Shown here: positions 1 through 64,000 of the stretch, piece by piece
How the letters are laid out: every line of letters starts with the position of its first letter
Numbering within the stretch: the stretch's first letter is position 1
IMG/VR virus record: IMGVR_UViG_3300036861_000610
Span: 1 to 64,000 of that record
DNA length: 64,000 nucleotides
From: a virus
Strand: one strand, 5' to 3'
Translations under genes and position numbers: made by a program
Notes under the pieces: model-generated
What the model saw: the letters and a program-made list of their open reading frames with translations, nothing else
Databases searched by the model: none
Told to the model about the DNA's origin: nothing

Positions 1-115
1 CGCGTGGGGATTAGCCCCCAGGGGTTGGGAGTAGGGGGCTTGAGGGTTGGTCCTTGGGTTCTGGGGGTGGGGGCTTTGGGGCTGGGGGATGGGGGTTGAC
101 ACCCCTTTAGTTGAT

Positions 116-283
116 TTAGCGGCGAGGGTCTCCGGTTTGGCCTGACCCGCGACAGGTCGAGCAGTTCTGGCCGCCAGTACCCCCGCACCGGCTACACGGG
201 GCGCGCCCCGGGTACTTGCCGGTGCCGCCACAGGTGGTGCAACCAATCTTCCCGCGGCCATTGCAGGTCATACACGTACCCAT
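116..283 (-). CDS. DnaJ-type zinc mini-protein (copy 1)
   Basis: Protein of 55 residues made almost wholly of four modules CMTCNGRG, CTTCGGTG, CSRCGGTG and CSTCRGSG. These match the CxxCxGxG repeats of the DnaJ/Hsp40 cysteine-rich domain, which bind two zinc ions. There is no J-domain or substrate-binding domain. The ATG at 283 is preceded by a GGAGGG Shine-Dalgarno. It is the first of fifteen such genes in the window; function is unknown, with zinc binding and client or RNA binding as the obvious guesses. Confidence 0.85.
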   Translation of the reverse strand: MGTCMTCNGRGKIGCTTCGGTGKYPGRAPCSRCGGTGGQNCSTCRGSGQTGDPRR

Positions 284-374
284 CTGATGAACCCTCCTGG
301 TGATTGACGCTGGTCGCTGCACCCTATCACAGGGGTACGTGGGGGTACGAGGGGTTGCTCTGGCGCTCCGCCTC

Positions 375-395
375 TTGACACCCCTACGTAGGGGT
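375..395 (+). promoter_or_regulatory. TTGACA box fused to a CCCCTACGTAGGGG palindrome
   Basis: TTGACA at 375-380 runs into a perfect 16-bp palindrome ACCCCTACGTAGGGGT (380-395). Half-sites of the same type occur at 331-353. Related palindromes sit between the -35 and -10 boxes of several promoters in this window. No good -10 hexamer follows here, so this may be an operator more than an active promoter. Confidence 0.5.
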
Positions 396-453
396 GGAAG
401 AGTGGGAGGAGCATCAGCACCAGCACCACGACTTCAAGTTCCTGGAGGAGCAG

Positions 454-960
454 ATGCCCGCCAAGGGCTCCTACACCGTCGTCAAGCCCAGCGCCGCCGA
501 ACTGAGCGCCGTCAAGCCCTACCTCATTGACAAGATCGTCCGCTGGGCCCAAGACGAAGGCCACTGCGAAACCGTCGAAGACGCCCTCAACACCGTCTTC
601 GGCGCCCGGCCCGCCAACGACTGGCGCGACAGCGACGGCTTCGACTGCTACGGCTTCGACGTCAACGGCTACAACGCCGCAGGCCTCGACGAAAACGGCT
701 ACGACAAGGACGGCTTCGACAGCGGCGGCTTCGGCAAGGACGGCTACAACAAGGAGGGCTACAACTACCAAGGATTCAACGCCCAAGGCTGGGACAAGGA
801 GGGCTACAACAACCGCGGATACAACGCCGAAGGAGTCAACCGCAAAGGCGAACAGGACGGCCGATTCGAGACCTACGTCAACGGCCTGTCCCGCGCCGAG
901 CGCAGCGAACTGATCCGCGTTCTGCGCAACAGCAACAACGACAACGGCAGATTCTGGTAA
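454..960 (+). CDS. Protein with tandem five-residue G[FY][DN]xx repeats
   Basis: 168 aa. Residues about 1-60 look like an ordinary helical domain. Residues about 60-135 are some fifteen tandem five-residue repeats of the form G-[FYLW]-[DN]-x-x (for example GFDVNGYNAAGLDENGY). The C-terminus (about 136-168) is helical and charged. The start at 454 is chosen because GGAGGAG lies 3 nt upstream; a GTG at 394 in the same frame lies inside the upstream palindrome and lacks a Shine-Dalgarno. It opens a plus-strand operon. Function unknown; the regular repeat suggests a beta-solenoid or extended fibre. Confidence 0.8.
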   Translation: MPAKGSYTVVKPSAAELSAVKPYLIDKIVRWAQDEGHCETVEDALNTVFGARPANDWRDSDGFDCYGFDVNGYNAAGLDENGYDKDGFDSGGFGKDGYNKEGYNYQGFNAQGWDKEGYNNRGYNAEGVNRKGEQDGRFETYVNGLSRAERSELIRVLRNSNNDNGRFW

Positions 961-1016
961 AACCAGCCCGCACCTGCCGTCATCCGCAACACCAACCAGA
1001 AGGAGAAGGAAACGCA

Positions 1017-1490
1017 ATGCCCAATGAGCCCTGGTACGAGAGCAGCAACCCCAGCCGCGTCGCCCGCGGCGGGACCTGGCGCATCTTCCTGTGGATCCTG
1101 GCGTGCTTGGCCTTCATCGGCCTGATCGTTGGCATCGTCTACGGCGTCAAGGTCCTCACCGCACCCGTCCGCGGCGCCGGAGACCAGGAAATCATCGTCA
1201 ACGACGGCCGCAATCGAGTCAACGCCCAGGAATGGTTCGAGAACCAGTACAACCTCATCCTGGCCACTGACCAGAAGCTCGACCAGGCCGCCGCCGACGC
1301 CGCCGCGCACCCCAACGACAGCTTCTACCAGACCAACTACACCGGCCTGAAGAACCGCTGCATCGACATGGTCGCCGCCTACAACGCCGAGGCCCAGAAG
1401 GTCTCGCGCGGAGACTGGCGCTCAGCCGACCTGCCCGCCCACATCAACAACACCGACCCCAGGACCGACTGCAAGGAGACTGCCCGATGA
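1017..1490 (+). CDS. Single-pass membrane protein
   Basis: 157 aa. A short polar N-terminus with Arg residues precedes one strong membrane segment (about residues 22-45), followed by an outside-type domain containing two cysteines. Shine-Dalgarno GAAGGAG lies upstream of the ATG. It overlaps the next gene by 4 nt (ATGA), so both are probably co-translated. No family recognised; likely a virion-independent envelope protein. Confidence 0.8.
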   Translation: MPNEPWYESSNPSRVARGGTWRIFLWILACLAFIGLIVGIVYGVKVLTAPVRGAGDQEIIVNDGRNRVNAQEWFENQYNLILATDQKLDQAAADAAAHPNDSFYQTNYTGLKNRCIDMVAAYNAEAQKVSRGDWRSADLPAHINNTDPRTDCKETAR

Positions 1491-2020
1491 ACCGCCCCCG
1501 ATTCAACCGCTTCAAGTACGCCGCCGTTGCCCTGCTCGGCGTCGGCCTGCTCGCCTTCACCGCCGGCTGCACCGACTCGTCGAAGCTGCCGCAGAACGAC
1601 CCGCAGGCCAGAGCCAACTACGAGGCCCAAACCAGCAACGTCAAGGTGCCAGTACTCACCGACTCACTGGAACGGCGCAACGTTTCGGAACACCTCACCC
1701 GCAACAACGCCGCTGACCGCATCCGCTACATCTACCTCCTGGCCGACACCGGCGGCATCTACGCCTACTTCGTCATCAAGGGCAAGGTGTCCTCGACTGC
1801 CAGCCAGCTCACACCCACTGACGACTGGGCCAAGCGGTGCGACTCCTGCGGCTGGGAGCTGGTTCAGGGCGCCGGTGACGACGGCACCTTCGGTGGCGAT
1901 GAAGGCGGAATCTACTTCTTCACCGACACCGGCATGGAGGTCCAGTGGAACGGCCGGTGGCTGCTCACTGACCAGCCGCTGGTCATCAAGACCCCCACCC
2001 TGACCCTCACCACCAGCTGA
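1487..2020 (+). CDS. Lipoprotein
   Basis: 177 aa with an N-terminal basic stretch, a hydrophobic core and a lipobox ending in FTAGC (Cys about residue 27), so the mature protein should be lipidated and placed on the outer face of the membrane. The mature part has a CDSC pair and Gly/Asp-rich stretches. It is in an operon with the membrane proteins on either side. A phage-coded lipoprotein could affect superinfection, but this is inference. Confidence 0.8.
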   Translation: MNRPRFNRFKYAAVALLGVGLLAFTAGCTDSSKLPQNDPQARANYEAQTSNVKVPVLTDSLERRNVSEHLTRNNAADRIRYIYLLADTGGIYAYFVIKGKVSSTASQLTPTDDWAKRCDSCGWELVQGAGDDGTFGGDEGGIYFFTDTGMEVQWNGRWLLTDQPLVIKTPTLTLTTS

Positions 2021-2034
2021 AGGAGAACAGAACC

Positions 2035-2316
2035 ATGATCAAAACCATCCTCGCATCAGCCGCCATCGCCGCGCTCGCCGCCACTGGCCCCACCAGCTGC
2101 AGCGACAAGCCCGGCCCCCACCGCCAGAACACGAGCACCCAGGACCTGGAGACGTTCGCCAAGTGCGACGACGACAATGGCCACGGGCCCGTGCATCCGT
2201 GTACGACCCGCGACGAGGACGGTAAGTGGATCGTGCACTTGCAGGGCGACAACGACTGCCCGTTCTACACCGTCCAGCCCAAGGATCAGGTCAAGTGCGT
2301 GAACGTGGTCAGGTAG
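2035..2316 (+). CDS. Small exported Cys-rich protein
   Basis: 93 aa. A typical signal sequence at the N-terminus ends near PTSCSD, which could be a lipobox-like cysteine. The mature part is acidic with four more cysteines, suggesting disulphides. GAAGGAG lies 11 nt before the ATG. Third exported product in a row in this operon. Confidence 0.75.
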   Translation: MIKTILASAAIAALAATGPTSCSDKPGPHRQNTSTQDLETFAKCDDDNGHGPVHPCTTRDEDGKWIVHLQGDNDCPFYTVQPKDQVKCVNVVR

Positions 2317-2430
2317 GTGCCTGACAAGCCGCACCCGGTGGATCCAGCTTCACCACGCAACCCGCTGGGACGACCGCGGCCGATACACAGCCCGCCACAC
2401 CCAGTAGACCCCAAGCCTCCGAAGAAGTAA
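2317..2430 (+). CDS. Pro-rich 37-aa peptide
   Basis: A GTG directly follows the TAG of the preceding gene. The 37-residue product is about one third proline and rich in basic residues, ending PKPPKK. It stops just before a strong hairpin at 2434-2464. It is short and compositionally biased, so it may be non-coding. Confidence 0.4.
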   Translation: MPDKPHPVDPASPRNPLGRPRPIHSPPHPVDPKPPKK

Positions 2431-2433
2431 TCC

Positions 2434-2464
2434 TCCGGGGCGGTGCCATCAGCACCGCCCCGGA
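2434..2464 (+). terminator. 13-bp perfect hairpin
   Basis: TCCGGGGCGGTGC and its exact reverse complement are separated by CATCA. No T-run follows, so it may be an RNA-stability element or a Rho-independent terminator of reduced strength inside the operon. Confidence 0.45.
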
Positions 2465-2483
2465 CCGCCCCCAGGAGAAACTC

Positions 2484-2810
2484 ATGCCATCCCCCACTCG
2501 CGACGCCCCAGCGTTCATCACCCAGAACACCAGCCGCAAAGTCACCTACACCCGCACCGTTGACACCACCGGCCGGGCCGCCGAGGCCATGGCCAAGCGC
2601 GGCGACATGGACCTTGTGCAGGTCCCCCACACCTTCGAGGTGGAACGCGTCGCCGGCCCCCGCGACACCAACGCCCGCTTCCGCTTCCTGGTCCCAGGCC
2701 AGATGCTCGTCGTTGCCGAAGACGACCTGCCCATCATCGAGGCGCTCATCATCGCCATGAACGCCGAGCGGCAGGCCACCGAAGAAGGCGACGGAGGTGT
2801 GGCTTCATGA
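2484..2810 (+). CDS. Hypothetical protein
   Basis: 108 aa with mixed alpha/beta character and no recognised motif. Start supported by CAGGAG upstream. It overlaps the following gene by 4 nt (ATGA). Confidence 0.7.
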   Translation: MPSPTRDAPAFITQNTSRKVTYTRTVDTTGRAAEAMAKRGDMDLVQVPHTFEVERVAGPRDTNARFRFLVPGQMLVVAEDDLPIIEALIIAMNAERQATEEGDGGVAS

Positions 2811-3220
2811 TCAGCCTGATCAAGGCCGCCGTAGCACGGGTCAAGAAGAATTCTGGCTTTAATCTCACGGAAGCCCTTAAGCTTCCTGTCGAGGACCTCG
2901 CCTATGTCGTACTTCTCGACGCGAAGCGCAGGCACGCCCAGCTGGTTTTCAGCTTCCTTATCATGGGCAGTGGCCTTCTGACGCTGGTGTTTGATCTTAT
3001 CGGTCCCGCAGTCCTTGCTACTGCCGGTTGCTACCTCATCGCGGGCCTTTTCCTCCTCGATGTCATCGTCGTTTGGCTGAACCTGCGCCGGGGGCGCCGC
3101 TTCGTGCGGAAAGCTATCGAACGCAATAAGAGGCGCCAGACCATCGAGTATGACAAGGAGCAGAAGGCTGAGGCGTGGACCGCAGAGTTGATGTCGAGAT
3201 GGAACAGGACGCAGCCGTGA
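2807..3220 (+). CDS. Two-helix membrane protein
   Basis: 137 aa with two hydrophobic segments at about residues 47-65 and 68-88, flanked by basic regions, suggesting a hairpin membrane protein with both ends inside. The C-terminus is highly charged. Locally the codon use is less GC-rich than its neighbours. It overlaps the next gene by 4 nt (GTGA). Confidence 0.75.
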   Translation: MISLIKAAVARVKKNSGFNLTEALKLPVEDLAYVVLLDAKRRHAQLVFSFLIMGSGLLTLVFDLIGPAVLATAGCYLIAGLFLLDVIVVWLNLRRGRRFVRKAIERNKRRQTIEYDKEQKAEAWTAELMSRWNRTQP

Positions 3221-4032
3221 GCAACGACAAAAACCAAAGAGAGACAGCATCCCCCGTGACAACTGAAGACTTCAGATCCGTCAGCGAAACTACCGAGGTT
3301 GTCAACGCAGAACCTATCGATGCGCCCGAGGTGGCAGGGCCGCCGGTCGACGACGTCATCACCATCGACCGGAAAATCGGCGCCACCCGCGCTGCTGTCA
3401 CCCTCACCTCCGGCCTCACCGTCACTGGGGCCTGGGCAGCCGGCGACTCCCAAGCCCTGCGGCGCCTCATCGAAAGCCTCATCGAAGTAACCGACGGCGC
3501 CACCGCCCGCGTCGACCGCGGAGTCAGGCGCATCGCCGACCTGGAAGATGCGCTGCGCGCAGTCCGAACCCAGCTCCGGGTCGCCCTCGACGAGGTTCAC
3601 GACCTGCATACCGAACGGGAAGTTATTCGACACGACCTTGGTCACCAGCTGGCTGAACAGCTGGGCGAAATCACCACCCTTCGCGCCGAGATCGACGGCG
3701 CCCGCGCCATAGCCATGCTGTCCCCCGACAAGGCGGAGCTGGTACGTGAACGGGACCAGCTCCGCAGCGCCCTTGCTACCGAGAAGCGTCGCGCCGATAC
3801 AGCTGTGGCCGCCTACCGGGAGCTGGAGGAACGGACCTCGGTTGACATGGCCATCGCTGAAGCTGATCGTGCCTACAACCTGAGGCGACAGGCTCTCGCC
3901 GCCGTGGAAACAGCCGAGGAAGCATTTGAGGACAAGTTGTGGAAGAAAGGCGGACGGTACCTGAGGCTCGCGAACACGTGGATCGCCTTGCTCAACGCCG
4001 GCAGCGAGCCGCTGGAGGCACCACCGGAATGA
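3217..4032 (+). CDS. Coiled-coil protein
   Basis: 271 aa. After a polar, acidic N-terminus (about 60 residues) the protein is largely heptad-like helix from about residue 85 to 250, so it is probably a long coiled coil. The GTG at 3217 overlaps the upstream stop; an ATG at 3199 is an alternative. It overlaps the next gene by 4 nt. Confidence 0.75.
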   Translation: MSNDKNQRETASPVTTEDFRSVSETTEVVNAEPIDAPEVAGPPVDDVITIDRKIGATRAAVTLTSGLTVTGAWAAGDSQALRRLIESLIEVTDGATARVDRGVRRIADLEDALRAVRTQLRVALDEVHDLHTEREVIRHDLGHQLAEQLGEITTLRAEIDGARAIAMLSPDKAELVRERDQLRSALATEKRRADTAVAAYRELEERTSVDMAIAEADRAYNLRRQALAAVETAEEAFEDKLWKKGGRYLRLANTWIALLNAGSEPLEAPPE

Positions 4033-4694
4033 ATACCCGGGTTGTTGGACGGGTAACTCAACCAGCTCCCCAGGTCTGGATATACGACAAGCAGACAAAA
4101 AGTTGGATGGAGCCGGAGGCGGTTACCACACCCCCACTGGAGCAGATTGGAGAAGCCTTGAAGGCGATAGACCGAGAGCAGGCAGGTCTGGTGCAGGCCA
4201 TGCGGCTGGCGCGCGCTCGCGGCTTTTCCTGGGCGAAGATCGGAGTCATCCTGGGCGTCAGCCGCCAGGCCGCTCAGCAGCGTTTCGGGTTCGTAGACGA
4301 TGAGCTGCGCCGCCAAGGCAAGGAGGTGGTCGATGAACCAGAACCGGCCGTTGAGGCAACTTCCACGCCGCAGCCGCAGCCGCCTAAACCGGTCCACGCA
4401 GTAGCGCCCGAACCTCAATTCGACTTCTCGGCGATGGCCGGTATGACTGATGACGAGATTATCGCCATGGCTAAGAACCTGCCGATCGAGGCGAAGCTCT
4501 ATGACCCTTACCTCAGGGCACTGCGGGAAGCTATCGTCGTGACACTGCACAAACGCGGCATGGGCCAGGCGAAGATCGCGGCGATCATCCACAAATCTGC
4601 GCAGCGCGTGTCACAGATCATTGGTGACTACTACACCCGCAAGGAGCGGGAGTGGCAGGAGGAACGCGCTCGGTGGGGACAGGAGGGGGCGTAA
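4029..4694 (+). CDS. Double helix-turn-helix DNA-binding protein
   Basis: 221 aa with two HTH-like stretches: SWAKIGVILGVSRQAAQQRF (about residues 68-87) and KIAAIIHKSAQRVSQIIGDY near the C-terminus (about 186-205), joined by a Pro-rich linker. The pattern fits a sequence-specific DNA-binding regulator. It starts on the ATGA overlap with the coiled-coil gene. It is a candidate to bind the repeated CCCC/GGGG palindromes, but nothing in the sequence proves this. Confidence 0.75.
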   Translation: MNTRVVGRVTQPAPQVWIYDKQTKSWMEPEAVTTPPLEQIGEALKAIDREQAGLVQAMRLARARGFSWAKIGVILGVSRQAAQQRFGFVDDELRRQGKEVVDEPEPAVEATSTPQPQPPKPVHAVAPEPQFDFSAMAGMTDDEIIAMAKNLPIEAKLYDPYLRALREAIVVTLHKRGMGQAKIAAIIHKSAQRVSQIIGDYYTRKEREWQEERARWGQEGA

Positions 4695-4697
4695 AAC

Positions 4698-4982
4698 ATG
4701 AGCATGAGCATGTTCAGTAGACGGGCCAGTCTTACCAACCCCCAGTACTGTCAGGCATGGCGTGATTTGACAGCTGAAGAGGTTGTCACCTTCACTGCGC
4801 CGAAGCCTCGGGCCACCTGCCATCTCAACAAGGGGCACTTCGGTGACCACGAGGACAAGATCCTGGGGGTGGCGTGGAACGTCGCCGGCCGTCGGGAGCC
4901 AGTGTACTGGGCCGCCGAGCGTGATAAGGCCATCGAAAACAACATGCAGGATACCAAGGAGAAGGACGAGGCGACGTCGTGA
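4698..4982 (+). CDS. Hypothetical protein
   Basis: 94 aa. Contains two cysteines and a CHLNKGHFGDHED stretch that could hold a metal. AGGAGGGGG lies upstream of the start. It overlaps the next gene by 4 nt. Confidence 0.7.
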   Translation: MSMSMFSRRASLTNPQYCQAWRDLTAEEVVTFTAPKPRATCHLNKGHFGDHEDKILGVAWNVAGRREPVYWAAERDKAIENNMQDTKEKDEATS

Positions 4983-5386
4983 CGGAGGGACCAGAGGAAC
5001 AGGACCCGCGCTGGACGGTGGAGACAGAGGAGATTACTGCTCAGGCGATCTACCAGTCCACACCTCATGCCGAGGACAACGTCTGGCATCACCTTTCACC
5101 CGACGGCGAAGCCCGGTGGTACATGCGGGAACGCGCCAAGGTAGTCCTCGACGCCTTGCACGGCATCGGGCTGCTTCTCCCGCCGGGCGGCAGTTCGTAT
5201 ATCGAGTACGGCTACGTCCGCCGGGACATTGGTAGTTCGTACAGCAGTCACGATCCGGTGGATGCAGCTCAGGCCTTTGCAAGGGCCGGGGGAGTGGCGG
5301 TAGCGCGCCGCGGAACTCGGGTGGCTATCGAGGGGCCGGAGACGGGCGGCCTTTACTACGGTCCATGGCAATTCGACGACGAGTAA
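4979..5386 (+). CDS. Hypothetical protein
   Basis: 135 aa starting with GTG in a GTGA overlap. Mixed alpha/beta, Gly- and Tyr-rich in the second half; no known motif. It overlaps the next gene by 22 nt. Confidence 0.7.
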   Translation: MTEGPEEQDPRWTVETEEITAQAIYQSTPHAEDNVWHHLSPDGEARWYMRERAKVVLDALHGIGLLLPPGGSSYIEYGYVRRDIGSSYSSHDPVDAAQAFARAGGVAVARRGTRVAIEGPETGGLYYGPWQFDDE

Positions 5387-5712
5387 AAGTCGTGGTGCCG
5401 ACGCGGGTGCCGTGCGTGGGGGGCTGCCAGGCCCCCGAAGCGATTGTGGCTCCCCGACATGGTTACGGATACGGTCTTTACGATGGTGCTGGCACCCTCA
5501 AAAGGCCCGGGTCACAGTGGTGCTGTCGTGAATGTAGCGTCCTCTGGGAAGTGCAGAAACAAGAACTCAATGGATGGGAACGCTACCGGTACGAGTGGCA
5601 CAGGGTCCCTGAATGGAGGCAGCGTCGATATGACCGGAAGCTTCTTCAGCACCGCCGTACTCCATTCGTGAAACAGATTTGGCGTCTCATTAACAGCACA
5701 GCCAGGGGGTAA
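5365..5712 (+). CDS. Basic zinc-type small protein
   Basis: 115 aa, strongly basic, with CVGGC and CCREC pairs about 40 residues apart that look like a zinc ribbon. The C-terminus is rich in Arg and Trp. It may bind nucleic acid; no family recognised. Confidence 0.7.
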   Translation: MAIRRRVKVVVPTRVPCVGGCQAPEAIVAPRHGYGYGLYDGAGTLKRPGSQWCCRECSVLWEVQKQELNGWERYRYEWHRVPEWRQRRYDRKLLQHRRTPFVKQIWRLINSTARG

Positions 5713-5715
5713 ACA

Positions 5716-5907
5716 ATGAGGCGCGAGACCGAAGCGCTGCTGGCTGTGCTCGATGGTGATGAAAGTCAGTGTCGAGCACTTTTGGCGGCCATGCCGTCCC
5801 AGGAATTGCATCAGCTTCGCGGCGTCTTAGGCCAACTTCGGGAGATGACCTCGGAGGCGTATCACACCTCCCGGCGAAAGGTCTCCGGAGATGACACCTG
5901 GTTCTGA
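5716..5907 (+). CDS. Small helical protein
   Basis: 63 aa, predicted all-helical, with no known motif. It starts 4 nt after the upstream stop, within the same operon. Confidence 0.65.
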   Translation: MRRETEALLAVLDGDESQCRALLAAMPSQELHQLRGVLGQLREMTSEAYHTSRRKVSGDDTWF

Positions 5908-5934
5908 GAGAGCGGAAAGAAAGTTTTCAGCCCC

Positions 5935-6258
5935 GTGACTAAATACAAAAAATTGCCGGTTGAGAAAATCGTCAACGAATATGAGGTCGGTGACAGCCTG
6001 AGAGTATTAGCCAATCGATATGAGGTCGGATACGGGACTATCCGTAGAATTCTGGCGGCTTCCCGTGTGCCGATTCGAGGAACGGGTCGACACAGTGGAG
6101 ATGTTAAGCCGAGCCTTATTCCGTCGACCTACACCTCAAACTTCTGGGAAGACCCACCGAACGGAAACCTTGCTGCTCACGAGGTTACTCGGCTCCGTCA
6201 GGCGGTGGGCTGGGACGAGAGTTGGGCTGGCCCCTATGATGCGATCAACGGTGACTAG
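5935..6258 (+). CDS. HTH protein
   Basis: 107 aa with GTG start. The N-terminal part (about residues 9-40) fits the helix-turn-helix seen in resolvase/transposase-like regulators: an IVNEYEVGDSLRVLANRYEV-type helix pair followed by GTIRRIL. The remainder is short and unstructured. Likely a small DNA-binding protein. Confidence 0.75.
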   Translation: MTKYKKLPVEKIVNEYEVGDSLRVLANRYEVGYGTIRRILAASRVPIRGTGRHSGDVKPSLIPSTYTSNFWEDPPNGNLAAHEVTRLRQAVGWDESWAGPYDAINGD

Positions 6259-6279
6259 TCGAGCCCCTGGAGCTGTGCG

Positions 6280-6957
6280 TTGATCTGCGAGTTGATAGCC
6301 CACACCGCCATCGTCAACCATCGGGCCATGGCCGACGCCGGCTACGTCTTTCACACCGAGGAGCGGGTGACCGATCCGGACAACCTGTCCGAGTTCGCCG
6401 GCCGCGGATGCTACGAATCCTGGGGCCGCCCCAACCCAGAAACGGCCACCAACCGCGGGTACCTGCACCACATCCTCGACGTGGCCCACACCTCGGTTCT
6501 GGAGCACGCCTCAGCGACGTTCTATGTGGCTGAAGTGTCCCGGGCTCTACTGATGGAGCTGCGCACCCATCGACTTTTGTCGTTCTCTGCCTTGTCCCAG
6601 CGTTATGTCGACTCGGCCAGCTCCAACGCCATTATTCCGCCCGCCCTCAGCCGTTACGGTGACGCGGCCAACCTGGTTCGCGAGCACCAGCGAGACTCAG
6701 TGGTCAGGTACGAAAGCCTCGTCGCCCAGCTCTCCTCGAAAGGGCTCAGTCGCAAAGAAGTCCGTGAAGCGGCCAGGGCAGTGCTGCCCAACTCCACCGA
6801 GACCCGGTTCGTGGTTACCGGCAACATGTGGGCCTGGCACTACGTCATCGGCCGGCGCATCACCCCGGATGCCGACGCCGAAATCCGGCAGCTGGCCGAC
6901 AGCATGTTGTACCAGCTCCGGGAGATCGCCCCCAACATCTTCCAGGACCTGCACTGA
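6280..6957 (+). CDS. thyX: Flavin-dependent thymidylate synthase
   Basis: 225 aa, normal length for ThyX. It shows the ThyX signature RTHRLLSFSALSQRY (the RHRxxSxxxxSxR motif) at about residues 91-105, plus HTSVLEHASATF upstream. The enzyme makes dTMP from dUMP using methylene-tetrahydrofolate, FAD and NADPH, supplying thymine for phage DNA. A TTG start is used, with GGAG 7 nt upstream; no better start exists. A putative promoter for the next operon follows directly. Confidence 0.93.
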   Translation: MICELIAHTAIVNHRAMADAGYVFHTEERVTDPDNLSEFAGRGCYESWGRPNPETATNRGYLHHILDVAHTSVLEHASATFYVAEVSRALLMELRTHRLLSFSALSQRYVDSASSNAIIPPALSRYGDAANLVREHQRDSVVRYESLVAQLSSKGLSRKEVREAARAVLPNSTETRFVVTGNMWAWHYVIGRRITPDADAEIRQLADSMLYQLREIAPNIFQDLH

Positions 6958-6979
6958 CGTACAAGGCTCCCTTAGGGCC

Positions 6980-7008
6980 TTGACCCGTACGTAGGGGTGT
7001 GCCACGCT
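6980..7008 (+). promoter_or_regulatory. Promoter with TACGTAGGGG palindrome; leaderless
   Basis: TTGACC (6980-6985), 17 bp, CACGCT (7003-7008). The spacer contains ACCCGTACGTAGGGGT (6983-6998), one mismatch from the palindrome at 380-395. The gene's ATG at 7015 would lie at or next to the transcription start. Confidence 0.6.
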
Positions 7009-7014
7009 AGGTGC

Positions 7015-7401
7015 ATGACACCCACCCCCATGGACCTCGATGCCGTCCAGGAGCGGCACGATTTGGCCTTCAAGCGCGTCCTGACCTCGGAGACCGGCGA
7101 GACGCTGGCTGAGTTCCGTGAGCGCGTGGACAGCGAGTACAACAGTGCCGCGTGGGACAGCGCCGAAGATGTCCCTGCCCTGCTCGCTGAGATCCGGCGC
7201 CTGCAGGTCTTCGACGTTGATGGGCCCGTGGAAGAAGACGCTGAAGTCTTCGATCGAGTCGAGGCGCCCAGCGACATGCCGATGCTCGGCGTTCGTTGGA
7301 CCGACAGCTACCAGATGCTGTCCTGGGGCGAGCTGCTCACCTTGGCCGAGTTCTACGGCGGGCGCCTGGTCGACGTCACCGGATCGGAGGCCGGCTCGTG
7401 A
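7015..7401 (+). CDS. Hypothetical protein
   Basis: 128 aa, acidic, helical, with no recognised family. The start at 7015 has no Shine-Dalgarno but lies 6 nt after a -10 box, which fits a leaderless mRNA. First gene of an operon with 4-nt overlaps. Confidence 0.7.
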   Translation: MTPTPMDLDAVQERHDLAFKRVLTSETGETLAEFRERVDSEYNSAAWDSAEDVPALLAEIRRLQVFDVDGPVEEDAEVFDRVEAPSDMPMLGVRWTDSYQMLSWGELLTLAEFYGGRLVDVTGSEAGS

Positions 7402-7637
7402 ACAGCCTGAACCTGGCACACATCCGCCGGCACCTGGCGGCAGCGGAAGACAGCGCCCACATGGTTCTCAACGCCGGATCCAACCAACGAGTAGCCAACG
7501 AAATACACCTGGGCACCACCGCCCTCGTCCTGAACGACGCTCACCTGCTCGTGGCCGAGGTCGAACGCCTGCGTCGTGAAATTCGACAGTTGAAGCTGGA
7601 GTACGCCAAGTTGGCCCTGGGGCGAGGTGTGTCATGA
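7398..7637 (+). CDS. Hypothetical helical protein
   Basis: 79 aa, GTG start in a 4-nt overlap. The C-terminal half has an LVAEVERLRREIRQLKLEY heptad pattern, so probably a short coiled coil. The next gene overlaps by 4 nt. Confidence 0.65.
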   Translation: MNSLNLAHIRRHLAAAEDSAHMVLNAGSNQRVANEIHLGTTALVLNDAHLLVAEVERLRREIRQLKLEYAKLALGRGVS

Positions 7638-7888
7638 ACGTCTTCCGACGTGTAGCCCTGGTGGCTGTTGCGCTGTTTAGCGTGGCCACGCTGGCCGGCT
7701 GTAGTGACCCGGCCAATCCTGCCGAAAACAACCACGCCAAAGTGTGCCAGCTCAACGGCGGTTCGATTCATAAGTACTCCCAGTACGGCGGCAAGTACTC
7801 GCGCTCCACCTACTGGTGCGAGGATTCGCAGCGCAACATCACTGACCTGTGGTTTGAGAACACGGACAAGGGCTACCGTGATGTCTGA
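7634..7888 (+). CDS. Lipoprotein
   Basis: 84 aa with basic N-terminus, hydrophobic core and lipobox TLAGC (Cys about residue 23). The mature part of about 60 residues has two Cys and many Tyr/Ser. Probably anchored on the outer side of the membrane. The second lipoprotein gene of the window. Confidence 0.75.
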   Translation: MNVFRRVALVAVALFSVATLAGCSDPANPAENNHAKVCQLNGGSIHKYSQYGGKYSRSTYWCEDSQRNITDLWFENTDKGYRDV

Positions 7889-8210
7889 CGACCTGGACCT
7901 GGAGGCTATTCAGGAGCGAGCCGACGTGGCATACGACTATGTCGGCAGCGGATCCTGGCTCAGCGCCCGAGATGTACCTGACCTGCTGGCCGAGGTCGAG
8001 CGCCTTCGGGCTCTGGTCACTGGTAAGGACGTCGCCTACGGCTGGAAGGCCGCCCAGAAGGCCCTTCAAGCTGAAGCTGTCTACTACCAGGGGGACAACG
8101 ACCTGCTATCCGCTGCTCTGACCGAGGCCGCTGATCGTTTGGAGCGCATCCCGTACCCACACCAGAATCCCGGTGCAACTGAGGCAGAGGCGAGGACATG
8201 GCACCCATGA
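7881..8210 (+). CDS. Hypothetical helical protein
   Basis: 109 aa. The motif DVPDLLAEVERLRAL resembles the gene at 7015 and the one at 7398 (LLAEIRRLQ, LVAEVERLR), suggesting a small family of related helical proteins in this operon. No function known. Confidence 0.65.
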   Translation: MSDDLDLEAIQERADVAYDYVGSGSWLSARDVPDLLAEVERLRALVTGKDVAYGWKAAQKALQAEAVYYQGDNDLLSAALTEAADRLERIPYPHQNPGATEAEARTWHP

Positions 8211-8590
8211 GACTCAGCCGCCACTGCTACAACAAGCCTCACCGTTGCCCCGGTTGGATCGGCGGGGGCACACGCTGGGCCAAGGTTCACCGCTGCGATA
8301 ACGGCCGCATCGTCATGGACTACGACGATCCTTGGCGCAAATGGAGATTCAATCGTTGTGACACCTGCGACGTGGTCTGTTGGCCCATTGTCGTCAGGGA
8401 ACTGGACTGGCGCTGGTGGGGATGGCGCCTCGACAGCTTTTGGAGGTTCTGGATGCCGGAGCATGTGCTCTGGCCTGTTCAGAAGGGCATCGTCATCGGT
8501 CTGTACACCCGGCCGCTGAAGTTCAGAACCCTGGCGCTGAAGTTCGACAAGCGCTGGAAGACCGACGTTTGGGAGGAGATCGAGTTATGA
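8198..8590 (+). CDS. Trp-rich hypothetical protein
   Basis: 130 aa with an unusually high Trp and Arg content, and cysteines as CDTCDVVC that could bind metal. No recognised family. It overlaps both neighbours. Confidence 0.65.
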   Translation: MAPMRLSRHCYNKPHRCPGWIGGGTRWAKVHRCDNGRIVMDYDDPWRKWRFNRCDTCDVVCWPIVVRELDWRWWGWRLDSFWRFWMPEHVLWPVQKGIVIGLYTRPLKFRTLALKFDKRWKTDVWEEIEL

Positions 8591-8991
8591 GCACTACGAA
8601 CGCCCTGGAAGCTGCTCGGCGTGGGTACGCCTTCCTTGCCGGACCGGGCAAGCAGTGGGACTTCGAGGTGTCGCGACTCGACCCCGACACCTTGGACCTG
8701 AGCAGCGGCATGGACTGTGCCCTGTGTCAGGCCGGCAACGTCAACAACTACTGGGCCGCCATCGAGCGGCTGGCCATTGAAGGTCTCCCGGTGACCGACG
8801 AGGACAGCGCGGTGGCCCTTCCCCTCGACGCCTCTGGAGAAGTGTCCGTCCTCTACCTGTGGGAGCGCCGGCACGGCTTCCGCACCTTCGACTCATACAC
8901 CGACCCCACCGGCGAGGCCATCGGGGAACGCTACGACACCCTCACCCAGGCCTGGCGCCAGGTCATCAAGGAGCATCGCGATGGTCATTGA
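8587..8991 (+). CDS. Hypothetical protein, paralogue of 16727-17050
   Basis: 134 aa. The segment WDFEVSRLDPDTLDLSSGMD...CALCQA and a later RRHGF resemble YDLQLSRIDVATFTVNSVDH...CVLAQA and AHGF in the gene at 16727, so the two are probably duplicates. Function unknown. Confidence 0.65.
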   Translation: MSTTNALEAARRGYAFLAGPGKQWDFEVSRLDPDTLDLSSGMDCALCQAGNVNNYWAAIERLAIEGLPVTDEDSAVALPLDASGEVSVLYLWERRHGFRTFDSYTDPTGEAIGERYDTLTQAWRQVIKEHRDGH

Positions 8992-9472
8992 CCAGACCTT
9001 CGGTCGCGAACAGCGCCTCCTCAATCTGGCCATCAAGCTGGAGCTGGGTACCGCCGACCAGGACGAGGTACTGGAGGCCGCCAACGCCTTGTCCCACACG
9101 GCCGGCGACCGGCTCCGGCTGGAGCACCGTGTCAATGCCCTGGAGCTGGGGCTGGCGTTTTTCATGCGGATCATGGAGATTTTCGCCAACGCCAGAGCCG
9201 ATCTGCTGTGGAACATCACCGACGGTTTTCCACAGTTCGCGGTCGATTGCAGCAGCATGTTCGACCGAGGATCAGTGGACGCTGAACCACTCACTCCAGA
9301 AAACCTGCACATTTTGGAGCAGGCCGTTCGGGATGTGCAGCAGATCCCCGGCATGGCCGACAGTGACTGGGGATCGACGCTGTTCGTCGCTCGTATCCGC
9401 GGGCGACGCCCACGGGGCCTTTTCCCAGAGCAACTGCAGGCCCTGTTCGATGCGGTTGGACCGCCACGATGA
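8981..9472 (+). CDS. Hypothetical helical protein
   Basis: 163 aa, mostly helical, no known motif; overlaps the previous gene by 11 nt and the next by 4 nt. Confidence 0.65.
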   Translation: MVIDQTFGREQRLLNLAIKLELGTADQDEVLEAANALSHTAGDRLRLEHRVNALELGLAFFMRIMEIFANARADLLWNITDGFPQFAVDCSSMFDRGSVDAEPLTPENLHILEQAVRDVQQIPGMADSDWGSTLFVARIRGRRPRGLFPEQLQALFDAVGPPR

Positions 9473-9555
9473 CCCAGCCGCGACCGCGGGTGGGGCCAAG
9501 AAGGTCCCTGCTGGGAGACGGTATGACCGACCTGGCGCCTGAAGGTGGTGACTGA
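9469..9555 (+). CDS. 28-aa peptide
   Basis: ATGA overlap with the upstream gene and a stop immediately before the next ATG make this a plausible coupled mini-gene. The product is basic and has no motif. Confidence 0.35.
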   Translation: MTQPRPRVGPRRSLLGDGMTDLAPEGGD

Positions 9556-9556
9556 C

Positions 9557-9820
9557 ATGCCAACGAGCGTTTTCCGTCAGGGGAGGTGGCTGGATGTTTT
9601 CGTACCTCGCGGCGATGGACTTATCCCTGTTTGGCTTCGAAGAGGTGACGAGAAGATCCTCCTCTGCCAAATCCAGAACACTGGTCGGTTCGGCTGGACC
9701 GTTGTCGTGTCGGGGGACGTTCGGGGCGTTCGATTGGTCAACGGATTCAAACAGCGATGGCAGGCGATCCGGTACGCCATTGACATCAGGCTTGACCTGG
9801 GACATGAAAGGTCTGATTAG
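9557..9820 (+). CDS. Small beta-rich protein
   Basis: 87 aa, probably beta-rich (alternating V/I with R/G). Start at 9557 chosen for position after the upstream stop and a GAAGGTGG sequence. No family recognised. Confidence 0.6.
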   Translation: MPTSVFRQGRWLDVFVPRGDGLIPVWLRRGDEKILLCQIQNTGRFGWTVVVSGDVRGVRLVNGFKQRWQAIRYAIDIRLDLGHERSD

Positions 9821-10248
9821 TGACTGAGTACTGGATCTGGAACAACACCGAAGGCGGCTGGTGGGACAAACATGGCAGCGGCTACACCCGCAAGCTACAC
9901 GAGGCCGGCCGTTTTGCTGAGCAGGTCGCCCGGGAGCGGCTCCAGGGCACCAACATGGCCGTCGCGCCCACCGACCACCCAGACGAGGTGATGATCCCAG
10001 TCAACAACACCTTCCTGCCGGCCGAGGCGCAGCGCATCCTGGCCGAGTACGAGGCAACCGGCGACCATACGGTCATCGACAACGCCTACTTCGCCGCCCA
10101 AAATAAGGCGCTCGTCGCCAGTGACGCCTTTCAGGAGTCTTGGGGCCAGTTCCTTCGCGGCGAAGGCCAAGAAATTGACCAGGATATCGACTTCCCGGAA
10201 ATCCGGGAGGAATCCACTGGAGAAGGAGAAACGCATGGACATCGGTAA
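9820..10248 (+). CDS. Hypothetical protein
   Basis: 142 aa, GTG start overlapping the upstream stop by 1 nt. Acidic C-terminus with no recognised motif. It overlaps the next gene by 14 nt. Confidence 0.65.
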   Translation: MTEYWIWNNTEGGWWDKHGSGYTRKLHEAGRFAEQVARERLQGTNMAVAPTDHPDEVMIPVNNTFLPAEAQRILAEYEATGDHTVIDNAYFAAQNKALVASDAFQESWGQFLRGEGQEIDQDIDFPEIREESTGEGETHGHR

Positions 10249-10372
10249 GGAGATCCGCGAGGTTGAGTTCGAGGACCCGGCCGCCGTACCCGCGCCCGTC
10301 GAGCCCTCGACTCCCGCGGAACCCGTCACCGCGCCGGCTGAGACGCCGGCCGAGGTACCGGTCGGCGTCTGA
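10235..10372 (+). CDS. Pro/Ala/Val-rich small protein
   Basis: 45 aa with strong Shine-Dalgarno GGAGAAGGAG. The second half is an extended PAEPVTAPAETPAEVP-type sequence, probably disordered. Confidence 0.6.
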   Translation: MDIGKEIREVEFEDPAAVPAPVEPSTPAEPVTAPAETPAEVPVGV

Positions 10373-10393
10373 CCGCCTGAAGGGGCCCGAGGA

Positions 10394-10951
10394 ATGAACG
10401 GTCCGTACGAGGGGGAAGTTGCAGTAGTTCCCGGCACTCTGCGGGGCTATCGGTTCTGGCGTTTCGACAATCAGAGCCTGGAACTTTTCCCTATGCACAT
10501 CAACCTCGGGCCCTGGGTGCGGGGAACCAACCTGGCATTCTGTGCCAGCGACGACAGCCTGGCTGATGACGTACCAGGTGTCGATGCGGCCGGCTCCCCG
10601 ATGCATCACCAATGGGACTGGGAGAAGTTCCCCGCCCCCCAGGCTGACTGTAGCTGCGGGATCTACGCCACCTACGACCCAAAGGTGTATCGGACGCATA
10701 GGCCTAGGTTTTGGCTCGACTACGGGCCAGACTCCCCGAGTCGCATCGTCCATGGGTCGATCAAGGCAAGTGGTCGGATGTTGCTCGGTGCGCGCGGATT
10801 CCGTGCCGCTAGGGCCGAGGTCGAAGCGCTGTGGGGATGGCGTGCGCGGGTTGCCGCCAACATCTACGACGTTCCCTGGTTTCGCACCAAGAGAAGCTTC
10901 CTGAAGGCTTACCCACCTCATAACCTGTCTGGACTTCTGGAGGAGAAATGA
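10394..10951 (+). CDS. Conserved phage protein, paralogue of next gene
   Basis: 185 aa. Shares with the next gene an N-terminal GYRFWRF / GYRAWVS motif, a CSCGIYA / ISCGFYA cysteine loop, GSIKASGRMLLGARGFRA / GSIKATGKVVVGELGFRA, and YDVPWF / YGVPWF. The two adjacent genes are therefore tandem duplicates. Function unknown. Confidence 0.75.
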   Translation: MNGPYEGEVAVVPGTLRGYRFWRFDNQSLELFPMHINLGPWVRGTNLAFCASDDSLADDVPGVDAAGSPMHHQWDWEKFPAPQADCSCGIYATYDPKVYRTHRPRFWLDYGPDSPSRIVHGSIKASGRMLLGARGFRAARAEVEALWGWRARVAANIYDVPWFRTKRSFLKAYPPHNLSGLLEEK

Positions 10952-11880
10952 TTCCCGAGAAAACGCACTTCAGTGGAGATTCCGACAGGGAATTCGTTGC
11001 TGGATTTCTGCGCGGCTATCGGGCCTGGGTCAGTCGCGACAGTGCGAGGTTGCGGTCAACGTCGATGATCCGGTACTTCTGGAATTCTGGAGTCAATACC
11101 TCCCAGTGTTTTAGGTTGACTGAACTCGAAGAGATATTGGCCCATGACCATACGTATGGGTGCAATGACAGGTTCTGCACGTTGGGTCCAGGCTCCTTTT
11201 CCAGAGAACAAATTCTCCTCGAATACCAAAATCTGCTTGGGCACGAAACCCCATCTATAGACGGTGTATGCATTTCCTGCGGGTTCTACGCCCTACACAG
11301 CCCATACTTGTCGCCCGCAGTAAGGGCGGCGTACCTCACAGACCAACCGGACGTCTACGGCAGCATCAAGGCAACGGGGAAAGTCGTGGTAGGGGAACTC
11401 GGCTTCCGGGCGCAATACGCAGAAATCGAAGCCATCGCGGGCCCCGAGGGCGAAAAATACGCCAAGCACTATGGAGTTCCCTGGTTTCCGGATGGACTGG
11501 ATGCCCTTGCCGAAACCTTCCCGCCGACACGTTTGGAAGGGGTCAGCTATCAACCAATGACCAAACCGACCAAGTTTTCCATTCCCCTGGGGGGAGGGGC
11601 AGGGGTTATCGCGGTCTGGAATCCAGCAACGGGAACGTGGGACATTGTTGCCCAGCGAAGAAGTTCTCGACCGCGCACCAACACGCCTCCCGTGGCGCCT
11701 CCCCCTAGCCCCGCGCCCCTTCCTCTTGCGCCAGACCCCGTTGACGAACCCGTCGAGCAAGCTGAACCAATCCAGGTTCAGCCTGAATCCCAGACATCAG
11801 GCCGCCGCCGTCTATGGAAGCGATTTCGTCGACTGGACACCCGGCACTGGTTCTGGGGGATCAAGCTTGATGACGAATAA
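10948..11880 (+). CDS. Conserved phage protein with C-terminal Pro-rich tail
   Basis: 310 aa. The N-terminal about 200 residues are the paralogue of the preceding gene (see there). The rest is a beta-like segment followed by a Pro-rich stretch (about residues 245-280) and a basic, Trp-containing end. Lower GC and different codon use in the first 300 bases suggest a different history from the neighbour copy. Confidence 0.75.
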   Translation: MIPEKTHFSGDSDREFVAGFLRGYRAWVSRDSARLRSTSMIRYFWNSGVNTSQCFRLTELEEILAHDHTYGCNDRFCTLGPGSFSREQILLEYQNLLGHETPSIDGVCISCGFYALHSPYLSPAVRAAYLTDQPDVYGSIKATGKVVVGELGFRAQYAEIEAIAGPEGEKYAKHYGVPWFPDGLDALAETFPPTRLEGVSYQPMTKPTKFSIPLGGGAGVIAVWNPATGTWDIVAQRRSSRPRTNTPPVAPPPSPAPLPLAPDPVDEPVEQAEPIQVQPESQTSGRRRLWKRFRRLDTRHWFWGIKLDDE

Positions 11881-11892
11881 GGGGGCAATCAA

Positions 11893-12708
11893 ATGAAAAT
11901 ACTGCTTGCCGGCGACACCCATGGCAACATCGTCCACTGCCAGTACCTCATCAGAACCGCGCTCGCCAAAGAGTGCGACTCGGTGTTTATCCTGGGCGAC
12001 TTCGGCTACTGGGAGCACCAGAAGGCTGGGGTGAAGTTCCTCGACCGGCTCAACGAGTACGCCTCCGCCCTCGGCATGTTGGTGTACTTCCTCGACGGCA
12101 ACCACGACAAGACCTCGCTGTTGATGGAAAAGTATGGCGACCTGCGTAATGAGGAAGGCTTCGTCATTGTCCGGCCGAACGTTCTGTATGCCCCTCGCGG
12201 TCATCGGTGGACCTGGGACCATGGGGTACGGTTCATCGCGCTCGGGGGCGCCTACAGCGTTGATAAGGACTGGCGCCTCCAGGAGGAGGAGCTGCACCCC
12301 GGCAAGTACGGAGGCCCGGAGACTCTGTGGTTTCCAGAGGAAGAGATGTCCGACGAGGACATGGATCGCTTCCTGGAAGATCGCACATCAGTGGATGTCA
12401 TGCTCGCGCACGACAAGCCGCGTTCGTCAAACCCTCGATGGAACCGTAAAGACTTCTTAGAATGCCTGCCAAACCAGGACCGACTGCAGCGCGCCATGCG
12501 AGCTTTGACGCCCAAGGCGTTTTTCCATGGTCACCTGCACTTCTTCTACACCGATGAGGTCTGGTACGGCCATGACGGAATCACCCGAGACATGGCCACC
12601 ACGAAAGTCATGGGCCTGCTGTGTAACCCGGAGGCCGGCGACTCGACCTACGTGAACAAGACCTTGTCCTGGCAAGTTTTCGACACCGCAGCAGCGTGGT
12701 GGCGGTAG
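11893..12708 (+). CDS. Calcineurin-type metallophosphoesterase
   Basis: 271 aa. Motifs of the family in order: GDTHGN (about residue 7), GDFG (about 36), DGNHD (about 70), AHDKP (about 172), HGHLH (about 212). All metal ligands appear present, so it is probably an active phosphodiesterase or phosphatase. Followed directly by zinc mini-protein genes. Confidence 0.88.
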   Translation: MKILLAGDTHGNIVHCQYLIRTALAKECDSVFILGDFGYWEHQKAGVKFLDRLNEYASALGMLVYFLDGNHDKTSLLMEKYGDLRNEEGFVIVRPNVLYAPRGHRWTWDHGVRFIALGGAYSVDKDWRLQEEELHPGKYGGPETLWFPEEEMSDEDMDRFLEDRTSVDVMLAHDKPRSSNPRWNRKDFLECLPNQDRLQRAMRALTPKAFFHGHLHFFYTDEVWYGHDGITRDMATTKVMGLLCNPEAGDSTYVNKTLSWQVFDTAAAWWR

Positions 12709-12726
12709 AGGAAAAGGAACACCAAC

Positions 12727-12903
12727 ATGGCCAAGAGGGCTTGCAGCAACTGTAGTGGCCAGGGAACTATCCCTTTCACCTGCGGTAAATGCCGAGGAAC
12801 TGGAGAATTTGGTGACCATAGACAATGCACTGACTGCGGCGGTTCCGGTAAATGGCGCATCACCTGCCAGGTGTGTAGGGGAACGGGACAAGTAAATGCC
12901 TGA
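12727..12903 (+). CDS. DnaJ-type zinc mini-protein (copy 2)
   Basis: 58 aa with four complete modules CSNCSGQG, CGKCRGTG, CTDCGGSG, CQVCRGTG. First of four copies in a row (12727-13558), which looks like local tandem duplication. GAAAAGGAAC lies before the ATG. Confidence 0.85.
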   Translation: MAKRACSNCSGQGTIPFTCGKCRGTGEFGDHRQCTDCGGSGKWRITCQVCRGTGQVNA

Positions 12904-13006
12904 CAAGGACGGTAACGAGACCGCTGACGAGGCGAAGCTCCGCGAAATGGTGCGCCGCGAAGAGGAGCGACGCGCCCGTGAGAAGCGAGAAAAGGGCCAA
13001 GAGTAA
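12896..13006 (+). CDS. Highly charged 36-aa peptide
   Basis: Overlaps copy 2 by 8 nt and ends on TAATG with copy 3. The product is an uninterrupted Lys/Arg/Glu helix. Its embedding between two zinc mini-protein genes suggests that it is translated with them. Confidence 0.5.
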   Translation: MPDKDGNETADEAKLREMVRREEERRAREKREKGQE

Positions 13007-13194
13007 TGACCCATACCCAGTGTCCAAAATGCAAGGGTGCCTGCAACTTCTCTGTTCTGTGCGGCCCGTGCGGCGGAACCGGCAACACGGCCTCGGGTAA
13101 TGGTCACGGCCAGAAGAAATGTACCCAGTGTGGTGGCTCGGGACGCTGGTGGAAGGTCTGCGACCGGTGCGGCGGCACAGGTTACCTGCAATAA
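13006..13194 (+). CDS. DnaJ-type zinc mini-protein (copy 3)
   Basis: 62 aa. Modules CPKCKGAC, CGPCGGTG, CTQCGGSG, CDRCGGTG; the first lacks the final Gly. Starts on the A of the upstream TAA (TAATG). Confidence 0.85.
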   Translation: MTHTQCPKCKGACNFSVLCGPCGGTGNTASGNGHGQKKCTQCGGSGRWWKVCDRCGGTGYLQ

Positions 13195-13206
13195 CGATGA
13201 GATCGA

Positions 13207-13350
13207 ATGGCTACCTGCAGCAGATGTAACGGGAATGGACACCTCGTCCAGCGCTGCCTCGTCTGCCTTGGCAGCGGTGTTGTGAACCGTGGCCCGAAGG
13301 AAGGTAAGGAGAAGTGCACCCAGTGCGGCGGCACCGGTAACACCAAGTAA
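13207..13350 (+). CDS. DnaJ-type zinc mini-protein (copy 4, shortened)
   Basis: 47 aa with only three modules: CSRCNGNG, CLVCLGSG, CTQCGGTG. The fourth is missing, so one zinc site is incomplete. Confidence 0.8.
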   Translation: MATCSRCNGNGHLVQRCLVCLGSGVVNRGPKEGKEKCTQCGGTGNTK

Positions 13351-13378
13351 ACCCAACGGAAGAAGGAGAACGATCACG

Positions 13379-13558
13379 ATGGCTGTCAACTGCAACAACT
13401 GCTCCGGCACTGGTCGGAAGTCCAAGCCCTGTACTGGCCCATGTCGAGGCAGTGGCGTGTTCTTCGAGGGCAAGACCAAGCGCACCTGCGGTACCTGCAG
13501 CGGCACTGGCATCCTCTGGGAGTCGTGCGGCACCTGCAGCGGTACCGGTAAGCGCTAA
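13379..13558 (+). CDS. DnaJ-type zinc mini-protein (copy 5)
   Basis: 59 aa. Modules CNNCSGTG, CTGPCRGSG (one residue longer), CGTCSGTG, CGTCSGTG. GAAGAAGGAG Shine-Dalgarno. Confidence 0.85.
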   Translation: MAVNCNNCSGTGRKSKPCTGPCRGSGVFFEGKTKRTCGTCSGTGILWESCGTCSGTGKR

Positions 13559-13562
13559 GGTC

Positions 13563-13591
13563 TTGCTTTTTCTCCTACTCTTCTGAACACT
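13563..13591 (+). promoter_or_regulatory. Promoter, leaderless
   Basis: TTGCTT (13563-13568), 17 bp, AACACT (13586-13591), with the next ATG 6 nt on. Confidence 0.45.
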
Positions 13592-13597
13592 GGGTAC

Positions 13598-13807
13598 ATG
13601 TTAGCTATCCCCGTGACCTTGACTGTGGCAGTTCTGCTGGTGATCTACCGTCCAGTCCTGACTTTGCTGGGCGCCGCGGTCGAGGCATGGGGGTACGCCA
13701 GGATTAACGGCTTGTCCATGAACCTGGCGTATCGGCTCCTCTACTACAGCCTCGTGTGGGCAGTTGGTGGGGCCGGCGCCATCGCCCTGACCTGGAATCT
13801 CTGGTGA
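13598..13807 (+). CDS. Two-helix membrane protein
   Basis: 69 aa with hydrophobic segments at about residues 4-25 and 47-67. No Shine-Dalgarno; the ATG lies 6 nt after a -10 box. Size and topology would fit a holin-like or other small envelope protein, not provable. Confidence 0.7.
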   Translation: MLAIPVTLTVAVLLVIYRPVLTLLGAAVEAWGYARINGLSMNLAYRLLYYSLVWAVGGAGAIALTWNLW

Positions 13808-14061
13808 ACGACTACCGGCCCAGATTTTCCTGGGAAGTGCACTACTACCTTGAGCGACGATGGCTCCGCTGGAGAGTCCACGCCAGCTACTCGCTCATAA
13901 ACCCGCCCGACAGGCGCGAGAGCCACAGCATCCAGATCGACCTGCCCGGCAGGTACTGGCTCAAGACGCGCGCCCACGCCGAGCTGAAGGTTGCACAGTT
14001 CGTCGCCCAGTACGGCGAGCCCCAGCCGTACGTGCCAGCAGTAAGGAGGGATCGCACATGA
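13804..14061 (+). CDS. Hypothetical protein
   Basis: 85 aa, GTG start in a 4-nt overlap; basic and aromatic, beta-like. No recognised family. Confidence 0.65.
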   Translation: MNDYRPRFSWEVHYYLERRWLRWRVHASYSLINPPDRRESHSIQIDLPGRYWLKTRAHAELKVAQFVAQYGEPQPYVPAVRRDRT

Positions 14062-14306
14062 TGAATCACTTCCGGTGGCGCCCTCAATGGCACACGCGGC
14101 GCTATATACGCCACTGCCAGAAGCTTAACCGCTACTACGCCAAGTGCCAGAAGGTGGCCGGTGGCCACCACGCCGAGCTGCCGCACGTCAAGCGGTACTA
14201 CTGGCTCATCAACCAGGACAACCGTCGGACTAGACGTGACATGCAGCCGCAGTGGGAAGACCTGCAGCAACTCCAACAAGCCTGGACGAAGGACGTAGGG
14301 TCATGA
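14058..14306 (+). CDS. Basic helical protein
   Basis: 82 aa, very basic with many His, Arg, Tyr and Gln. AAGGAGGG precedes the ATG. Possibly nucleic-acid binding. It overlaps the next gene by 4 nt. Confidence 0.65.
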   Translation: MMNHFRWRPQWHTRRYIRHCQKLNRYYAKCQKVAGGHHAELPHVKRYYWLINQDNRRTRRDMQPQWEDLQQLQQAWTKDVGS

Positions 14307-15049
14307 GCTTCCTTGACGACAGCGACCGGGAATACGTCGAGACTTCTCGTGTGGTGCAACTGAAAAGGCAGATCGCCGAAGCCTATGCGCGCAGCCGGAC
14401 AGGCACCCAGATGGACCCCTCATGGCTGCCGACCAACATCCCACGCACCACGACCAACATCTGGTACACCAGCGACCTGCACTTCGGCCACGCTCGGATT
14501 ATCGAGCTGTGCAACCGGCCATTCCGCGACGTCGACCACATGAACGAGCAGCTGGTCGAACGCTGGAACGCGAAGGTTACAGACGCCGACGTTGTGTTCA
14601 TCCTCGGCGACCTGGCCCTGGGCAAAATCGACGAAAGCTTGGAATGGGTCAAGCTCCTGCTCGGCCGCAAGATGCTCGTCCCCGGCAACCATGACCGCGT
14701 CTGGTCCGGCTACCCGAAGAAGGGCAAGCCGATCCGGCCGGTGGACATCGAACGGTACGAGGCCGCCGGCCTCTACATCATGGACGAGCAGATCCCGTAT
14801 GTCACCGAAGAAGGGGCGCCCACCTGGACGCTGTGCCACTTCCCTGACGTTGGCGACAGCCATGACGAAGACCGGTATGACGCGTGGCGACCCACGCCGC
14901 CGCACAAGCCAGACGTCATCGTGCACGGCCACGTTCACACCGCCTGGACCGAAAACGGCCCCAGAATCAACGTGGGGGTCGACGTGCGTGGCTACGAGCC
15001 GATGCACCAGGACGAAGTCCGCAAGCTGGCTGAAGCGGCGTGGGCCTGA
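14303..15049 (+). CDS. Metallophosphoesterase (second)
   Basis: 248 aa. Motifs: SDLHFGH (about residue 57), GDLALG (about 98), PGNHDR (about 125), CHFPDV (about 178), HGHVHTAW (about 210). This arrangement matches the small phosphoesterases of the YfcE/MPE class annotated in many phages. Overlaps the next gene through TGATG. Confidence 0.88.
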   Translation: MSFLDDSDREYVETSRVVQLKRQIAEAYARSRTGTQMDPSWLPTNIPRTTTNIWYTSDLHFGHARIIELCNRPFRDVDHMNEQLVERWNAKVTDADVVFILGDLALGKIDESLEWVKLLLGRKMLVPGNHDRVWSGYPKKGKPIRPVDIERYEAAGLYIMDEQIPYVTEEGAPTWTLCHFPDVGDSHDEDRYDAWRPTPPHKPDVIVHGHVHTAWTENGPRINVGVDVRGYEPMHQDEVRKLAEAAWA

Positions 15050-15684
15050 TGACTGAGAAGGAGCGCAGGGAGCTGGCCAACCTGCATCGTGACGAGTTCG
15101 ACGAAGACTCAGGCGTTCCCGTGAAACCCAAGAGGCTTGGATCAGCGCCAGAGTTTGACGATCGGCCCTCGATGTATGAGGACCGGCTTACCGAGCTGCG
15201 CACCCGGGCCGAGGGCGCTGAGCGCCGACTGGCCGAACTGGAGGCACGGCATCGCGAAATTGTTGACGAGCTGACCGAACAGCAGGCCCTTTTCGACCTG
15301 CAGTGGCAGCGCATGGGGCAGGCCGCGGCCCGGTGGCGGGCTGAGGCCCCAGACGACCGCGCCCTGTCTTCACCGGATCTCGGCAGGCTTCTGGAATGGC
15401 TGATGGGCCAAATCGATGCCTTGGCCGCCGAGCTGGCCGAAGAACGCCGCCAGCACCGCAAGATGGCCGACTGGGCTGGTTTCAACGTCAACCAGGTTCG
15501 CGACATGCGCCCAGTTGTTGATGCAGCGAAGGAGTGGCTGGCTGCCGGAAACGCCGCCATCGGCCCAAAGGAAAAGGAAGTCTACGACGAGGCCGGACGG
15601 GTGCTTCGCCTTGCCGCCCGAGCCTTCGTCACCAAGGAGCATAAGCACGGGAGAGAGGAAGCTGATGGCGGGACTGCCACCTGA
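15049..15684 (+). CDS. Coiled-coil protein
   Basis: 211 aa. A long helical stretch from about residue 40 to 150 with LTELRTRAEGAERRLAELEA-type heptads. No enzyme motif. It overlaps the next gene by 20 nt. Confidence 0.7.
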   Translation: MTEKERRELANLHRDEFDEDSGVPVKPKRLGSAPEFDDRPSMYEDRLTELRTRAEGAERRLAELEARHREIVDELTEQQALFDLQWQRMGQAAARWRAEAPDDRALSSPDLGRLLEWLMGQIDALAAELAEERRQHRKMADWAGFNVNQVRDMRPVVDAAKEWLAAGNAAIGPKEKEVYDEAGRVLRLAARAFVTKEHKHGREEADGGTAT

Positions 15685-15904
15685 CGGGGATTGGCTCGTT
15701 CAGCAGATTGGTGGCGAGGTCATCCTCTTCCACCGCTACACGGAGCGAGAGATTGTTCGCTTCGACCCCAGCGACGGCGACGCCGCCGCAAGGGCCCAGA
15801 AAGACATCGCCTTGTGTGCCGAGTTGGATGCCGAGCAGAAGTCTTTTGCCCACTTTTGGTCCGGATACTTCTACGCCCATGCCGGCCATCAAGGCAACGG
15901 CTGA
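15665..15904 (+). CDS. Hypothetical protein
   Basis: 79 aa, mixed; no motif recognised. It ends 25 nt before zinc mini-protein copy 6. Confidence 0.6.
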   Translation: MAGLPPDGDWLVQQIGGEVILFHRYTEREIVRFDPSDGDAAARAQKDIALCAELDAEQKSFAHFWSGYFYAHAGHQGNG

Positions 15905-15929
15905 TAGCAGAGGAGAAAGAGGAATCAGA

Positions 15930-16118
15930 ATGGCTGAAACTGTTCGCTGCAGCGCCTGCAACGGATCGGGGCGCATTACCTGCAACGGCAACGGTGGGGG
16001 CTCCGGCGTGTACTACCACGCCGGCAAAAAGGAAGCCGTTCGTTGCTCAAAATGTGCCGGCTCCGGCAAGACGAGCTGCTCCTTCTGCGGCGGCACCGGC
16101 GAGATGCCCAAGAGGTAG
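15930..16118 (+). CDS. DnaJ-type zinc mini-protein (copy 6)
   Basis: 62 aa. Modules CSACNGSG, then a degenerate CNGNGGGSG with a single Cys, then CSKCAGSG and CSFCGGTG. Confidence 0.82.
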   Translation: MAETVRCSACNGSGRITCNGNGGGSGVYYHAGKKEAVRCSKCAGSGKTSCSFCGGTGEMPKR

Positions 16119-16132
16119 AGATAGGTCAAGAA

Positions 16133-16333
16133 ATGGACTTTGGCCACAGTTTCCAACGGCTGACGCCGTTCGACTCCGCCTACAGGTGGAATAGGAACAA
16201 CCGCCGATGCGAGCACTGCCACGTCGGCGAGGACCAGGTAGACGTTGATCGCTGCCCAGTTCTCGTCGCACGGCAAGCAGGTCGGACGACTATCTCTGAA
16301 GCGCTGGACCATGCCCTGAAGGAGGCGTCATGA
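16133..16333 (+). CDS. Small CxxC protein
   Basis: 66 aa containing CEHCHVGE and a later Cys, which could be a zinc site. Start is uncertain as the Shine-Dalgarno is weak. Overlaps the next gene by 4 nt. Confidence 0.6.
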   Translation: MDFGHSFQRLTPFDSAYRWNRNNRRCEHCHVGEDQVDVDRCPVLVARQAGRTTISEALDHALKEAS

Positions 16334-16695
16334 CACATCGGGATCTCAACCAGGAATTCGGGGAAATCATCCTTGACGCCGTCAAGCGGCGCCTAGACCT
16401 GGTCGCGCTTGTCGTTGACGAACATCCGCCCAGCAACGACCCGCATATCCTGCGAGGACTCAACAACCCAATCTGCAGCGGCATGTGCCATCTCTACGTT
16501 AAGGAGACCAGCCCCGAGGCTGTGCGACGCACCGCCGAAGCCGACCTTCGTCGCTTAGAGCGGCACGACTTCTTCTATGCCAACACCAGCGATGCCGCCT
16601 GGACCCGGGCGCCGCGCTGCAGCTACGACAAAGAACTTTGGCCATGCGCCGAGGTTCGTGAACTTATGGAGGTGTACCAGATCCAGCCGATCTGA
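16330..16695 (+). CDS. Hypothetical protein
   Basis: 121 aa with four cysteines (CSGMC plus two more), mostly helical. No recognised family. Confidence 0.65.
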   Translation: MTHRDLNQEFGEIILDAVKRRLDLVALVVDEHPPSNDPHILRGLNNPICSGMCHLYVKETSPEAVRRTAEADLRRLERHDFFYANTSDAAWTRAPRCSYDKELWPCAEVRELMEVYQIQPI

Positions 16696-16726
16696 AAATC
16701 CTGCTACGGGAAGGACACCTTGCTCC

Positions 16727-17050
16727 GTGAACGACCAGCGACTCATCAAGCACTACGTCCGGCAGGGCTTTGACTGGATCCAGGAAAACGGAACCAAGTA
16801 CGACCTCCAGCTCAGCCGCATCGATGTTGCCACATTCACCGTGAATTCTGTAGACCATTGCGTCCTGGCGCAGGCCTCTGGGCAGTCGTTCGGAGACATT
16901 ATGTTCACGATGTATCGAGACGGTGTCCATAACAACGAACCAGGCTGGGCCATGGCCCATGGATTCATGCCATTCGGCGATGAAGACACCATCGCCGTCA
17001 TTAACCAACACTGGCTCCATTTCATAGCTCAAACACCCACGGGGAACTGA
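16727..17050 (+). CDS. Hypothetical protein, paralogue of 8587-8991
   Basis: 107 aa, GTG start. Similar in sequence to the gene at 8587 (see there) but shorter at the C-terminus. Function unknown. Confidence 0.65.
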   Translation: MNDQRLIKHYVRQGFDWIQENGTKYDLQLSRIDVATFTVNSVDHCVLAQASGQSFGDIMFTMYRDGVHNNEPGWAMAHGFMPFGDEDTIAVINQHWLHFIAQTPTGN

Positions 17051-17097
17051 AGTTTTCGACTACAACACCGTGGTCGAATCACAGAAAGAGAACCCTC

Positions 17098-17901
17098 ATG
17101 GCAAAGGGCAAAATCCTGCTGGCAGCAATGCTCGCAGGCGCCCTGCTGGCGGCTCCGGCCTCAGCAGCGGCAAGCGAATCAAGCAGAACCCGGTTGGCCG
17201 TGGCGGACACGGTCAACGTCGGCCACGGTGTGGCCAAAAAGAAGGAACTGGCCGCCGCCACCGTCACGGTGACCGTGGCCCCCGGCGACACCCTCTCGGG
17301 GTTGGCGTCAAGGCACTGCGGCAACAGCACCTGGACCGGCATCTACCAGGACAACCAGTCGGTCGTCGGGAGCAACCCAAATCTGATCTACCCGGGCCAG
17401 GCCCTGGTAATCAACTGCGCTAGCGGTACGGCGGCCACCGCCCCCGACCCAGCGCCGGCAGCGCCCGCACCCGCGGCAGCACCCGCCTCATCCGGCTGGG
17501 TCGCCCCGGTGAACGCCTGCATCACCTCCGGATACGGCCCCCGTTGGGGCACATTCCACTACGGCGTCGACCTTGGCGCCGGCACAGGAGCACCGATCCA
17601 CGCCGTCACGAGCGGGACCGTGGTGAGCAGTGGCTGGATCTACTCCGGCTACGGCATCGACACCTTGATCCAGAACGACGCCGGTTTCTGGTCGCACTAC
17701 GCGCACCAGTCACAAACGATCGTGTCGCCCGGCCAGCACGTCGAGGTCGGACAGGTCATCGGATACGTAGGTTCGACCGGTGACGTCACCGGTCCGCACC
17801 TGCACTTCGAGATCTGGACGCGTGGGAGCTGGGGCTCCAGCAACCCGCAGATCAACCCTGTCCAGTTCATGGCCGACCGAGGCGTGACGCTGGGCTGCTA
17901 G
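17098..17901 (+). CDS. Secreted LysM-M23 endopeptidase
   Basis: 267 aa. Signal peptide (about residues 1-25, ending ASAAASE), LysM domain (about 60-105, VAPGDTLSG...YPGQALVINC), Pro/Ala linker (about 112-130), then an M23 peptidase domain with HYGVDLG (about 155) and HLHFEIW (about 232), the zinc-binding HxxxD and HxH motifs. It should cleave peptidoglycan peptide bridges outside the membrane. A signal peptide is not usual for a phage lysin that depends on a holin, so it may act in secretion-driven lysis, wall remodelling or exclusion. Confidence 0.88.
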   Translation: MAKGKILLAAMLAGALLAAPASAAASESSRTRLAVADTVNVGHGVAKKKELAAATVTVTVAPGDTLSGLASRHCGNSTWTGIYQDNQSVVGSNPNLIYPGQALVINCASGTAATAPDPAPAAPAPAAAPASSGWVAPVNACITSGYGPRWGTFHYGVDLGAGTGAPIHAVTSGTVVSSGWIYSGYGIDTLIQNDAGFWSHYAHQSQTIVSPGQHVEVGQVIGYVGSTGDVTGPHLHFEIWTRGSWGSSNPQINPVQFMADRGVTLGC

Positions 17902-17908
17902 CCCCCTC

Positions 17909-17952
17909 GGCCGGCGGTGCGGCACACTCAGCAGCACGCCGCACCGCCGGCC
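17909..17952 (+). terminator. 15-bp perfect hairpin
   Basis: GGCCGGCGGTGCGGC and its exact complement flank a 14-nt loop between the endopeptidase and surface-protein genes. No T-run, so termination is uncertain. Confidence 0.45.
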
Positions 17953-17991
17953 ACCACCACCAAAGATCAACCCCGGAAAGGAAACACCCCC

Positions 17992-18885
17992 GTGCGCAAG
18001 CACCACCTGGCAGCAGTTTTTGCTGCCACCATCGTGGCTGGCCTGTTTGGCTTTGCTGCACCCGCCCAAGCCGAAGAGCCCACCGCGGAGTCAAGGACGG
18101 TTGTCACCGACCTCGTCGACCGCGCCGATCACGGTCACGGAACTCCGCCGCCGGCAACCTGGGCCCTGGACACCTTCACCCGAACCGTCGAAATCACCGG
18201 CGGCCCCGCGTACGTGCTCCCGCAGCCCTCGCTCACAACAACCGAGGAACCAGTCCCAGCCGATATCGACGAGCAAGTTGCTGAGGCGAAGAAGCAGCCC
18301 GACCCGGAGTTCAACGTCTGCGATCTGGTCAAGCGATTCCACCTGCGGTGGAAGTACCACGCTGTGATCACCGACAAGGGCATTTTCAAGACCCTGGCCG
18401 GCGCAGCTTTGTCGCCCAACGCGGGCGCCGCCCTGCTCGGTGATGTTCCTGGCACGTTGGTCGGTGGCTTCACGGCCGACTTCACCGCGCCGGCCCACTG
18501 GTGCACGTTCAACGACACCAAGCTGAACGGCAAGACCATCGACGGCGACGACGCCCCAGCCACCTCGAAGTGGCTGGAGTGCCTGTTTGACAAGTTCGAC
18601 GGCAGCCCGATCAACGACGACTGGGTCTGGACGTACAAGACCTGCTCCGAGCAGTGGGTCGACTCGGCCGACAACAACGATGGTCAGGATGAGGGCGCTG
18701 GTGACATTACCGGCAAGCCGTGCCCGACCACCCCGGCGCCCACCACCCAGGCACCGGTTCTCACCGCTCAGCTGCCCGTCACAGGCGCATCGGTTACCTC
18801 TCCTGCGGTTCTGGGCGCAGTCCTGGTAGTTGTCGGGGCAGCCCTTCTGGCTGGCCTCGCACTGACCCGGCGTCGTCGGGCATAG
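17992..18885 (+). CDS. LPxTG-type surface protein
   Basis: 297 aa, GTG start. Signal peptide (about residues 1-27, cut near PAQAEE), a mature domain of about 220 residues with several Cys, a Thr/Pro-rich stalk, then LPVTG, a hydrophobic segment and an RRRR tail. This is the complete layout of a sortase substrate covalently attached to the cell wall. It follows the secreted M23 gene. Such a protein would sit on the infected or lysogenic host surface, perhaps masking receptors. Confidence 0.85.
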   Translation: MRKHHLAAVFAATIVAGLFGFAAPAQAEEPTAESRTVVTDLVDRADHGHGTPPPATWALDTFTRTVEITGGPAYVLPQPSLTTTEEPVPADIDEQVAEAKKQPDPEFNVCDLVKRFHLRWKYHAVITDKGIFKTLAGAALSPNAGAALLGDVPGTLVGGFTADFTAPAHWCTFNDTKLNGKTIDGDDAPATSKWLECLFDKFDGSPINDDWVWTYKTCSEQWVDSADNNDGQDEGAGDITGKPCPTTPAPTTQAPVLTAQLPVTGASVTSPAVLGAVLVVVGAALLAGLALTRRRRA

Positions 18886-18888
18886 CAA

Positions 18889-19068
18889 GTGGCCGTGGCC
18901 GAAGTCAAACGCACGTGTCCTGCATGTGGAGGGCGTACCACCCGGGCATGTGAGACGTGCTACGGAACAGGGACCATTCCGCAAGGGGGTAGGCGAATTA
19001 CCTGCCCCAACTGTCGGGGCAGCAGACAGGTTACGTGCCTTACTTGCTACGGCAGCGGAACACAGTAG
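18889..19068 (+). CDS. DnaJ-type zinc mini-protein (copy 7)
   Basis: 59 aa. Modules CPACGGRT, CETCYGTG, CPNCRGSR, CLTCYGSG. GTG start 3 nt after the upstream stop without a Shine-Dalgarno (second GTG at 18895 possible), so translation is probably coupled. Confidence 0.82.
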   Translation: MAVAEVKRTCPACGGRTTRACETCYGTGTIPQGGRRITCPNCRGSRQVTCLTCYGSGTQ

Positions 19069-19072
19069 TAGG

Positions 19073-19109
19073 AACTGGGGCTCGGGAAACTCCTCGGGCC
19101 CCAGTTTTT
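19073..19109 (+). terminator. Rho-independent terminator
   Basis: AACTGGGG...CCCCAGTT stem followed by TTTTT. Ends the operon that carries the M23 and surface-protein genes. Confidence 0.8.
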
Positions 19110-19236
19110 AGGACCTATATATCGACGTATTCCAACAAATCGATGTCTCCAATCGAAAAACGACTCCCAGAAATTTTGAAAACAGCCTCTCTGCGATCCG
19201 TCCTTTTTGCGGTAGATTGCCTTTGTGGCAGGACGA

Positions 19237-19533
19237 ATGAGCGTTGACCTAGCTCGGCGGCAAGGTGCACACCTCGACTGCGAGGACTGCGATGACTTCG
19301 TGTCCGTCGGCGAGGTAACCAACCCGGTTGGCACTAACCGGCTAATGGAGTACTGGACCCACGGTAAGGGTGCCCTGAAGATTCGCTGGGGGATCTCAGG
19401 CTCCTTCAAGAGATGTGTCCGACATTTGCGTAAGTACTTCCCCAAGAACCCGGAGGGACTCTGCGCCAACCTACATAAGCGAGCAACTGGAGAATGGCCT
19501 ACCGAGCACGGCAAACACGGCATCCCCAGCTAG
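19237..19533 (+). CDS. Conserved small phage protein
   Basis: 98 aa with CEDC near the N-terminus and a basic centre LMEYWTHGKGALKIRWGISG, a sequence type I recall from many actinobacteriophage genomes without known function. ATG at 19237 preceded by AGGAC; GTG at 19225 is an alternative. The 120 bases upstream are AT-rich compared with the rest. Confidence 0.75.
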   Translation: MSVDLARRQGAHLDCEDCDDFVSVGEVTNPVGTNRLMEYWTHGKGALKIRWGISGSFKRCVRHLRKYFPKNPEGLCANLHKRATGEWPTEHGKHGIPS

Positions 19534-19561
19534 TCATGTCCAGAGAAAGGAAATGTGAGTC

Positions 19562-19705
19562 ATGGACAAGCTCGATCTTGTCTTATGGATCTTTGCCTTC
19601 GTCTGCTTCCTGATCGCCGGCATCTTCGGCAACCGAATCCCTCCGCGCATCGACCTTATTGCCATCGGCCTGGCGGCTGGAGCATTTACGTTCATCACCG
19701 GCTAG
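19562..19705 (+). CDS. Small membrane protein
   Basis: 47 aa with two hydrophobic segments separated by a short polar turn (GNRIPPRID). Shine-Dalgarno AAAGGAAA. Likely an inner-membrane hairpin. Confidence 0.7.
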   Translation: MDKLDLVLWIFAFVCFLIAGIFGNRIPPRIDLIAIGLAAGAFTFITG

Positions 19706-19715
19706 GTTGCTTCTT

Positions 19716-20096
19716 GTGAGTCAACTACAACTCGACGTCTTAAACCACTGGTCCAACTGGACCAACCATCCCACTACTCGATGCCTGTCCACTGAAGAAT
19801 TTCGGCACATCGCCAATGGCTTCGCGGAAGCCGACAGCCCCGACCCCGCTGTCGCCCGCGAGGCCATCCTTGAAGACCTCCAGCCAGTCGCCCCCGAAGA
19901 GCCTCGACCCCAGTCCGCTCTCGCCCGCTATGGCTCCAGCAACGGCCGCACCAAGCTCAACGAGTGGCAGGTTTGCCTCATCCGGTCGATGCACACAATC
20001 TGGGGCATGAACGTTGCCCAACTCGCCCAGCGCTGGCAGCTGCCTCGGGAGACCGTCCGCGACATCGTGAAGCGACGAACCTGGAAGCACGTCTAG
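19716..20096 (+). CDS. HTH protein
   Basis: 126 aa, GTG start. The C-terminal about 50 residues match the HTH found in phage regulators and HNH-associated domains: LNEWQVCLIRSM...VAQLAQRWQLPRETVRDIVK followed by RRTWKHV. Probably binds DNA. Confidence 0.75.
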   Translation: MSQLQLDVLNHWSNWTNHPTTRCLSTEEFRHIANGFAEADSPDPAVAREAILEDLQPVAPEEPRPQSALARYGSSNGRTKLNEWQVCLIRSMHTIWGMNVAQLAQRWQLPRETVRDIVKRRTWKHV

Positions 20097-20117
20097 CCCC
20101 CAGGTACCCCTACCGCC

Positions 20118-20123
20118 TACGCT
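20118..20123 (+). promoter_or_regulatory. -10 box of a leaderless promoter
   Basis: TACGCT, with ATG 7 nt downstream at 20131. CCCCCAGGTACCCC lies in the spacer; the -35 is weak. Confidence 0.4.
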
Positions 20124-20130
20124 GTGGTTC

Positions 20131-20517
20131 ATGGAGTCGAAGTTCACTCTGGTCCCCGACGAGCGCCGACCGGAGGACTACTACTCCCAGGAGACACCCG
20201 CCTGGGTGACCGAGCGGGAGCAGGCCGTCGCTGCATGCTCCCACCAGTGGGAGCTGGTCCTGGAGGACTGCAACACGGTCGAGCTGCAGTGCACCTTGTG
20301 TCCAGCTGGGGTCGACGACCTGTACCCAGACGGCCACGAGATGATGTGCTTCGGCAGCGACGACGGCCTCATCGAGGTCGAGCTTGGGCGGCACAACCTG
20401 CCTGACGAGGCCACCCCTGTCACCATCCCAGTGACTGCGGTAGTCATCTCCAACCGGACCTGGTACGGCGACTACGACGTTGAAATGATCATCAAACCAC
20501 GAGCCGAGGTGCCATGA
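20131..20517 (+). CDS. Hypothetical protein
   Basis: 128 aa, acidic, with a possible zinc site (CSHQW...CTLCPAG). No recognised family. It overlaps the next gene by 4 nt. Confidence 0.65.
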   Translation: MESKFTLVPDERRPEDYYSQETPAWVTEREQAVAACSHQWELVLEDCNTVELQCTLCPAGVDDLYPDGHEMMCFGSDDGLIEVELGRHNLPDEATPVTIPVTAVVISNRTWYGDYDVEMIIKPRAEVP

Positions 20518-20759
20518 AAGTCTCCATCTCCGTCATCGCCCGGTACGCCCGCGGCCGACAGGTCCTGATGGTCAAGGCCAGCGACACCCAGAAACCCCAT
20601 CGCGTGGGCGTCGCTCCACTCCTTGACGAAGACGACGACGAGCAGTACGAGGCCGCCGTAGCCGCGGCCGTACAGCAGCTGATGGACAAGAGGACAGCCC
20701 TTCATGGGAGACGTAAGAAGAGACGGCAAGAAGTTGGTGCTGTCAGTAACGACAGCTGA
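20514..20759 (+). CDS. Hypothetical protein
   Basis: 81 aa, beta-rich start and an acidic DEDDDE segment followed by a basic tail. It overlaps the next gene by 56 nt in a different frame. Confidence 0.6.
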   Translation: MKVSISVIARYARGRQVLMVKASDTQKPHRVGVAPLLDEDDDEQYEAAVAAAVQQLMDKRTALHGRRKKRRQEVGAVSNDS

Positions 20760-21096
20760 TTGCGAGCTGCAGACCTTTCGGTCCGGAGGATCGGGAGGAC
20801 AAAATCAAAACAAGCGCGACACTGGGGTCAGGTTCATTCATAGAGAATCTGGCGCCCGCGGTGAAGCTCGGGATGAACGATCTCAGCTACAAAACAAGAA
20901 GCTTGCGTGGCGGCGCATGTATGAGACCAAGGAGTTCCAGCTGTGGCTGCGCCGCACTCTCGGTCAAGACGCAGCACGTGAGGCCGAAGAGGCCCGACAT
21001 GTTTCCAATTTTCACGTGCCGGCCGACGAGCTGAAGATCGAAGTGAAGGTCTACGGTCGCTGGGTAGAGGTCGGTGAAGACCTCCACCAGGCATGA
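20704..21096 (+). CDS. GGQ release-factor-like protein
   Basis: 130 aa. Contains the class I release-factor domain III signature GSGGQNQNKRDTGVRF (GGQ at about residue 32-34) followed by a basic helix, as in RF1/RF2, ArfB and PrfH. It lacks the codon-recognition domain and also the typical basic ArfB tail. It could hydrolyse peptidyl-tRNA on stalled ribosomes. Notable beside the amber-suppressor tRNA and large tRNA array of this phage. Confidence 0.85.
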   Translation: MGDVRRDGKKLVLSVTTADCELQTFRSGGSGGQNQNKRDTGVRFIHRESGARGEARDERSQLQNKKLAWRRMYETKEFQLWLRRTLGQDAAREAEEARHVSNFHVPADELKIEVKVYGRWVEVGEDLHQA

Positions 21097-21264
21097 TCAG
21101 CAGCGGCCAGACCCTCCACATTTTGAACACCTCGACACCCCTGAACCACCACAGCTAGTGCAGGGCTTCCCGTTGCGCGTCTTCGACCCTCCGCAGGTAC
21201 CGCAGTTGACGAAGCAGCCTCCGTTGCACTGTGGGCATGTCGACTGAGTCTTGTCCTTGGACAC
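21097..21264 (-). CDS. DnaJ-type zinc mini-protein (copy 8)
   Basis: 55 aa. Modules CPQCNGGC, CGTCGGSK, CTSCGGSG, CSKCGGSG. GTG start 264 with AGGAG upstream. Its stop abuts the convergent GGQ gene. Confidence 0.82.
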   Translation of the reverse strand: MSKDKTQSTCPQCNGGCFVNCGTCGGSKTRNGKPCTSCGGSGVSRCSKCGGSGRC

Positions 21265-21272
21265 GGCTTCTC

Positions 21273-21365
21273 CTAGCCCATTATCCGATAAGCAACAAAC
21301 AGGCCCGCAATTACCAAGATAATGACGGCCGCTACCCCGGTGGTTGTCGGGCGGCGTGACATCAT
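21273..21365 (-). CDS. 30-aa single-pass membrane peptide
   Basis: Starts MMSRRPTTT and has one hydrophobic segment of about 18 residues. AGGAG 8 nt before the ATG; the ATG overlaps the upstream stop (ATGA). Confidence 0.6.
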   Translation of the reverse strand: MMSRRPTTTGVAAVIILVIAGLFVAYRIMG

Positions 21366-21622
21366 GTTCGTTGCTCCTGTCGACGCGGTCCATGAAGCTT
21401 GGCATATTCGGCCTTCGCTTCGTAGATTCGGCCCCCTGGCGTCATCTCAAATTCCTTGAGAAAACACTGTCCACATCGGACTGTCGCAAGTGGCCTCTCT
21501 GGAGTACATGCTGCAGGTGCCCCACACTGAGGACATGTTCCCCACACATTAGGACCGTGGTCGGTAATTATGTACGGCCTGCCGTCACTGTAGAAAAAGG
21601 TGTCGAATACCTCGGCCGGCAT
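21362..21622 (-). CDS. Zinc-ribbon-like small protein
   Basis: 86 aa with CPQC and CGQC about 20 residues apart, the usual spacing of a zinc ribbon. ATG 21622 is preceded by GGGG; upstream in-frame codons lie within the previous gene. Confidence 0.7.
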   Translation of the reverse strand: MPAEVFDTFFYSDGRPYIITDHGPNVWGTCPQCGAPAACTPERPLATVRCGQCFLKEFEMTPGGRIYEAKAEYAKLHGPRRQEQRT

Positions 21623-21635
21623 CACTGCACCCCGA

Positions 21636-21887
21636 TTAGCCGTTTGGTTGTTGCTGACGTCCACGCTGCTGCGCAAACAGTGCCTCCACTGTGGCGAAGC
21701 GATCTTTGGCAACACTCTCGTCGAACTGCCAAGGCTCAGTCCCGTTGCCCTGCAACCCCCAGCCGGTGACTCCCCCGTCCTCGCCTAGAGCAAGATACAG
21801 GGCGAAGCCCCTCGGGTGAAACACCGTGGCGTTGATCAACCACAGCAGGCCACTCGTCCGGAGGGCATCGAAGGGGAGTTCAGTCAT
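21636..21887 (-). CDS. Hypothetical protein
   Basis: 83 aa. Beta-like, Gly-rich, no recognised motif. It overlaps the upstream gene by 8 nt. Confidence 0.65.
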   Translation of the reverse strand: MTELPFDALRTSGLLWLINATVFHPRGFALYLALGEDGGVTGWGLQGNGTEPWQFDESVAKDRFATVEALFAQQRGRQQQPNG

Positions 21888-22068
21888 CGGTCGTCTCAGC
21901 CTTACACCACGGGCACCGATAGAAGCCCACGCCCTGCCCGTTTTCGCCGATCATGACCCACGGGTGCCGGCCGCCGTCGAGGTCGGTGGGGTCCCCGCAG
22001 CAGCTGCGTTTCTCGCCCAAATGCTGCCGCGGCCCCTGCTGTACCCCAGTCTCAATCTCGGCCGTCAC
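21880..22068 (-). CDS. Small zinc-type protein
   Basis: 62 aa, GTG start inside the primase stop (GTGA). Cysteines as CCGD and CPWC suggest one zinc site. Confidence 0.65.
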   Translation of the reverse strand: MTAEIETGVQQGPRQHLGEKRSCCGDPTDLDGGRHPWVMIGENGQGVGFYRCPWCKAETTDD

Positions 22069-24611
22069 CGCATGCTCCCCAGGACCCCGAACTGCAGGTC
22101 CACCCGCAGCCCCTTCCACAGGGCATGGCCGCCGACCTTGAGAGGCTCGAACCCAAGCGTCTTCAGCTGGTTCTGGAACCTGCGCGCCCCAAGGGTTTGC
22201 ATGTGGTTCTCCTGACAGTACTGGTCGAACAACGCCCGAATCTGGGACGAGCGTGTCTCGGCGCTGGGGTCAAGAATCAGGACACCCTCCTCGATCTTGT
22301 CCCGGATGAAGCTGGCGGTGATATTGACGTCGATCCGGTACGCCTCGACGTCCGCAGTGATGGCCGCCGGCTCATCCAGGCCCCGCAGCCGATACGCCTG
22401 CAGACCCTCCAGTAGCCAGTTCAGGATGCCGTCAGCCTCCTGGGCCAGGATGTTTGCGTAGCCGCGGATCTCCTCCGGCCCTGATCCGCCGAACTCCGTG
22501 TTCATCAGGATCGTCTTGGCTCGCCGCCAGATGGCATTGTCGTCAGAGTTCACCCTGGGCAGGAAGTTGGTGGCGATCCAAATGACACAGCTTGGCCGCC
22601 ACTCGGTGAAGGCCTCGTAGTGTCCGCGCGACGTAACCATGTCACCGCCGGAGATCCGCTTCACCAGATCCTCGTCAAGCTGCTGCCCTTCCGGCATCTC
22701 AGATGTAGCAACGAATCTGGCGCCCTTGAGTTTGTGCAGGTCCAACGTCTCGGACTGTTTCTTGATCCGGAACGTGGAGGCTGGCGCCGTAGCGCCGTAC
22801 CCGCCGAACACCTTGGTCATGACGTTGGTGAAGACGGACTTGCCCGTACCGGACGGTCCGTGCAGCAGGAACAGTGTCCGCTCCGTCGGCCGGCCGAGAA
22901 GGCTGTAGCCCATGGCCCGCTGGACGTAGTCCCGTACCGCGTCGTCCGGGAACGCATCGACCATGAACTGGCGGAACAGTGGCGCCTCGGCGTCCTTGTC
23001 CAGCTGTGCGCCCATGGTGAGGGTGAGCATGTTGGCTGGGTCATGGTCGAGGAGTTGACCAGAGACGAGATCCAGGGTGCCGTTGTCCAGGTTCAGCAGG
23101 TCGGGGTCTGCGTCGAACACGTCGGTGATGATCGAGATACCGGGCTCGACGGAGAACATCTTGATCGCTGCTTCGATCTTGCCTTTGTTCTTCAGCATGG
23201 TGGCGTCGTGGTACCGCCGCTTGGCCGACTTCAGCTCGTCCGGGTCGCCCAGTGCTTCAGCCAGGCTGAGACCTTCACTGGCCTGGCGCACGGCATCTTC
23301 GGCGCAGTGCACGGCAGCACGCCAAATGGACTGGTGCTCGTCCTTGCGCCAGACCTTGCCGTCCCACTCGTACCAGAACTTGTCCCGGGTGTTGTACCGG
23401 AACCTGTCCCCGTAGAAGTGCTTCATGCGTCGCCCGCTACCCGTATCGGTGAGGTCTAAGCCCCCTTGTGGGGGTAAGACTACCGGTGCTGGCGCGTTCG
23501 GCTGAAAAGGCGTCAGAGCTGCACTCTGAGACACAGCCGGCTGCGACCCGAAACCTTGACGGCGCAAGGCTTGTGCCGCCCGAGAAAGATCACCGCCATG
23601 GTGGTAATGGGCATAGACATAGAACTTCGACAGTGGCGTCTCCGTCGGCAACCCCGCCGATGTGGACCAGACGTACAGCCGGTCCTTGTCCCCCTTGTAC
23701 CCGGTGGTGGCGGAGTGCCCGTCCCGCGCATCCTTGCCTGGACGCACCCAGAACGTCTCGCCCCCCACCCGATGACTCACCGACCAGCCTTGGCCGGTGA
23801 ACCACGGCTCGTCCCAGTCGGTCTTCAAATCCCAGTCGTCACCTGGCCGCAGTTCGCCACCGGCCGGACGCACGGCTACCTCTGCGCGCGGCGGTGCCGG
23901 CGGAGCTGGCGGCGTCTGATCCAGAGCGGCGGTGATAGCCATGTGCAGGGTGGTGCGCTGCGACCACGTCAGCTCCGGAAGAACACCTACCCGCCCGGCC
24001 AGGACCTCCCACGGCAATCCCGACTCGTGGCAGTACCCCGGGGTTGGGGCAACAACAACGTAGCCACCTTCACCGCGGGTCTCGGCCCTGGTGCGCCAGA
24101 TCTTCTGATCCGGGTTCCGTTCCCGGATCCCGCGCTCGCTCTCCGTCAACTCATCGTCAGTGGCCAGCCGCATCGCCAGCTTCGTGTTGCCGGGCACCTC
24201 GTGGTCGGGCACCCTGTACATCAGGTGGATGCCACCCGAAGGGCTCCACTCCGCGTACCCGGTAGACAGCAGCGAGTCCCACAGGTCCTCGATCCCGCGA
24301 GCTAGGCACTCCTCCCGGACCTTGTCCAGGTCGGCGCCAGAGGCAGCGTCCGCCTCCAGCTCGGTCATCTCCAGGTTGCCAGAGATCTTGCCGCAGATGG
24401 CAGCCACGCCGAGCTGCTGCCCGGGACGCCACAGCCATTCGACCTGCTCCCTGGTCAGCGGCCGGGTCTGCAGTTCCTTCCAGTCCATCGAGGGCTTCTT
24501 CTTGCTGCCCGGGAGGATGGGGACGACCGAAACCCGCGCTTGCCACCAGGGCTGGGCAATGTTGACGTGAGCACCACTATCTGTTGTGGTTGCAGGAGCG
24601 GCAGTTGTCAC
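22065..24611 (-). CDS. Primase-polymerase/helicase of the D5/P4 type
   Basis: 848 aa. N-terminal prim-pol-like region (about 1-240, with acidic residues in SGNLEMTELEAD and GGIHLMYRV), a linker, then a D5_N/P4 family superfamily-3 helicase. The helicase has Walker A HGPSGTGKS (about residue 600) and a C-terminal winged-helix-like part (about 780-848). It should prime and unwind DNA at the phage origin. GTG start overlaps the stop of a 10-codon upstream ORF. It runs in an operon with the small genes downstream. Confidence 0.9.
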   Translation of the reverse strand: MTTAAPATTTDSGAHVNIAQPWWQARVSVVPILPGSKKKPSMDWKELQTRPLTREQVEWLWRPGQQLGVAAICGKISGNLEMTELEADAASGADLDKVREECLARGIEDLWDSLLSTGYAEWSPSGGIHLMYRVPDHEVPGNTKLAMRLATDDELTESERGIRERNPDQKIWRTRAETRGEGGYVVVAPTPGYCHESGLPWEVLAGRVGVLPELTWSQRTTLHMAITAALDQTPPAPPAPPRAEVAVRPAGGELRPGDDWDLKTDWDEPWFTGQGWSVSHRVGGETFWVRPGKDARDGHSATTGYKGDKDRLYVWSTSAGLPTETPLSKFYVYAHYHHGGDLSRAAQALRRQGFGSQPAVSQSAALTPFQPNAPAPVVLPPQGGLDLTDTGSGRRMKHFYGDRFRYNTRDKFWYEWDGKVWRKDEHQSIWRAAVHCAEDAVRQASEGLSLAEALGDPDELKSAKRRYHDATMLKNKGKIEAAIKMFSVEPGISIITDVFDADPDLLNLDNGTLDLVSGQLLDHDPANMLTLTMGAQLDKDAEAPLFRQFMVDAFPDDAVRDYVQRAMGYSLLGRPTERTLFLLHGPSGTGKSVFTNVMTKVFGGYGATAPASTFRIKKQSETLDLHKLKGARFVATSEMPEGQQLDEDLVKRISGGDMVTSRGHYEAFTEWRPSCVIWIATNFLPRVNSDDNAIWRRAKTILMNTEFGGSGPEEIRGYANILAQEADGILNWLLEGLQAYRLRGLDEPAAITADVEAYRIDVNITASFIRDKIEEGVLILDPSAETRSSQIRALFDQYCQENHMQTLGARRFQNQLKTLGFEPLKVGGHALWKGLRVDLQFGVLGSMR

Positions 24612-24640
24612 TTGACCACCAATGACAGATCTGCCATCAT
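24608..24640 (-). CDS. 10-aa leader ORF (MMADLSLVVK) coupled to primase
   Basis: GGGAGCG precedes the double ATG. The stop TGA overlaps the primase GTG (GTGA). It may be the device by which ribosomes reach the otherwise Shine-Dalgarno-poor primase start. Confidence 0.5.
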   Translation of the reverse strand: MMADLSLVVK

Positions 24641-24810
24641 CGCTCCCTGGGTGAGGGGTGCCCCAGGGTAGGGGTCCTCGTTGCGTGAAAACGAGGGCCC
24701 CTCGGGGGCCAGGCCGGGTTGGTTCACTGACTCTAGACCCGCCGAAGGGCCGCCCGCTAGATCCGAATTCGTGGTGTCGCCGGTACGCTCAACTGGCTCT
24801 CTCCAGGAGC

Positions 24811-24854
24811 TGTGGGGTCCGACCAGGCCGGGGCGGTTCAGGTCGGACCCCACA
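24811..24854 (-). terminator. 14-bp perfect hairpin
   Basis: TGTGGGGTCCGACC and its exact complement with a 16-nt loop, between the gene at 24869 and the primase leader. On the plus strand ATTTGG follows; no real T-run. Confidence 0.5.
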
Positions 24855-24868
24855 TTTGGATCTTGAGA

Positions 24869-25063
24869 CTACTCGCTGACCTCGTCGCCCAGGTCCAAGA
24901 TCGACAGCACGTCCTGGGACTTAACGATGAGCACGTACTCGCGACCGTCCGAGAACTTGATCCAGCCCCCTTCGTCTAGCCGGTAGGACTTTGCGCTGAC
25001 CTTTGTGACAGCGCCGTTGCCGGCCAGAGACGTGTCTCGGTACGCGATTTCGTAGAGAGCCAT
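24869..25063 (-). CDS. Small beta-rich protein
   Basis: 64 aa with alternating hydrophobic residues; no motif. Two nt after the upstream gene's stop. Confidence 0.65.
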   Translation of the reverse strand: MALYEIAYRDTSLAGNGAVTKVSAKSYRLDEGGWIKFSDGREYVLIVKSQDVLSILDLGDEVSE

Positions 25064-25065
25064 GA

Positions 25066-25395
25066 TCAGGCCTCCGTGACGGCGGCCGGAGCTGGCGCCG
25101 CCTTCTTGGTCACCTTGACCGCCTTGGTCACCTTGACCTTGGGCGCGTCGTCGTCCTCAACCCTCTCAGGCCAGTGCCAGGTCCCGCCAGCCTTCGTGTC
25201 CTCGTCCTGCAGGCAGGCATTGTGGTGCGTACCCGTCGGGGTCATTACGAACAGGTCGACCTTCTTCGGCGGCCGGCCGCGGCCAGCCGTTGGCGCGCTG
25301 GTGATGATGGCCGCCCGACACTCCGACTTGTAGGTGCCGTCTGCGGATCCGTGAGAAACGTAGTGGACCATCCGGCTAACGCTTGGCTTCGTCAT
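25066..25395 (-). CDS. Hypothetical protein with Lys/Ala tail
   Basis: 109 aa. Two cysteines; C-terminus KVKVTKAVKVTKKAAPAPAA resembles histone-like tails and may bind DNA non-specifically. Confidence 0.65.
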   Translation of the reverse strand: MTKPSVSRMVHYVSHGSADGTYKSECRAAIITSAPTAGRGRPPKKVDLFVMTPTGTHHNACLQDEDTKAGGTWHWPERVEDDDAPKVKVTKAVKVTKKAAPAPAAVTEA

Positions 25396-25418
25396 TCTTT
25401 CGCTTTCTTCTTGTGCCG

Positions 25419-26183
25419 TCAGAACGGCGGTTCAGAGTTGAATGTGGCCTGACGTGCGGCCTCTGCGGCGGCCTGTTGCTCGGCAAGCAGCCGCTGCTGA
25501 CGGTGATGCTGCAGCACCGTCAGTTCTTCCTGGGTGGGCTGGTAGGAGCCCTGAACCCCCACGTATTGAGCCGGGGGAGCTGGTGGTGGTGGCGGAGCTG
25601 CGTTGCCGCTGGAACGCATCGAATCCAGCGTGTGGCTCTGCGCCGGGCCCTGCTGGTAGCCGCCGGCCGGGGACTGCGGCGCCGACTGGTAGCCCTGCGC
25701 TGCACCGCCCTGGTAGCTGTACCCCGCCGGGGTCGTCTCCGCGGGCGTCGGGCTGCGGATGACGAACGGCGAAGGCTGGAAGTTCGGGTTGGCCTGCAGC
25801 CACGCCGACGCCCGCTCCCGAGCAGTGGGGTCACCAGACATGTCGACAACCACCCAGGGCGCGTTCATCCCGTTCCGCGCCACGCCCTGGCCGATGGTGC
25901 CCAGGACCTTGTTCCCGATCTGCGACTTCAGCGACGCGATCAGCTGCGCCTGCATGAAGTTCGAGTTGCGGTACACCTTGCCCGGCAGGCCGTTCTCGTT
26001 CTTGTCGTCCAAATCGACCACGTCAACTGCGATGCCGTCCGATGGCTTGTTGCCTTGCCCGGAGAACTTGGTCTGGATGAACGGGATGTAACCGATGGGA
26101 TAAATAATTACGAGGTGGCCGTTTAGCTGGGCCGGCTTGACGAATTCGCCGCCTTCGACGACCCGTCCCCACTCCTCTGTCAT
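25419..26183 (-). CDS. Possible ssDNA-binding protein
   Basis: 254 aa. A folded N-terminal beta-rich domain (about 1-140) is followed by a Gly/Gln/Pro-rich, low-complexity region and a short charged helix near the end. The layout (OB-like core plus Gly/Gln tail) and the place beside primase and nuclease genes suggest a single-strand DNA-binding role; this is inference. Confidence 0.55.
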   Translation of the reverse strand: MTEEWGRVVEGGEFVKPAQLNGHLVIIYPIGYIPFIQTKFSGQGNKPSDGIAVDVVDLDDKNENGLPGKVYRNSNFMQAQLIASLKSQIGNKVLGTIGQGVARNGMNAPWVVVDMSGDPTARERASAWLQANPNFQPSPFVIRSPTPAETTPAGYSYQGGAAQGYQSAPQSPAGGYQQGPAQSHTLDSMRSSGNAAPPPPPAPPAQYVGVQGSYQPTQEELTVLQHHRQQRLLAEQQAAAEAARQATFNSEPPF

Positions 26184-26207
26184 TGGACTCTCTCCTGTTG
26201 CTTGAGG

Positions 26208-26477
26208 CTAGATGCTTGAGACTTGGTGCTTGTTGCTGTTGGCGGGTCGCGTTGGCCTGATCTTCTGAATCAAAATGTCGACCGCCTCGGCCCCATTGAT
26301 GCTGTGCTGTCCTCCGCGTTGGAAGTCGGCCCAGTCCATGAATTCGGCGATAAGCCACTCATGCACAGCGTCCTCCGCAGCACTGATCATTTCCTCGCGC
26401 GGCATTCCGCAGAGTTCGCCCCGAGAGGCCAGAGCGGCGGATATGTGCCGGTCGACCACTTCGCGAAACGTACCCAT
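26208..26477 (-). CDS. Hypothetical helical protein
   Basis: 89 aa, helical; no known motif. Stop and next start overlap by 1 nt (26477). Confidence 0.65.
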   Translation of the reverse strand: MGTFREVVDRHISAALASRGELCGMPREEMISAAEDAVHEWLIAEFMDWADFQRGGQHSINGAEAVDILIQKIRPTRPANSNKHQVSSI

Positions 26478-26707
26478 TACTGAACGTCGGGCTGTGGTTC
26501 TGGCGCCTTGAAGTCAGCAGCCGGGATGGTGACGTCGTCGAACTTGTCAGGCGCGCTGACGACATCACTGACGTCACTTTCCCGCAGAGCCTGAATGTCG
26601 GCTTCGACCTCGGCCAGGACGCCGGTCCACTTTTCGATAGCGGTCAGTGCCCGGTCCCGAGCCTTCATCTTTGCGGCTACTGCCTCATACCATGCTGCGT
26701 CTGGCAT
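26477..26707 (-). CDS. Hypothetical helical protein
   Basis: 76 aa with a helical core and acidic end. Overlaps neighbours by 1 nt on each side, a tight operon. Confidence 0.65.
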   Translation of the reverse strand: MPDAAWYEAVAAKMKARDRALTAIEKWTGVLAEVEADIQALRESDVSDVVSAPDKFDDVTIPAADFKAPEPQPDVQ

Positions 26708-26961
26708 TACTTCTCCTCGATCGGATCCGATGATGGGGTCTTGGTCTTGTTCTGCGCCTGCCAGCCTTTCACCGTCAGGGAAGTCTCCCGGATCAGCTGT
26801 AGGTGACGTGAGGGGGAACCGGCAATCTCGCAGAGGAACGCGTAGATGTCCAGCACCTTGGGCAGCAAGGCGTCCTGCGCCCGGAAGACGACGACCGGCT
26901 CGTCCTCGCCAATGGTCCCGCGTTCGACTGTCACGCGGCCGTACTTACCATCGATACCCAT
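26707..26961 (-). CDS. Hypothetical protein
   Basis: 84 aa, mixed, no motif recognised. Confidence 0.65.
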   Translation of the reverse strand: MGIDGKYGRVTVERGTIGEDEPVVVFRAQDALLPKVLDIYAFLCEIAGSPSRHLQLIRETSLTVKGWQAQNKTKTPSSDPIEEK

Positions 26962-26963
26962 AT

Positions 26964-27167
26964 CTAGTCCTCCTTGCCCCAGCTTCCAAGCAGTGTTTCC
27001 AGCTCAACATCTTCATGATTCTCTAGCAGGGTTCGGAGCGAATCCTCGAAGAGCTTCATTCCGCCCAAGTAGGCATTAGCTTTTCGCTGATGCTTTTCCT
27101 GCTGCTTGAGGCAATAGTTGTACTGGTCGACAATTTCCTTGGCACCATTGCGCCACGGTTCTGTCAT
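26964..27167 (-). CDS. Hypothetical helical protein
   Basis: 67 aa, charged and helical. Overlaps the upstream MazG-like gene by 4 nt. Confidence 0.65.
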   Translation of the reverse strand: MTEPWRNGAKEIVDQYNYCLKQQEKHQRKANAYLGGMKLFEDSLRTLLENHEDVELETLLGSWGKED

Positions 27168-27487
27168 TTCCCTACCTCCAGTTCGGGGAATCTGCTGCGG
27201 ACCTTATCCGCCTGCTTCTGCAGCACTGGCTCCGGGTCGAACCCGAGCCCAGCAATCAGCACCAGGGAACACATCACCAAATCAGCCAGCTCGTCAACCA
27301 CTCGCCACGCCTGGCCCGTCGCCGGCTTCCGCACATTGACCCCGGCGTACTTCTCGTACTCCTCAATGACCTCGCCAAATTCGCTGGCCAACAGCAGCAT
27401 CTGGCGATCCATCGTGACGCCAAGCGACGCGAAATGCCGAGCACCATCGAGAGCAAAGTGGCCATATTCGGGATCAAGAAGTGGCAT
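27164..27487 (-). CDS. MazG-like nucleotide pyrophosphohydrolase
   Basis: 107 aa. Contains EFGEVIEEYEKY and DELADLVM, the ExxE and ExxD metal-binding helices of the all-alpha NTP pyrophosphohydrolases. Probably controls (d)NTP pools. AAGGAGG lies 6 nt before the ATG. Confidence 0.75.
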   Translation of the reverse strand: MPLLDPEYGHFALDGARHFASLGVTMDRQMLLLASEFGEVIEEYEKYAGVNVRKPATGQAWRVVDELADLVMCSLVLIAGLGFDPEPVLQKQADKVRSRFPELEVGK

Positions 27488-28259
27488 CCGTAGCCTCCTT
27501 GTGGCAATCACAGATACAGGGCGCTTGGCAGTACTTACAGGCGGCGGCCTTCTTCTCCGTGCCGTCCCAGCGAACCGCCGTGACCTGGCAGTCGCCATGC
27601 TCGTCGTGTAGGCAGGCGGTCGACAGGTACCTGTGGGTCGTCTTCTCGTCCCGCAGCTCAACGCACCGGGGGCAGCGGCAGTACTTCGTCCTCTTCACCG
27701 CGGCCGAGGCGCCAGCAATCTCCCCGAGTCTCACGATGAAGCGGTTGATCTCGCTCACGTCCCGCTCCGTCGGATTCTCCTCATCCTCGACGTGCAAGTT
27801 CGGGAGGTAGAAGACGTTCGGGTTGACTTCGGCTAGCTCGGCCGCCCAGGCTGGATCCGGCACTGTCACCGCATCGGCCAGAGCCAGATTGGCCAGGACC
27901 AGGTCCCGATTCTCGATCAGCTTGAACATGTCATCGGGGTTCTTCGTGAACGCCCGGTCGAGTCGCATGACCGGAAAGTGGCAGTCCATAATCACCGAGC
28001 AACAGGTTTCCTTCAATGGCGCCAGCATCGAGGCAACGTCAACGTCGACCTGGGCGAAGGTGAACAGGTAGGTCCACGGACGCACCACCTCGAACGAGCC
28101 CGAGCTGACAATTTCGTGAACCCGCATCCCGACCTGGGCCATAGCCTCGAAGGCCGACTTTCCGCGCAGGCGTGCGATGTCAAGATCTACCTCGGAGCCG
28201 ATCTGGTACACCCATTTCGGGTACAACTCGGGGTTGTCAATGAGTTGCTCGACGTTCAC
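27474..28259 (-). CDS. Hypothetical protein with C-terminal zinc region
   Basis: 261 aa. Residues about 1-150 are Rossmann-like and end in VNPNVFYLPNLH, somewhat like GT-B glycosyltransferases. The C-terminal 70 residues hold four Cys pairs (CRCPRC, CLHDEHGDC, CKYC, CICDC). Function not established. Confidence 0.55.
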   Translation of the reverse strand: MNVEQLIDNPELYPKWVYQIGSEVDLDIARLRGKSAFEAMAQVGMRVHEIVSSGSFEVVRPWTYLFTFAQVDVDVASMLAPLKETCCSVIMDCHFPVMRLDRAFTKNPDDMFKLIENRDLVLANLALADAVTVPDPAWAAELAEVNPNVFYLPNLHVEDEENPTERDVSEINRFIVRLGEIAGASAAVKRTKYCRCPRCVELRDEKTTHRYLSTACLHDEHGDCQVTAVRWDGTEKKAAACKYCQAPCICDCHKEATDATS

Positions 28260-28894
28260 TGGCCTCCGTCCTTCTTCTCCTTCAAGGCAACCTCGATTTC
28301 GGTAAGGTAGTTTTCAAGCATCCAGGTGACCAGGTCAGTGACGCGTTGGCCTATTGCCTGAGGTTTGGTCCAAAGCTCAAGATTTTCCAGCCGGTTGTCG
28401 TCCCTTATTCCGTTCCTGTGGTGAACGTTTTCGAAGCGCTTGAGTTCACGGCCAAGGTGTTCTTCCATAATGACCCTGTGCGCCAATCGCTGGCGCCCTC
28501 CGATGCTTAATACCTTGTACCCGTAAGCATTTTGGTGTCCAGTTCCGTAGGCCACTCTGAACGACTCAGCTGGTCCAGTATTTCCATGATTCAGCAATCT
28601 TGAATAGTGCATTTGACAAAGGTCCCTGTTTCGAATCAACCTTTTACACCCAGAGATACTGCACTTTTTTGCATACTCTTTGCGTCTGGCTTCATAGTGA
28701 CGCTTACAAACTCCTTTAGACCTTCTCTGCCTCTGGCACCCAGGTTCTTCGCAAGGAAGACCAATTGCTGGCTCTGGGTGTGGAAGCGTCATATCGGTGC
28801 CATTACGCCAGCGTAAATAGTGCGCATTGCAATAGTTCCTGGCATGCACTGGTCGATGACAGGTCTCAATTTGACATTCAAGATCACGTTTCAT
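28256..28894 (-). CDS. HNH homing-type endonuclease
   Basis: 212 aa. N-terminal three Cys/His units (CQIETCHRPVHARNYCNAHY and two alike) followed by an HNH domain: LAHRVIMEEHLGRELKRFEN, VHHRNGIRDDNRLENLEL. Lower GC than its neighbours. Free-standing mobile nuclease inserted in the replication operon; start overlaps the upstream stop (ATGA). Confidence 0.85.
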   Translation of the reverse strand: MKRDLECQIETCHRPVHARNYCNAHYLRWRNGTDMTLPHPEPAIGLPCEEPGCQRQRRSKGVCKRHYEARRKEYAKKCSISGCKRLIRNRDLCQMHYSRLLNHGNTGPAESFRVAYGTGHQNAYGYKVLSIGGRQRLAHRVIMEEHLGRELKRFENVHHRNGIRDDNRLENLELWTKPQAIGQRVTDLVTWMLENYLTEIEVALKEKKDGGQ

Positions 28895-29661
28895 CGCCCC
28901 GAGCATCCCTCCAGGTCGGCGGACGCATCAATAGACTTGTCGGCCCGATAGAACGGGCACCACACACAGGAGTCACCCGGAGCCGCCTCGATCTGCTGGT
29001 ACCTATGCGGATTTTCCTCAATCTGGAGGTCCATCAGCCGGTCAGCCAGGGTGTACATCCGGGCTAGGGCATCCAGGGCCATCTGCCGGTCGTAGGGTTC
29101 GACCCACACGTAACAGTCGTCGAGCCAGCCGCTGCGGGCGTAGAAAACCAGGGCAACGTCGTTCACCTTGCGGCCGGCGCGCTCGTGGCCGAGGCCGTAC
29201 ACCTGGATCTGCACCCGGTAGCCGTGGGGGATGGTGCCCTTTTTGACCTTGCGCATTCCATCGACGCCCGTGGTTTTATGGTCAATCACTGTACCCGTAC
29301 GGGTGTTGAAAAGGTCTGAGCGACCTTTCACCAAGGGGTCAGGGTAGACGCGTGTCTCGGTGAGGTAGCCCAGGTCGCCGACCACGTTCTGGTAGCGGTT
29401 GATCGCCTTGTCGAGCCAGTCATGGATGCTCGTGCCAACGATCGCTGGCCATGGATCCGAGCCCAGGTTGACTGGAGTAGCCCCGGCGATGCGGTAGGCC
29501 AAGCGCCGGTCGCACTCGGTACCAAGCTCAGAAGGGCCAACAGAGACTTGCCGAGACCGCGGAGCTTCGCGTTCGTTCCACAGGATGATCTGGGACAGCT
29601 CGTGCTTGAGCGCAAGAGCGGCCGGGCTAGGCCCGGACAGCTTGGCAAACTCGTCAGCCAC
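28891..29661 (-). CDS. PD-(D/E)XK exonuclease, Cas4/RecB-like
   Basis: 256 aa. Motifs: LGTECDRRLAYR (first Cys), VIDHKTTG (the D-x-K of the active site), QIQVYGLGHERAG (motif III Gln/Tyr) and CVWCPFY (final Cys pair for an Fe-S cluster). GTG start with AAGGAG 7 nt upstream. Likely processes DNA ends in replication or recombination. Confidence 0.85.
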   Translation of the reverse strand: MADEFAKLSGPSPAALALKHELSQIILWNEREAPRSRQVSVGPSELGTECDRRLAYRIAGATPVNLGSDPWPAIVGTSIHDWLDKAINRYQNVVGDLGYLTETRVYPDPLVKGRSDLFNTRTGTVIDHKTTGVDGMRKVKKGTIPHGYRVQIQVYGLGHERAGRKVNDVALVFYARSGWLDDCYVWVEPYDRQMALDALARMYTLADRLMDLQIEENPHRYQQIEAAPGDSCVWCPFYRADKSIDASADLEGCSGR

Positions 29662-29707
29662 CAGCACACTCCTTGATCGGTGCTGGAACCTTAGCGTCGA
29701 CCTGTGA

Positions 29708-29739
29708 CAAAAAGAGGCGGCCCACCGGAGTGGACCGCC
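29708..29739 (-). terminator. Rho-independent terminator
   Basis: GGCGGTCCAC/GTGGGCCGCC stem with TCCG loop, followed on the minus strand by TCTTTTTGT. Confidence 0.75.
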
Positions 29740-29780
29740 AAATTCTTGCAAAAATCCTTAGCTGGAGGACTCACCCCTCC

Positions 29781-29921
29781 TCAGTCGCCGCTGCCGTTGC
29801 CCCTCCTCCTCAGCTTCTCCAGCTCCGCCTTCCGGCGCTCAGCCTCGATCGCAGCGTCACGCTTCTGGTTGGCGGCCTCGTTGATGGCTCGCTTCTCTTC
29901 TTCGGTAGCCACTGCTTCCAT
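29781..29921 (-). CDS. Charged helical 46-aa protein
   Basis: A single highly charged helix (EEEKRAINEAANQKRDAAIE) with a short basic tail. AAAGGAAC before the ATG. Confidence 0.65.
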   Translation of the reverse strand: MEAVATEEEKRAINEAANQKRDAAIEAERRKAELEKLRRRGNGSGD

Positions 29922-29938
29922 GTTCCTTTCGTCCTGGT

Positions 29939-30112
29939 TCAGCGTTGGAGCCCTGAACCACCGCAGTCGTAGCACTGTCCGCCACCCCTGCCGTTGCAGG
30001 TTCGACATGTCTGCATGACGCCGTCGATCTTCTCCTGGCCAGTCGTATTGCAAGTCCCACACGGAATTTTGCCGTAACCCTTGCATCGTCGACAGAGTTC
30101 GCCCTTGGCCAT
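29939..30112 (-). CDS. DnaJ-type zinc mini-protein (copy 9)
   Basis: 57 aa. Modules CRRCKGYG, CGTCNTTG, CRTCNGRG, CYDCGGSG. GAAGGGA before the ATG. Confidence 0.83.
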   Translation of the reverse strand: MAKGELCRRCKGYGKIPCGTCNTTGQEKIDGVMQTCRTCNGRGGGQCYDCGGSGLQR

Positions 30113-30132
30113 CTTGTCCCTTCCTTCAAGAC

Positions 30133-30183
30133 CGAACGCCCCCGCCTCGGTGCCAGGACACATCATGGGAGGCGGGGACGTTC
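30133..30183 (-). terminator. 15-bp hairpin
   Basis: GAACGTCCCCGCCTC pairs with GAGGCGGGGGCGTTC (one mismatch). It lies between the ParB-like gene and zinc copy 9. No T-run. Confidence 0.45.
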
Positions 30184-30222
30184 AGTGGCCGCTTGGAGCG
30201 CTGGATGTGACCCAGCTACGGC

Positions 30223-31317
30223 CTAGTCGCTGTCGATCTCCTCGACGGCCGCCGCGGCGGTCGCGTCCAGTGTCCAGTCCGGCAGGCGGGTCCGGGTCGA
30301 GCGGAGCTGGGTGTTGTACCGGGCGATGATGGCCCGGATCAGGTTGACCCCGATCCGGCCGCCGCGCACCGACTTGATCGTCTTGGCGTGCCCGACCAGA
30401 TCGGCAGTGCCGCCGCCGTTCTTCGCCAGCTTGACGTACAGGTTGTCGACGTCGATGCGGGTGCCGTGGTGGTCGTAGAGCCAGTAGAAGGCCTCCACGA
30501 CCTTGGCGTCGTAGGCGCTGCCGCTGGTGTCGTTGCCGTAGATCCGCTTGGTCTGCTCCAACGCCCAGCGCAGGATGAAGGCCCCGTTGTTGCGGGCCAC
30601 CAGCCGCCGGGACGACGTTGCACCCGAGTACCCCCGGCTGGTTCCGAACTGGATGTCCAGATCGTCGAGGATCTTCTGCACCGCCAGGGCGCCGGGGTCC
30701 TCCTCGATGAGGGCGATCCGGAACAGGTCGATCGGCTGGACCGACTTGCGGTAGTTCAGCAGCCGGAACAGCTTGGCCTCGTCGCGGCGGGTCAGGTTGT
30801 GGTGCACGTCCGCGCGAACCTTGCCGTTGAAGCCGGCCTTCAGTGCGCCGGCCCGTCGCTGCTGCCCGTCAATGATCACGTAGACCGTGTTCCCGTCGGG
30901 GCCGATGCGGGCGGACAGGGTCACAGTACCCAGTGCCACAGGATCGAATTGCCTGGCGATGGCGTTGACCTCGGCGACGTTCTGTGGGCGCTGCATCCGC
31001 GGATCGATGATCATGTCGTCCAGGTTCACCCAGCCAAACTCGCGCCGGTGACCCTCGCCTTCGGCGATGAAGGCCGTGCTGCTTTCCTCACGCTCCTTCT
31101 CCGCCACCGAGACGGAGCCGTCATCGGCGGCCAGAGCATCGGACTCCTGAGTCAGGATGGCAGGGGCAGGGGCAGTGGTGTGGCGGGTGGCCTCGGCAGC
31201 CTGTCGAACTTTGTAGGCGGTGGAGGCGGCGGCGCGGCGATGAGTACCGGCCCCCTCGGTGCCGTCCTTGGTCGGTCCCGCGGGGGACTTGAACTCAGGT
31301 GCTGCGGGTGGTGTCAT
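30223..31317 (-). CDS. ParB-like (DUF6551-type) protein
   Basis: 364 aa. A disordered N-terminus, then a ParB/sulfiredoxin-like nuclease fold: MIIDPRMQRPQNVAEVNAIA, VIIDGQQRRAGALKAGF (the GQ/GERR box), followed by an all-helical C-terminus. Such proteins are common in actinobacteriophages; DNA binding or partition-like regulation is likely. Start overlaps the upstream ParB gene (ATGA). Confidence 0.8.
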   Translation of the reverse strand: MTPPAAPEFKSPAGPTKDGTEGAGTHRRAAASTAYKVRQAAEATRHTTAPAPAILTQESDALAADDGSVSVAEKEREESSTAFIAEGEGHRREFGWVNLDDMIIDPRMQRPQNVAEVNAIARQFDPVALGTVTLSARIGPDGNTVYVIIDGQQRRAGALKAGFNGKVRADVHHNLTRRDEAKLFRLLNYRKSVQPIDLFRIALIEEDPGALAVQKILDDLDIQFGTSRGYSGATSSRRLVARNNGAFILRWALEQTKRIYGNDTSGSAYDAKVVEAFYWLYDHHGTRIDVDNLYVKLAKNGGGTADLVGHAKTIKSVRGGRIGVNLIRAIIARYNTQLRSTRTRLPDWTLDATAAAAVEEIDSD

Positions 31318-32381
31318 GAACTCTCCTCCAGGTTGTCTGCGAACGCTCTTATCGTTCTGACCAGACGATTGATTTGGTTCACAGCCAGCCTGATGTCTCG
31401 GGCAGCTGTTCTTGCGTCACCGGTGCGCACACTGGGGCGAAGGTGTGTGTACGCGTCGGCTTCGACGCCCAGGCCAACGAGCACTTGGGTCAGTCGAGTC
31501 AATGTTTGTGCATCCAACTCGCGGCCAACCGCCTGAGCGTTGGCCGCTGCTGCTGCCTTGCGCTCTTTGAGCGTGGGGTCGCCGACCCTACGCTTGGCGC
31601 GACCCGTCTTGAGTACCTCCAGGTCCTTGCCGGCCTTGATCCAGTTCAGCTTCCTGAGCAGGGTATGGAGGCCTCCCTCCAGTCCGTCACCCTCCAACCG
31701 CAGGGCCTCTTCTCGCAACTGTTCGGCGCGGCGTGGCACTGCCTTTTCAGCCGCTGCCCCGCCCTCCCGCCGAGCTGACTTCCGGTCAGCTTCCTCCTGG
31801 GCTTGGATACGGTCCAAAGCCCAGTACAGTTCTCGAACGCTCTTGAGGTCAGAGCGGCGCCAACCCAGCGCATCGGCCGCCTCAGCGGTGTAGTCGGTCT
31901 CTGCCGTCTTCCGACCAGTGCTGTGCTCACCTCTGGCCCGTCGCTCGGCAGCGGCGGCACGGGTCGCCCGTCCCCGCTCCAGCCGCCGTCGGCGATACAG
32001 CAGATCCAGGGGGCCGGCAACCAGATCCACGATCTCGGCCCACGTCATGGGGTCGTGGATGGCGCCGTTGGCCTCCAGCTTTCGAGCGTTTTCCAGGTAC
32101 TGCGTCACCACGTTCCAGTCGGTGGTAACTACGACGGGAACTTCGCGCCAGCCGAGCCGTTCGGCTCGCAGGAAGCGTCGGGCGCCGTCAGCAACGACCA
32201 GTTCGGTTGTCAACAGGATCGGCAGCTGCATTCCGTTGTCTCGTAACGACTGCAGCAGTTCGTCGTCGTCGCTCGTAGGTTCGGCGTCACGCCGCACCCA
32301 CGACAGGTTCGTGTCACGGATCTGCTTGACGGGCAGCCGGACATCGGTTGATTGGAAGTCCAAAACGGTGCTCCACTTCAT
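31314..32381 (-). CDS. ParB N-terminal-domain protein
   Basis: 355 aa. ParB-like domain at residues about 10-110, with VVADGARRFLRAERLGWREV matching the GxRR box, then a long, basic, coiled-coil-like helical region. Pairs with the downstream ParB-like gene. Expressed from the promoter at 32399-32428. Confidence 0.8.
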   Translation of the reverse strand: MKWSTVLDFQSTDVRLPVKQIRDTNLSWVRRDAEPTSDDDELLQSLRDNGMQLPILLTTELVVADGARRFLRAERLGWREVPVVVTTDWNVVTQYLENARKLEANGAIHDPMTWAEIVDLVAGPLDLLYRRRRLERGRATRAAAAERRARGEHSTGRKTAETDYTAEAADALGWRRSDLKSVRELYWALDRIQAQEEADRKSARREGGAAAEKAVPRRAEQLREEALRLEGDGLEGGLHTLLRKLNWIKAGKDLEVLKTGRAKRRVGDPTLKERKAAAAANAQAVGRELDAQTLTRLTQVLVGLGVEADAYTHLRPSVRTGDARTAARDIRLAVNQINRLVRTIRAFADNLEESS

Positions 32382-32398
32382 CGTTCTGATAGGACCCG

Positions 32399-32428
32399 AA
32401 GCTACAGGGGTAGGTAGGGGTATGTCAA
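32399..32428 (-). promoter_or_regulatory. Promoter for the ParB-like operon
   Basis: TTGACA, 18 bp, TAGCTT on the minus strand. The spacer holds two CCCCTACC half-sites of the recurring CCCC/GGGG element. Confidence 0.65.
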
Positions 32429-32502
32429 GCAGAAAGTAGAGGGGGTCTGGGGAAACCTCTATTTACGATAAAAAATCGGCGAGATACCAGGGCCAAGGAA
32501 GC

Positions 32503-32542
32503 GGGGGCGGAGACCTGGCCCCCCAGGCCTCCGCCCCCGGGG
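32503..32542 (-). terminator. GC-rich terminator-like hairpin
   Basis: GGGGGCGGAG...CTCCGCCCCC with inner CCTGG/CCAGG, just downstream of the gene at 32557 on the minus strand. Weak T content. Confidence 0.5.
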
Positions 32543-32556
32543 TGGAGAGTAAAGCT

Positions 32557-32958
32557 TCAATCCCACCAGTCCAGCTGGCAGATTCGACGACCGTCGGGCT
32601 CCACAGCCTCAACATCACCGGTGCCACGGAACTCCTGCAGCGCCTTCGCGCAGAAGTCCCTGATCTCCCGCCGGTTGGGGCCGTGGAAGTAGACGCGACG
32701 GTCGTAGGACCCCGGAGGTCTGGTGTAGTACTTCCGATCCCACCCGTCCGGCTCCCAAGTGCACAGATGCAGCCGCCAGCTCCGGGACACCGGAGCCAGC
32801 CGCCGGACCTCGTCCGGCAGAGTGCAGTGATAATCGGGACCGTTACGACGCCGCCAAAGGCCACCCTCGTGAGGGGGAATGTTGGGGCAGTTCATGTGTG
32901 AAGGAACGTAGAACTCTGCTCTCACCCAGTGAGGGCAGTCTTTGTCTGTACGAGACAT
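32557..32958 (-). CDS. Hypothetical Trp/Arg-rich protein
   Basis: 133 aa with scattered Cys and His and many Trp/Tyr; no family recognised. ATG 32958 with AAGGAG in the loop of a hairpin (see regulatory entry). Confidence 0.7.
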   Translation of the reverse strand: MSRTDKDCPHWVRAEFYVPSHMNCPNIPPHEGGLWRRRNGPDYHCTLPDEVRRLAPVSRSWRLHLCTWEPDGWDRKYYTRPPGSYDRRVYFHGPNRREIRDFCAKALQEFRGTGDVEAVEPDGRRICQLDWWD

Positions 32959-32959
32959 G

Positions 32960-33023
32960 CGCACGGCTCCTTGGCCGTGCCGGACCATCCGGCACCTATA
33001 AGCGCATGGCTGCCTCCTCTGGT
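32960..33023 (-). promoter_or_regulatory. Leader with MRL mini-ORF and alternative hairpins
   Basis: GAGGAGGCAGCC precedes ATG CGC TTA TAG. Next come hairpin 1 (GTGCCGGA/TCCGGCAC) and hairpin 2 (GCACGGC/GCCGTGC), which share GCAC and so exclude each other. Hairpin 2 holds the Shine-Dalgarno of the gene at 32958 in its loop. Confidence 0.6.
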
Positions 33024-33142
33024 TACAAGATTTTTGAGGGGGACGCAGGTCCGTCTCCCCTAGCCCCAGGGCGGACCCAGGCTGGGATCATGAACGGCCT
33101 TCACCTCAGGTGAAACGAGCAAAGGTGTTGACGTCCCCGCAG

Positions 33143-33215
33143 TACCCCCACCCGGATTCGAACCGGGAACCTACGCGTTAGGACCGCGCCGCTCTATCCC
33201 TTGAGCTATGGGGGC
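33143..33215 (-). tRNA. tRNA-Arg(CCT)
   Basis: Cloverleaf complete: acceptor GCCCCCA/TGGGGGT, anticodon loop GTCCTAA, T loop TTCGAAT. Confidence 0.93.
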
Positions 33216-33564
33216 ACGTGCAAAAACCCCGTGGCAGGTTCGTCGGCTTCACTGGTGGTTAACCTCTGCCTCCCCTACCACGGGGCCCTTGCGCCCAACC
33301 CCTCCCGCCTGCTGCTGCACTTGGGAAAGCTAACGGGCCCTGATGCCCTCCGGCGGAACCCATACCGGTCGGTAAGCGCTGACTGGGGAGAGGAGGCCCT
33401 GCGGGGACCAGACCCATTGCCAGAACTTTGGGACTTTTTTGGAGCGGGAGGCGCCGGCACCGCAGGCCGGGGGACCACGCGGAGGGCAGCACCCCCACTC
33501 CACAGACAAGATACAGCCAAAGACTGCCTCCTGTCTGCCCTTCTTCACTTGTCACTCTGGTGCG
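33216..33564 (-). other. Non-coding leader between tRNA genes
   Basis: No convincing gene. It contains CCCCGTGG...CCACGGGG followed by TTTTT just before tRNA-Arg(CCT) on the minus strand, which could be a terminator or a processed RNA. Nothing else recognised. Confidence 0.5.
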
Positions 33565-33702
33565 TGGGGAAGGGAGGGTTCGAACCTCCAGGCTCACGGC
33601 TGGCTTTCGCCCGCTTGCCAACGCCCTGTATTGCAGGTGCCGCCCGGTCGTCACCGGTCCTGCAAGAGGGGCGCCCCCAGTTCCATCTCCGGGACCTTCC
33701 TC
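33565..33702 (-). ncRNA. Expanded tRNA-like RNA
   Basis: 3' half is tRNA-like: T arm GGAGG/CCTCC with TTCGAAC, acceptor CTTCCCC, discriminator A and then CG. The best 5' partner (GAGGAAG, 6 of 7 pairs) lies 130 nt away. Between them are strong hairpins (TGCAGG...CCTGCA; GTTGGC...GCCAGC). No tag-peptide frame was found, so tmRNA is unlikely. Confidence 0.4.
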
Positions 33703-33778
33703 TCGTGGTGTGGCCCCGTCCCGTCCAGAACGAGGCCACCTTTGCGTGCGAATCAGCTGTGGAGCCAGATCGCCTGCG

Positions 33779-33860
33779 TGCCCCAGTGGGTGGAATCGGA
33801 CCACCACAGCGACAGAGGAGTTGATCCCTCTGCCCTACCGCCTTGAACCTGACGCGGGGC
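33779..33860 (-). ncRNA. Atypical tRNA-like RNA
   Basis: Acceptor-like GCCCC/GGGGC, anticodon-like stem CAGAGG/CCTCTG with an 8-nt loop containing TCAA, T-arm-like GGTGG TCCGATT CCACC. It departs from the T-loop consensus and has 2 extra nt before the acceptor; possibly degenerate. Confidence 0.4.
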
Positions 33861-33935
33861 CTCATTGTCGCGGTCCGGCCGAGGGGGTTGCCCCCGGCCC
33901 TTCCGCTGCAATGCTCTTGCTTGGTGCTGAGAACA

Positions 33936-33964
33936 ACCATACACACCCCCACGTGGGGGCGCAA
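33936..33964 (-). promoter_or_regulatory. Promoter toward tRNA-Arg(CCT), with perfect palindrome
   Basis: TTGCGC, 17 bp, TATGGT on the minus strand; the spacer contains CCCCCACGTGGGGG (33946-33959). Confidence 0.7.
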
Positions 33965-34005
33965 GTCTTCTTCTCAAGATTCTTTTCGGAATCGGACATT
34001 TGATC

Positions 34006-34011
34006 TAAGAT
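34006..34011 (+). promoter_or_regulatory. -10 box for terminase, leaderless
   Basis: TAAGAT ending 6 nt before the ATG at 34018. No good -35; GATTC/GAATC hairpin lies upstream. Confidence 0.4.
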
Positions 34012-34017
34012 CATGAA

Positions 34018-35454
34018 ATGGGGTTATCTCTCCAGGACCGCGTCGCCATGCTGCCGGCCGAGGACCGCAACGCATGGCTTGCTGAGCTGCCCGACTACCT
34101 CATCGAAGAGATGGAGCGCGGCGAATGGTGGTGGGTCTCACGCCCAGAACAGGTACCTCCGCCAGGCAACTGGTTCGTGTGCCTCGCACTCGCCGGCCGC
34201 GGCTGGGGGAAGTCTCGAAGCGGCAGTGAATGGATCGTCAACCAGGTCCTAAGGCATCCATTCGACAGCAGTGGAACCCCCACCGAGTGGCTCGTTATCG
34301 CTGAGACTCTGTCTGACGCCCGGACGATCTGCATGGAAGGTCCCGCCGGCATTCTGCGAGTACTGGAACGACGTAAAATCAAGCACCGTTACAAGATGAG
34401 TCCACGCCCTATGATCCTGTTCCCGGACGGGGCGAAGATCTACACCGAAGGGGCTGACGACCCTGACGTAGGGCGCGGATACAACTCGTCCGGCGCCTGG
34501 TTGGACGAATGCGTGAAATGGAAATACCCAAAGAAGTCTTGGTTCGAGGGCATTATGCCTTCGTTGCGGGCAGACCTTGTTGGGGATCATCCAAGGGCAT
34601 TCGTTACCACTACGCCTAAGCCAATCGATCTTCTTCAGGAGTGGCTCAAACGAGACGACGGAACCGTTCACTTAATGCGTGGTTCCACCTTTGAAAATGC
34701 GTCCAACCTGTCTCAGCTTGTTATCGACGAACTGCGTAAACGCTATGAAGGCACCGACATTGGCCGCCAAGAACTTCATGGTGAAATGATCGAAGGCTAC
34801 GAAGGTGCACTCTTCAAGCGCATTGACATCATTAACAACAGGCTGGCCGAGGCCCCAGAATTAGTCAACATCGTCGTTGGCGTTGACCCGTCACTCACTG
34901 GCGAGGACGATGAGATGGGTATTGTTGTTGTCGGTCGCGACCGCGACAACCACATGTATGTCCTTGAAGATGCTTCTCTCATGGGTGTTGGTCGTTCGGC
35001 CGCCCTGGAAGCGTGGCGTGTGGTGGCACGCTGGGGTGCCGACAAGCTTATTTGTGAGGTAAACCTCGGCAAGCGGTGGATGCAACAGGTCTTCAACGAC
35101 GCGTATTACGAACTTGTTGGTCAACAGATATTTGAGAAAAACACCAAGCCACCGCTACTCGGCATCGACACGAAGATCGGCAAAAAGACCCGCGGTGAAC
35201 CCGTGGCTATGCGCAACGAGCAGGGCAGATTGCACCACATCGGCATCTTCCCGGAGCTGGAGGACCAGATGGCTACCTTCACCAGCTGGGGAACTTCAGA
35301 TTCACCCGACCGTCTCGACGCCCTGGTCCACGCCTGCCGCTTTCTGATCGACGGAGAAAAGAAGCAAGCAAGAATCTCCTCCCCCCAGGATGTTCTTTCC
35401 ACCACACTGCAGTCGTTGCTGGCCGAGGCAGGAAGCTATCGCGCCGACTTCTAG
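34018..35454 (+). CDS. Terminase large subunit
   Basis: 478 aa. ATPase domain with Walker A-type LAGRGWGKSRSG (about residue 58-69) and Walker B AWLDECVKW (about 160). Nuclease domain starts near residue 290 with VGVDPSLTGEDDEMG and continues to the conserved acidic residue in SPDRLDALVHA (about 430). It packages DNA into the prohead and cuts concatemers. Lower GC than neighbours in its centre. The portal gene lies 27 kb away instead of next door. Confidence 0.93.
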   Translation: MGLSLQDRVAMLPAEDRNAWLAELPDYLIEEMERGEWWWVSRPEQVPPPGNWFVCLALAGRGWGKSRSGSEWIVNQVLRHPFDSSGTPTEWLVIAETLSDARTICMEGPAGILRVLERRKIKHRYKMSPRPMILFPDGAKIYTEGADDPDVGRGYNSSGAWLDECVKWKYPKKSWFEGIMPSLRADLVGDHPRAFVTTTPKPIDLLQEWLKRDDGTVHLMRGSTFENASNLSQLVIDELRKRYEGTDIGRQELHGEMIEGYEGALFKRIDIINNRLAEAPELVNIVVGVDPSLTGEDDEMGIVVVGRDRDNHMYVLEDASLMGVGRSAALEAWRVVARWGADKLICEVNLGKRWMQQVFNDAYYELVGQQIFEKNTKPPLLGIDTKIGKKTRGEPVAMRNEQGRLHHIGIFPELEDQMATFTSWGTSDSPDRLDALVHACRFLIDGEKKQARISSPQDVLSTTLQSLLAEAGSYRADF

Positions 35455-35521
35455 TTGTTTGTTCAAAATCCGCAACGGGTATGCAAAGATCAGACAAAGC
35501 CCAGCCCAAGGAGCGCCCAGC

Positions 35522-35923
35522 ATGTGTCAGTGCCACTGCGCACCACCACCGGGGCCCGACGGCACCCTCAACGCCTTCACTCTCATCCTGATCACCCTCA
35601 ACCGCATGGAGGAAACAATGGCCACCGTTCTTGAGAACCTTGCCGCCGTCCAGGCCAAGGCCGACGCCCAGGGCACCGCCCTGCAGGCCCTTGCCGCCGC
35701 GTTTGCGGACCTGGCCGCAGACGTCCGTGCAGCCCTTGCCGCCGCCGCTGACCCCAGCGTCGACGAGCAGGCCGCGCTCGACACCTTCAACACCACCCTG
35801 GACGCAACCGCCGCCGCTGCCGCTGAGGCGCTGGCCGCTGTGGCCGCCCTGGACACCGAGGTCGGCGACGCTGACGGCTCCGACGCTCCCGCGGCGCCGG
35901 GCCCCGAGGGTCCCGTCGTCTAA
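35522..35923 (+). CDS. Ala-rich coiled-coil protein
   Basis: 133 aa from ATG 35522 (AAGGAG 8 nt upstream), or 101 aa from 35618 (GGAGG 5 nt upstream). Mostly Ala-rich helix followed by an acidic/Pro end. Ends at a strong terminator. No family recognised. Confidence 0.65.
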   Translation: MCQCHCAPPPGPDGTLNAFTLILITLNRMEETMATVLENLAAVQAKADAQGTALQALAAAFADLAADVRAALAAAADPSVDEQAALDTFNTTLDATAAAAAEALAAVAALDTEVGDADGSDAPAAPGPEGPVV

Positions 35924-35931
35924 AGCTCAAC

Positions 35932-35973
35932 GCGAAGACCCCCAAGCCTTCATGGCTTGGGGGTCTTCGCTTT
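35932..35973 (+). terminator. Rho-independent terminator
   Basis: 17-bp perfect stem GCGAAGACCCCCAAGCC with TTCAT loop, then TTT. Closes the terminase transcript. Confidence 0.85.
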
Positions 35974-36547
35974 ACGATGCGCTGACCCCACGCAGCAGGT
36001 GAGGAAGCAGCCGTACGTACATCACGTGCACCTGGGCGTCGGTAACGTCGACCAGCTGGTTGATCGTCAACCAGACCGTGTCACCTTCAGCCTCGATCCT
36101 GTTGGTGCCACGCCCTGGGCCGGCTGGCTCGATGCCGGTCAGGTCTACCGCGAACAGCGAATACACCGTGTCCGCGGCCTTGATGCCCCGACATGTCCCC
36201 AACGCCAGCATCCGAGTGGGGGCTACGAAACCTGACTCTTCGTACAGCTCCCGAAGAGCATCAACCTCAGGGTCCTCGCTCTCGGTAAGGCCGGTGATGG
36301 CGCACAGCGCGGGGGCGTCGATGTCCCAGCTGGGCACGATTTCTCGACGGACCAGGAACTGATAGCCGTACACCGACTGCCGAAATGGCAACACAGCCAC
36401 GATCTTGCCGTTGGAGTACGTTTCGTGAAGGTAGATGAACTCCTGTCGACCAAATCGCGGCGCCGACACACTGTGCAGGCTCCGCCATCGAGTTCGGTGC
36501 AGGACCTTCACTCGATTACGAGGCTTCCTCCGAAAGATAAATTTCAT
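35972..36547 (-). CDS. Nudix hydrolase
   Basis: 191 aa. Nudix box GLTESEDPEVDALRELYEES plus G (pattern Gx5Ex7REUxEExG), about residues 86-106. Hydrolyses nucleoside diphosphates linked to another moiety; the substrate cannot be read from sequence. The gene order around it shows no pathway partner. Confidence 0.82.
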   Translation of the reverse strand: MKFIFRRKPRNRVKVLHRTRWRSLHSVSAPRFGRQEFIYLHETYSNGKIVAVLPFRQSVYGYQFLVRREIVPSWDIDAPALCAITGLTESEDPEVDALRELYEESGFVAPTRMLALGTCRGIKAADTVYSLFAVDLTGIEPAGPGRGTNRIEAEGDTVWLTINQLVDVTDAQVHVMYVRLLPHLLRGVSAS

Positions 36548-36563
36548 ATGGATCTATTCCCTT

Positions 36564-36674
36564 CTAGTAGTCAAACGGTCCCTTTGGCCAGTACACCAGG
36601 ACGAACGCGAGGGCGAACAGGTCGACGGTCAAGCACCCGGCCAGGATCAGCCAGCCGGCGGTTTCACCTATCAC
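36564..36674 (-). CDS. 36-aa membrane peptide
   Basis: GTG start with AGGGAG upstream. One hydrophobic segment (GWLILAGCLTVDLFALAFVL) and a short tail. Confidence 0.6.
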   Translation of the reverse strand: MIGETAGWLILAGCLTVDLFALAFVLVYWPKGPFDY

Positions 36675-36870
36675 TGGACGTTTCTCCCTGGGGCTCGTCG
36701 GGCAGTGTGTCAACGTACTTAGCCTTGGTTCGCCAGCAGCTGCCACACTCGCTGCATCGAATCGCCGAATACGCCGATGGGGTGCGGTGGCCGCCGTTGA
36801 ACGCCGAGTAGTTGGCTCTTCGGACCTGGACGTACCACCGTGGACGATGTTCCGGAACGCGACAGACCAT
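36664..36870 (-). CDS. Small Cys-containing protein
   Basis: 68 aa with CSECGSC in the middle, basic N-terminus, acidic C-terminus. AAGGAG before ATG; overlaps the next gene by 11 nt. Confidence 0.65.
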   Translation of the reverse strand: MVCRVPEHRPRWYVQVRRANYSAFNGGHRTPSAYSAIRCSECGSCWRTKAKYVDTLPDEPQGETSSDR

Positions 36871-36897
36871 AACTGCTCCTTCAGGTCTTGTAGATGA

Positions 36898-37476
36898 TCA
36901 CCTCTTGTCCAGGTACTTCCCGATAACCTGGGCCAGACCGTCAAGCGCCGACTCATCGGACGTAGCCCACGGGCCAGTGCGAACGGCCGTGTGGTCACGC
37001 ACCAACGATGCGCTCACGATCCCGAACTGGCGCTTGTACCTAATGTGCCAGGTCGGTGCAGGAGACGTAGATTCTGAATACATCTTCTGGGCCACCAAAG
37101 CGGTTCCCATTTTCGAGGCCAGCTCAAAGGTGGCCTCATCGGTGTTGTGACACCACTCGCCGCGAACGCGGACAACGTGACTGTCGTCAACGAAGACGGC
37201 GCGAACCTTCTGGCGCTGGCCGGCAACATAGGTGTCCCACTCGTAGTTGACGCCCGGCACCCAGCCCCGATCGGCGCCAGGGTACGGAGGCTCCCGATCC
37301 GCGATCAGAAGCTCCGTGTCGAGCGAGTGCCGCCAAAGTGGGATGTTCTTGATCCCCAGGATCCGTACAGCCACATTGACGGTTCCCACGGCGACCTCTT
37401 CGATGCGGTACGGGCCGCCACTGTTTACATAGATGCGGTCGCCGACCCGGAGGTCCTTGGCCTTGACGTAGATCAT
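36898..37476 (-). CDS. Hypothetical beta-rich protein
   Basis: 192 aa. N-terminal VKAKDLRVGDRIYVNSGGPY resembles a Hint/SH3-like beta hairpin, but no splicing residues are seen. Overlaps the upstream gene by 4 nt. Confidence 0.65.
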   Translation of the reverse strand: MIYVKAKDLRVGDRIYVNSGGPYRIEEVAVGTVNVAVRILGIKNIPLWRHSLDTELLIADREPPYPGADRGWVPGVNYEWDTYVAGQRQKVRAVFVDDSHVVRVRGEWCHNTDEATFELASKMGTALVAQKMYSESTSPAPTWHIRYKRQFGIVSASLVRDHTAVRTGPWATSDESALDGLAQVIGKYLDKR

Positions 37477-37871
37477 GACGATTCTCCCTTGTTTGTTGGG
37501 GACAGGTGCCAGGAGTCGTGGGTGCAGTTGTGCTCATCGCATTCGGTGCCACTGTTGTCGATGCCAAGAAGCTTTGTGCCGACCCAGATCGTTTTGCAGT
37601 CGCAGCCGAGGCAGTGAATGACCTCGGTGCCCTGCGGCGCGGCTTCGAGAGCCTTCAAGAAGCTGCGCAGCACGGGAACGTCCTGCTCGTCGAAGGTCAC
37701 ACGCCCTACGACGTAGCGCATCCCCCGGCTCGGCGGCCGTGGCGGCTCGAAGCCGGCCAGCAGTCGGTCGATGTGCGCCGGGCGCCGCGGTGGCGCGTAG
37801 CCGGTCGCGTAGGCCAGCTCCGGGTCACTGTCGTCTTCGATGGGAAAAATCCACCTGGCTGCCGTTGTCAT
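37473..37871 (-). CDS. Conserved zinc-type protein, paralogue of 38393-38896
   Basis: 132 aa. Shares WIFPIEDDSDPELAYATG, LRSFLKALEAAPQGTEVI, CLGCDCKTIWVG and CDEHNCTHDSWH with the gene at 38393, so they are duplicates. Cys and His are placed as in a zinc-binding protein. Confidence 0.7.
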   Translation of the reverse strand: MTTAARWIFPIEDDSDPELAYATGYAPPRRPAHIDRLLAGFEPPRPPSRGMRYVVGRVTFDEQDVPVLRSFLKALEAAPQGTEVIHCLGCDCKTIWVGTKLLGIDNSGTECDEHNCTHDSWHLSPTNKGESS

Positions 37872-38083
37872 GACGTTTCTCCCTTGCCTGTAACCCGAGC
37901 TGGAGTCGGACAGTTGTGGTCCCATGTTGAATCGCCACACTGTGGGTCATGGCAGGTGTTCAACCGTTGCTCGTCGCGCAGCTCCTTCAAGTTCAGGAGC
38001 AAGGTCTCCAGATAACCGATGGGGTCAGTCACCTCGTCGGCCAGGTAGAGGTCCAGGTTCTGGATGATCGAGTCGAGGGTCAT
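37868..38083 (-). CDS. Small Cys/His protein
   Basis: 71 aa. Helical N-terminus and CHDPQCGDSTWDHNC at the C-terminus, similar to the CDEHNCTHDSW element of its neighbours. Confidence 0.65.
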   Translation of the reverse strand: MTLDSIIQNLDLYLADEVTDPIGYLETLLLNLKELRDEQRLNTCHDPQCGDSTWDHNCPTPARVTGKGETS

Positions 38084-38379
38084 GGCTTTACTCCTGGGGG
38101 GATTCGGGGGTAAGCGTCTTCTTCGTCGATCGCGGCCAGTAACTGCCGCACTGCGTCCAGGTCCGATGGCAACAGGACCAGAGTGCGGACGCCCGAGTCG
38201 ATTTGGTAGGTCATGAGGTTGCGGGAGCGGTCCACGACTCGGTACGCCATGACTGGCTCCTGGTTAGCGGTGATCGTGTACACCTTGCCTTTGAAGCCTG
38301 CCGGCGGGGAGTCGAGGCAACCGGTGCAGCCGGCGGCGTACTGGCAGTCCCGGCGGCGGTGCTCGTTGTGCATACCCAT
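38080..38379 (-). CDS. Hypothetical protein
   Basis: 99 aa with CQYAAGCTGC near the start, then a beta-rich part. GAAGGAG before ATG. No recognised family. Confidence 0.65.
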   Translation of the reverse strand: MGMHNEHRRRDCQYAAGCTGCLDSPPAGFKGKVYTITANQEPVMAYRVVDRSRNLMTYQIDSGVRTLVLLPSDLDAVRQLLAAIDEEDAYPRIPPGVKP

Positions 38380-38392
38380 GGTTTTCTCCTTC

Positions 38393-38896
38393 TTACGAAA
38401 TCGGCTTGTGGGTTGCAGGCGTCTCGGGGCTGTGAGGACAACGTGAGACACTGTCGTCGTAGGAGCGGATCCAGTCGATGACACCGGGCCTGTCTTCGAT
38501 AGCCCTGAGGCCTTCCCCGCAGAACCGGCACCGGGCATCACGCCTGGTGTTCCAGGACGTGTGCCGGCAGTCGTGCTCATCGCACTGGGCGCCAGTGTTT
38601 TCAGTGCCCCGCAGCTCGGCCCCGACCCACACCGCCCGGCAGCCACAGCGGACACAGGTGATGAACTCAGTGCCCTCCGGCGCCGCGTCGAGGGCCTTCA
38701 AGAAGGCCCGCAGTAACGGCAGGTGGCCTTCCATGATGACCAGGAAGCCGTCGTCGCCAATCACGTATCGCATCGGCCCTCTAGGGACTTCCTTGTGACG
38801 CTGATTGAAGTCCCGGGTCCGGTGCCCCATGGCATACGCCAGCTCGGGGTCGTCGTCGTCGTCTACCGGGAACACCCACTCAACTGGCTGGCCCAT
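38393..38896 (-). CDS. Conserved zinc-type protein, paralogue of 37473-37871
   Basis: 167 aa. Extra C-terminal CRFCGEG...C segment relative to the paralogue (see there). ATG on the upstream TAA (TAATG). Confidence 0.7.
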   Translation of the reverse strand: MGQPVEWVFPVDDDDDPELAYAMGHRTRDFNQRHKEVPRGPMRYVIGDDGFLVIMEGHLPLLRAFLKALDAAPEGTEFITCVRCGCRAVWVGAELRGTENTGAQCDEHDCRHTSWNTRRDARCRFCGEGLRAIEDRPGVIDWIRSYDDSVSRCPHSPETPATHKPIS

Positions 38897-39102
38897 TACT
38901 CCTCGATCCAAATGCGATCAACGGTTGACGTCAGAAGCGTGGTCACGAACCCGTCATGACCCTTGGGGTCATCCTTGAAGCAGCCGACATTGTGCTGCTC
39001 CCGTTTCTGGCCGCGAAGGAATGTGGTTGCATCGCCATCCCACTCCGCGCCTGATCGTTGGATGAAGTGGCCGCAGGACAGCAGGGCTATCAACCTGGTC
39101 AT
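38896..39102 (-). CDS. Hypothetical protein
   Basis: 68 aa, two Cys, no motif. AGGAG 8 nt before the ATG. Confidence 0.65.
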   Translation of the reverse strand: MTRLIALLSCGHFIQRSGAEWDGDATTFLRGQKREQHNVGCFKDDPKGHDGFVTTLLTSTVDRIWIEE

Positions 39103-39161
39103 TGATGTACTCCTGGGAGAGAAGGTGGGGCGCGGCCGGGTGACCGCGCCCCAAGGGCGAA

Positions 39162-40223
39162 CTACTGGGCGGCGACTTCCAGCGCCAGCTTCATCGCCTT
39201 GCGCTTGAGCGGCTCCGGCTTCATCAGGTTCCGGTTGAGCCGCGTCTCCCAGGTCCGTGCCGTGCGGACGTGGTCGAGGTACTCGCCGGCCGCCTGCACC
39301 AGGCCGTACGCGGTGTGGATGACGGGCTCGTTGGTGGGCGACAGGAACAGCTGGCGGAGCTTGTCCTGCGCGGCGTGCACGTTGCCCAGCACCCGCTCGG
39401 TGGCCAGACCCTGCGGCGGCTCCGGGATGAATGCCGTCACAAACAACTCCCGCTGGCCGGCGGTGACGGGCACACCCAGCAGGCTGGTGGCCATCTCCTT
39501 CCAGGCCTGCATCTCGCGGCGGGCGCCGGTGACAGCCTCGCGGGCCTCCGGGACCCGGTCGCGCCACTTGGTGCTGTGCCGGAACGCGTAGGTGGCGCCG
39601 TGACGCTGGCCTTCCATCTCGGCCATGTTGAATGTGTTCTGGCAGACGATACGAACCGCGGTGGTACGCAGCGCGCAGGCGCCGGTGCCGTCGTGCCGGT
39701 TCGTGATGGCCAGGTACGGGTAGGTGGCGCTGCCGTCGCCGGGCAGCTCGATCGGCTCGTCCAGCTTGACCAAAACCCAGACGGCCTTGCCGTTGTTGAG
39801 CGAGCCCGCGGTCTCCCACTTGACGTTGGTCTGGCCGAGGACCGCCTCGATGATCTCGCCCATGGAGGCGTGGTCAATGAGGGTGTAGCCGTCGGACACG
39901 ACCGACAGGATGTTGCCGTTGTCGGAACGGACGATGTGCTTGTCGCTGGGGTTGGTCTCGATCTCGGGGACCTCGACGGTGCTGTAGCTCTTGACCTTGT
40001 ACAAGGGCTGCTGCAGCTCGTCCATGCCGTACAGCTCCAGCTCGGGAACCTCGATCTGCTTGGTGCCGAGCTGACGGAAGACGGGCTCCTCGACGGGCTC
40101 CCAGTCGAGGCCGGCGAGCTTACGGGCCTCATCCCAGCTGCCGGGGTAGTCCGGCAGGATGATGCCCTCGTTGTGCCAGGGGGCAATCCGGACCGAGAAC
40201 ATCGAATCGACGAGAGCTGACAT
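39162..40223 (-). CDS. DUF932 phage/plasmid-like protein
   Basis: 353 aa. Typical features of the family: N-terminal PWHNEG, SDGYTLIDH, central NGKAVWVLVKLDEP, YLAITNRHDGTGAC and IVCQNTF. The family is widespread on phages and plasmids; its biochemical role is not known. It has its own promoter (40278-40307) and GGAGGA Shine-Dalgarno. Confidence 0.85.
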   Translation of the reverse strand: MSALVDSMFSVRIAPWHNEGIILPDYPGSWDEARKLAGLDWEPVEEPVFRQLGTKQIEVPELELYGMDELQQPLYKVKSYSTVEVPEIETNPSDKHIVRSDNGNILSVVSDGYTLIDHASMGEIIEAVLGQTNVKWETAGSLNNGKAVWVLVKLDEPIELPGDGSATYPYLAITNRHDGTGACALRTTAVRIVCQNTFNMAEMEGQRHGATYAFRHSTKWRDRVPEAREAVTGARREMQAWKEMATSLLGVPVTAGQRELFVTAFIPEPPQGLATERVLGNVHAAQDKLRQLFLSPTNEPVIHTAYGLVQAAGEYLDHVRTARTWETRLNRNLMKPEPLKRKAMKLALEVAAQ

Positions 40224-40277
40224 GGCTTCCTCCTGGGGGTAGGGGTGAAGTTCTTCGTTTTTTTTCTTACAGGAACG

Positions 40278-40307
40278 AAGTTACCGCACCCCTACCCCGG
40301 GGTGCAA
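40278..40307 (-). promoter_or_regulatory. Promoter of the DUF932 gene
   Basis: TTGCAC, 18 bp, TAACTT on the minus strand. The spacer reads CCCGGGGTAGGGGTGCGG, again a CCCC/GGGG element. The leader has an AACTTCGTT...AACGAAG hairpin with an eight-A loop. Confidence 0.7.
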
Positions 40308-40325
40308 CCCCTGGAGGAAGATTTT

Positions 40326-41012
40326 TTACAAGAAAAAGTGGCGACGCACTTTGAGCAGCCACTCCTCAACCGGCTCCGTGTCCGGCCGCTCCGGCAGCGC
40401 CGGCTCAACCTCCTTGAAGCGGGCCTCATAGCTCAACAGCTGCTCCTCGGCCACCGTTGGATCCTGGGCCACAGCCTCTCCGAACCTGTGATACCAGGCC
40501 GGATTCTCCAGCCTGATCTGCAGCTGCGCCGTCGAGTACAGCTGAAAACCCTGATGCAGCAACCGCAGCAGATGCCGGGCATGCTTCGCAGTCCGCTTCT
40601 TCAAGTCGGACGAGAAGTTCCCCTCCCGCTTGACCAATCGATCAAACTGCTGCCGGGCATAACCCAGGTACGCGGCCTGCACCCGCGGCGCTGACAGGAA
40701 CGACCCCCGGATCTCGATGAGGTCAAGCCCCAGTGGATGCCGGAACTCGTACAGATCCTCAGGCAGCCACAACAACTCGTTGACCGTGGGGTTGCCGCTA
40801 AGCACCAGCCGACAGAACTTGGCCGCCTCGTGGAAGGTGTAATCCGACGGCTTAGTGAAGACCACCGACTCCTGCGGCTCACGCAAACCGTGCAGCATTA
40901 CCGTAGGCATCGCGTACATACCCAGCCGGTCCGTATCGGATTGCGGCGTGGACAAGCCATACGCCTGCGAGCCGACAACGCCCAACAGGAGCACAGCGCC
41001 AGGGGGATTCAT
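40326..41012 (-). CDS. Nucleotidyltransferase-like protein
   Basis: 228 aa. N-terminal GVVGSQAYGLSTPQSDTDRLG matches the GS...(D)xD pattern of DNA polymerase-beta-type nucleotidyltransferases (as in phage-encoded predicted NTases). The rest is helical. Substrate unknown; tRNA or another small RNA is an attractive guess in this genome. GAGGAGGG before ATG. Confidence 0.72.
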   Translation of the reverse strand: MNPPGAVLLLGVVGSQAYGLSTPQSDTDRLGMYAMPTVMLHGLREPQESVVFTKPSDYTFHEAAKFCRLVLSGNPTVNELLWLPEDLYEFRHPLGLDLIEIRGSFLSAPRVQAAYLGYARQQFDRLVKREGNFSSDLKKRTAKHARHLLRLLHQGFQLYSTAQLQIRLENPAWYHRFGEAVAQDPTVAEEQLLSYEARFKEVEPALPERPDTEPVEEWLLKVRRHFFL

Positions 41013-41023
41013 AGGCCCTCCTC

Positions 41024-41542
41024 TCAGGGACTGGGTGCGCACCAACCGTTGCCACGATTTGGTTGCTCGGTCAAGAAATTCTCGCCAGCCTCAAATGCGG
41101 CCAGCACGTCCTCGACCGGTTCGTCTTCTACGAAGAAGTCGTCATCGTCCATGACTTCGCGAAGCGGCCGGCGCCGCCCGTTGACAGCATTCTCCAGCGC
41201 CTTTTTCAGGGCGGCAACCTGCTTTGGATCCGCGTTGATTTCGTCTGTAATCCGTTGACCTTCTCCTCGGCGTAGCTCCTCCAGCTCTTCCTCGCTGTAG
41301 GTCACAGCTTCCGCAGGATTGGCCACGGAAGCCAGCTCCTTCGCCCGCGCCAACAGCGCCTCATCATCCTCGATCAGCGCCAAGCGCTGCAAAATCTCCT
41401 GGCTGTCGGCGATGACGCGTTCGGCCACCTCCCGGAACTTCTCGGCCCGCAGTTCCTCGGCATACGCCGACAGCTTCTCGATACGCGCCTGCGCCGCCTC
41501 AGTGCCGACGAAGGTGGGTTCGACTACAGGTTCTTCAGCCAT
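41024..41542 (-). CDS. Acidic coiled-coil protein
   Basis: 172 aa, strongly acidic and helical, no enzyme motif. Overlaps the hydrolase gene by 19 nt. Confidence 0.65.
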   Translation of the reverse strand: MAEEPVVEPTFVGTEAAQARIEKLSAYAEELRAEKFREVAERVIADSQEILQRLALIEDDEALLARAKELASVANPAEAVTYSEEELEELRRGEGQRITDEINADPKQVAALKKALENAVNGRRRPLREVMDDDDFFVEDEPVEDVLAAFEAGENFLTEQPNRGNGWCAPSP

Positions 41543-42600
41543 GAGCTGATGATGCCGTACGACGCCCCAGCCGTTGGGTGCAATGCCAGATCGTGACCCG
41601 AGGTCGCCACCGTATACACCTTGAAGCTCTTAGCGTGAGCGTAGAACGGAGCCTCGTTTGCCGTCACAGCAGCACCGTCGGCACAGTTGAACACAGCCGG
41701 CTGGTAGCAGAAGATCGCGTCCTCCTGGCCGTTCACTACAAGCACCGGCACAGTGATCTGGTTCGAGATGTTGTCCCCGACCGCCACGTTACGGTCAGCC
41801 AGGAAGCTCAGCAGGCCCGTCAACGACACCAGGTCCTTGTTCTTCTCGTCGAGTGCGATCAGGGCAGGATCCGAGCTAGGGGAGTGGAAACCAGAAGCCC
41901 GCGCCCCAACCCGAGTGGTCAACCACCCGTTGTCCAGTGGCGGGTTCAGGTCCTTGAACTTGTCGTCCTGGTTTGCTGGGTAGTTGCCGGCAGTGACGGC
42001 CGGGTTCGAGGGCCGGTGCAGGTAGCCGGTGAGGATTACCGTGCTGACGTCGGCATACTTCTTCGCCTCGGCCAGGACCACGCCTGAGCCGTAAGAGTGT
42101 CCAACAGAGTTGACCTTCTGGTAGCCCAACGCCCGCACGCCAGACACCAGCTGGTGCAGCACAGCTGCGTCGGAGGCCATGGTGATCTCGGCGCTGGCCA
42201 ACGTGTCGTCAATCGGGTTGGTGCTGGTGCCGTTGCCGACCCGGTCGTAGGCTACCGTGGCACGGCCGTCGGCCAGTGCCCGACCTACGTAGGAGTACAG
42301 GGCCCCGCCGTCAGGCCAGTCCCAGTACGAACGGGTGTAGGTCGAGCCGGCGGTCAGAACATCCACCTCACGGGTCCACCGGAACGGGACGCAGAGGGTG
42401 ACACCCACCTCCCAGGACCGCGGTGCACCATCCGCGGGTGCTACAGGCGCGCCCAGCTTGATGCAGGCGCCCTTGCGTGAGGGATGGGTGTAGAAGGCGA
42501 AGTCGCGGCCCATCGGATGATGGGCCTGGGCAGCAGTAGGTACCAGAACGGCGGCGGCCACGGCCGCCAGCGCTGCCAGTACTGCGAACGTTTTTCTCAC
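41524..42600 (-). CDS. Secreted alpha/beta hydrolase
   Basis: 358 aa, GTG start. Signal peptide (about 1-27, ending AAQAHH). The nucleophile elbow is GHSYGSG (about residue 160), the acid is in VNGQEDAIF (about 292) and the His is in TSGHDLALH (about 338). It should be an exported lipase/esterase-like enzyme. A terminator separates it from the upstream tRNA gene. It looks like a host-derived cargo gene. Confidence 0.85.
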   Translation of the reverse strand: MRKTFAVLAALAAVAAAVLVPTAAQAHHPMGRDFAFYTHPSRKGACIKLGAPVAPADGAPRSWEVGVTLCVPFRWTREVDVLTAGSTYTRSYWDWPDGGALYSYVGRALADGRATVAYDRVGNGTSTNPIDDTLASAEITMASDAAVLHQLVSGVRALGYQKVNSVGHSYGSGVVLAEAKKYADVSTVILTGYLHRPSNPAVTAGNYPANQDDKFKDLNPPLDNGWLTTRVGARASGFHSPSSDPALIALDEKNKDLVSLTGLLSFLADRNVAVGDNISNQITVPVLVVNGQEDAIFCYQPAVFNCADGAAVTANEAPFYAHAKSFKVYTVATSGHDLALHPTAGASYGIISSWLKNL

Positions 42601-42621
42601 TCCAGGAACCTTCTCTCCAAG

Positions 42622-42651
42622 AAAAAACGGCCCGGCCAAGTGGCCAGGCCG
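42622..42651 (-). terminator. Rho-independent terminator
   Basis: CGGCCTGGCC/GGCCGGGCCG stem with ACTT loop, then TTTTTT on the minus strand. Ends the tRNA transcript. Confidence 0.85.
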
Positions 42652-42663
42652 CGGGGCGGTGCG

Positions 42664-42733
42664 TAGCGAGCCCCGGATTTGAACCGGGCAAGCCGCCCGT
42701 ATGAAAGGCAGCTGGTACCCAAGACCGCTCGCC
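42664..42733 (-). tRNA. tRNA-Met(CAT)
   Basis: Acceptor GGCGAGC/GCTCGCT, anticodon loop TTCATAC, T loop TTCAAAT. D arm (CTTGGGTACCAG) is irregular. Could also be a lysidine-type Ile tRNA. Confidence 0.8.
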
Positions 42734-42760
42734 AAAGGCGAGAATCCACAGTGGACAGCA

Positions 42761-42907
42761 TTAATGCTCTGGCCGGTAGCGCTCATTGCGACGAGCGCGT
42801 TCCTCTTCCTCGGCGATCTTGTCGTTGCGAGCCTTTTCGTCGTCAAGAACTCGCTGGCGTTCCCGGGCCGCCTCCGCGGCGGCCTCATCGCGTTCCCTAT
42901 CACTCAC
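42761..42907 (-). CDS. Charged helical 48-aa protein
   Basis: Begins GTG exactly one C after the discriminator of tRNA-Cys. The product is one continuous Glu/Arg/Ala helix. No Shine-Dalgarno; the start may be created by tRNA 3' processing. Confidence 0.65.
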   Translation of the reverse strand: MSDRERDEAAAEAARERQRVLDDEKARNDKIAEEEERARRNERYRPEH

Positions 42908-42908
42908 G

Positions 42909-42984
42909 AGCCGCAGGGGGGAGTCGAACCCCAAGTTTTACAGGTTTTGCAGACCTGCCGCTGCGCCGGCAACGACCCCACGGC
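42909..42984 (-). tRNA. tRNA-Cys(GCA)
   Basis: Anticodon arm CAGGT-CTGCAAA-ACCTG; acceptor GCCGTGG/CTGCGGC. Confidence 0.9.
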
Positions 42985-43004
42985 CTAATCTGACCCAACT
43001 GGGT

Positions 43005-43175
43005 TCAGATCGCTGACTGGAAGCCAGCAACAATGCCTGACGAATCATCATCGTTTTTAGCTACTCGCTTCATGATCGAAGCAAGCACCGGATTGATGTC
43101 CCCCAGAAACTCGATCAGGTTCAGGTCGGTCAAATCTGGTAGGGCGTCTGCGTCAACGCCACCATCGGTGCTCAC
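43005..43175 (-). CDS. Small acidic protein
   Basis: 56 aa, GTG start (TTG at 43199 possible). Acidic N-terminus and a helical LNLIEFLGDINPVLASIMKR. No motif. Confidence 0.55.
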   Translation of the reverse strand: MSTDGGVDADALPDLTDLNLIEFLGDINPVLASIMKRVAKNDDDSSGIVAGFQSAI

Positions 43176-43228
43176 CGTCGCTGCCTTTCCTTTATTCAAT
43201 GTGTACCCATTCGCTTAATAATGGAGTG

Positions 43229-43300
43229 TACCCCTGGGGAGAATCGAACTCCCGCCCCGGCCTCCGGAGGACCATGCTCTATCCACTGAGCTACAGGGGT
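43229..43300 (-). tRNA. tRNA-Arg(CCG)
   Basis: Loop CTCCGGA, acceptor ACCCCTG/CAGGGGT. Confidence 0.92.
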
Positions 43301-43328
43301 GAACCTGCGAAGACAAGTCCCCTAGGAC

Positions 43329-43334
43329 TAAGCT
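43329..43334 (+). promoter_or_regulatory. -10 box, leaderless
   Basis: TAAGCT ending 6 nt before the ATG at 43341; a weak -35 CTGCGA lies 18 bp upstream. Confidence 0.4.
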
Positions 43335-43340
43335 CGCAGT

Positions 43341-43937
43341 ATGCCAAATCATCGTTCCTACACCGATGAACAACTTGAGATGGCCATTGCCTCCGCGGTC
43401 TGTTGGTCAGACGTTATGGAGTATCTGGGAAAATCCCGATCGGCAAACCCAAGGTTCGTAAAAGAGGTCGCGGCTCGACTGAAGCTCGACACGGCCCATT
43501 TCCGGAATCCGGCCCAAGTCTTCAGAACCTCGGCCTTTCCGCCTTCGTCGGAGGTGGCCAAGGGTCATGCCGGTTTAGGTGTGGCGATTGCCTGGTTCAT
43601 GAGCCGGGGGTACATGGTTCTTTTACCGATAGAGCAATCACCCTACGACCTGGTAATCGATACTGTCGATGGGTTCAAAAAGATTCAGGTGAAATCGAGC
43701 CAGAGGTCGGTTGAACCCCGACAGCGACGTGCAGTTAGATTGACCCGAAGGCTGTATGACTCTTCGGTGCCCGCAAACGCAAATGGAACTTATCGAATGG
43801 TTCAATACAAGGCCCATGAGGTTGACTACTTCTTCATCATCGTGGGCGATGGCCGCACCTATCTCATACCCTTTGAAGCTGTTCGCGACAAGTCTTCGAT
43901 CGTGCCCGAAGACAAGTATCAAGACTTTATGGTTTAG
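43341..43937 (+). CDS. PD-(D/E)XK homing-type nuclease
   Basis: 198 aa on the opposite strand to the tRNA array. N-terminal HTH-like part (EQLEMAIASAVCWSDVMEYL), then a nuclease core: KGHAGLGVAIAWFMSRGYMV, YDLVIDTVDGFKKIQVKSSQ (the D...QVK catalytic motif) and a late Tyr/Phe-rich strand. Similar to small PDDEXK homing enzymes that spread in tRNA and intron sites. Lower GC than its surroundings. Confidence 0.78.
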   Translation: MPNHRSYTDEQLEMAIASAVCWSDVMEYLGKSRSANPRFVKEVAARLKLDTAHFRNPAQVFRTSAFPPSSEVAKGHAGLGVAIAWFMSRGYMVLLPIEQSPYDLVIDTVDGFKKIQVKSSQRSVEPRQRRAVRLTRRLYDSSVPANANGTYRMVQYKAHEVDYFFIIVGDGRTYLIPFEAVRDKSSIVPEDKYQDFMV

Positions 43938-44463
43938 GCCTTAGACCTATGTCAAGGTCCAAGACTATCGACTTCACCTGCTCGCACAACCGGCGACGGG
44001 ACATCCGACCTGGGTCCAGCACAATCCCTGTCCGCTGAGCCCGCACCGATTTCCGGAGCAAGTCCCGCAGGCGCAGGTTGTACTGCGTAAGCCACTGAAC
44101 GTCGTCCGGTCGGTAGTGCCCGATCCTGGCCTCCAGACGCTTCTTCACGTTGGCAACCGACACATCGATCAAGACGAAGTGCACCGGCACATCCTCTGGA
44201 AACGCTCCAGATTCGATCGCCTCATGCGGCTTGGTAATCCCGCAGACGACCGTTGACTTCCCCTCCCGGGCGCGGACTGCAGCCTCATGCAGCAGCAGCT
44301 CCACTCGGAAGATTCGCCAGGGGCCTGTGCCGGCCGCCGGGATGCCGTCCTCGTCAATGTCGTGGAACTCGACGTCGGCAAGGTCCGGATCCTTGCGCAG
44401 TGCCTCAAACACCGTGGTCTTGCCGGCAGTGCTCACGCCCGTAATGAAGATGATGCTGGCCAT
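43927..44463 (-). CDS. P-loop kinase
   Basis: 178 aa. Walker A GVSTAGKTT (residues 8-16), a D-E-D segment near 35 (DIDEDG), and a lid-like Arg-rich part near 130. Resembles small nucleoside/nucleotide or RNA kinases. The start lies one C after the discriminator of tRNA-Arg(CCG), and the tRNA end (GAGGAC) doubles as a Shine-Dalgarno. Confidence 0.75.
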   Translation of the reverse strand: MASIIFITGVSTAGKTTVFEALRKDPDLADVEFHDIDEDGIPAAGTGPWRIFRVELLLHEAAVRAREGKSTVVCGITKPHEAIESGAFPEDVPVHFVLIDVSVANVKKRLEARIGHYRPDDVQWLTQYNLRLRDLLRKSVRAQRTGIVLDPGRMSRRRLCEQVKSIVLDLDIGLRPKP

Positions 44464-44464
44464 G

Positions 44465-44537
44465 CGTCCTCGACTGGATTCGAACCAGCAACCTGCGGCT
44501 TCGGAAACCGCCACTCTCTCCGTTGAGCTACGAGGAC
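44465..44537 (-). tRNA. tRNA-Arg(CCG), second
   Basis: Stem GCGGT/GCCGC with loop TTCCGAA; acceptor GTCCTCG/CGAGGAC. Confidence 0.85.
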
Positions 44538-44541
44538 TTGG

Positions 44542-44614
44542 GGTGACTGGCCGGAGTCAAACCGGCGTATCCGGGTTCACAGCCCAGCGCTCTAATTCGT
44601 TGAGCTACAGCCAC
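44542..44614 (-). tRNA. tRNA-His(GTG)
   Basis: Loop CTGTGAA, acceptor GTGGCTG/CAGTCAC, discriminator C; position -1 is encoded as T, not G. Confidence 0.9.
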
Positions 44615-44616
44615 AG

Positions 44617-44700
44617 TGGGAGCGGAGGGACTCGAACCCCCTAAGCAATTACGCAACCGGGTTACAGCCGGCCCCACCTCACCATCGGTGGCGCGCTCCC
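44617..44700 (-). tRNA. tRNA-Tyr(GTA)
   Basis: Class II with long variable arm; loop CTGTAAC; acceptor GGGAGCG/CGCTCCC. Confidence 0.93.
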
Positions 44701-44708
44701 ATAGGCAG

Positions 44709-45209
44709 CTAATGCTGCCGCAACTCCTTGCGCCAATCAGTCTGGCGCAACACTTCCCAGCCGTCCGCATCGAGCAGAGGCTCATCCCAGCACAAGTCCA
44801 GACACTGGGTGAAGGCGCTGTCCAACTCCTCCTGCGAATCGAAGGCGCTGTCGTCCTCCTCCGAGAACTGAACTCCGAACCCGCGGCCAAGCCACAGGTT
44901 GGGCAGCTCCTCGTCCCGGGCGCCGGCCTCGTAGGCCTCGTGCCATTCGTCCATCGTGGTCCGAGGGTCGTTGGCGGGCAGCAGCTCAGCCTCAAACCAG
45001 TCCGGCCCCAACGCCACAGACGCCCAGCCGTGCCGGTAACGGAAGTAGAACACCCGGCCGTCGGTCAATACGCCCCAGTGCTGCACTGGGCACCAGCCCC
45101 CGCCGTGGGAGGTGGCTACCCGCGGGTCGTTGAGACTGTTCTCCTGGCCAGGTTCGCGGCGCAGAAGCTCCTCCCAGGTGGAGGGAAACCACTTCGGGAT
45201 CTCCGCCAT
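44709..45209 (-). CDS. Hypothetical acidic protein
   Basis: 166 aa, Trp- and acid-rich, predicted mixed fold; no recognised family. GGAGGAGGG before ATG. Confidence 0.7.
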   Translation of the reverse strand: MAEIPKWFPSTWEELLRREPGQENSLNDPRVATSHGGGWCPVQHWGVLTDGRVFYFRYRHGWASVALGPDWFEAELLPANDPRTTMDEWHEAYEAGARDEELPNLWLGRGFGVQFSEEDDSAFDSQEELDSAFTQCLDLCWDEPLLDADGWEVLRQTDWRKELRQH

Positions 45210-45232
45210 GCTGTTGCCCTCCTCCAGGAAGA

Positions 45233-45406
45233 TCAGACCGTGCCTTTACCACCACAGTTGCCGCAAGCCTTGTGGGCTCGACCACTGCCGCCACAGCCGC
45301 CGCAGGTTGTGCGACTACTTCCACTCCCAACCTGGCCCTGACCTCTGCAGGCGGGACAGGTGTCCATCTTGCCGCCAGAACCGCCGCATGCACTACACGT
45401 AGCCAT
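45233..45406 (-). CDS. DnaJ-type zinc mini-protein (copy 10)
   Basis: 57 aa. Modules CSACGGSG, CPACRGQG, CGGCGGSG, CGNCGGKG. Confidence 0.83.
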   Translation of the reverse strand: MATCSACGGSGGKMDTCPACRGQGQVGSGSSRTTCGGCGGSGRAHKACGNCGGKGTV

Positions 45407-45430
45407 GTTGGCCTTTCCTGAGGGGGAAAA

Positions 45431-45519
45431 GTTGACTGACGACAGGAATCGAACCTGCATAGATGTCATCTCGCACGAGGCATCGTTACCGGGCTCAGGG
45501 ATCCTGCGTGCGCAGTCAA
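45431..45519 (-). ncRNA. Irregular tRNA-like RNA
   Basis: T arm GCAGG TTCGATT CCTGT and outer pairing TTGACTG/CAGTCAA, but 3 extra nt between T stem and acceptor and no clear anticodon or D arm. Perhaps a decayed class II tRNA. Confidence 0.35.
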
Positions 45520-45567
45520 ACCCCTTCCTCCGGCTCCAGGCCATCTGGGACCATCAGCCAACAATCG

Positions 45568-45641
45568 GGTGACCGAGGGGCCACGATCCCCCCGCCTCCG
45601 GATCCACAGTCCGGCGCTCTACCAAGATGAGCTACGGCCAC
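45568..45641 (-). tRNA. tRNA-His(GTG), second
   Basis: Loop CTGTGGA, acceptor GTGGCCG/CGGTCAC, discriminator C. The T loop reads ATCGTGG: positions 54 and 58 are A and T instead of T and A. Confidence 0.8.
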
Positions 45642-45742
45642 CAGGACGGGAAGCGCTTCCCGTACGGCCTGTCACAGCTTCTCGTCCCCCGCCCCCGGCC
45701 GCCCGGAGAGAGGCTTACCCCGGGATTTCACCGGGAGCCGAG

Positions 45743-45815
45743 TAGGTACGGAAGGACTCGAACCTTCGGTCACCGTGGTGTGAACACGGGGCTTTTGCCG
45801 CTAAGCTACGCACCC
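45743..45815 (-). tRNA. tRNA-Val(CAC)
   Basis: Stem CCGTG/CACGG, loop TTCACAC. Confidence 0.92.
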
Positions 45816-45826
45816 ATTGAATTACG

Positions 45827-45895
45827 TACCCCATGTGGGAATCGAACCCACTCAGCCGATTTATAAGGACGGCGCCCTCAACCAAAGAATGGGGC
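45827..45895 (-). tRNA. tRNA-Ile(TAT)
   Basis: Acceptor GCCCCAT/ATGGGGT. Anticodon stem GCCG/CGGC with a wide loop centred on TAT after T33; D arm short. Confidence 0.7.
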
Positions 45896-45906
45896 ATAGG
45901 GAAAGC

Positions 45907-45977
45907 TGAGACGTCCAGATTCGAACTGGAATTTTCCGGTTAACGGCCGGATGTCGTGCCGAGTTGGACCACGCCTC
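45907..45977 (-). tRNA. tRNA-Asn(GTT)
   Basis: Stem TCCGG/CCGGA, loop CCGTTAA, so the nearly invariant T33 is a C. Acceptor GAGGCGT/ACGTCTC. Confidence 0.78.
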
Positions 45978-45997
45978 AAAGACATTGATACATGTCG

Positions 45998-46070
45998 CTC
46001 CCTGACTTGGATTCGAACCAAGGACAAGCCGATTAACAATCGGCGACTCTGCCAACTGAGCTACCAGGGA
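45998..46070 (-). tRNA. tRNA-Asn(GTT), second
   Basis: Stem GCCGA/TCGGC, loop TTGTTAA; fully canonical. Confidence 0.93.
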
Positions 46071-46075
46071 ATGAT

Positions 46076-46106
46076 GGCGGCCATTTGCGCCAAACAAATG
46101 GCCGCC
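46076..46106. repeat. 12-bp inverted repeat between tRNA genes
   Basis: GGCGGCCATTTG and exact complement with a 7-nt loop, followed on the plus strand by GTGCGTTTT. Could be a plus-strand terminator or a processing hairpin. Confidence 0.55.
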
Positions 46107-46154
46107 GTGCGTTTTCGCCTACCAGAGCGACCTTCCCGAAGGAGGGTCAACGCG

Positions 46155-46227
46155 TAGTCCCAACGGGATTCGAACCCGCGCCGCCGGCTTGAAAGGCCAG
46201 TATCCTGGACCGCTAGATGATGGGACC
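46155..46227 (-). tRNA. tRNA-Glu(TTC)
   Basis: Stem CTGGC/GCCGG, loop CTTTCAA. Confidence 0.92.
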
Positions 46228-46232
46228 TAAAG

Positions 46233-46299
46233 TGGCGCGCCTAGTCTTCGCAGAGTTGGACCCAGTGGCTCGGGCTTTACCTGTGACCCTGGCGCGCCA
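46233..46299 (-). ncRNA. Degenerate tRNA-like hairpin
   Basis: Ends TGGCGCG/CGCGCCA pair perfectly, then a GGG...CCC D-like arm with GG in the loop, but no T loop and no anticodon. Possibly a decayed tRNA. Confidence 0.3.
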
Positions 46300-46348
46300 A
46301 CGCCCCCAGACCTCAGGACTTTTCCCTATCCCCCTTTGAAGACTTGCG

Positions 46349-46423
46349 TACCCGCAGAGGGAGTTGAACCCCCGAACCTTCTCCGTGTCATAGAGATGCT
46401 CTACCAAGCTGAGCTATACGGGC
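46349..46423 (-). tRNA. tRNA-Val(GAC)
   Basis: Stem TCTCT/GGAGA, loop ATGACAC. Confidence 0.9.
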
Positions 46424-46517
46424 ATGGTGAAGTCGCAAAACCTGACCCTTTTGCGCGGTGCGCTGCCGTCCAGCAAAGGTGACAACCTTGCGGCCATCTG
46501 TGGTTGCTGGAACCCCG

Positions 46518-46593
46518 TGGCGGGAGCCGGATTTGAACCGACGATCTCAGGATTATGAGCCCTGTGGGGACGACCTAACTCCCCTACCCCGCT
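46518..46593 (-). tRNA. tRNA-Met(CAT), initiator-like
   Basis: Loop CTCATAA; position 1-72 is A-C (unpaired), as in initiators, but the stem is CAGGG/TCCTG so the third G-C pair is G-T. Confidence 0.82.
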
Positions 46594-46595
46594 AG

Positions 46596-46669
<74 letters not shown>

Positions 46670-46722
46670 TCGCGTTTGTTGCTGCTGCCACCCTACCCCG
46701 GGAGGGGGTGTGGTGGCAACCG

Positions 46723-46798
46723 TACTCCGGGAGGGATTCGAACCCCCGATTTTTGCTGATTAAAAGTCAGGCCCAATTGACCGCTCTGGCACCGGAGT
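46723..46798 (-). tRNA. tRNA-Lys(TTT)
   Basis: Stem CTGA/TCAG, loop CTTTTAA. Confidence 0.92.
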
Positions 46799-46813
46799 GT
46801 GTAGTAGGTGAAG

Positions 46814-46888
46814 TAGGTCGGGTGGGATTCGAACCCACGTAACTCTGCTTAAGAGGCAGGCCTATAACCAGGCTTTAGGTACCGACCT
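46814..46888 (-). tRNA. tRNA-Lys(CTT)
   Basis: Stem CTGC/GCAG, loop CTCTTAA. Confidence 0.88.
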
Positions 46889-46929
46889 ATATGGACCTGC
46901 GCCGTAGTGCGACCCGTCGCAAGTCCTGG

Positions 46930-47087
46930 CGCCCCACCCGGGATTCGAACCCGGAACGCCAAGCTTAGAAGGCCCGGCTGTGTATCCGACACGAGAGGCT
47001 TTAAGCCCTTCAAGAACCCCTACCCCCGGCTCTCTGCTCGGACTTTCACCGAAGAGTACATCCCCTCTGACCTTGCGGCCGTGGGAC
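46930..47087 (-). ncRNA. Expanded tRNA-Arg(TCT)-like RNA
   Basis: D-like arm GTGT CGGAT ACAC, anticodon arm CGGGC-CTTCTAA-GCTTG, T arm CCGGG/CCCGG and acceptor GTGGGGC are present. The 5' acceptor strand that fits (GTCCCAC, 7 of 7) lies 85-90 nt further upstream than normal. Confidence 0.5.
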
Positions 47088-47119
47088 TGTTCCGGGAGTG
47101 CGAGGGTCCTTGAAGGTTG

Positions 47120-47193
47120 TGCCCCGTACGGAATTCGAACCCGCGCTCACAGGGCTTTAGAGGCCCCGGCTCTGACCGCTGAGCTAACGAGAC
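47120..47193 (-). tRNA. Amber suppressor tRNA (CTA)
   Basis: Canonical cloverleaf: acceptor GTCTCGT/ACGGGGC, D arm GCTC/GAGC, anticodon stem GGGGC/GCCCT with loop CTCTAAA, so the anticodon is CTA (reads UAG). The charging amino acid is not evident. Confidence 0.85.
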
Positions 47194-47375
47194 TCACTGG
47201 GTCCATGAACGGTGATTGTAGACGAATCTCCATCTCTTTGGCTGGAGTAGGCAGTAACGGTGACCTTGGCGCTATCGGGTATACCTGCCCGCTCCGCTTG
47301 CTCAATGAGCCAACGCAGGTCCCCCAAGGCAATGGGGTTCGAGACGGTGAAGGTATTGGTTCGATTTCTGGGCAC
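47184..47375 (-). CDS. Small alpha/beta protein
   Basis: 63 aa starting GTG one C after the discriminator of tRNA-Lys. The centre (ALGDLRWLIEQAERAGIPDS) looks like a real folded helix. Its stop, TAG, lies inside the 5' end of the CTA suppressor tRNA gene. Confidence 0.68.
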   Translation of the reverse strand: MPRNRTNTFTVSNPIALGDLRWLIEQAERAGIPDSAKVTVTAYSSQRDGDSSTITVHGPSESR

Positions 47376-47376
47376 G

Positions 47377-47451
47377 TACTTCGGGTGGGATTCGAACCCA
47401 CGATTTTCCTGATTAAGAGTCAGGTCCAATTGGCCGCTCTGGCACCGAAGC
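47377..47451 (-). tRNA. tRNA-Lys(CTT), second
   Basis: Stem CTGA/TCAG, loop CTCTTAA; acceptor GCTTCGG/CCGAAGT. Confidence 0.9.
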
Positions 47452-47467
47452 ATTTCTCTCACTTGCG

Positions 47468-47556
47468 CGGAGACGGGGAGAGTCGAACTCCCACGGGATT
47501 TTCAGGCCCCACACTGTTTTCAAGACAGCTGCCGGCGCCCATCGGCTGGCGTCTCC
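47468..47556 (-). tRNA. tRNA-Ser(TGA)
   Basis: Class II; loop CTTGAAA; acceptor GGAGACG/CGTCTCC; discriminator G. Confidence 0.93.
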
Positions 47557-47687
47557 ATAGTCTTGCTGCAGCGGCAATTTTCGTCGCCGCACGGTTCCAG
47601 GTTCGCCCCGCCCCATGGATTGTCTCCCGGGTCGAGGAGGTCCTTGTCGAGTGACTCCAAAATTGCGTCCACGTCGATTGGTTTCAC
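47520..47687 (-). CDS. Small acidic Cys protein overlapping tRNA-Ser
   Basis: 55 aa starting GTG one C after the discriminator of tRNA-Ser(GGA). Contains NLEPCGDENCRC. The stop TGA coincides with the anticodon of tRNA-Ser(TGA), so the true end or the overlap is odd. Confidence 0.55.
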   Translation of the reverse strand: MKPIDVDAILESLDKDLLDPGDNPWGGANLEPCGDENCRCSKTMETPADGRRQLS

Positions 47688-47688
47688 G

Positions 47689-47775
47689 CGGAAGGCGCGA
47701 GATTCGAACTCGCGGCGGCTTTTACCCCGCACCCGCTTTCCAGACGGGCTCCCATAACCAACTGGGGCGCCTTCC
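47689..47775 (-). tRNA. tRNA-Ser(GGA)
   Basis: Class II; loop CTGGAAA; acceptor GGAAGGC/GCCTTCC. Confidence 0.93.
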
Positions 47776-47852
47776 AGGCTTGGCTTCTCATTTTTACCGA
47801 GCTGAGAAACCTCCGTGCAGCACACTCCTTTGGGGAGCCACGGGAAACCCGC

Positions 47853-48011
47853 TCATCGGAAATGCCAGCCGAACCCCTCGGGGCACTCGAACACTTCCTT
47901 GTTCTTCGGGTACTGCTTCACCTTGTCCTGCACCTGGGCGAGGATTCGGTAGCCAACCAGCCGGCAGGTGTGACACCAGTACCGGTCCCTGTCACGTTTC
48001 TGCCTGGTCAC
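47853..48011 (-). CDS. Small zinc-type protein
   Basis: 52 aa: CHTCRLVGY near the start and ECPEGFGWHF at the end, a layout I know from small actinobacteriophage proteins. GTG lies one C after the discriminator of tRNA-Ser(CGA). Confidence 0.72.
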   Translation of the reverse strand: MTRQKRDRDRYWCHTCRLVGYRILAQVQDKVKQYPKNKEVFECPEGFGWHFR

Positions 48012-48012
48012 G

Positions 48013-48098
48013 CGGAAGACCGGGGACTCGAACCCCGAACGGTTTTTAGGCCGTTACACGCTTTCGAAGCGTGCTCCTCATCCAGCCGGATGCCTTCC
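48013..48098 (-). tRNA. tRNA-Ser(CGA)
   Basis: Class II; stem CACGC/GCGTG, loop TTCGAAA. Confidence 0.93.
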
Positions 48099-48190
48099 AA
48101 CGTGGTCCCCCCGCCCCCAAAGCAGAGGGACCACCTTCCCTGGATGCCCGCTCGGACAAACGGTTCCACAGGGGGCTTGAGGGGGAGTAT

Positions 48191-48352
48191 CTACCCCGTT
48201 TTTCCTGAGCCGCGGCAGGTGCCACAAGTCTTACGACCGCCACCACCGCAGGTACCACAGCGAAGAGCATCCGTTCGGCCCGAACGGCCGGTACCACTAC
48301 AGGTGCCGCACGTAACCGTCCCAACACCGCCACAGGTGCCACAGTTTGCCAC
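48191..48352 (-). CDS. DnaJ-type zinc mini-protein (copy 11)
   Basis: 53 aa. Modules CGTCGGVG, CGTCSGTG, CGTCGGGG, CGTCRGSG. GTG with GAGGAG 8 nt upstream. Confidence 0.82.
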   Translation of the reverse strand: MANCGTCGGVGTVTCGTCSGTGRSGRTDALRCGTCGGGGRKTCGTCRGSGKTG

Positions 48353-48381
48353 TGATCATTCTCCTCTTTGAGTCCGATACG

Positions 48382-48456
48382 TCTGGGTAACAGGATTTGA
48401 ACCTGCGGGCCTCCGCGTCCCGAACGCGGCGCTCTACCAAACTGAGCTATACCCAG
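48382..48456 (-). tRNA. tRNA-Pro(CGG)
   Basis: Stem CCGCG/CGCGG, loop TTCGGGA. Confidence 0.93.
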
Positions 48457-48512
48457 AATTCCCCCGCCAGGAGGCCCCGGAAGCGGAGGATCTGCTACCA
48501 GTTGCAGCAGAG

Positions 48513-48587
48513 TCGGGATGACAGGATTTGAACCTGCGAACCTCCTGACCCCCAGTCAGGCGCGCTACCAAACTGCGCTACACCCCG
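48513..48587 (-). tRNA. tRNA-Pro(GGG)
   Basis: Stem CCTGA/TCAGG, loop CTGGGGG. Confidence 0.92.
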
Positions 48588-48594
48588 ATAAGCC

Positions 48595-48735
48595 TCAAGA
48601 ATAAGGCTCCTTGCCGCGGATCTCGTAATACAGGGCCCGGAGTACTGCCCGCACCGGATCCAGGCCGACGTGCCGGCGGTAGTGCCGGAACGAGTCCTGC
48701 AGTGCCCACCAACGGCTAACGTTACGACCCCTCAT
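48595..48735 (-). CDS. Basic helical 46-aa protein
   Basis: Helical with RVSRWW-like start and HYRRHVGLDPVRAVLRALYY core. Starts 2 nt after the stop of the upstream gene; likely coupled. Confidence 0.6.
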   Translation of the reverse strand: MRGRNVSRWWALQDSFRHYRRHVGLDPVRAVLRALYYEIRGKEPYS

Positions 48736-48737
48736 GG

Positions 48738-48974
48738 CTAGAACTCCACGTAGAAGGTATCTCCTCGTTTGACACCGTACGGCGCCCAGACTACGTCGTG
48801 GAAGTCCCGCGCCCTGACGACGTTGCCGACGAGCTTGTTGTCGAACAGGAGCAGGTTGCCGCAGATCTGACAGTCCGTGCTCGCGCCGGCCAGCTGGTCG
48901 GCGCTGTAGGTGCTGTTGTACTGGTGGCCGCAGTCGGTAACGATGACCGTGCCGCCGTTGCCGTTGACCTTCAT
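48738..48974 (-). CDS. Zinc-ribbon-like protein
   Basis: 78 aa with CGHQYNSTY and CQICGN (two Cys pairs about 20 apart). GGAGGAG before ATG, just downstream of tRNA-His(ATG). Confidence 0.68.
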   Translation of the reverse strand: MKVNGNGGTVIVTDCGHQYNSTYSADQLAGASTDCQICGNLLLFDNKLVGNVVRARDFHDVVWAPYGVKRGDTFYVEF

Positions 48975-48993
48975 CGCGCTCCTCCAGGAAACG

Positions 48994-49066
48994 ACCCTAC
49001 GACTGGATTCGAACCAGCAAACCTCTTCGTTCATAGCGAAGTGCTCTTCCGTTGAGCTACGTAGGG
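48994..49066 (-). tRNA. tRNA with anticodon ATG (His)
   Basis: Canonical arms; stem CTTCG/CGAAG with loop CTATGAA gives anticodon ATG. A34 is almost never used for His in bacteria, and -1/discriminator do not look His-like. Confidence 0.8.
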
Positions 49067-49069
49067 AAG

Positions 49070-49143
49070 CGCCCACAGAGGGATTCGAACCCCCGACCTT
49101 TGGTTCCGTAGACCAACGCTGCTATCCGCTGAGCTATGTGGGC
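49070..49143 (-). tRNA. tRNA-Arg(ACG)
   Basis: Stem TTGGT/ACCAA, loop CTACGGA. Confidence 0.92.
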
Positions 49144-49149
49144 ATATCT

Positions 49150-49179
49150 GTGAACCTGGACCCCGTGGTCCAGGTTCAC
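49150..49179. repeat. 12-bp inverted repeat between tRNA genes
   Basis: GTGAACCTGGAC and exact complement with a 6-nt loop. No T-run; may be a processing or stability hairpin. Confidence 0.55.
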
Positions 49180-49243
49180 CTTTCCGATGAGGAATTCGGT
49201 GGCAGCCGCTTTATCGATGGAGTTGGCCTCGTCGGCCTGGCGG

Positions 49244-49318
49244 TAGGAACGGGAAGAATCGAACTTCCGACCTCCGAGTTATCAGCTCGGCGCTAACTAA
49301 CCACTGAGCTACGCTCCC
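49244..49318 (-). tRNA. tRNA-Ile(GAT)
   Basis: Stem CCGAG/CTCGG, loop CTGATAA. Confidence 0.93.
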
Positions 49319-49454
49319 ATTGGTGGTGGGCGCAGAGGCGACCTACGCCGAATAGTCGCTGCAGCCCAGCCAGAATCATCTGCTCGCGCGAACTGCAGCG
49401 AGGGTCTGGCAGCCTATGACACTGCAGCTATCCCCTTTTACGCCAGGGACACCG

Positions 49455-49543
49455 CGGAAGATCAGGGATTCGAACCCTGGGGGCACCTTACGGCACCCAC
49501 CGGCTTAGCAGGCCGGCCCATTCGACCACTCTGGCAACCTTCC
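49455..49543 (-). tRNA. tRNA-Ser(GCT)
   Basis: Class II; stem CCGGC/GCCGG, loop CTGCTAA. Confidence 0.93.
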
Positions 49544-49640
49544 AGGGCTGAGGCATGAACAAGCACCTGACGCAGTCGGTACCCTCCGGAAGGTGATGAC
49601 TGTCGCTGCCTTTTATCAGAGACCTCAGCTTGTCCGGCAC
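49488..49640 (-). CDS. Possible small CxxC protein overlapping tRNA-Ser
   Basis: 50 codons from GTG 49640: SHHLPEGTDCVRCLFMPQ resembles small actinobacteriophage proteins. The end overlaps tRNA-Ser(GCT). No clear Shine-Dalgarno. Confidence 0.35.
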   Translation of the reverse strand: MPDKLRSLIKGSDSHHLPEGTDCVRCLFMPQPWKVARVVEWAGLLSRWVP

Positions 49641-49675
49641 AAGGAGGGGGCTACCTCAATGTGGGCTCCGAACCG

Positions 49676-49750
49676 CGGTCCGTACGGGATTTGAACCCGC
49701 GATCTCCGCCTTGACAGGGCGGCGCTTTGACCAGGCTAAGCTAACGGACC
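49676..49750 (-). tRNA. tRNA-Asp(GTC)
   Basis: Stem CCGCC/GGCGG, loop CTGTCAA. Confidence 0.93.
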
Positions 49751-49803
49751 AGTGTGTAGGCCTTGCACCTACTCGGAGATCATAAGGACTACCTCTACGG
49801 GCG

Positions 49804-49876
49804 CGCTAACGACGGGACTCGAACCCGCGACATCCGACCTGACAAGCCGGTGCACTAGCCGCTGTGCTACGTCAGC
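49804..49876 (-). tRNA. tRNA-Asp(GTC), second
   Basis: Stem CCGGC/GTCGG, loop TTGTCAG. Confidence 0.9.
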
Positions 49877-49933
49877 AAATGGGGGTAGCAGTAGGCGCCA
49901 TTGCCCCCGCCTTCAAGGTGGAGCGGTGAAGCG

Positions 49934-50015
49934 TGCCCAGGGTGGGGTTCGAACCCACATCCCCGAAGGGACCTTCTTTTAAGGAAGGCATGTCGACCAA
50001 TTGCATCACCTGGGC
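49934..50015 (-). tRNA. tRNA-Leu(TAA)
   Basis: Class II; stem CCTTC/GAAGG, loop CTTAAAA. Confidence 0.93.
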
Positions 50016-50407
50016 AGGCGAGTTGTTGACCAAACCCCTGCGCATGACTTGCCGCAGAACGGTCCAGCTTTACCGAGTACCCCTTGATTCCGACGAACCT
50101 CGCGCTGAGGTTTTGAAGATTTATTGCCACAAACGGGGCAGACAAAATTGAACATTGGTGCAGACGAGGTGCTTCGTTTCCTGTTCTCCTCTGGAGAGAG
50201 GACCTGAAGGTTGGAGACGTCATCATTGAGGCAATCTTTATCGATATGATCGGCCTCTTCGTCGGAGCTTAACTCGCGACCTAGGTGTTCTTCTAAAAGG
50301 TATCGAGCATATGACTGAGTGCGCCGAGTCCCATCGTCTGCGATCTTGATGACCAGACGACGAACCTGATTCCCAGTCTTGTAAAAATAGGGTCCGTAAA
50401 CTTTCAC
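50006..50407 (-). CDS. HNH endonuclease (homing type)
   Basis: 133 aa, GTG start. HNH core YARYLLEEHLGRELSSDEEA then DHIDKDCLNDDVSNLQVLSP, followed by a CPVC...C-type zinc tail. Lower GC than its surroundings. Stop lies inside tRNA-Leu(TAA). Confidence 0.82.
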   Translation of the reverse strand: MKVYGPYFYKTGNQVRRLVIKIADDGTRRTQSYARYLLEEHLGRELSSDEEADHIDKDCLNDDVSNLQVLSPEENRKRSTSSAPMFNFVCPVCGNKSSKPQREVRRNQGVLGKAGPFCGKSCAGVWSTTRLPR

Positions 50408-50436
50408 GGGTCGCAGTTTACTACAAGTGCGTTTGG

Positions 50437-50511
50437 TACCTACGGGGAGACTCGAACTCCCAACCTCCGGGACCTGAACCCGGCGCCTCTGCCAAATTGG
50501 GCTACGCAGGC
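50437..50511 (-). tRNA. tRNA with Leu anticodon CAG, class I
   Basis: Stem CCGGG/CCCGG, loop TTCAGGT, variable loop only AGGTT. Acceptor GCCTGCG/CGTAGGT; the only tRNA here followed by an encoded CCA. Confidence 0.82.
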
Positions 50512-50630
50512 AAGGCACCCCAGTTTTTTCAGTCCACGATCATTGCCTCGCGAGCCTGATCGCTTTCCTTTGCGTCAATGTCGTGCGTCCCCCTGGGGTT
50601 AGGGCTTGACGCTGTCCGTGGAACCGGGCG

Positions 50631-50822
50631 TGGACCTGGCGGGATTCGAACCCGCGACCAATGTAGGCGGTGAGGTAACGCGCTTCCCTGCCGAGGGTTG
50701 AAGTTCCTTGTCCTGTGGTCTTCTACACCACGGGCTCGGTCCCGGTGCATCCGATAAACCCTTTTCCGTCGTGACCCGGCTCCGTTTTTCCGGCGCTCTG
50801 ACCCTTCCTGAGCTACAGGCCC
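50631..50822 (-). ncRNA. Expanded tRNA-like RNA (192 nt)
   Basis: Perfect acceptor GGGCCTG/CAGGTCC, D arm GCTC/GAGC with GG in loop, T arm GCGGG TTCGAAT CCCGC. About 135 nt separate D and T arms, including a 5-bp/7-nt hairpin GTGGT-GTAGAAG-ACCAC (anticodon-like AGA) and a possible GTGTAG/CTACAT stem. Confidence 0.5.
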
Positions 50823-50835
50823 ATTGCTCCTTGCG

Positions 50836-50911
50836 TGGATCCGACGGGATTCGAACCCGTACCTCTGCAAACCGTTAGCTGCTTATGCTCTCGCCATTAA
50901 GCTACGGACCC
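50836..50911 (-). tRNA. tRNA, anticodon uncertain
   Basis: Acceptor GGGTCCG/CGGATCC, D and T arms canonical. Anticodon stem TAAGC/GTTTG with an 8-nt loop AGCTAACG; no confident anticodon. Confidence 0.65.
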
Positions 50912-50922
50912 ATTATTGACGA

Positions 50923-51087
50923 CTACCTTGAACCGCACCCACAGGAAATCTGCCCTGAGCCACCGCAGGTTCCGCAGGTTCTCTGCAGACCGCCGCTGGC
51001 GCGTATGAAGCCTTTACCATCACATGCGGCGCACTTGGTGTACCCATTGCCGCGACAGTTTGGGCACACCGGCTTCTTGTCTGCCAC
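50923..51087 (-). CDS. DnaJ-type zinc mini-protein (copy 12)
   Basis: 54 aa. Modules CPNCRGNG, CAACDGKG, CGTCGGSG and a final degenerate CGCGSR. GTG with AAGGA 8 nt upstream. Confidence 0.82.
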   Translation of the reverse strand: MADKKPVCPNCRGNGYTKCAACDGKGFIRASGGLQRTCGTCGGSGQISCGCGSR

Positions 51088-51153
51088 GTGTTGGTTCCTT
51101 CTGGTGAGTTGCTTTGACCGCGGGAAGCGTAATGCCCGGGGCCATCTTTTTGG

Positions 51154-51241
51154 GGTGCGTGGGAGGACTTGGTTGACCCCCATCTTCCGCCACATGTTCG
51201 CGACGTCGGAAATGCGGTGCTCTACCTTGAGCTACACGCAC
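51154..51241 (-). pseudogene. Decayed tRNA
   Basis: Acceptor GTGCGTG/CACGCAC perfect and D arm GCTC AAGGTA GAGC, but the T loop is lost (TCAACCA) and no anticodon arm is recognisable. Confidence 0.45.
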
Positions 51242-51243
51242 CG

Positions 51244-51316
51244 TGGAGCTTGCCGGACTCGAACCGGCCACCTCCGCCTTGCAAAAGCGGCGTTCTACCA
51301 GATGAACTAAAGCCCC
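51244..51316 (-). tRNA. tRNA-Ala(TGC)
   Basis: Stem CCGCT/GGCGG, loop TTTGCAA. Confidence 0.92.
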
Positions 51317-51487
51317 GCAGAAGCCAGAGCTGATGAGTAACCCTGGCTTCCTAGTCGTTTGCCGTTCTGCCCGCTCAACCGAACTACTAGGCACTCTCGA
51401 CGACTGGCGAGATTCTGGATCAGGGAAGCGCACCTTTAGACCAGTTCGTTCCTCGGGAGCTACCCGAGGCCGAGCTTCTCTGACACG

Positions 51488-51560
51488 AGCCAACGACGTG
51501 GATCGAACACGCTACCTCCCCCGTACGAAGGGGGCGCCCTACCTTCAGGGCCTCGCTGGC
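51488..51560 (-). tRNA. tRNA-Thr(CGT)
   Basis: Stem CCCCC/GGGGG, loop TTCGTAC. Confidence 0.93.
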
Positions 51561-51569
51561 ACTCTCTTG

Positions 51570-51854
51570 CTACCAGGACACTGAGACCGGCGCGTACCAG
51601 TCCATATCCTCACGGTCGGCGGCCTGCGTTTTGAGCAGGCCCTGGCGGACCGTCCGCCAGGCGGCACGCTCCTGGCCGCGCAGGTGCTTACGGAACAGCT
51701 GACCTACGCACAGGTTGCAGCCGCAGGTGTTGTACAACGGCCACGGCTCTAAGCCCTGGCCGCCGTGCCAGTCGGGGCGCCATAGCATCCGATGCCGGTT
51801 GTACGGGTCTGCCGTCTGCACCTGGAAGGGGCGATGAACGTCGGTTCGGGACAT
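51570..51854 (-). CDS. Hypothetical protein
   Basis: 94 aa with TCGCNLC in the middle (possible zinc site) and a helical C-terminus. No recognised family. GAAGGA before ATG, 42 nt after the short ORF at 51897-51917. Confidence 0.68.
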   Translation of the reverse strand: MSRTDVHRPFQVQTADPYNRHRMLWRPDWHGGQGLEPWPLYNTCGCNLCVGQLFRKHLRGQERAAWRTVRQGLLKTQAADREDMDWYAPVSVSW

Positions 51855-51896
51855 GTGACGACCTGTCCTTCGGCCGCCTGGAGACTTTCCCCAGGG

Positions 51897-51917
51897 CTAA
51901 CACCGGTTGACGTGCAT
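51897..51917 (-). CDS. Six-residue leader ORF (MHVNRC)
   Basis: AAAGGAG 8 nt before ATG, then five codons and TAG. The strong ribosome site makes chance less likely. May regulate the gene at 51570. Confidence 0.4.
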   Translation of the reverse strand: MHVNRC

Positions 51918-51951
51918 CGTGATCACTCCTTTTTAGGTCGATACTGAGCAC

Positions 51952-52158
51952 ATGAGCGAAACTGTCCAGATCATTTCCGCGGTGACCACCGGCGTGGTGG
52001 CCATCATCGCCGCCTACGGCGCCATCCAGGCCAAGAAGGTCCATACGATTGTGAATTCTCGAACCGACGCCATGGTGGCTCGGATCGACCAGTTGGTCAA
52101 GGAGCTGCATGTCCGGGGCGATGGCTCCGTTCCAGAAACCCCAGAGAAGAAGGATTGA
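51952..52158 (+). CDS. Small membrane protein with coiled-coil tail
   Basis: 68 aa: hydrophobic segment (about 7-24) then KKVHTIVNSRTDAMVARIDQ, a sequence type seen next to holin genes in actinobacteriophages. ATG 6 nt after a GATACT -10-like box; no Shine-Dalgarno. Confidence 0.7.
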   Translation: MSETVQIISAVTTGVVAIIAAYGAIQAKKVHTIVNSRTDAMVARIDQLVKELHVRGDGSVPETPEKKD

Positions 52159-52230
52159 GCCGGCGGTAGGGCTCGAACCCACTGCCTCGGAGGTACAAGC
52201 TCCGCGCTCTACCCGTTGAGCTACGCCGGC
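52158..52230 (-). tRNA. tRNA-Thr(TGT)
   Basis: Stem CGGAG/CTCCG, loop CTTGTAC. Confidence 0.93.
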
Positions 52231-52234
52231 ACTG

Positions 52235-52309
52235 TGCTCACCACGGGATTCGAACCCGTACTGTCGGCCCCCTCAAGACCGTGCCTCCTGCCAGTTGGGC
52301 TAGGTGAGC
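52235..52309 (-). tRNA. tRNA with Leu anticodon GAG, class I
   Basis: Stem CGGTC/GGCCG, loop TTGAGGG, 5-nt variable loop ACAGT. D arm GCCC...GGC like the CAG and CAA ones. Confidence 0.8.
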
Positions 52310-52315
52310 ATGCGT

Positions 52316-52519
52316 TTATGGTTTCTTTTCGACGAGAAGGTCGGCAACTCGCTGCACCTGTGTCGCCAGATGCAATAGTGCCCAGACCTGAGCATCCTGA
52401 ATTGCTGCCGCGACACAATTTGGATCTTCATGGTGCCAAGATCGTTTGAGTGAACGTCGTGCTTCTCTTTCGAAGTCTTGAACCGTCTCTACGCGTGCTG
52501 CTTCTTCTTTATGATTCAC
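52316..52519 (-). CDS. Helical hypothetical protein
   Basis: 67 aa, helical. GTG start one C after the discriminator of the expanded tRNA-like RNA at 52521. No Shine-Dalgarno. Confidence 0.68.
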   Translation of the reverse strand: MNHKEEAARVETVQDFEREARRSLKRSWHHEDPNCVAAAIQDAQVWALLHLATQVQRVADLLVEKKP

Positions 52520-52520
52520 G

Positions 52521-52629
52521 TGAAGCTGCCGGGATTCGAACCCGGGTCCTCGACTATTCCGCTGTACGGTTTTGCAGCCAAGTCGTACCCACCAGCCCCA
52601 TTTTGCTTGGCCTTGTCGCTCAGAGCTTC
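52521..52629 (-). ncRNA. Expanded tRNA-like RNA (109 nt)
   Basis: Acceptor GAAGCTC/CAGCTTC (6 of 7), D-like arm GCC...GGC with GG loop, 5-bp stem CGACT/AGTCG carrying a 25-nt loop in place of the anticodon loop, T arm CCGGG TTCGAAT CCCGG. Confidence 0.5.
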
Positions 52630-52708
52630 ACAGGCCCTTTGCGCCCACATCCGGCGGTGTTACTTAGTACCGCGCCCACCAGATAGCCAAGCTGGTGGGT
52701 TCCTAGCG

Positions 52709-52780
52709 CACCCGGCCAAGGATTCGAACCTCAACTAACAGAGTCAGAGTCTGTTGTCCTGCCATTTAGACCAGCCGGGT
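52709..52780 (-). tRNA. tRNA-Gln(CTG)
   Basis: Stem ACAGA/TCTGT, loop CTCTGAC. Confidence 0.92.
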
Positions 52781-52786
52781 AGGGGG

Positions 52787-52820
52787 AGGATCCGCAAATT
52801 CGCGGTCGGCGGATCCTCCC
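52787..52820 (-). terminator. 11-bp hairpin after HNH gene
   Basis: GGAGGATCCGC and its complement with a 12-nt loop, just downstream of the HNH gene. No T-run. Confidence 0.45.
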
Positions 52821-52824
52821 GGAA

Positions 52825-53274
52825 TCAGCGCTGAAGGGTGGCCCACGTGGGAGCGTAGGGCTTCACCTTCAGGGTCATACCGGCCTCGTTGGGCAGCCGG
52901 TCACCCTTGAGCTGATTGCACGGGTCGCAACACGCGACGGTGTTGACCCAGGTGTTCTTCCCGTCCCGAGAGACGGGGCGGATGTGGTCCACCGTGGTTC
53001 CCTTGGTGCTGCCGCAGTAGCCGCAGCACCGGTTGTCCCGACGGAGGACGCCAGCCCGAGACCAGGTCGGACCGGCCGTGTATCGCCACTTGGTGACGAT
53101 GAAGCGAAGCAATCTGACAGCGGTTGGCCGAGGCCATGCACCGAACTGTATGTCAGGCTCCGCTTCGTGGATCTCTGCTATACCGCGGCAGAGCATCCGG
53201 ATTGCGTGTCTGAGGCTAACCCGGTGCAGTGGACCGAGGTCAGCGTTCAGAACCATAACTGCTGCCCCTTGCAT
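52825..53274 (-). CDS. HNH endonuclease
   Basis: 149 aa. VMVLNADLGPLHRVSLRHAI opening, CCGYCG...VDHIRPVSRDGKNTWVNTVA...CCDPCNQLKG, the two Cys pairs and HNH core. AGGAGG 7 nt before the ATG at 53274. This class is often a packaging-associated HNH protein in actinobacteriophages but can be a homing enzyme. Confidence 0.85.
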   Translation of the reverse strand: MQGAAVMVLNADLGPLHRVSLRHAIRMLCRGIAEIHEAEPDIQFGAWPRPTAVRLLRFIVTKWRYTAGPTWSRAGVLRRDNRCCGYCGSTKGTTVDHIRPVSRDGKNTWVNTVACCDPCNQLKGDRLPNEAGMTLKVKPYAPTWATLQR

Positions 53275-53320
53275 CGAGTCACCTCCTTTGCGTGCAGAGG
53301 GGTTATCAATCTAGGTCACG

Positions 53321-53393
53321 AGCTGACGACGAGATTCGAACTCGCGACCCTCACCTTGGCAAGGTGATGCGCTACCAACTGCGCCACGTCAGC
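53321..53393 (-). tRNA. tRNA-Gly(GCC)
   Basis: Stem TCACC/GGTGA, loop TTGCCAA. Confidence 0.93.
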
Positions 53394-53474
53394 ATGTGGA
53401 AGGAGAGGAACCGTAAACCGGTCTTCCTGCCGGCATCCCGGCGCGGACCTTGTACCAGGTCTCCGTCTCCAACG

Positions 53475-53547
53475 AGCCTGCACCGGGATTCGAACCCGGA
53501 ACCTCCCCCTTACCATGGGGGCGCTCCACCTGGTGAGCTTTGCAGGC
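53475..53547 (-). tRNA. tRNA-Thr(GGT)
   Basis: Stem CCCCC/GGGGG, loop ATGGTAA. Confidence 0.93.
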
Positions 53548-53584
53548 GAAAACCCAGGCCACGAGGAGCTGGGTCAGTATTGCG

Positions 53585-53657
53585 TGCCCCCGCCCGGATT
53601 CGAACCGGGAACATCCGACTTTTGAGATCGGCGCCTCTGCCATTGGGCTACGGGGGC
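53585..53657 (-). tRNA. tRNA with Leu anticodon CAA, class I
   Basis: Stem CCGAT/GTCGG, loop CTCAAAA, 5-nt variable loop ATGTT. D arm GCCC...GGC. Confidence 0.82.
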
Positions 53658-53660
53658 GTG

Positions 53661-53945
53661 CTACCAGTAGGCCTTTTCGGGGTCGAAGTCCGCCCATAGG
53701 ATCTCAGTCTTGACGTGGGCGTAGTTGCGCAGCTGCACCAGCTCCTTGTGGGCGACGATGCAGTCGTCGCAGATCCAGACCACCAGATCGGGGGCACTCA
53801 TCGTCGGGTCCCAGATCCGGCTGCCGTAGTTGCCGTGGGCCGCGAAGAGCAGCCCGCGGTTGGGGGCTTTGGAGTCATCCTCGTAGTCTTCGGCGAAGTT
53901 TCCGAATGCCGACTCCAGGGTCTTGAGGCATTTGAAGCAGTTCAC
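53661..53945 (-). CDS. Zinc-type protein
   Basis: 94 aa with CFKC at the N-terminus and CDDC at about residue 60. GTG one C after the discriminator of tRNA-Gln(TTG). No known function. Confidence 0.72.
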   Translation of the reverse strand: MNCFKCLKTLESAFGNFAEDYEDDSKAPNRGLLFAAHGNYGSRIWDPTMSAPDLVVWICDDCIVAHKELVQLRNYAHVKTEILWADFDPEKAYW

Positions 53946-53946
53946 G

Positions 53947-54017
53947 CTCGGGCACCTAGGTTCGAACTAGGACTCCTGCATCCAAAGTACAGTGGGCTCC
54001 CATTACCCCATGCCCGA
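53947..54017 (-). tRNA. tRNA-Gln(TTG)
   Basis: Stem CTGTA/TGCAG, loop CTTTGGA. Confidence 0.92.
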
Positions 54018-54021
54018 AAGG

Positions 54022-54092
54022 AACCGAGTACGGGAATCGAACCCGTTCGATCAGTTTGGAAGACTGAGATGCAGCCATCACATTCACTCGGC
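54022..54092 (-). tRNA. tRNA-Gly(TCC)
   Basis: Stem TCAGT/ACTGA, loop CTTCCAA. Confidence 0.92.
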
Positions 54093-54247
54093 TTGGCCTG
54101 GGCGGCGAGGAACAAGTTCCCGACGCCTTGCATGTCCCCACCCTATGGGCGCGGCCCAGGCTACGAAACTGACGTTGGGCTCCCTAGGTCAGTCAACCAG
54201 GATGAGCAGCCTGGTCCCGGGGAAGAACCGGGGGGCGGCATTGCCCG

Positions 54248-54321
54248 TAGAGCGTACGGGGTTCGAACCCGTATTCTCCGCCGTGAGAGGGCGGCGAGAT
54301 GACCAATTACTCCAACGCTCC
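54248..54321 (-). tRNA. tRNA-Glu(CTC)
   Basis: Stem CCGCC/GGCGG, loop CTCTCAC. Confidence 0.93.
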
Positions 54322-54325
54322 ATTG

Positions 54326-54393
54326 TTGCCCCCGCCGCAGGGTTTTTGTGTCGGCCTTGAGCCTTTGATCGCGGCCGATCTCCCTGCGCGGGG
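54326..54393 (-). other. Long structured hairpin downstream of vWA gene
   Basis: GCCCCCGC(C)GCAGGG pairs with CCCTGCGCGGGGGC; inside lies CGGCC/GGCCG. Terminator-like or a small structured RNA; no T-run. Confidence 0.4.
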
Positions 54394-54465
54394 GCGTTCA
54401 CTGGTCAGGAATGTCTAGGGACGTCACTCTAGGCATTAAGGCGCCTGCCAGCTGTTCGTGAGTAC

Positions 54466-55488
54466 CTAGATCAGGTACAGGTACCGGGTGCCGGCGATCA
54501 GCTTCCGGTTGATCGACGTCGACTGGACGTAGATGTCGAAGTCGGGGTTGTGGTTCGGGCTCACCCGCACGTTCATGTCGGGCAGACCCACCATCTGACG
54601 CGCGTCCCGGCCGCTGTACACCTTGTGGTCCTTCTTGCCGACCACCATGATGTCCTTCGTCGCCTGGATTTCTTCACGCTTCATCAGCTGGTAGAACCCG
54701 CGGCCGGCCTGGTAGTTGTGGCCGCACGCCTTGGTGAACTCGTCGATGCGCGAGTCAGTTGGCACTGGCACCAGGACATAGGTGCCTTTTGCCATCGGCG
54801 TGAGGCCGGCCTGGGCGATGGTCTGGACGTTTACTGCGTCGGCGCCGGTGGAGAACAGGTTCCGGGTGGACCGGACGCCGGCTCGACGGGCCTGCATGTA
54901 GTTCTCGGTGGCGTCTCGGACGCGGTCTCCAGCTTCCCCGACGCCAGCTGCCGAGTTGGGGTTCCAGATCTCGATGTTGCCGGCGGAGAAGCCGAACTGT
55001 TTGGCCTCACGCATGCCCATGGCGTTGGGCACCAGTGCCGCAACGGTCCAATGGTCTTTGAGGCCGGCGAGACGCGCCTTGAGGGTGGCCGGTCGGTTAA
55101 CGCTGCGGTTTTCTTCGCCGTCGGTCAGGACGAAGACCAGGAACGAGTGGTCGCCGTAGCGTTCTGGGGTCTCCCCCAGGTGGTCCAGGGCCTGCAGTGT
55201 GGCGTCGATGAACGCGGTGTTGCCAAACGGTGTGTAGAAGCTGCTGATGCTCGGCAGCCGCAGCACATCCTTGTCCCAGACGACGCATTCGATGCGGTTG
55301 GGGTCGGCGAATGTCCACACCGAGATCCGGGTCTCCTGGTCCAATTCCTTGGACCGTCGGGCCAGGTGTTCAATCTGGCCGTCGGCGACTTTGATCAGGT
55401 CCTTTTTGTGCGGCGTCATCGAGGTCGATGCGTCTAGCACGAAGGCGATGTGGTTGATGATGTTGGCAATTGGTGCTGTCGCTGGCAT
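54466..55488 (-). CDS. von Willebrand A domain protein
   Basis: 340 aa. Complete MIDAS: DASTS (about residue 18), Thr near TPFGNTAF and LTDGEEN (about 118). C-terminal about 130 residues are a separate alpha/beta region with no motif. It lies in the tRNA array, 3.2 kb from the Ro60 gene, which carries another vWA domain. GGAG 6 nt before ATG. Confidence 0.83.
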   Translation of the reverse strand: MPATAPIANIINHIAFVLDASTSMTPHKKDLIKVADGQIEHLARRSKELDQETRISVWTFADPNRIECVVWDKDVLRLPSISSFYTPFGNTAFIDATLQALDHLGETPERYGDHSFLVFVLTDGEENRSVNRPATLKARLAGLKDHWTVAALVPNAMGMREAKQFGFSAGNIEIWNPNSAAGVGEAGDRVRDATENYMQARRAGVRSTRNLFSTGADAVNVQTIAQAGLTPMAKGTYVLVPVPTDSRIDEFTKACGHNYQAGRGFYQLMKREEIQATKDIMVVGKKDHKVYSGRDARQMVGLPDMNVRVSPNHNPDFDIYVQSTSINRKLIAGTRYLYLI

Positions 55489-55674
55489 CTATCACTCCAG
55501 GAGCTGTTGTGGATGTTGGTCCACATCCTGCTCTTGGGGTACGACAAGTTTTGTGCGCCGTGCGGCAAGGGAATGGCCGCAGTCCTTGTTAACCGCCAGC
55601 GTGGCTCGCCGCCTGGTCCTGCGGGACTTCGGCGCGGCTTCAATCGCGAGCTTCTGCTGCTTTACGGCACAACG

Positions 55675-55747
55675 TGTCCCCGGGCGGATTCGAACCGCCG
55701 TACTCCGACTTTTCAGGCCGGCGCTAAACCATCTCAGCTACAGGAAC
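55675..55747 (-). tRNA. tRNA-Phe(GAA)
   Basis: Stem CCGGC/GTCGG, loop CTGAAAA. Confidence 0.93.
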
Positions 55748-55787
55748 GTGTGCTGGATGGGTCTAGCCACCCAGACTTTTGAGGGAT

Positions 55788-55964
55788 TCAATTTGAAACG
55801 GTGCCTCGGCCGCCGCATCGGTTGCAAGGAACCGTTCCGGGTCCACCGCATCCTGTGCATTTGGTGATGTTGTCTTTTCCGCTTCCGGTGACGCCTCTTC
55901 CGCTACACGCAGAACATGTGATGGAGCCGGAGCCGGAACAGGTGGGACAAGACCGAGTAGGCAT
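55788..55964 (-). CDS. DnaJ-type zinc mini-protein (copy 13)
   Basis: 58 aa. Modules CPTCSGSG, CSACSGRG, CTGCGGPG, CNRCGGRG. Confidence 0.83.
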   Translation of the reverse strand: MPTRSCPTCSGSGSITCSACSGRGVTGSGKDNITKCTGCGGPGTVPCNRCGGRGTVSN

Positions 55965-55993
55965 GATCTTCTTTCGTTTCGGGGCGGTGAATA

Positions 55994-56066
55994 AGCCTCC
56001 CCGAGGAATCAAACCTCGAATCTCCAGCCATATAAAGACTGGCGCTCTGTCGATGAGCTAGGAGGC
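55994..56066 (-). tRNA. tRNA-Ile(TAT), second
   Basis: Stem CAGTC/GGCTG, loop TTTATAT; acceptor GCCTCCT/GGGAGGC; one nt short between acceptor and D stem. Confidence 0.82.
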
Positions 56067-56171
56067 ATGGGCCACAGTAGATGGGTCAGATCCAGGCCGT
56101 CGCCCGCTACTACCCGCGCAACGCTGCGGTTCCATTGCGAACCATGTACATTGGCTTTCCCTTTTGGTGCG

Positions 56172-56244
56172 TGGAGCTACGGGGATTCGAACCCCGGACC
56201 TTCCGCATGCGAAACGGATGCTCTACCAGCTGAGCTATAACCCC
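56172..56244 (-). tRNA. tRNA-Ala(CGC)
   Basis: Stem TCCGT/GCGGA, loop TTCGCAT. Confidence 0.93.
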
Positions 56245-56466
56245 ATGGAACCGGCGGGGGCAGGGTTACCCGCCCTGAGGCTTCCCCACGCCGGGCTTTT
56301 GTGATCCGTCTTTCTGGCCCCTCAGGACGGATCAACCGAGAGCATCTCCAGCCGCACGAAGGGCTGCTGCCAGTGAGGAAAGACTGTGCTGGGATCCCGG
56401 GAGACCACGGAGAGGCAACCGGATGAGCAGCCCTTTGCGGCCCAGGGAAGGACCGGGATCCCAGAG

Positions 56467-56539
56467 TGGAGATGAACGGATTCGAACCGATGACCTTCCG
56501 CCTGCCAGACGGATGCTCTACCAGCTGAGCTACATCCCC
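56467..56539 (-). tRNA. tRNA-Ala(GGC)
   Basis: Stem TCCGT/GCGGA, loop CTGGCAG. Confidence 0.93.
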
Positions 56540-56731
56540 AAAGGTGCCCGAGGTGGGGTGGGCTAATCCCGGTCCTACTCCCAGCTGCTGGACCTGACCC
56601 ATTGGGCAATGGGTCAACCTCTGCCGGACCCGTCTGTTGCTCCGGCCTTTCAGAAAGGGGCTTTCACCCTTACCGCAGGAGGCTTTTCTTGAAGCTTGCT
56701 TCGCTCGCGCTCAGCGTGCCTGCTATGCCTG

Positions 56732-56804
56732 TCGGGCACCCCGGGGTCGAACCGGGTGTCTTCAGTTCCCAAAACTGACGGGTTAACCGTCTCCCTCGTG
56801 CCCG
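56732..56804 (-). tRNA. tRNA-Pro(TGG)
   Basis: Stem TCAGT/ACTGA, loop TTTGGGA; acceptor CGGGCAC/GTGCCCG. Confidence 0.92.
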
Positions 56805-57081
56805 AGAGTTAGAGACTGCCCTGGCCGGCAACCGATGGCCCGTCGCTCCAACGACTATGCGGAGGAATTAGCGGTCCTCACCACGACGCGCGTTGGCCAC
56901 AACGGATCGACCGGCCAGGGCATGTATCTATGAATGTGCTCCTGGCCCGACGATGCCGCCGGGGGCCGTCACCCGAAGGTGCCGACATTCATTGGCCTTG
57001 CCAGGCCAGGAACATCTACACACATGCTGTCCACTGTGAAGTTCTCAAGAAACACTTCCCCGGTTTCCCGGTTATTTCGCG

Positions 57082-57153
57082 CGCCGCCGCAAGGATTCGA
57101 ACCCTGACTAACCGGGTTGGAGCCGGTTATGCTTGCCGTTACATCACAGCGAC
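57082..57153 (-). tRNA. tRNA-Trp(CCA)
   Basis: Stem ACCGG/CCGGT, loop CTCCAAC; acceptor GTCGCTG/CGGCGGC. Confidence 0.92.
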
Positions 57154-57539
57154 TCAATGTTCTTTTGTGTCTTCCATGCACGCATGTACTCAGCCTTTTT
57201 AGCTCGACATGGAGCACACTTGCAGTTTCTTTTGCCGGAGATCCCACCTCCATGTTCAACGGATCGCATCATGGTGGTTTTTGCTCGATGATGCTCTCCG
57301 CACAGCAGCTGACACTTGGTCAACTCGGGAAGCAGAACTTTGTCTCCTCGGTTCCACATCTTAGCTATTGAGAATTTTTTAGTTGTGGGATTAATGTGAT
57401 CAAACTCTAGGTCTTCTGTCGCATCACACTCGGCACACTTGTTACCCAGGATTTGCTTTAGTCGGCCGATAACCTGCTCATACCGAATTTGATCATATTT
57501 AGTTCTATTCCACTCCTTGGCCCACCACTCGCGGTCCAA
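57144..57539 (-). CDS. HNH endonuclease (homing type)
   Basis: 131 aa from TTG 57539 (GAGGGGGG 9 nt upstream). CAECDATEDLEFDHINP...KCQLLCGEHHRAKT is the HNH core with Cys pairs; CKCAPC at the end. AT-rich relative to neighbours. The stop is inside tRNA-Trp. Confidence 0.82.
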   Translation of the reverse strand: MDREWWAKEWNRTKYDQIRYEQVIGRLKQILGNKCAECDATEDLEFDHINPTTKKFSIAKMWNRGDKVLLPELTKCQLLCGEHHRAKTTMMRSVEHGGGISGKRNCKCAPCRAKKAEYMRAWKTQKNIESL

Positions 57540-57560
57540 GGAACAATTCCCCCCCTCTAC

Positions 57561-57599
57561 GAAAGAAGCCGCCCTGTCCGGGTTCCGGGGGGCGGCTTC
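57561..57599 (-). terminator. Rho-independent terminator
   Basis: GAAGCCGCCC/GGGCGGCTTC stem followed by TTTCG on the minus strand. Confidence 0.75.
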
Positions 57600-57618
57600 A
57601 AGATCCTTTGACCTTGAG

Positions 57619-57738
57619 CTACCCGTTGCCCGGGTTGCGCTGCTCATCGGCGTAACCGCCAAGCCGAACGAATCGGGGCATGGTGACAGCACCGGACAGC
57701 GACACTGTGTGCCACTGCTTCGAGGTGCTGCGCGTCAT
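57619..57738 (-). CDS. 39-aa protein
   Basis: CAGGAGA before ATG; product basic and amphipathic with WHTVSLSGAVTMPRF. Sits between the promoter at 57838 and a terminator, so it is the only gene of that transcript unless there is readthrough. Confidence 0.65.
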   Translation of the reverse strand: MTRSTSKQWHTVSLSGAVTMPRFVRLGGYADEQRNPGNG

Positions 57739-57837
57739 GTCCGTCTCCTGGTTGGTTGGTCTGGCGTTGAGCTTAGGGGCTTCTCCTTCAGCTCGGCAAC
57801 CCCCGGTGGTTCTGGGCGTTTCTCGCTGACATGGAGA

Positions 57838-57867
57838 ACCGTACCCGGACCCCGGGGTACGGCGCAA
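57838..57867 (-). promoter_or_regulatory. Promoter with CCCC/GGGG spacer
   Basis: TTGCGC, 18 bp, TACGGT on the minus strand; spacer includes ACCCCGGGGT. Confidence 0.7.
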
Positions 57868-57965
57868 GAGGTTTCCCCAAGATCTTTTACTGGCGGCCTC
57901 CGGAGCCAACTGACCAGGAGTTTCGTCAGGTAGCGCCGGCCGCCAACCAGGACAACGGGACAGGA

Positions 57966-58202
57966 TCACAGCTTCTTCGCTGGCTCGTTGGAGGTCGCCC
58001 AGACCGCGGCCCCAGTTCCCAGAGCGGTGAGGACCCCGAGCACGATCTCCCACACAGTGACCTTGCCGTCGGCTAGTGCGGCAACGATGGCCACCCCCAG
58101 GGAGCCGGTCACCGCAACCACAGCCTTGGCGATCGTCTGCTCCCGGGCCGGAGGTACCTGAAGGAAAAGGGTCCCCTCGACCGGGGGCTGGGAGCCTGTC
58201 AT
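57966..58202 (-). CDS. Holin-like membrane protein
   Basis: 78 aa with two hydrophobic segments (about 26-42 and 50-68), a short turn DGKVTVWE and a polar C-terminus. This fits the small two-helix holin/membrane proteins of actinobacteriophages. Assignment as holin is an inference from size and topology. Confidence 0.65.
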   Translation of the reverse strand: MTGSQPPVEGTLFLQVPPAREQTIAKAVVAVTGSLGVAIVAALADGKVTVWEIVLGVLTALGTGAAVWATSNEPAKKL

Positions 58203-58266
58203 TCATTCATTGTGCCCCCGATGATGTCCATAGAGAAGAGCCCCGGTTTCCCGGAGCCCTTGCCTA

Positions 58267-58440
58267 TCAGACCTGACCAGAGCCGCCGCAGCGGGTGCAG
58301 GTCGGTGTGCCTTGACCATTGCAGGTGCCGCATTTCCTCTTTCCACCATCGAGCCAGCCGCTTCCCCCACAGCCTCGACAGGAGAGAAAACCCAGTCCGC
58401 CGCAGGTGCCACAGGTGCCCTTCTCGTCCTTTTTTGCCAC
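58267..58440 (-). CDS. DnaJ-type zinc mini-protein (copy 14)
   Basis: 57 aa. Modules CGTCGGLG, CRGCGGSG, CGTCNGQG, CTRCGGSG. GTG overlaps the stop of copy 15 (TAGTG). Confidence 0.83.
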   Translation of the reverse strand: MAKKDEKGTCGTCGGLGFLSCRGCGGSGWLDGGKRKCGTCNGQGTPTCTRCGGSGQV

Positions 58441-58601
58441 TAGCTGAGCCTCCCGCTTCCCCCACAGCTACTGCACGACGTCAGGGTGGAACCGTTGCAG
58501 CCAGAGCACGGCTTACCTCCGACGCGCCCGGCGCCCTTGCATTTGTCGCAGGTCGTCCGGCCGCTGCCAACACACACCGGACACGGTTTCTTGTTTGCCA
58601 T
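58440..58601 (-). CDS. DnaJ-type zinc mini-protein (copy 15)
   Basis: 53 aa. Modules CPVCVGSG, CDKCKGAG, CSGCNGST, CSSCGGSG. Tandem with copy 14, and directly downstream of the Ro60 gene on the same strand. Confidence 0.83.
   Translation of the reverse strand: MANKKPCPVCVGSGRTTCDKCKGAGRVGGKPCSGCNGSTLTSCSSCGGSGRLS

Positions 58602-64000: not shown

Follow-up and report, generated by a model that had tools for sequence, protein, structure and literature searches.

Three leucine tRNA genes with short variable loops

The stretch of DNA analysed here (the window) covers the opening 64 kb of a 147,889 bp (~148 kb) record from an uncultured tailed phage. Within it lies a minus-strand tRNA array in which three genes with leucine anticodons have class I bodies; a class II tRNA-Leu(UAA) of the same array was used for comparison. 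The features as called by ARAGORN are given below, with Rfam tRNA scores where relevant (cut-off 29 bits).

42908-57153, minus strand: tRNA array of about 49 genes, including four Leu tRNAs
49934-50015, minus strand: class II tRNA-Leu(UAA), variable arm of 12-13 nt
50437-50511, minus strand: class I tRNA-Leu(CAG), 52.8 bits, variable loop AGGTT (5 nt), A73
52235-52309, minus strand: class I tRNA-Leu(GAG), 45.9 bits, variable loop ACAGT (5 nt), A73
53585-53657, minus strand: class I tRNA-Leu(CAA), 60.8 bits, variable loop ATGTT (5 nt), A73

The three short genes are complete tRNAs by both ARAGORN and Rfam, with intact stems and a 7-bp acceptor, and an encoded CCA at 50434-50436 extends tRNA-Leu(CAG) to 50434. 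They have the D arm GCCC...GGC in common, and the D loop of the GAG gene is one nucleotide longer than those of the CAG and CAA genes. Canonical class II bacterial tRNA-Leu has a variable arm of at least 10 nt, which the 5-nt loops do not reach; loop length (4-7 nt), leucine core and Leu anticodon place the genes among short-variable-loop tRNA-Leu. The initial annotation had described three Leu-anticodon tRNAs with class I bodies, 5-nt loops and a shared D arm, together with a normal class II Leu(TAA) at 49934, and this description is borne out by the ARAGORN and Rfam results.

Other members of the array and its surroundings

ARAGORN called 51 tRNA genes in the window, one of which is an opposite-strand call overlapping tRNA-Leu(UAA); the others, with a single exception, fall inside the minus-strand array at 42.9-57.2 kb. 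The Ser and Tyr tRNAs of this array retain their long arms. More widely, tRNA-Ser genes in arrays that hold class I tRNA-Leu almost always keep long bodies, as would be expected if SerRS requires the arm and LeuRS does not.

Several other minus-strand members are unusual. The tRNA at 50835-50911 has an 8-nt anticodon loop (CTAA), of which a TCAG example occurs in a related phage array (L421), and that at 47119-47193 has the amber-reading anticodon CUA, as does a tRNA in the same slot of related phage G200 (L421). Despite this CUA-anticodon tRNA, the terminase and Ro60 genes of the phage appear to end in TAG. The gene at 42908-42984 has the Cys anticodon GCA, yet scores as tRNA-Sec (RF01852, 52 bits, cut-off 47), and the gene at 48993-49066 has an anticodon reading ATG (A34, His), besides two tRNA-His(GTG) genes. 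ARAGORN missed two tRNA-like elements, at 52518-52599 (Rfam tmRNA, 46.0 bits, cut-off 47, E 1.4e-15) and 50628-50822 (Rfam tmRNA, 22.6 bits, E 1.1e-5), which are possibly reduced tmRNA or Y RNA. On the plus strand, 53584-53657 matches the Rfam family Plastid-ycf2 (RF04354) at 43.1 bits, with a cut-off of 65.7; given that RF04354 matches the antisense strands of several array tRNAs, the family seems to be antisense tRNA. Just past the array, a Ro60/TROVE-domain protein is encoded at 58709-60316 on the minus strand (Pfam 1.9e-22), and a weak YrlA (Y RNA-like) match, well under cut-off, lies at 60935-61002.

The short genes retain leucine identity elements

The leucine determinants of E. coli tRNA-Leu are A73, the A15-U48 pair, G18G19, A20a and D/T-loop contacts, with U8:A14 a determinant in Aquifex (PMC9976931). 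The long variable arm is dispensable, since tRNA-Leu truncated to remove it can still be charged (PMC9976931). In the window, all three short genes have the A73 discriminator. We defined a leucine-type D arm by a 3-bp stem, an unpaired 13.A22 and an extra D-loop nucleotide; the CAG, CAA and class II UAA genes combine this arm with A14, A15-U48 and G18G19, and the GAG gene does likewise save for one D-loop insertion. The D-arm form and the A14, A15-U48 and A73 core of the class II gene are the same as in the short genes. The short genes keep every tested E. coli LeuRS determinant, a set that is that of E. coli and may not be that of the host. The leucine D-arm form, A15-U48 and A73 occur together in only 5 of 790 non-Leu tRNAs.

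The short form is widespread in phages and actinobacteria

We searched viral contigs by the D arm alone (AGCCCAA-N1-5-GGCAGAGGC), a pattern blind to the anticodon, and called tRNAs with ARAGORN afterwards. Among the matches listed, 99 of 100 motif tRNAs carried a Leu anticodon (UAA 54, UAG 22, CAA 18, CAG 2, GAG 2, AAG 1), and all were of class I length. Bacteria and archaea were searched with the D-arm pattern plus a T-loop anchor in one genome per species (84,980 species); here all 122 motif tRNAs among the matches listed were class I with Leu anticodons. Pooling the matches listed in both searches gives 222 tRNAs, all class I, 221 of them with Leu anticodons. The pattern itself fixes A14, A15 and G18G19, so that independent evidence comes from A73, U48, the anticodon and tRNAs lacking the motif. 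In the last group, A73 and A15-U48 were found in 48 of 50 class I Leu tRNAs; of class I tRNAs for other amino acids, 99 of 607 had both.

Most of the species-genome matches listed are solitary genes on large chromosomal contigs of Actinobacteria, including Mycobacterium, Nocardia, Gordonia, Corynebacterium, Microbacterium, Nocardioides and other genera. A minority of those listed sit in tRNA arrays (Cylindrospermum, Moorena, Chloroflexaceae, Elusimicrobia and others). Six bacterial contigs, from Chloroflexaceae, Actinomycetes, Cylindrospermum, Microcoleus, Moorena and Acidobacteria, pack 12-34 tRNA genes into at most 8 kb, class I tRNA-Leu among them. When Actinomycetota were sampled evenly, the strict pattern was present in 37 of 198 genomes, every match having a Leu anticodon; a reversed-pattern control gave 0 matches in the same 198 genomes.

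Mycobacterium sp. SM1 provides a natural test of function. Its tRNA inventory comprises 45 distinct tRNAs at 46 places. UUA and UUG are read solely by class I tRNA-Leu(UAA) and tRNA-Leu(CAA), the CAG, GAG and UAG tRNAs being class II, and the core leucine D-arm form is present in 5 of 5 Leu tRNAs and 0 of 35 others. Given this sole-reader role, a free-living bacterium uses the armless form as its normal leucine tRNA at two codons. In agreement with the SM1 picture, the long variable loop in M. tuberculosis belongs to tRNA-Leu-2, 3 and 5 (PMC11541572); the short-loop tRNA-Leu(TAG) described from a mycobacterial tRNA cluster (PMC6582537) fits it as well.

These data qualify two statements of the initial annotation. 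Its premise that bacterial tRNA-Leu is class II does not hold in general, since many Actinobacteria have class I tRNA-Leu as a normal chromosomal gene. Its suggestion of a phage-specific Leu tRNA type stands as regards a distinct type and falls as regards phage specificity: the form is the ordinary UUA/UUG reader in Mycobacterium sp. SM1 and is also present in many other actinobacteria and in tRNA arrays of bacteria.

Leu genes hold their slots in related phages

Relatives whose terminase is 61-79% identical have tRNA arrays with a gene order largely like that of the window. Their Leu genes occupy matching slots, for example Asp(GTC)/Ala(TGC), Thr(TGT)/Gln(CTG) and Thr(GGT)/Gln(TTG), and all of these slot-matched genes are class I, UAA included; UAA is class II in the window only. 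That the UAA slot is class II here and class I in arrays L421, L422 and L423 suggests that one form replaced the other. At one slot the anticodon switches between CAG and UAG among relatives, always within Leu. Some relatives' Leu bodies have drifted far from the common core, so that charging could differ between family members in these few cases.

A near-identity search for the array in annotated phages returned nothing useful. Terminase and primase matches are mostly phages of actinobacteria, with Microcystis and Brevundimonas phages among the top terminase matches. Beyond the window, one open reading frame of 6,683 codons spans plus-strand record positions 67831-87882, among the structural genes, and a portal-like protein is encoded in two overlapping plus-strand frames at record positions 65360-66553 and 66508-67821. 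The two parts match phrog_859 positions 383-547 and then 536-775, which may reflect a frameshift, an assembly error or a true split.

Codons read by the short tRNAs align with conserved leucine

Among 989 Leu codons in 13 phage genes, CTG accounts for 48.6%, CTC for 19.1% and TTG for 13.8%, together 81%. To evaluate their meaning we aligned homologs of terminase, portal and Ro60 and scored columns conserved at 80% or more; these three proteins were used because primase had no viral-contig relatives by pattern. Conserved columns were Leu at 34 of 38 CTG, 9 of 10 CTC and 11 of 13 TTG codons (54 of 61 overall), and the non-Leu columns among the 61 were spread among W, I, T, V, F and M. Since close relatives might have a changed code in common, we turned to terminase homologs below 50% identity. 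In these, the positions of CTG 231 and CTG 414 are Leu in 62 of 62 homologs, via all six Leu codons, and those of CTC 265 and TTG 183 are Leu in 59 and 58 of 62, respectively. Judged by these alignments, CTG, CTC and TTG mean leucine in the phage. A search for the tRNA-synt_1 family (Leu/Ile/Val/Met synthetases, including LeuRS) found no match in the phage record and was positive in 14 of 14 control genomes.

Probable arm loss with leucine identity kept

Together these data make it very probable that the three genes are tRNA-Leu that have lost the arm and kept the leucine core, that they are charged by the host LeuRS, and that they help to decode the Leu codons used most by the phage. A 5-nt loop would have replaced the long variable arm, and the core that is kept comprises A73, U8/A14, the A15-U48 Levitt pair, G18G19, the 3-bp D stem, the unpaired 13.22 and the extra D-loop nucleotide. 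Since what bacterial LeuRS recognises is A73 and the D/T-loop core, and not the variable arm, we infer that the host enzyme charges the short tRNAs with leucine through these elements. They belong to a tRNA set that is nearly complete and would then add decoding capacity for CTG, CTC and TTG; low-level mischarging may also occur. The tolerance of LeuRS is by itself enough to explain that the arm can be lost.

The short arm might also have been selected, if it lets phage Leu tRNAs, still carrying leucine, evade toxins or defences of the host for which the arm is the mark of a class II tRNA. We count MenT3 on the side of this reading, together with the view that phage tRNAs counter tRNA-degrading defences (PMC10865867), and it is possibly a further reason for arm loss, compatible with the explanation above. 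We nonetheless regard it as unlikely. The short form is already a normal chromosomal tRNA in actinobacteria, so that no phage-specific pressure is needed, and the Ser and Tyr tRNAs of the same array retain their arms. A broader version, similarly doubtful, would make armless tRNA-Leu a mobile isotype that swaps anticodons across all Leu codons and is favoured by phages as a LeuRS substrate escaping arm-recognising host enzymes.

Decay of the genes into non-functional copies, the arm having been lost by drift, is less likely still. Of the three, the GAG gene does score lowest in Rfam and has one D-loop nucleotide more, and odd members occur in the array, among them the tRNA at 50835 with its 8-nt anticodon loop; all three genes, however, score well over the tRNA cut-off and retain A73, the Levitt pair and paired stems, Leu genes hold the same slots in related arrays despite strong divergence, and in SM1 UUA and UUG are read by this tRNA type alone. 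Charging by another synthetase with reassignment of CUG, CUC and UUG in phage proteins, as the initial annotation proposed, has in its favour class I bodies unlike those of textbook bacterial tRNA-Leu, but is unsupported and extremely improbable, given that these codons make up most of the phage's Leu codons and align with conserved leucine, that the tRNA core is leucine-specific and carries the LeuRS determinants, that the record has no Leu/Ile/Val/Met-type synthetase, and that class II tRNA-Leu of the host would be a competitor for these codons.

We therefore return to arm loss with leucine identity kept. Because many actinobacteria and phages have the same short type as a standard tRNA, and leucine remains the meaning of the codons, the genes represent an ordinary, little-noticed tRNA type with no change of code. 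This corrects the assumption that bacterial tRNA-Leu is class II, which can mislead phage tRNA annotation and trigger false alarms of codon reassignment. It also provides a natural, multi-lineage test set for the parts of tRNA-Leu that LeuRS needs, in which the arm can be lost from tRNA-Leu and is nearly always retained in tRNA-Ser of the same arrays.

Comparison with known systems

Short-variable-loop tRNA-Leu is widespread in actinobacteria and phages and is neither phage-specific nor new. One report mentions in passing that a mycobacterial tRNA cluster gained by horizontal transfer includes a short-variable-loop tRNA-Leu(TAG) (PMC6582537). As described there, it resembles the phage genes in its short loop, its place in a mobile tRNA cluster and the normal chromosomal isoacceptor alongside, and differs in having an anticodon other than the phage's three (PMC6582537). 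Our literature searches of open-licence papers found none on the charging of armless phage tRNA-Leu.

Among phages, cyanophage P-RSM6, Mycobacterium phage Kykar and the T5-like AKFV33 have class I tRNA-Leu(UAA) with A73 and A15-U48, as here; they differ in that all three carry the UAA anticodon, and AKFV33 also in its D-stem sequence. Two candidates for comparison were set aside as class II: the tRNA-Leu(CAA) of mycobacteriophage Gaia, which replaces an essential host gene on integration and had been considered as in vivo proof, and the T5 tRNA-Leu(UAG).

Animal mitochondrial tRNA-Leu likewise lacks a long variable arm and is charged by LeuRS via A73 and A14 (PMC9976931); it is organellar, has its own LeuRS, and is likened to the phage genes by features rather than by descent. 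Unlike the reassigning yeast mitochondrial tRNA-Thr and Candida tRNA-Ser, the phage tRNAs read Leu codons that align with leucine. The allo-tRNAs are tRNA-Ser-like 8/4 or 9/3 forms with an extended acceptor, a long arm and a non-cognate anticodon, whereas the phage genes have a 7-bp acceptor and a short loop.

Closest in kind is actinobacterial tRNA-Leu of the SM1 type, with the same class I body, the D arm TAGCCCAA..GGCAGAGGC or its T10-A25 variant, A15-U48, A73 and Leu anticodons. The two divide the codons differently: in SM1 the short form reads UUA and UUG and class II reads CUN, whereas the phage has the short form for CUG, CUC and UUG and class II for UUA.
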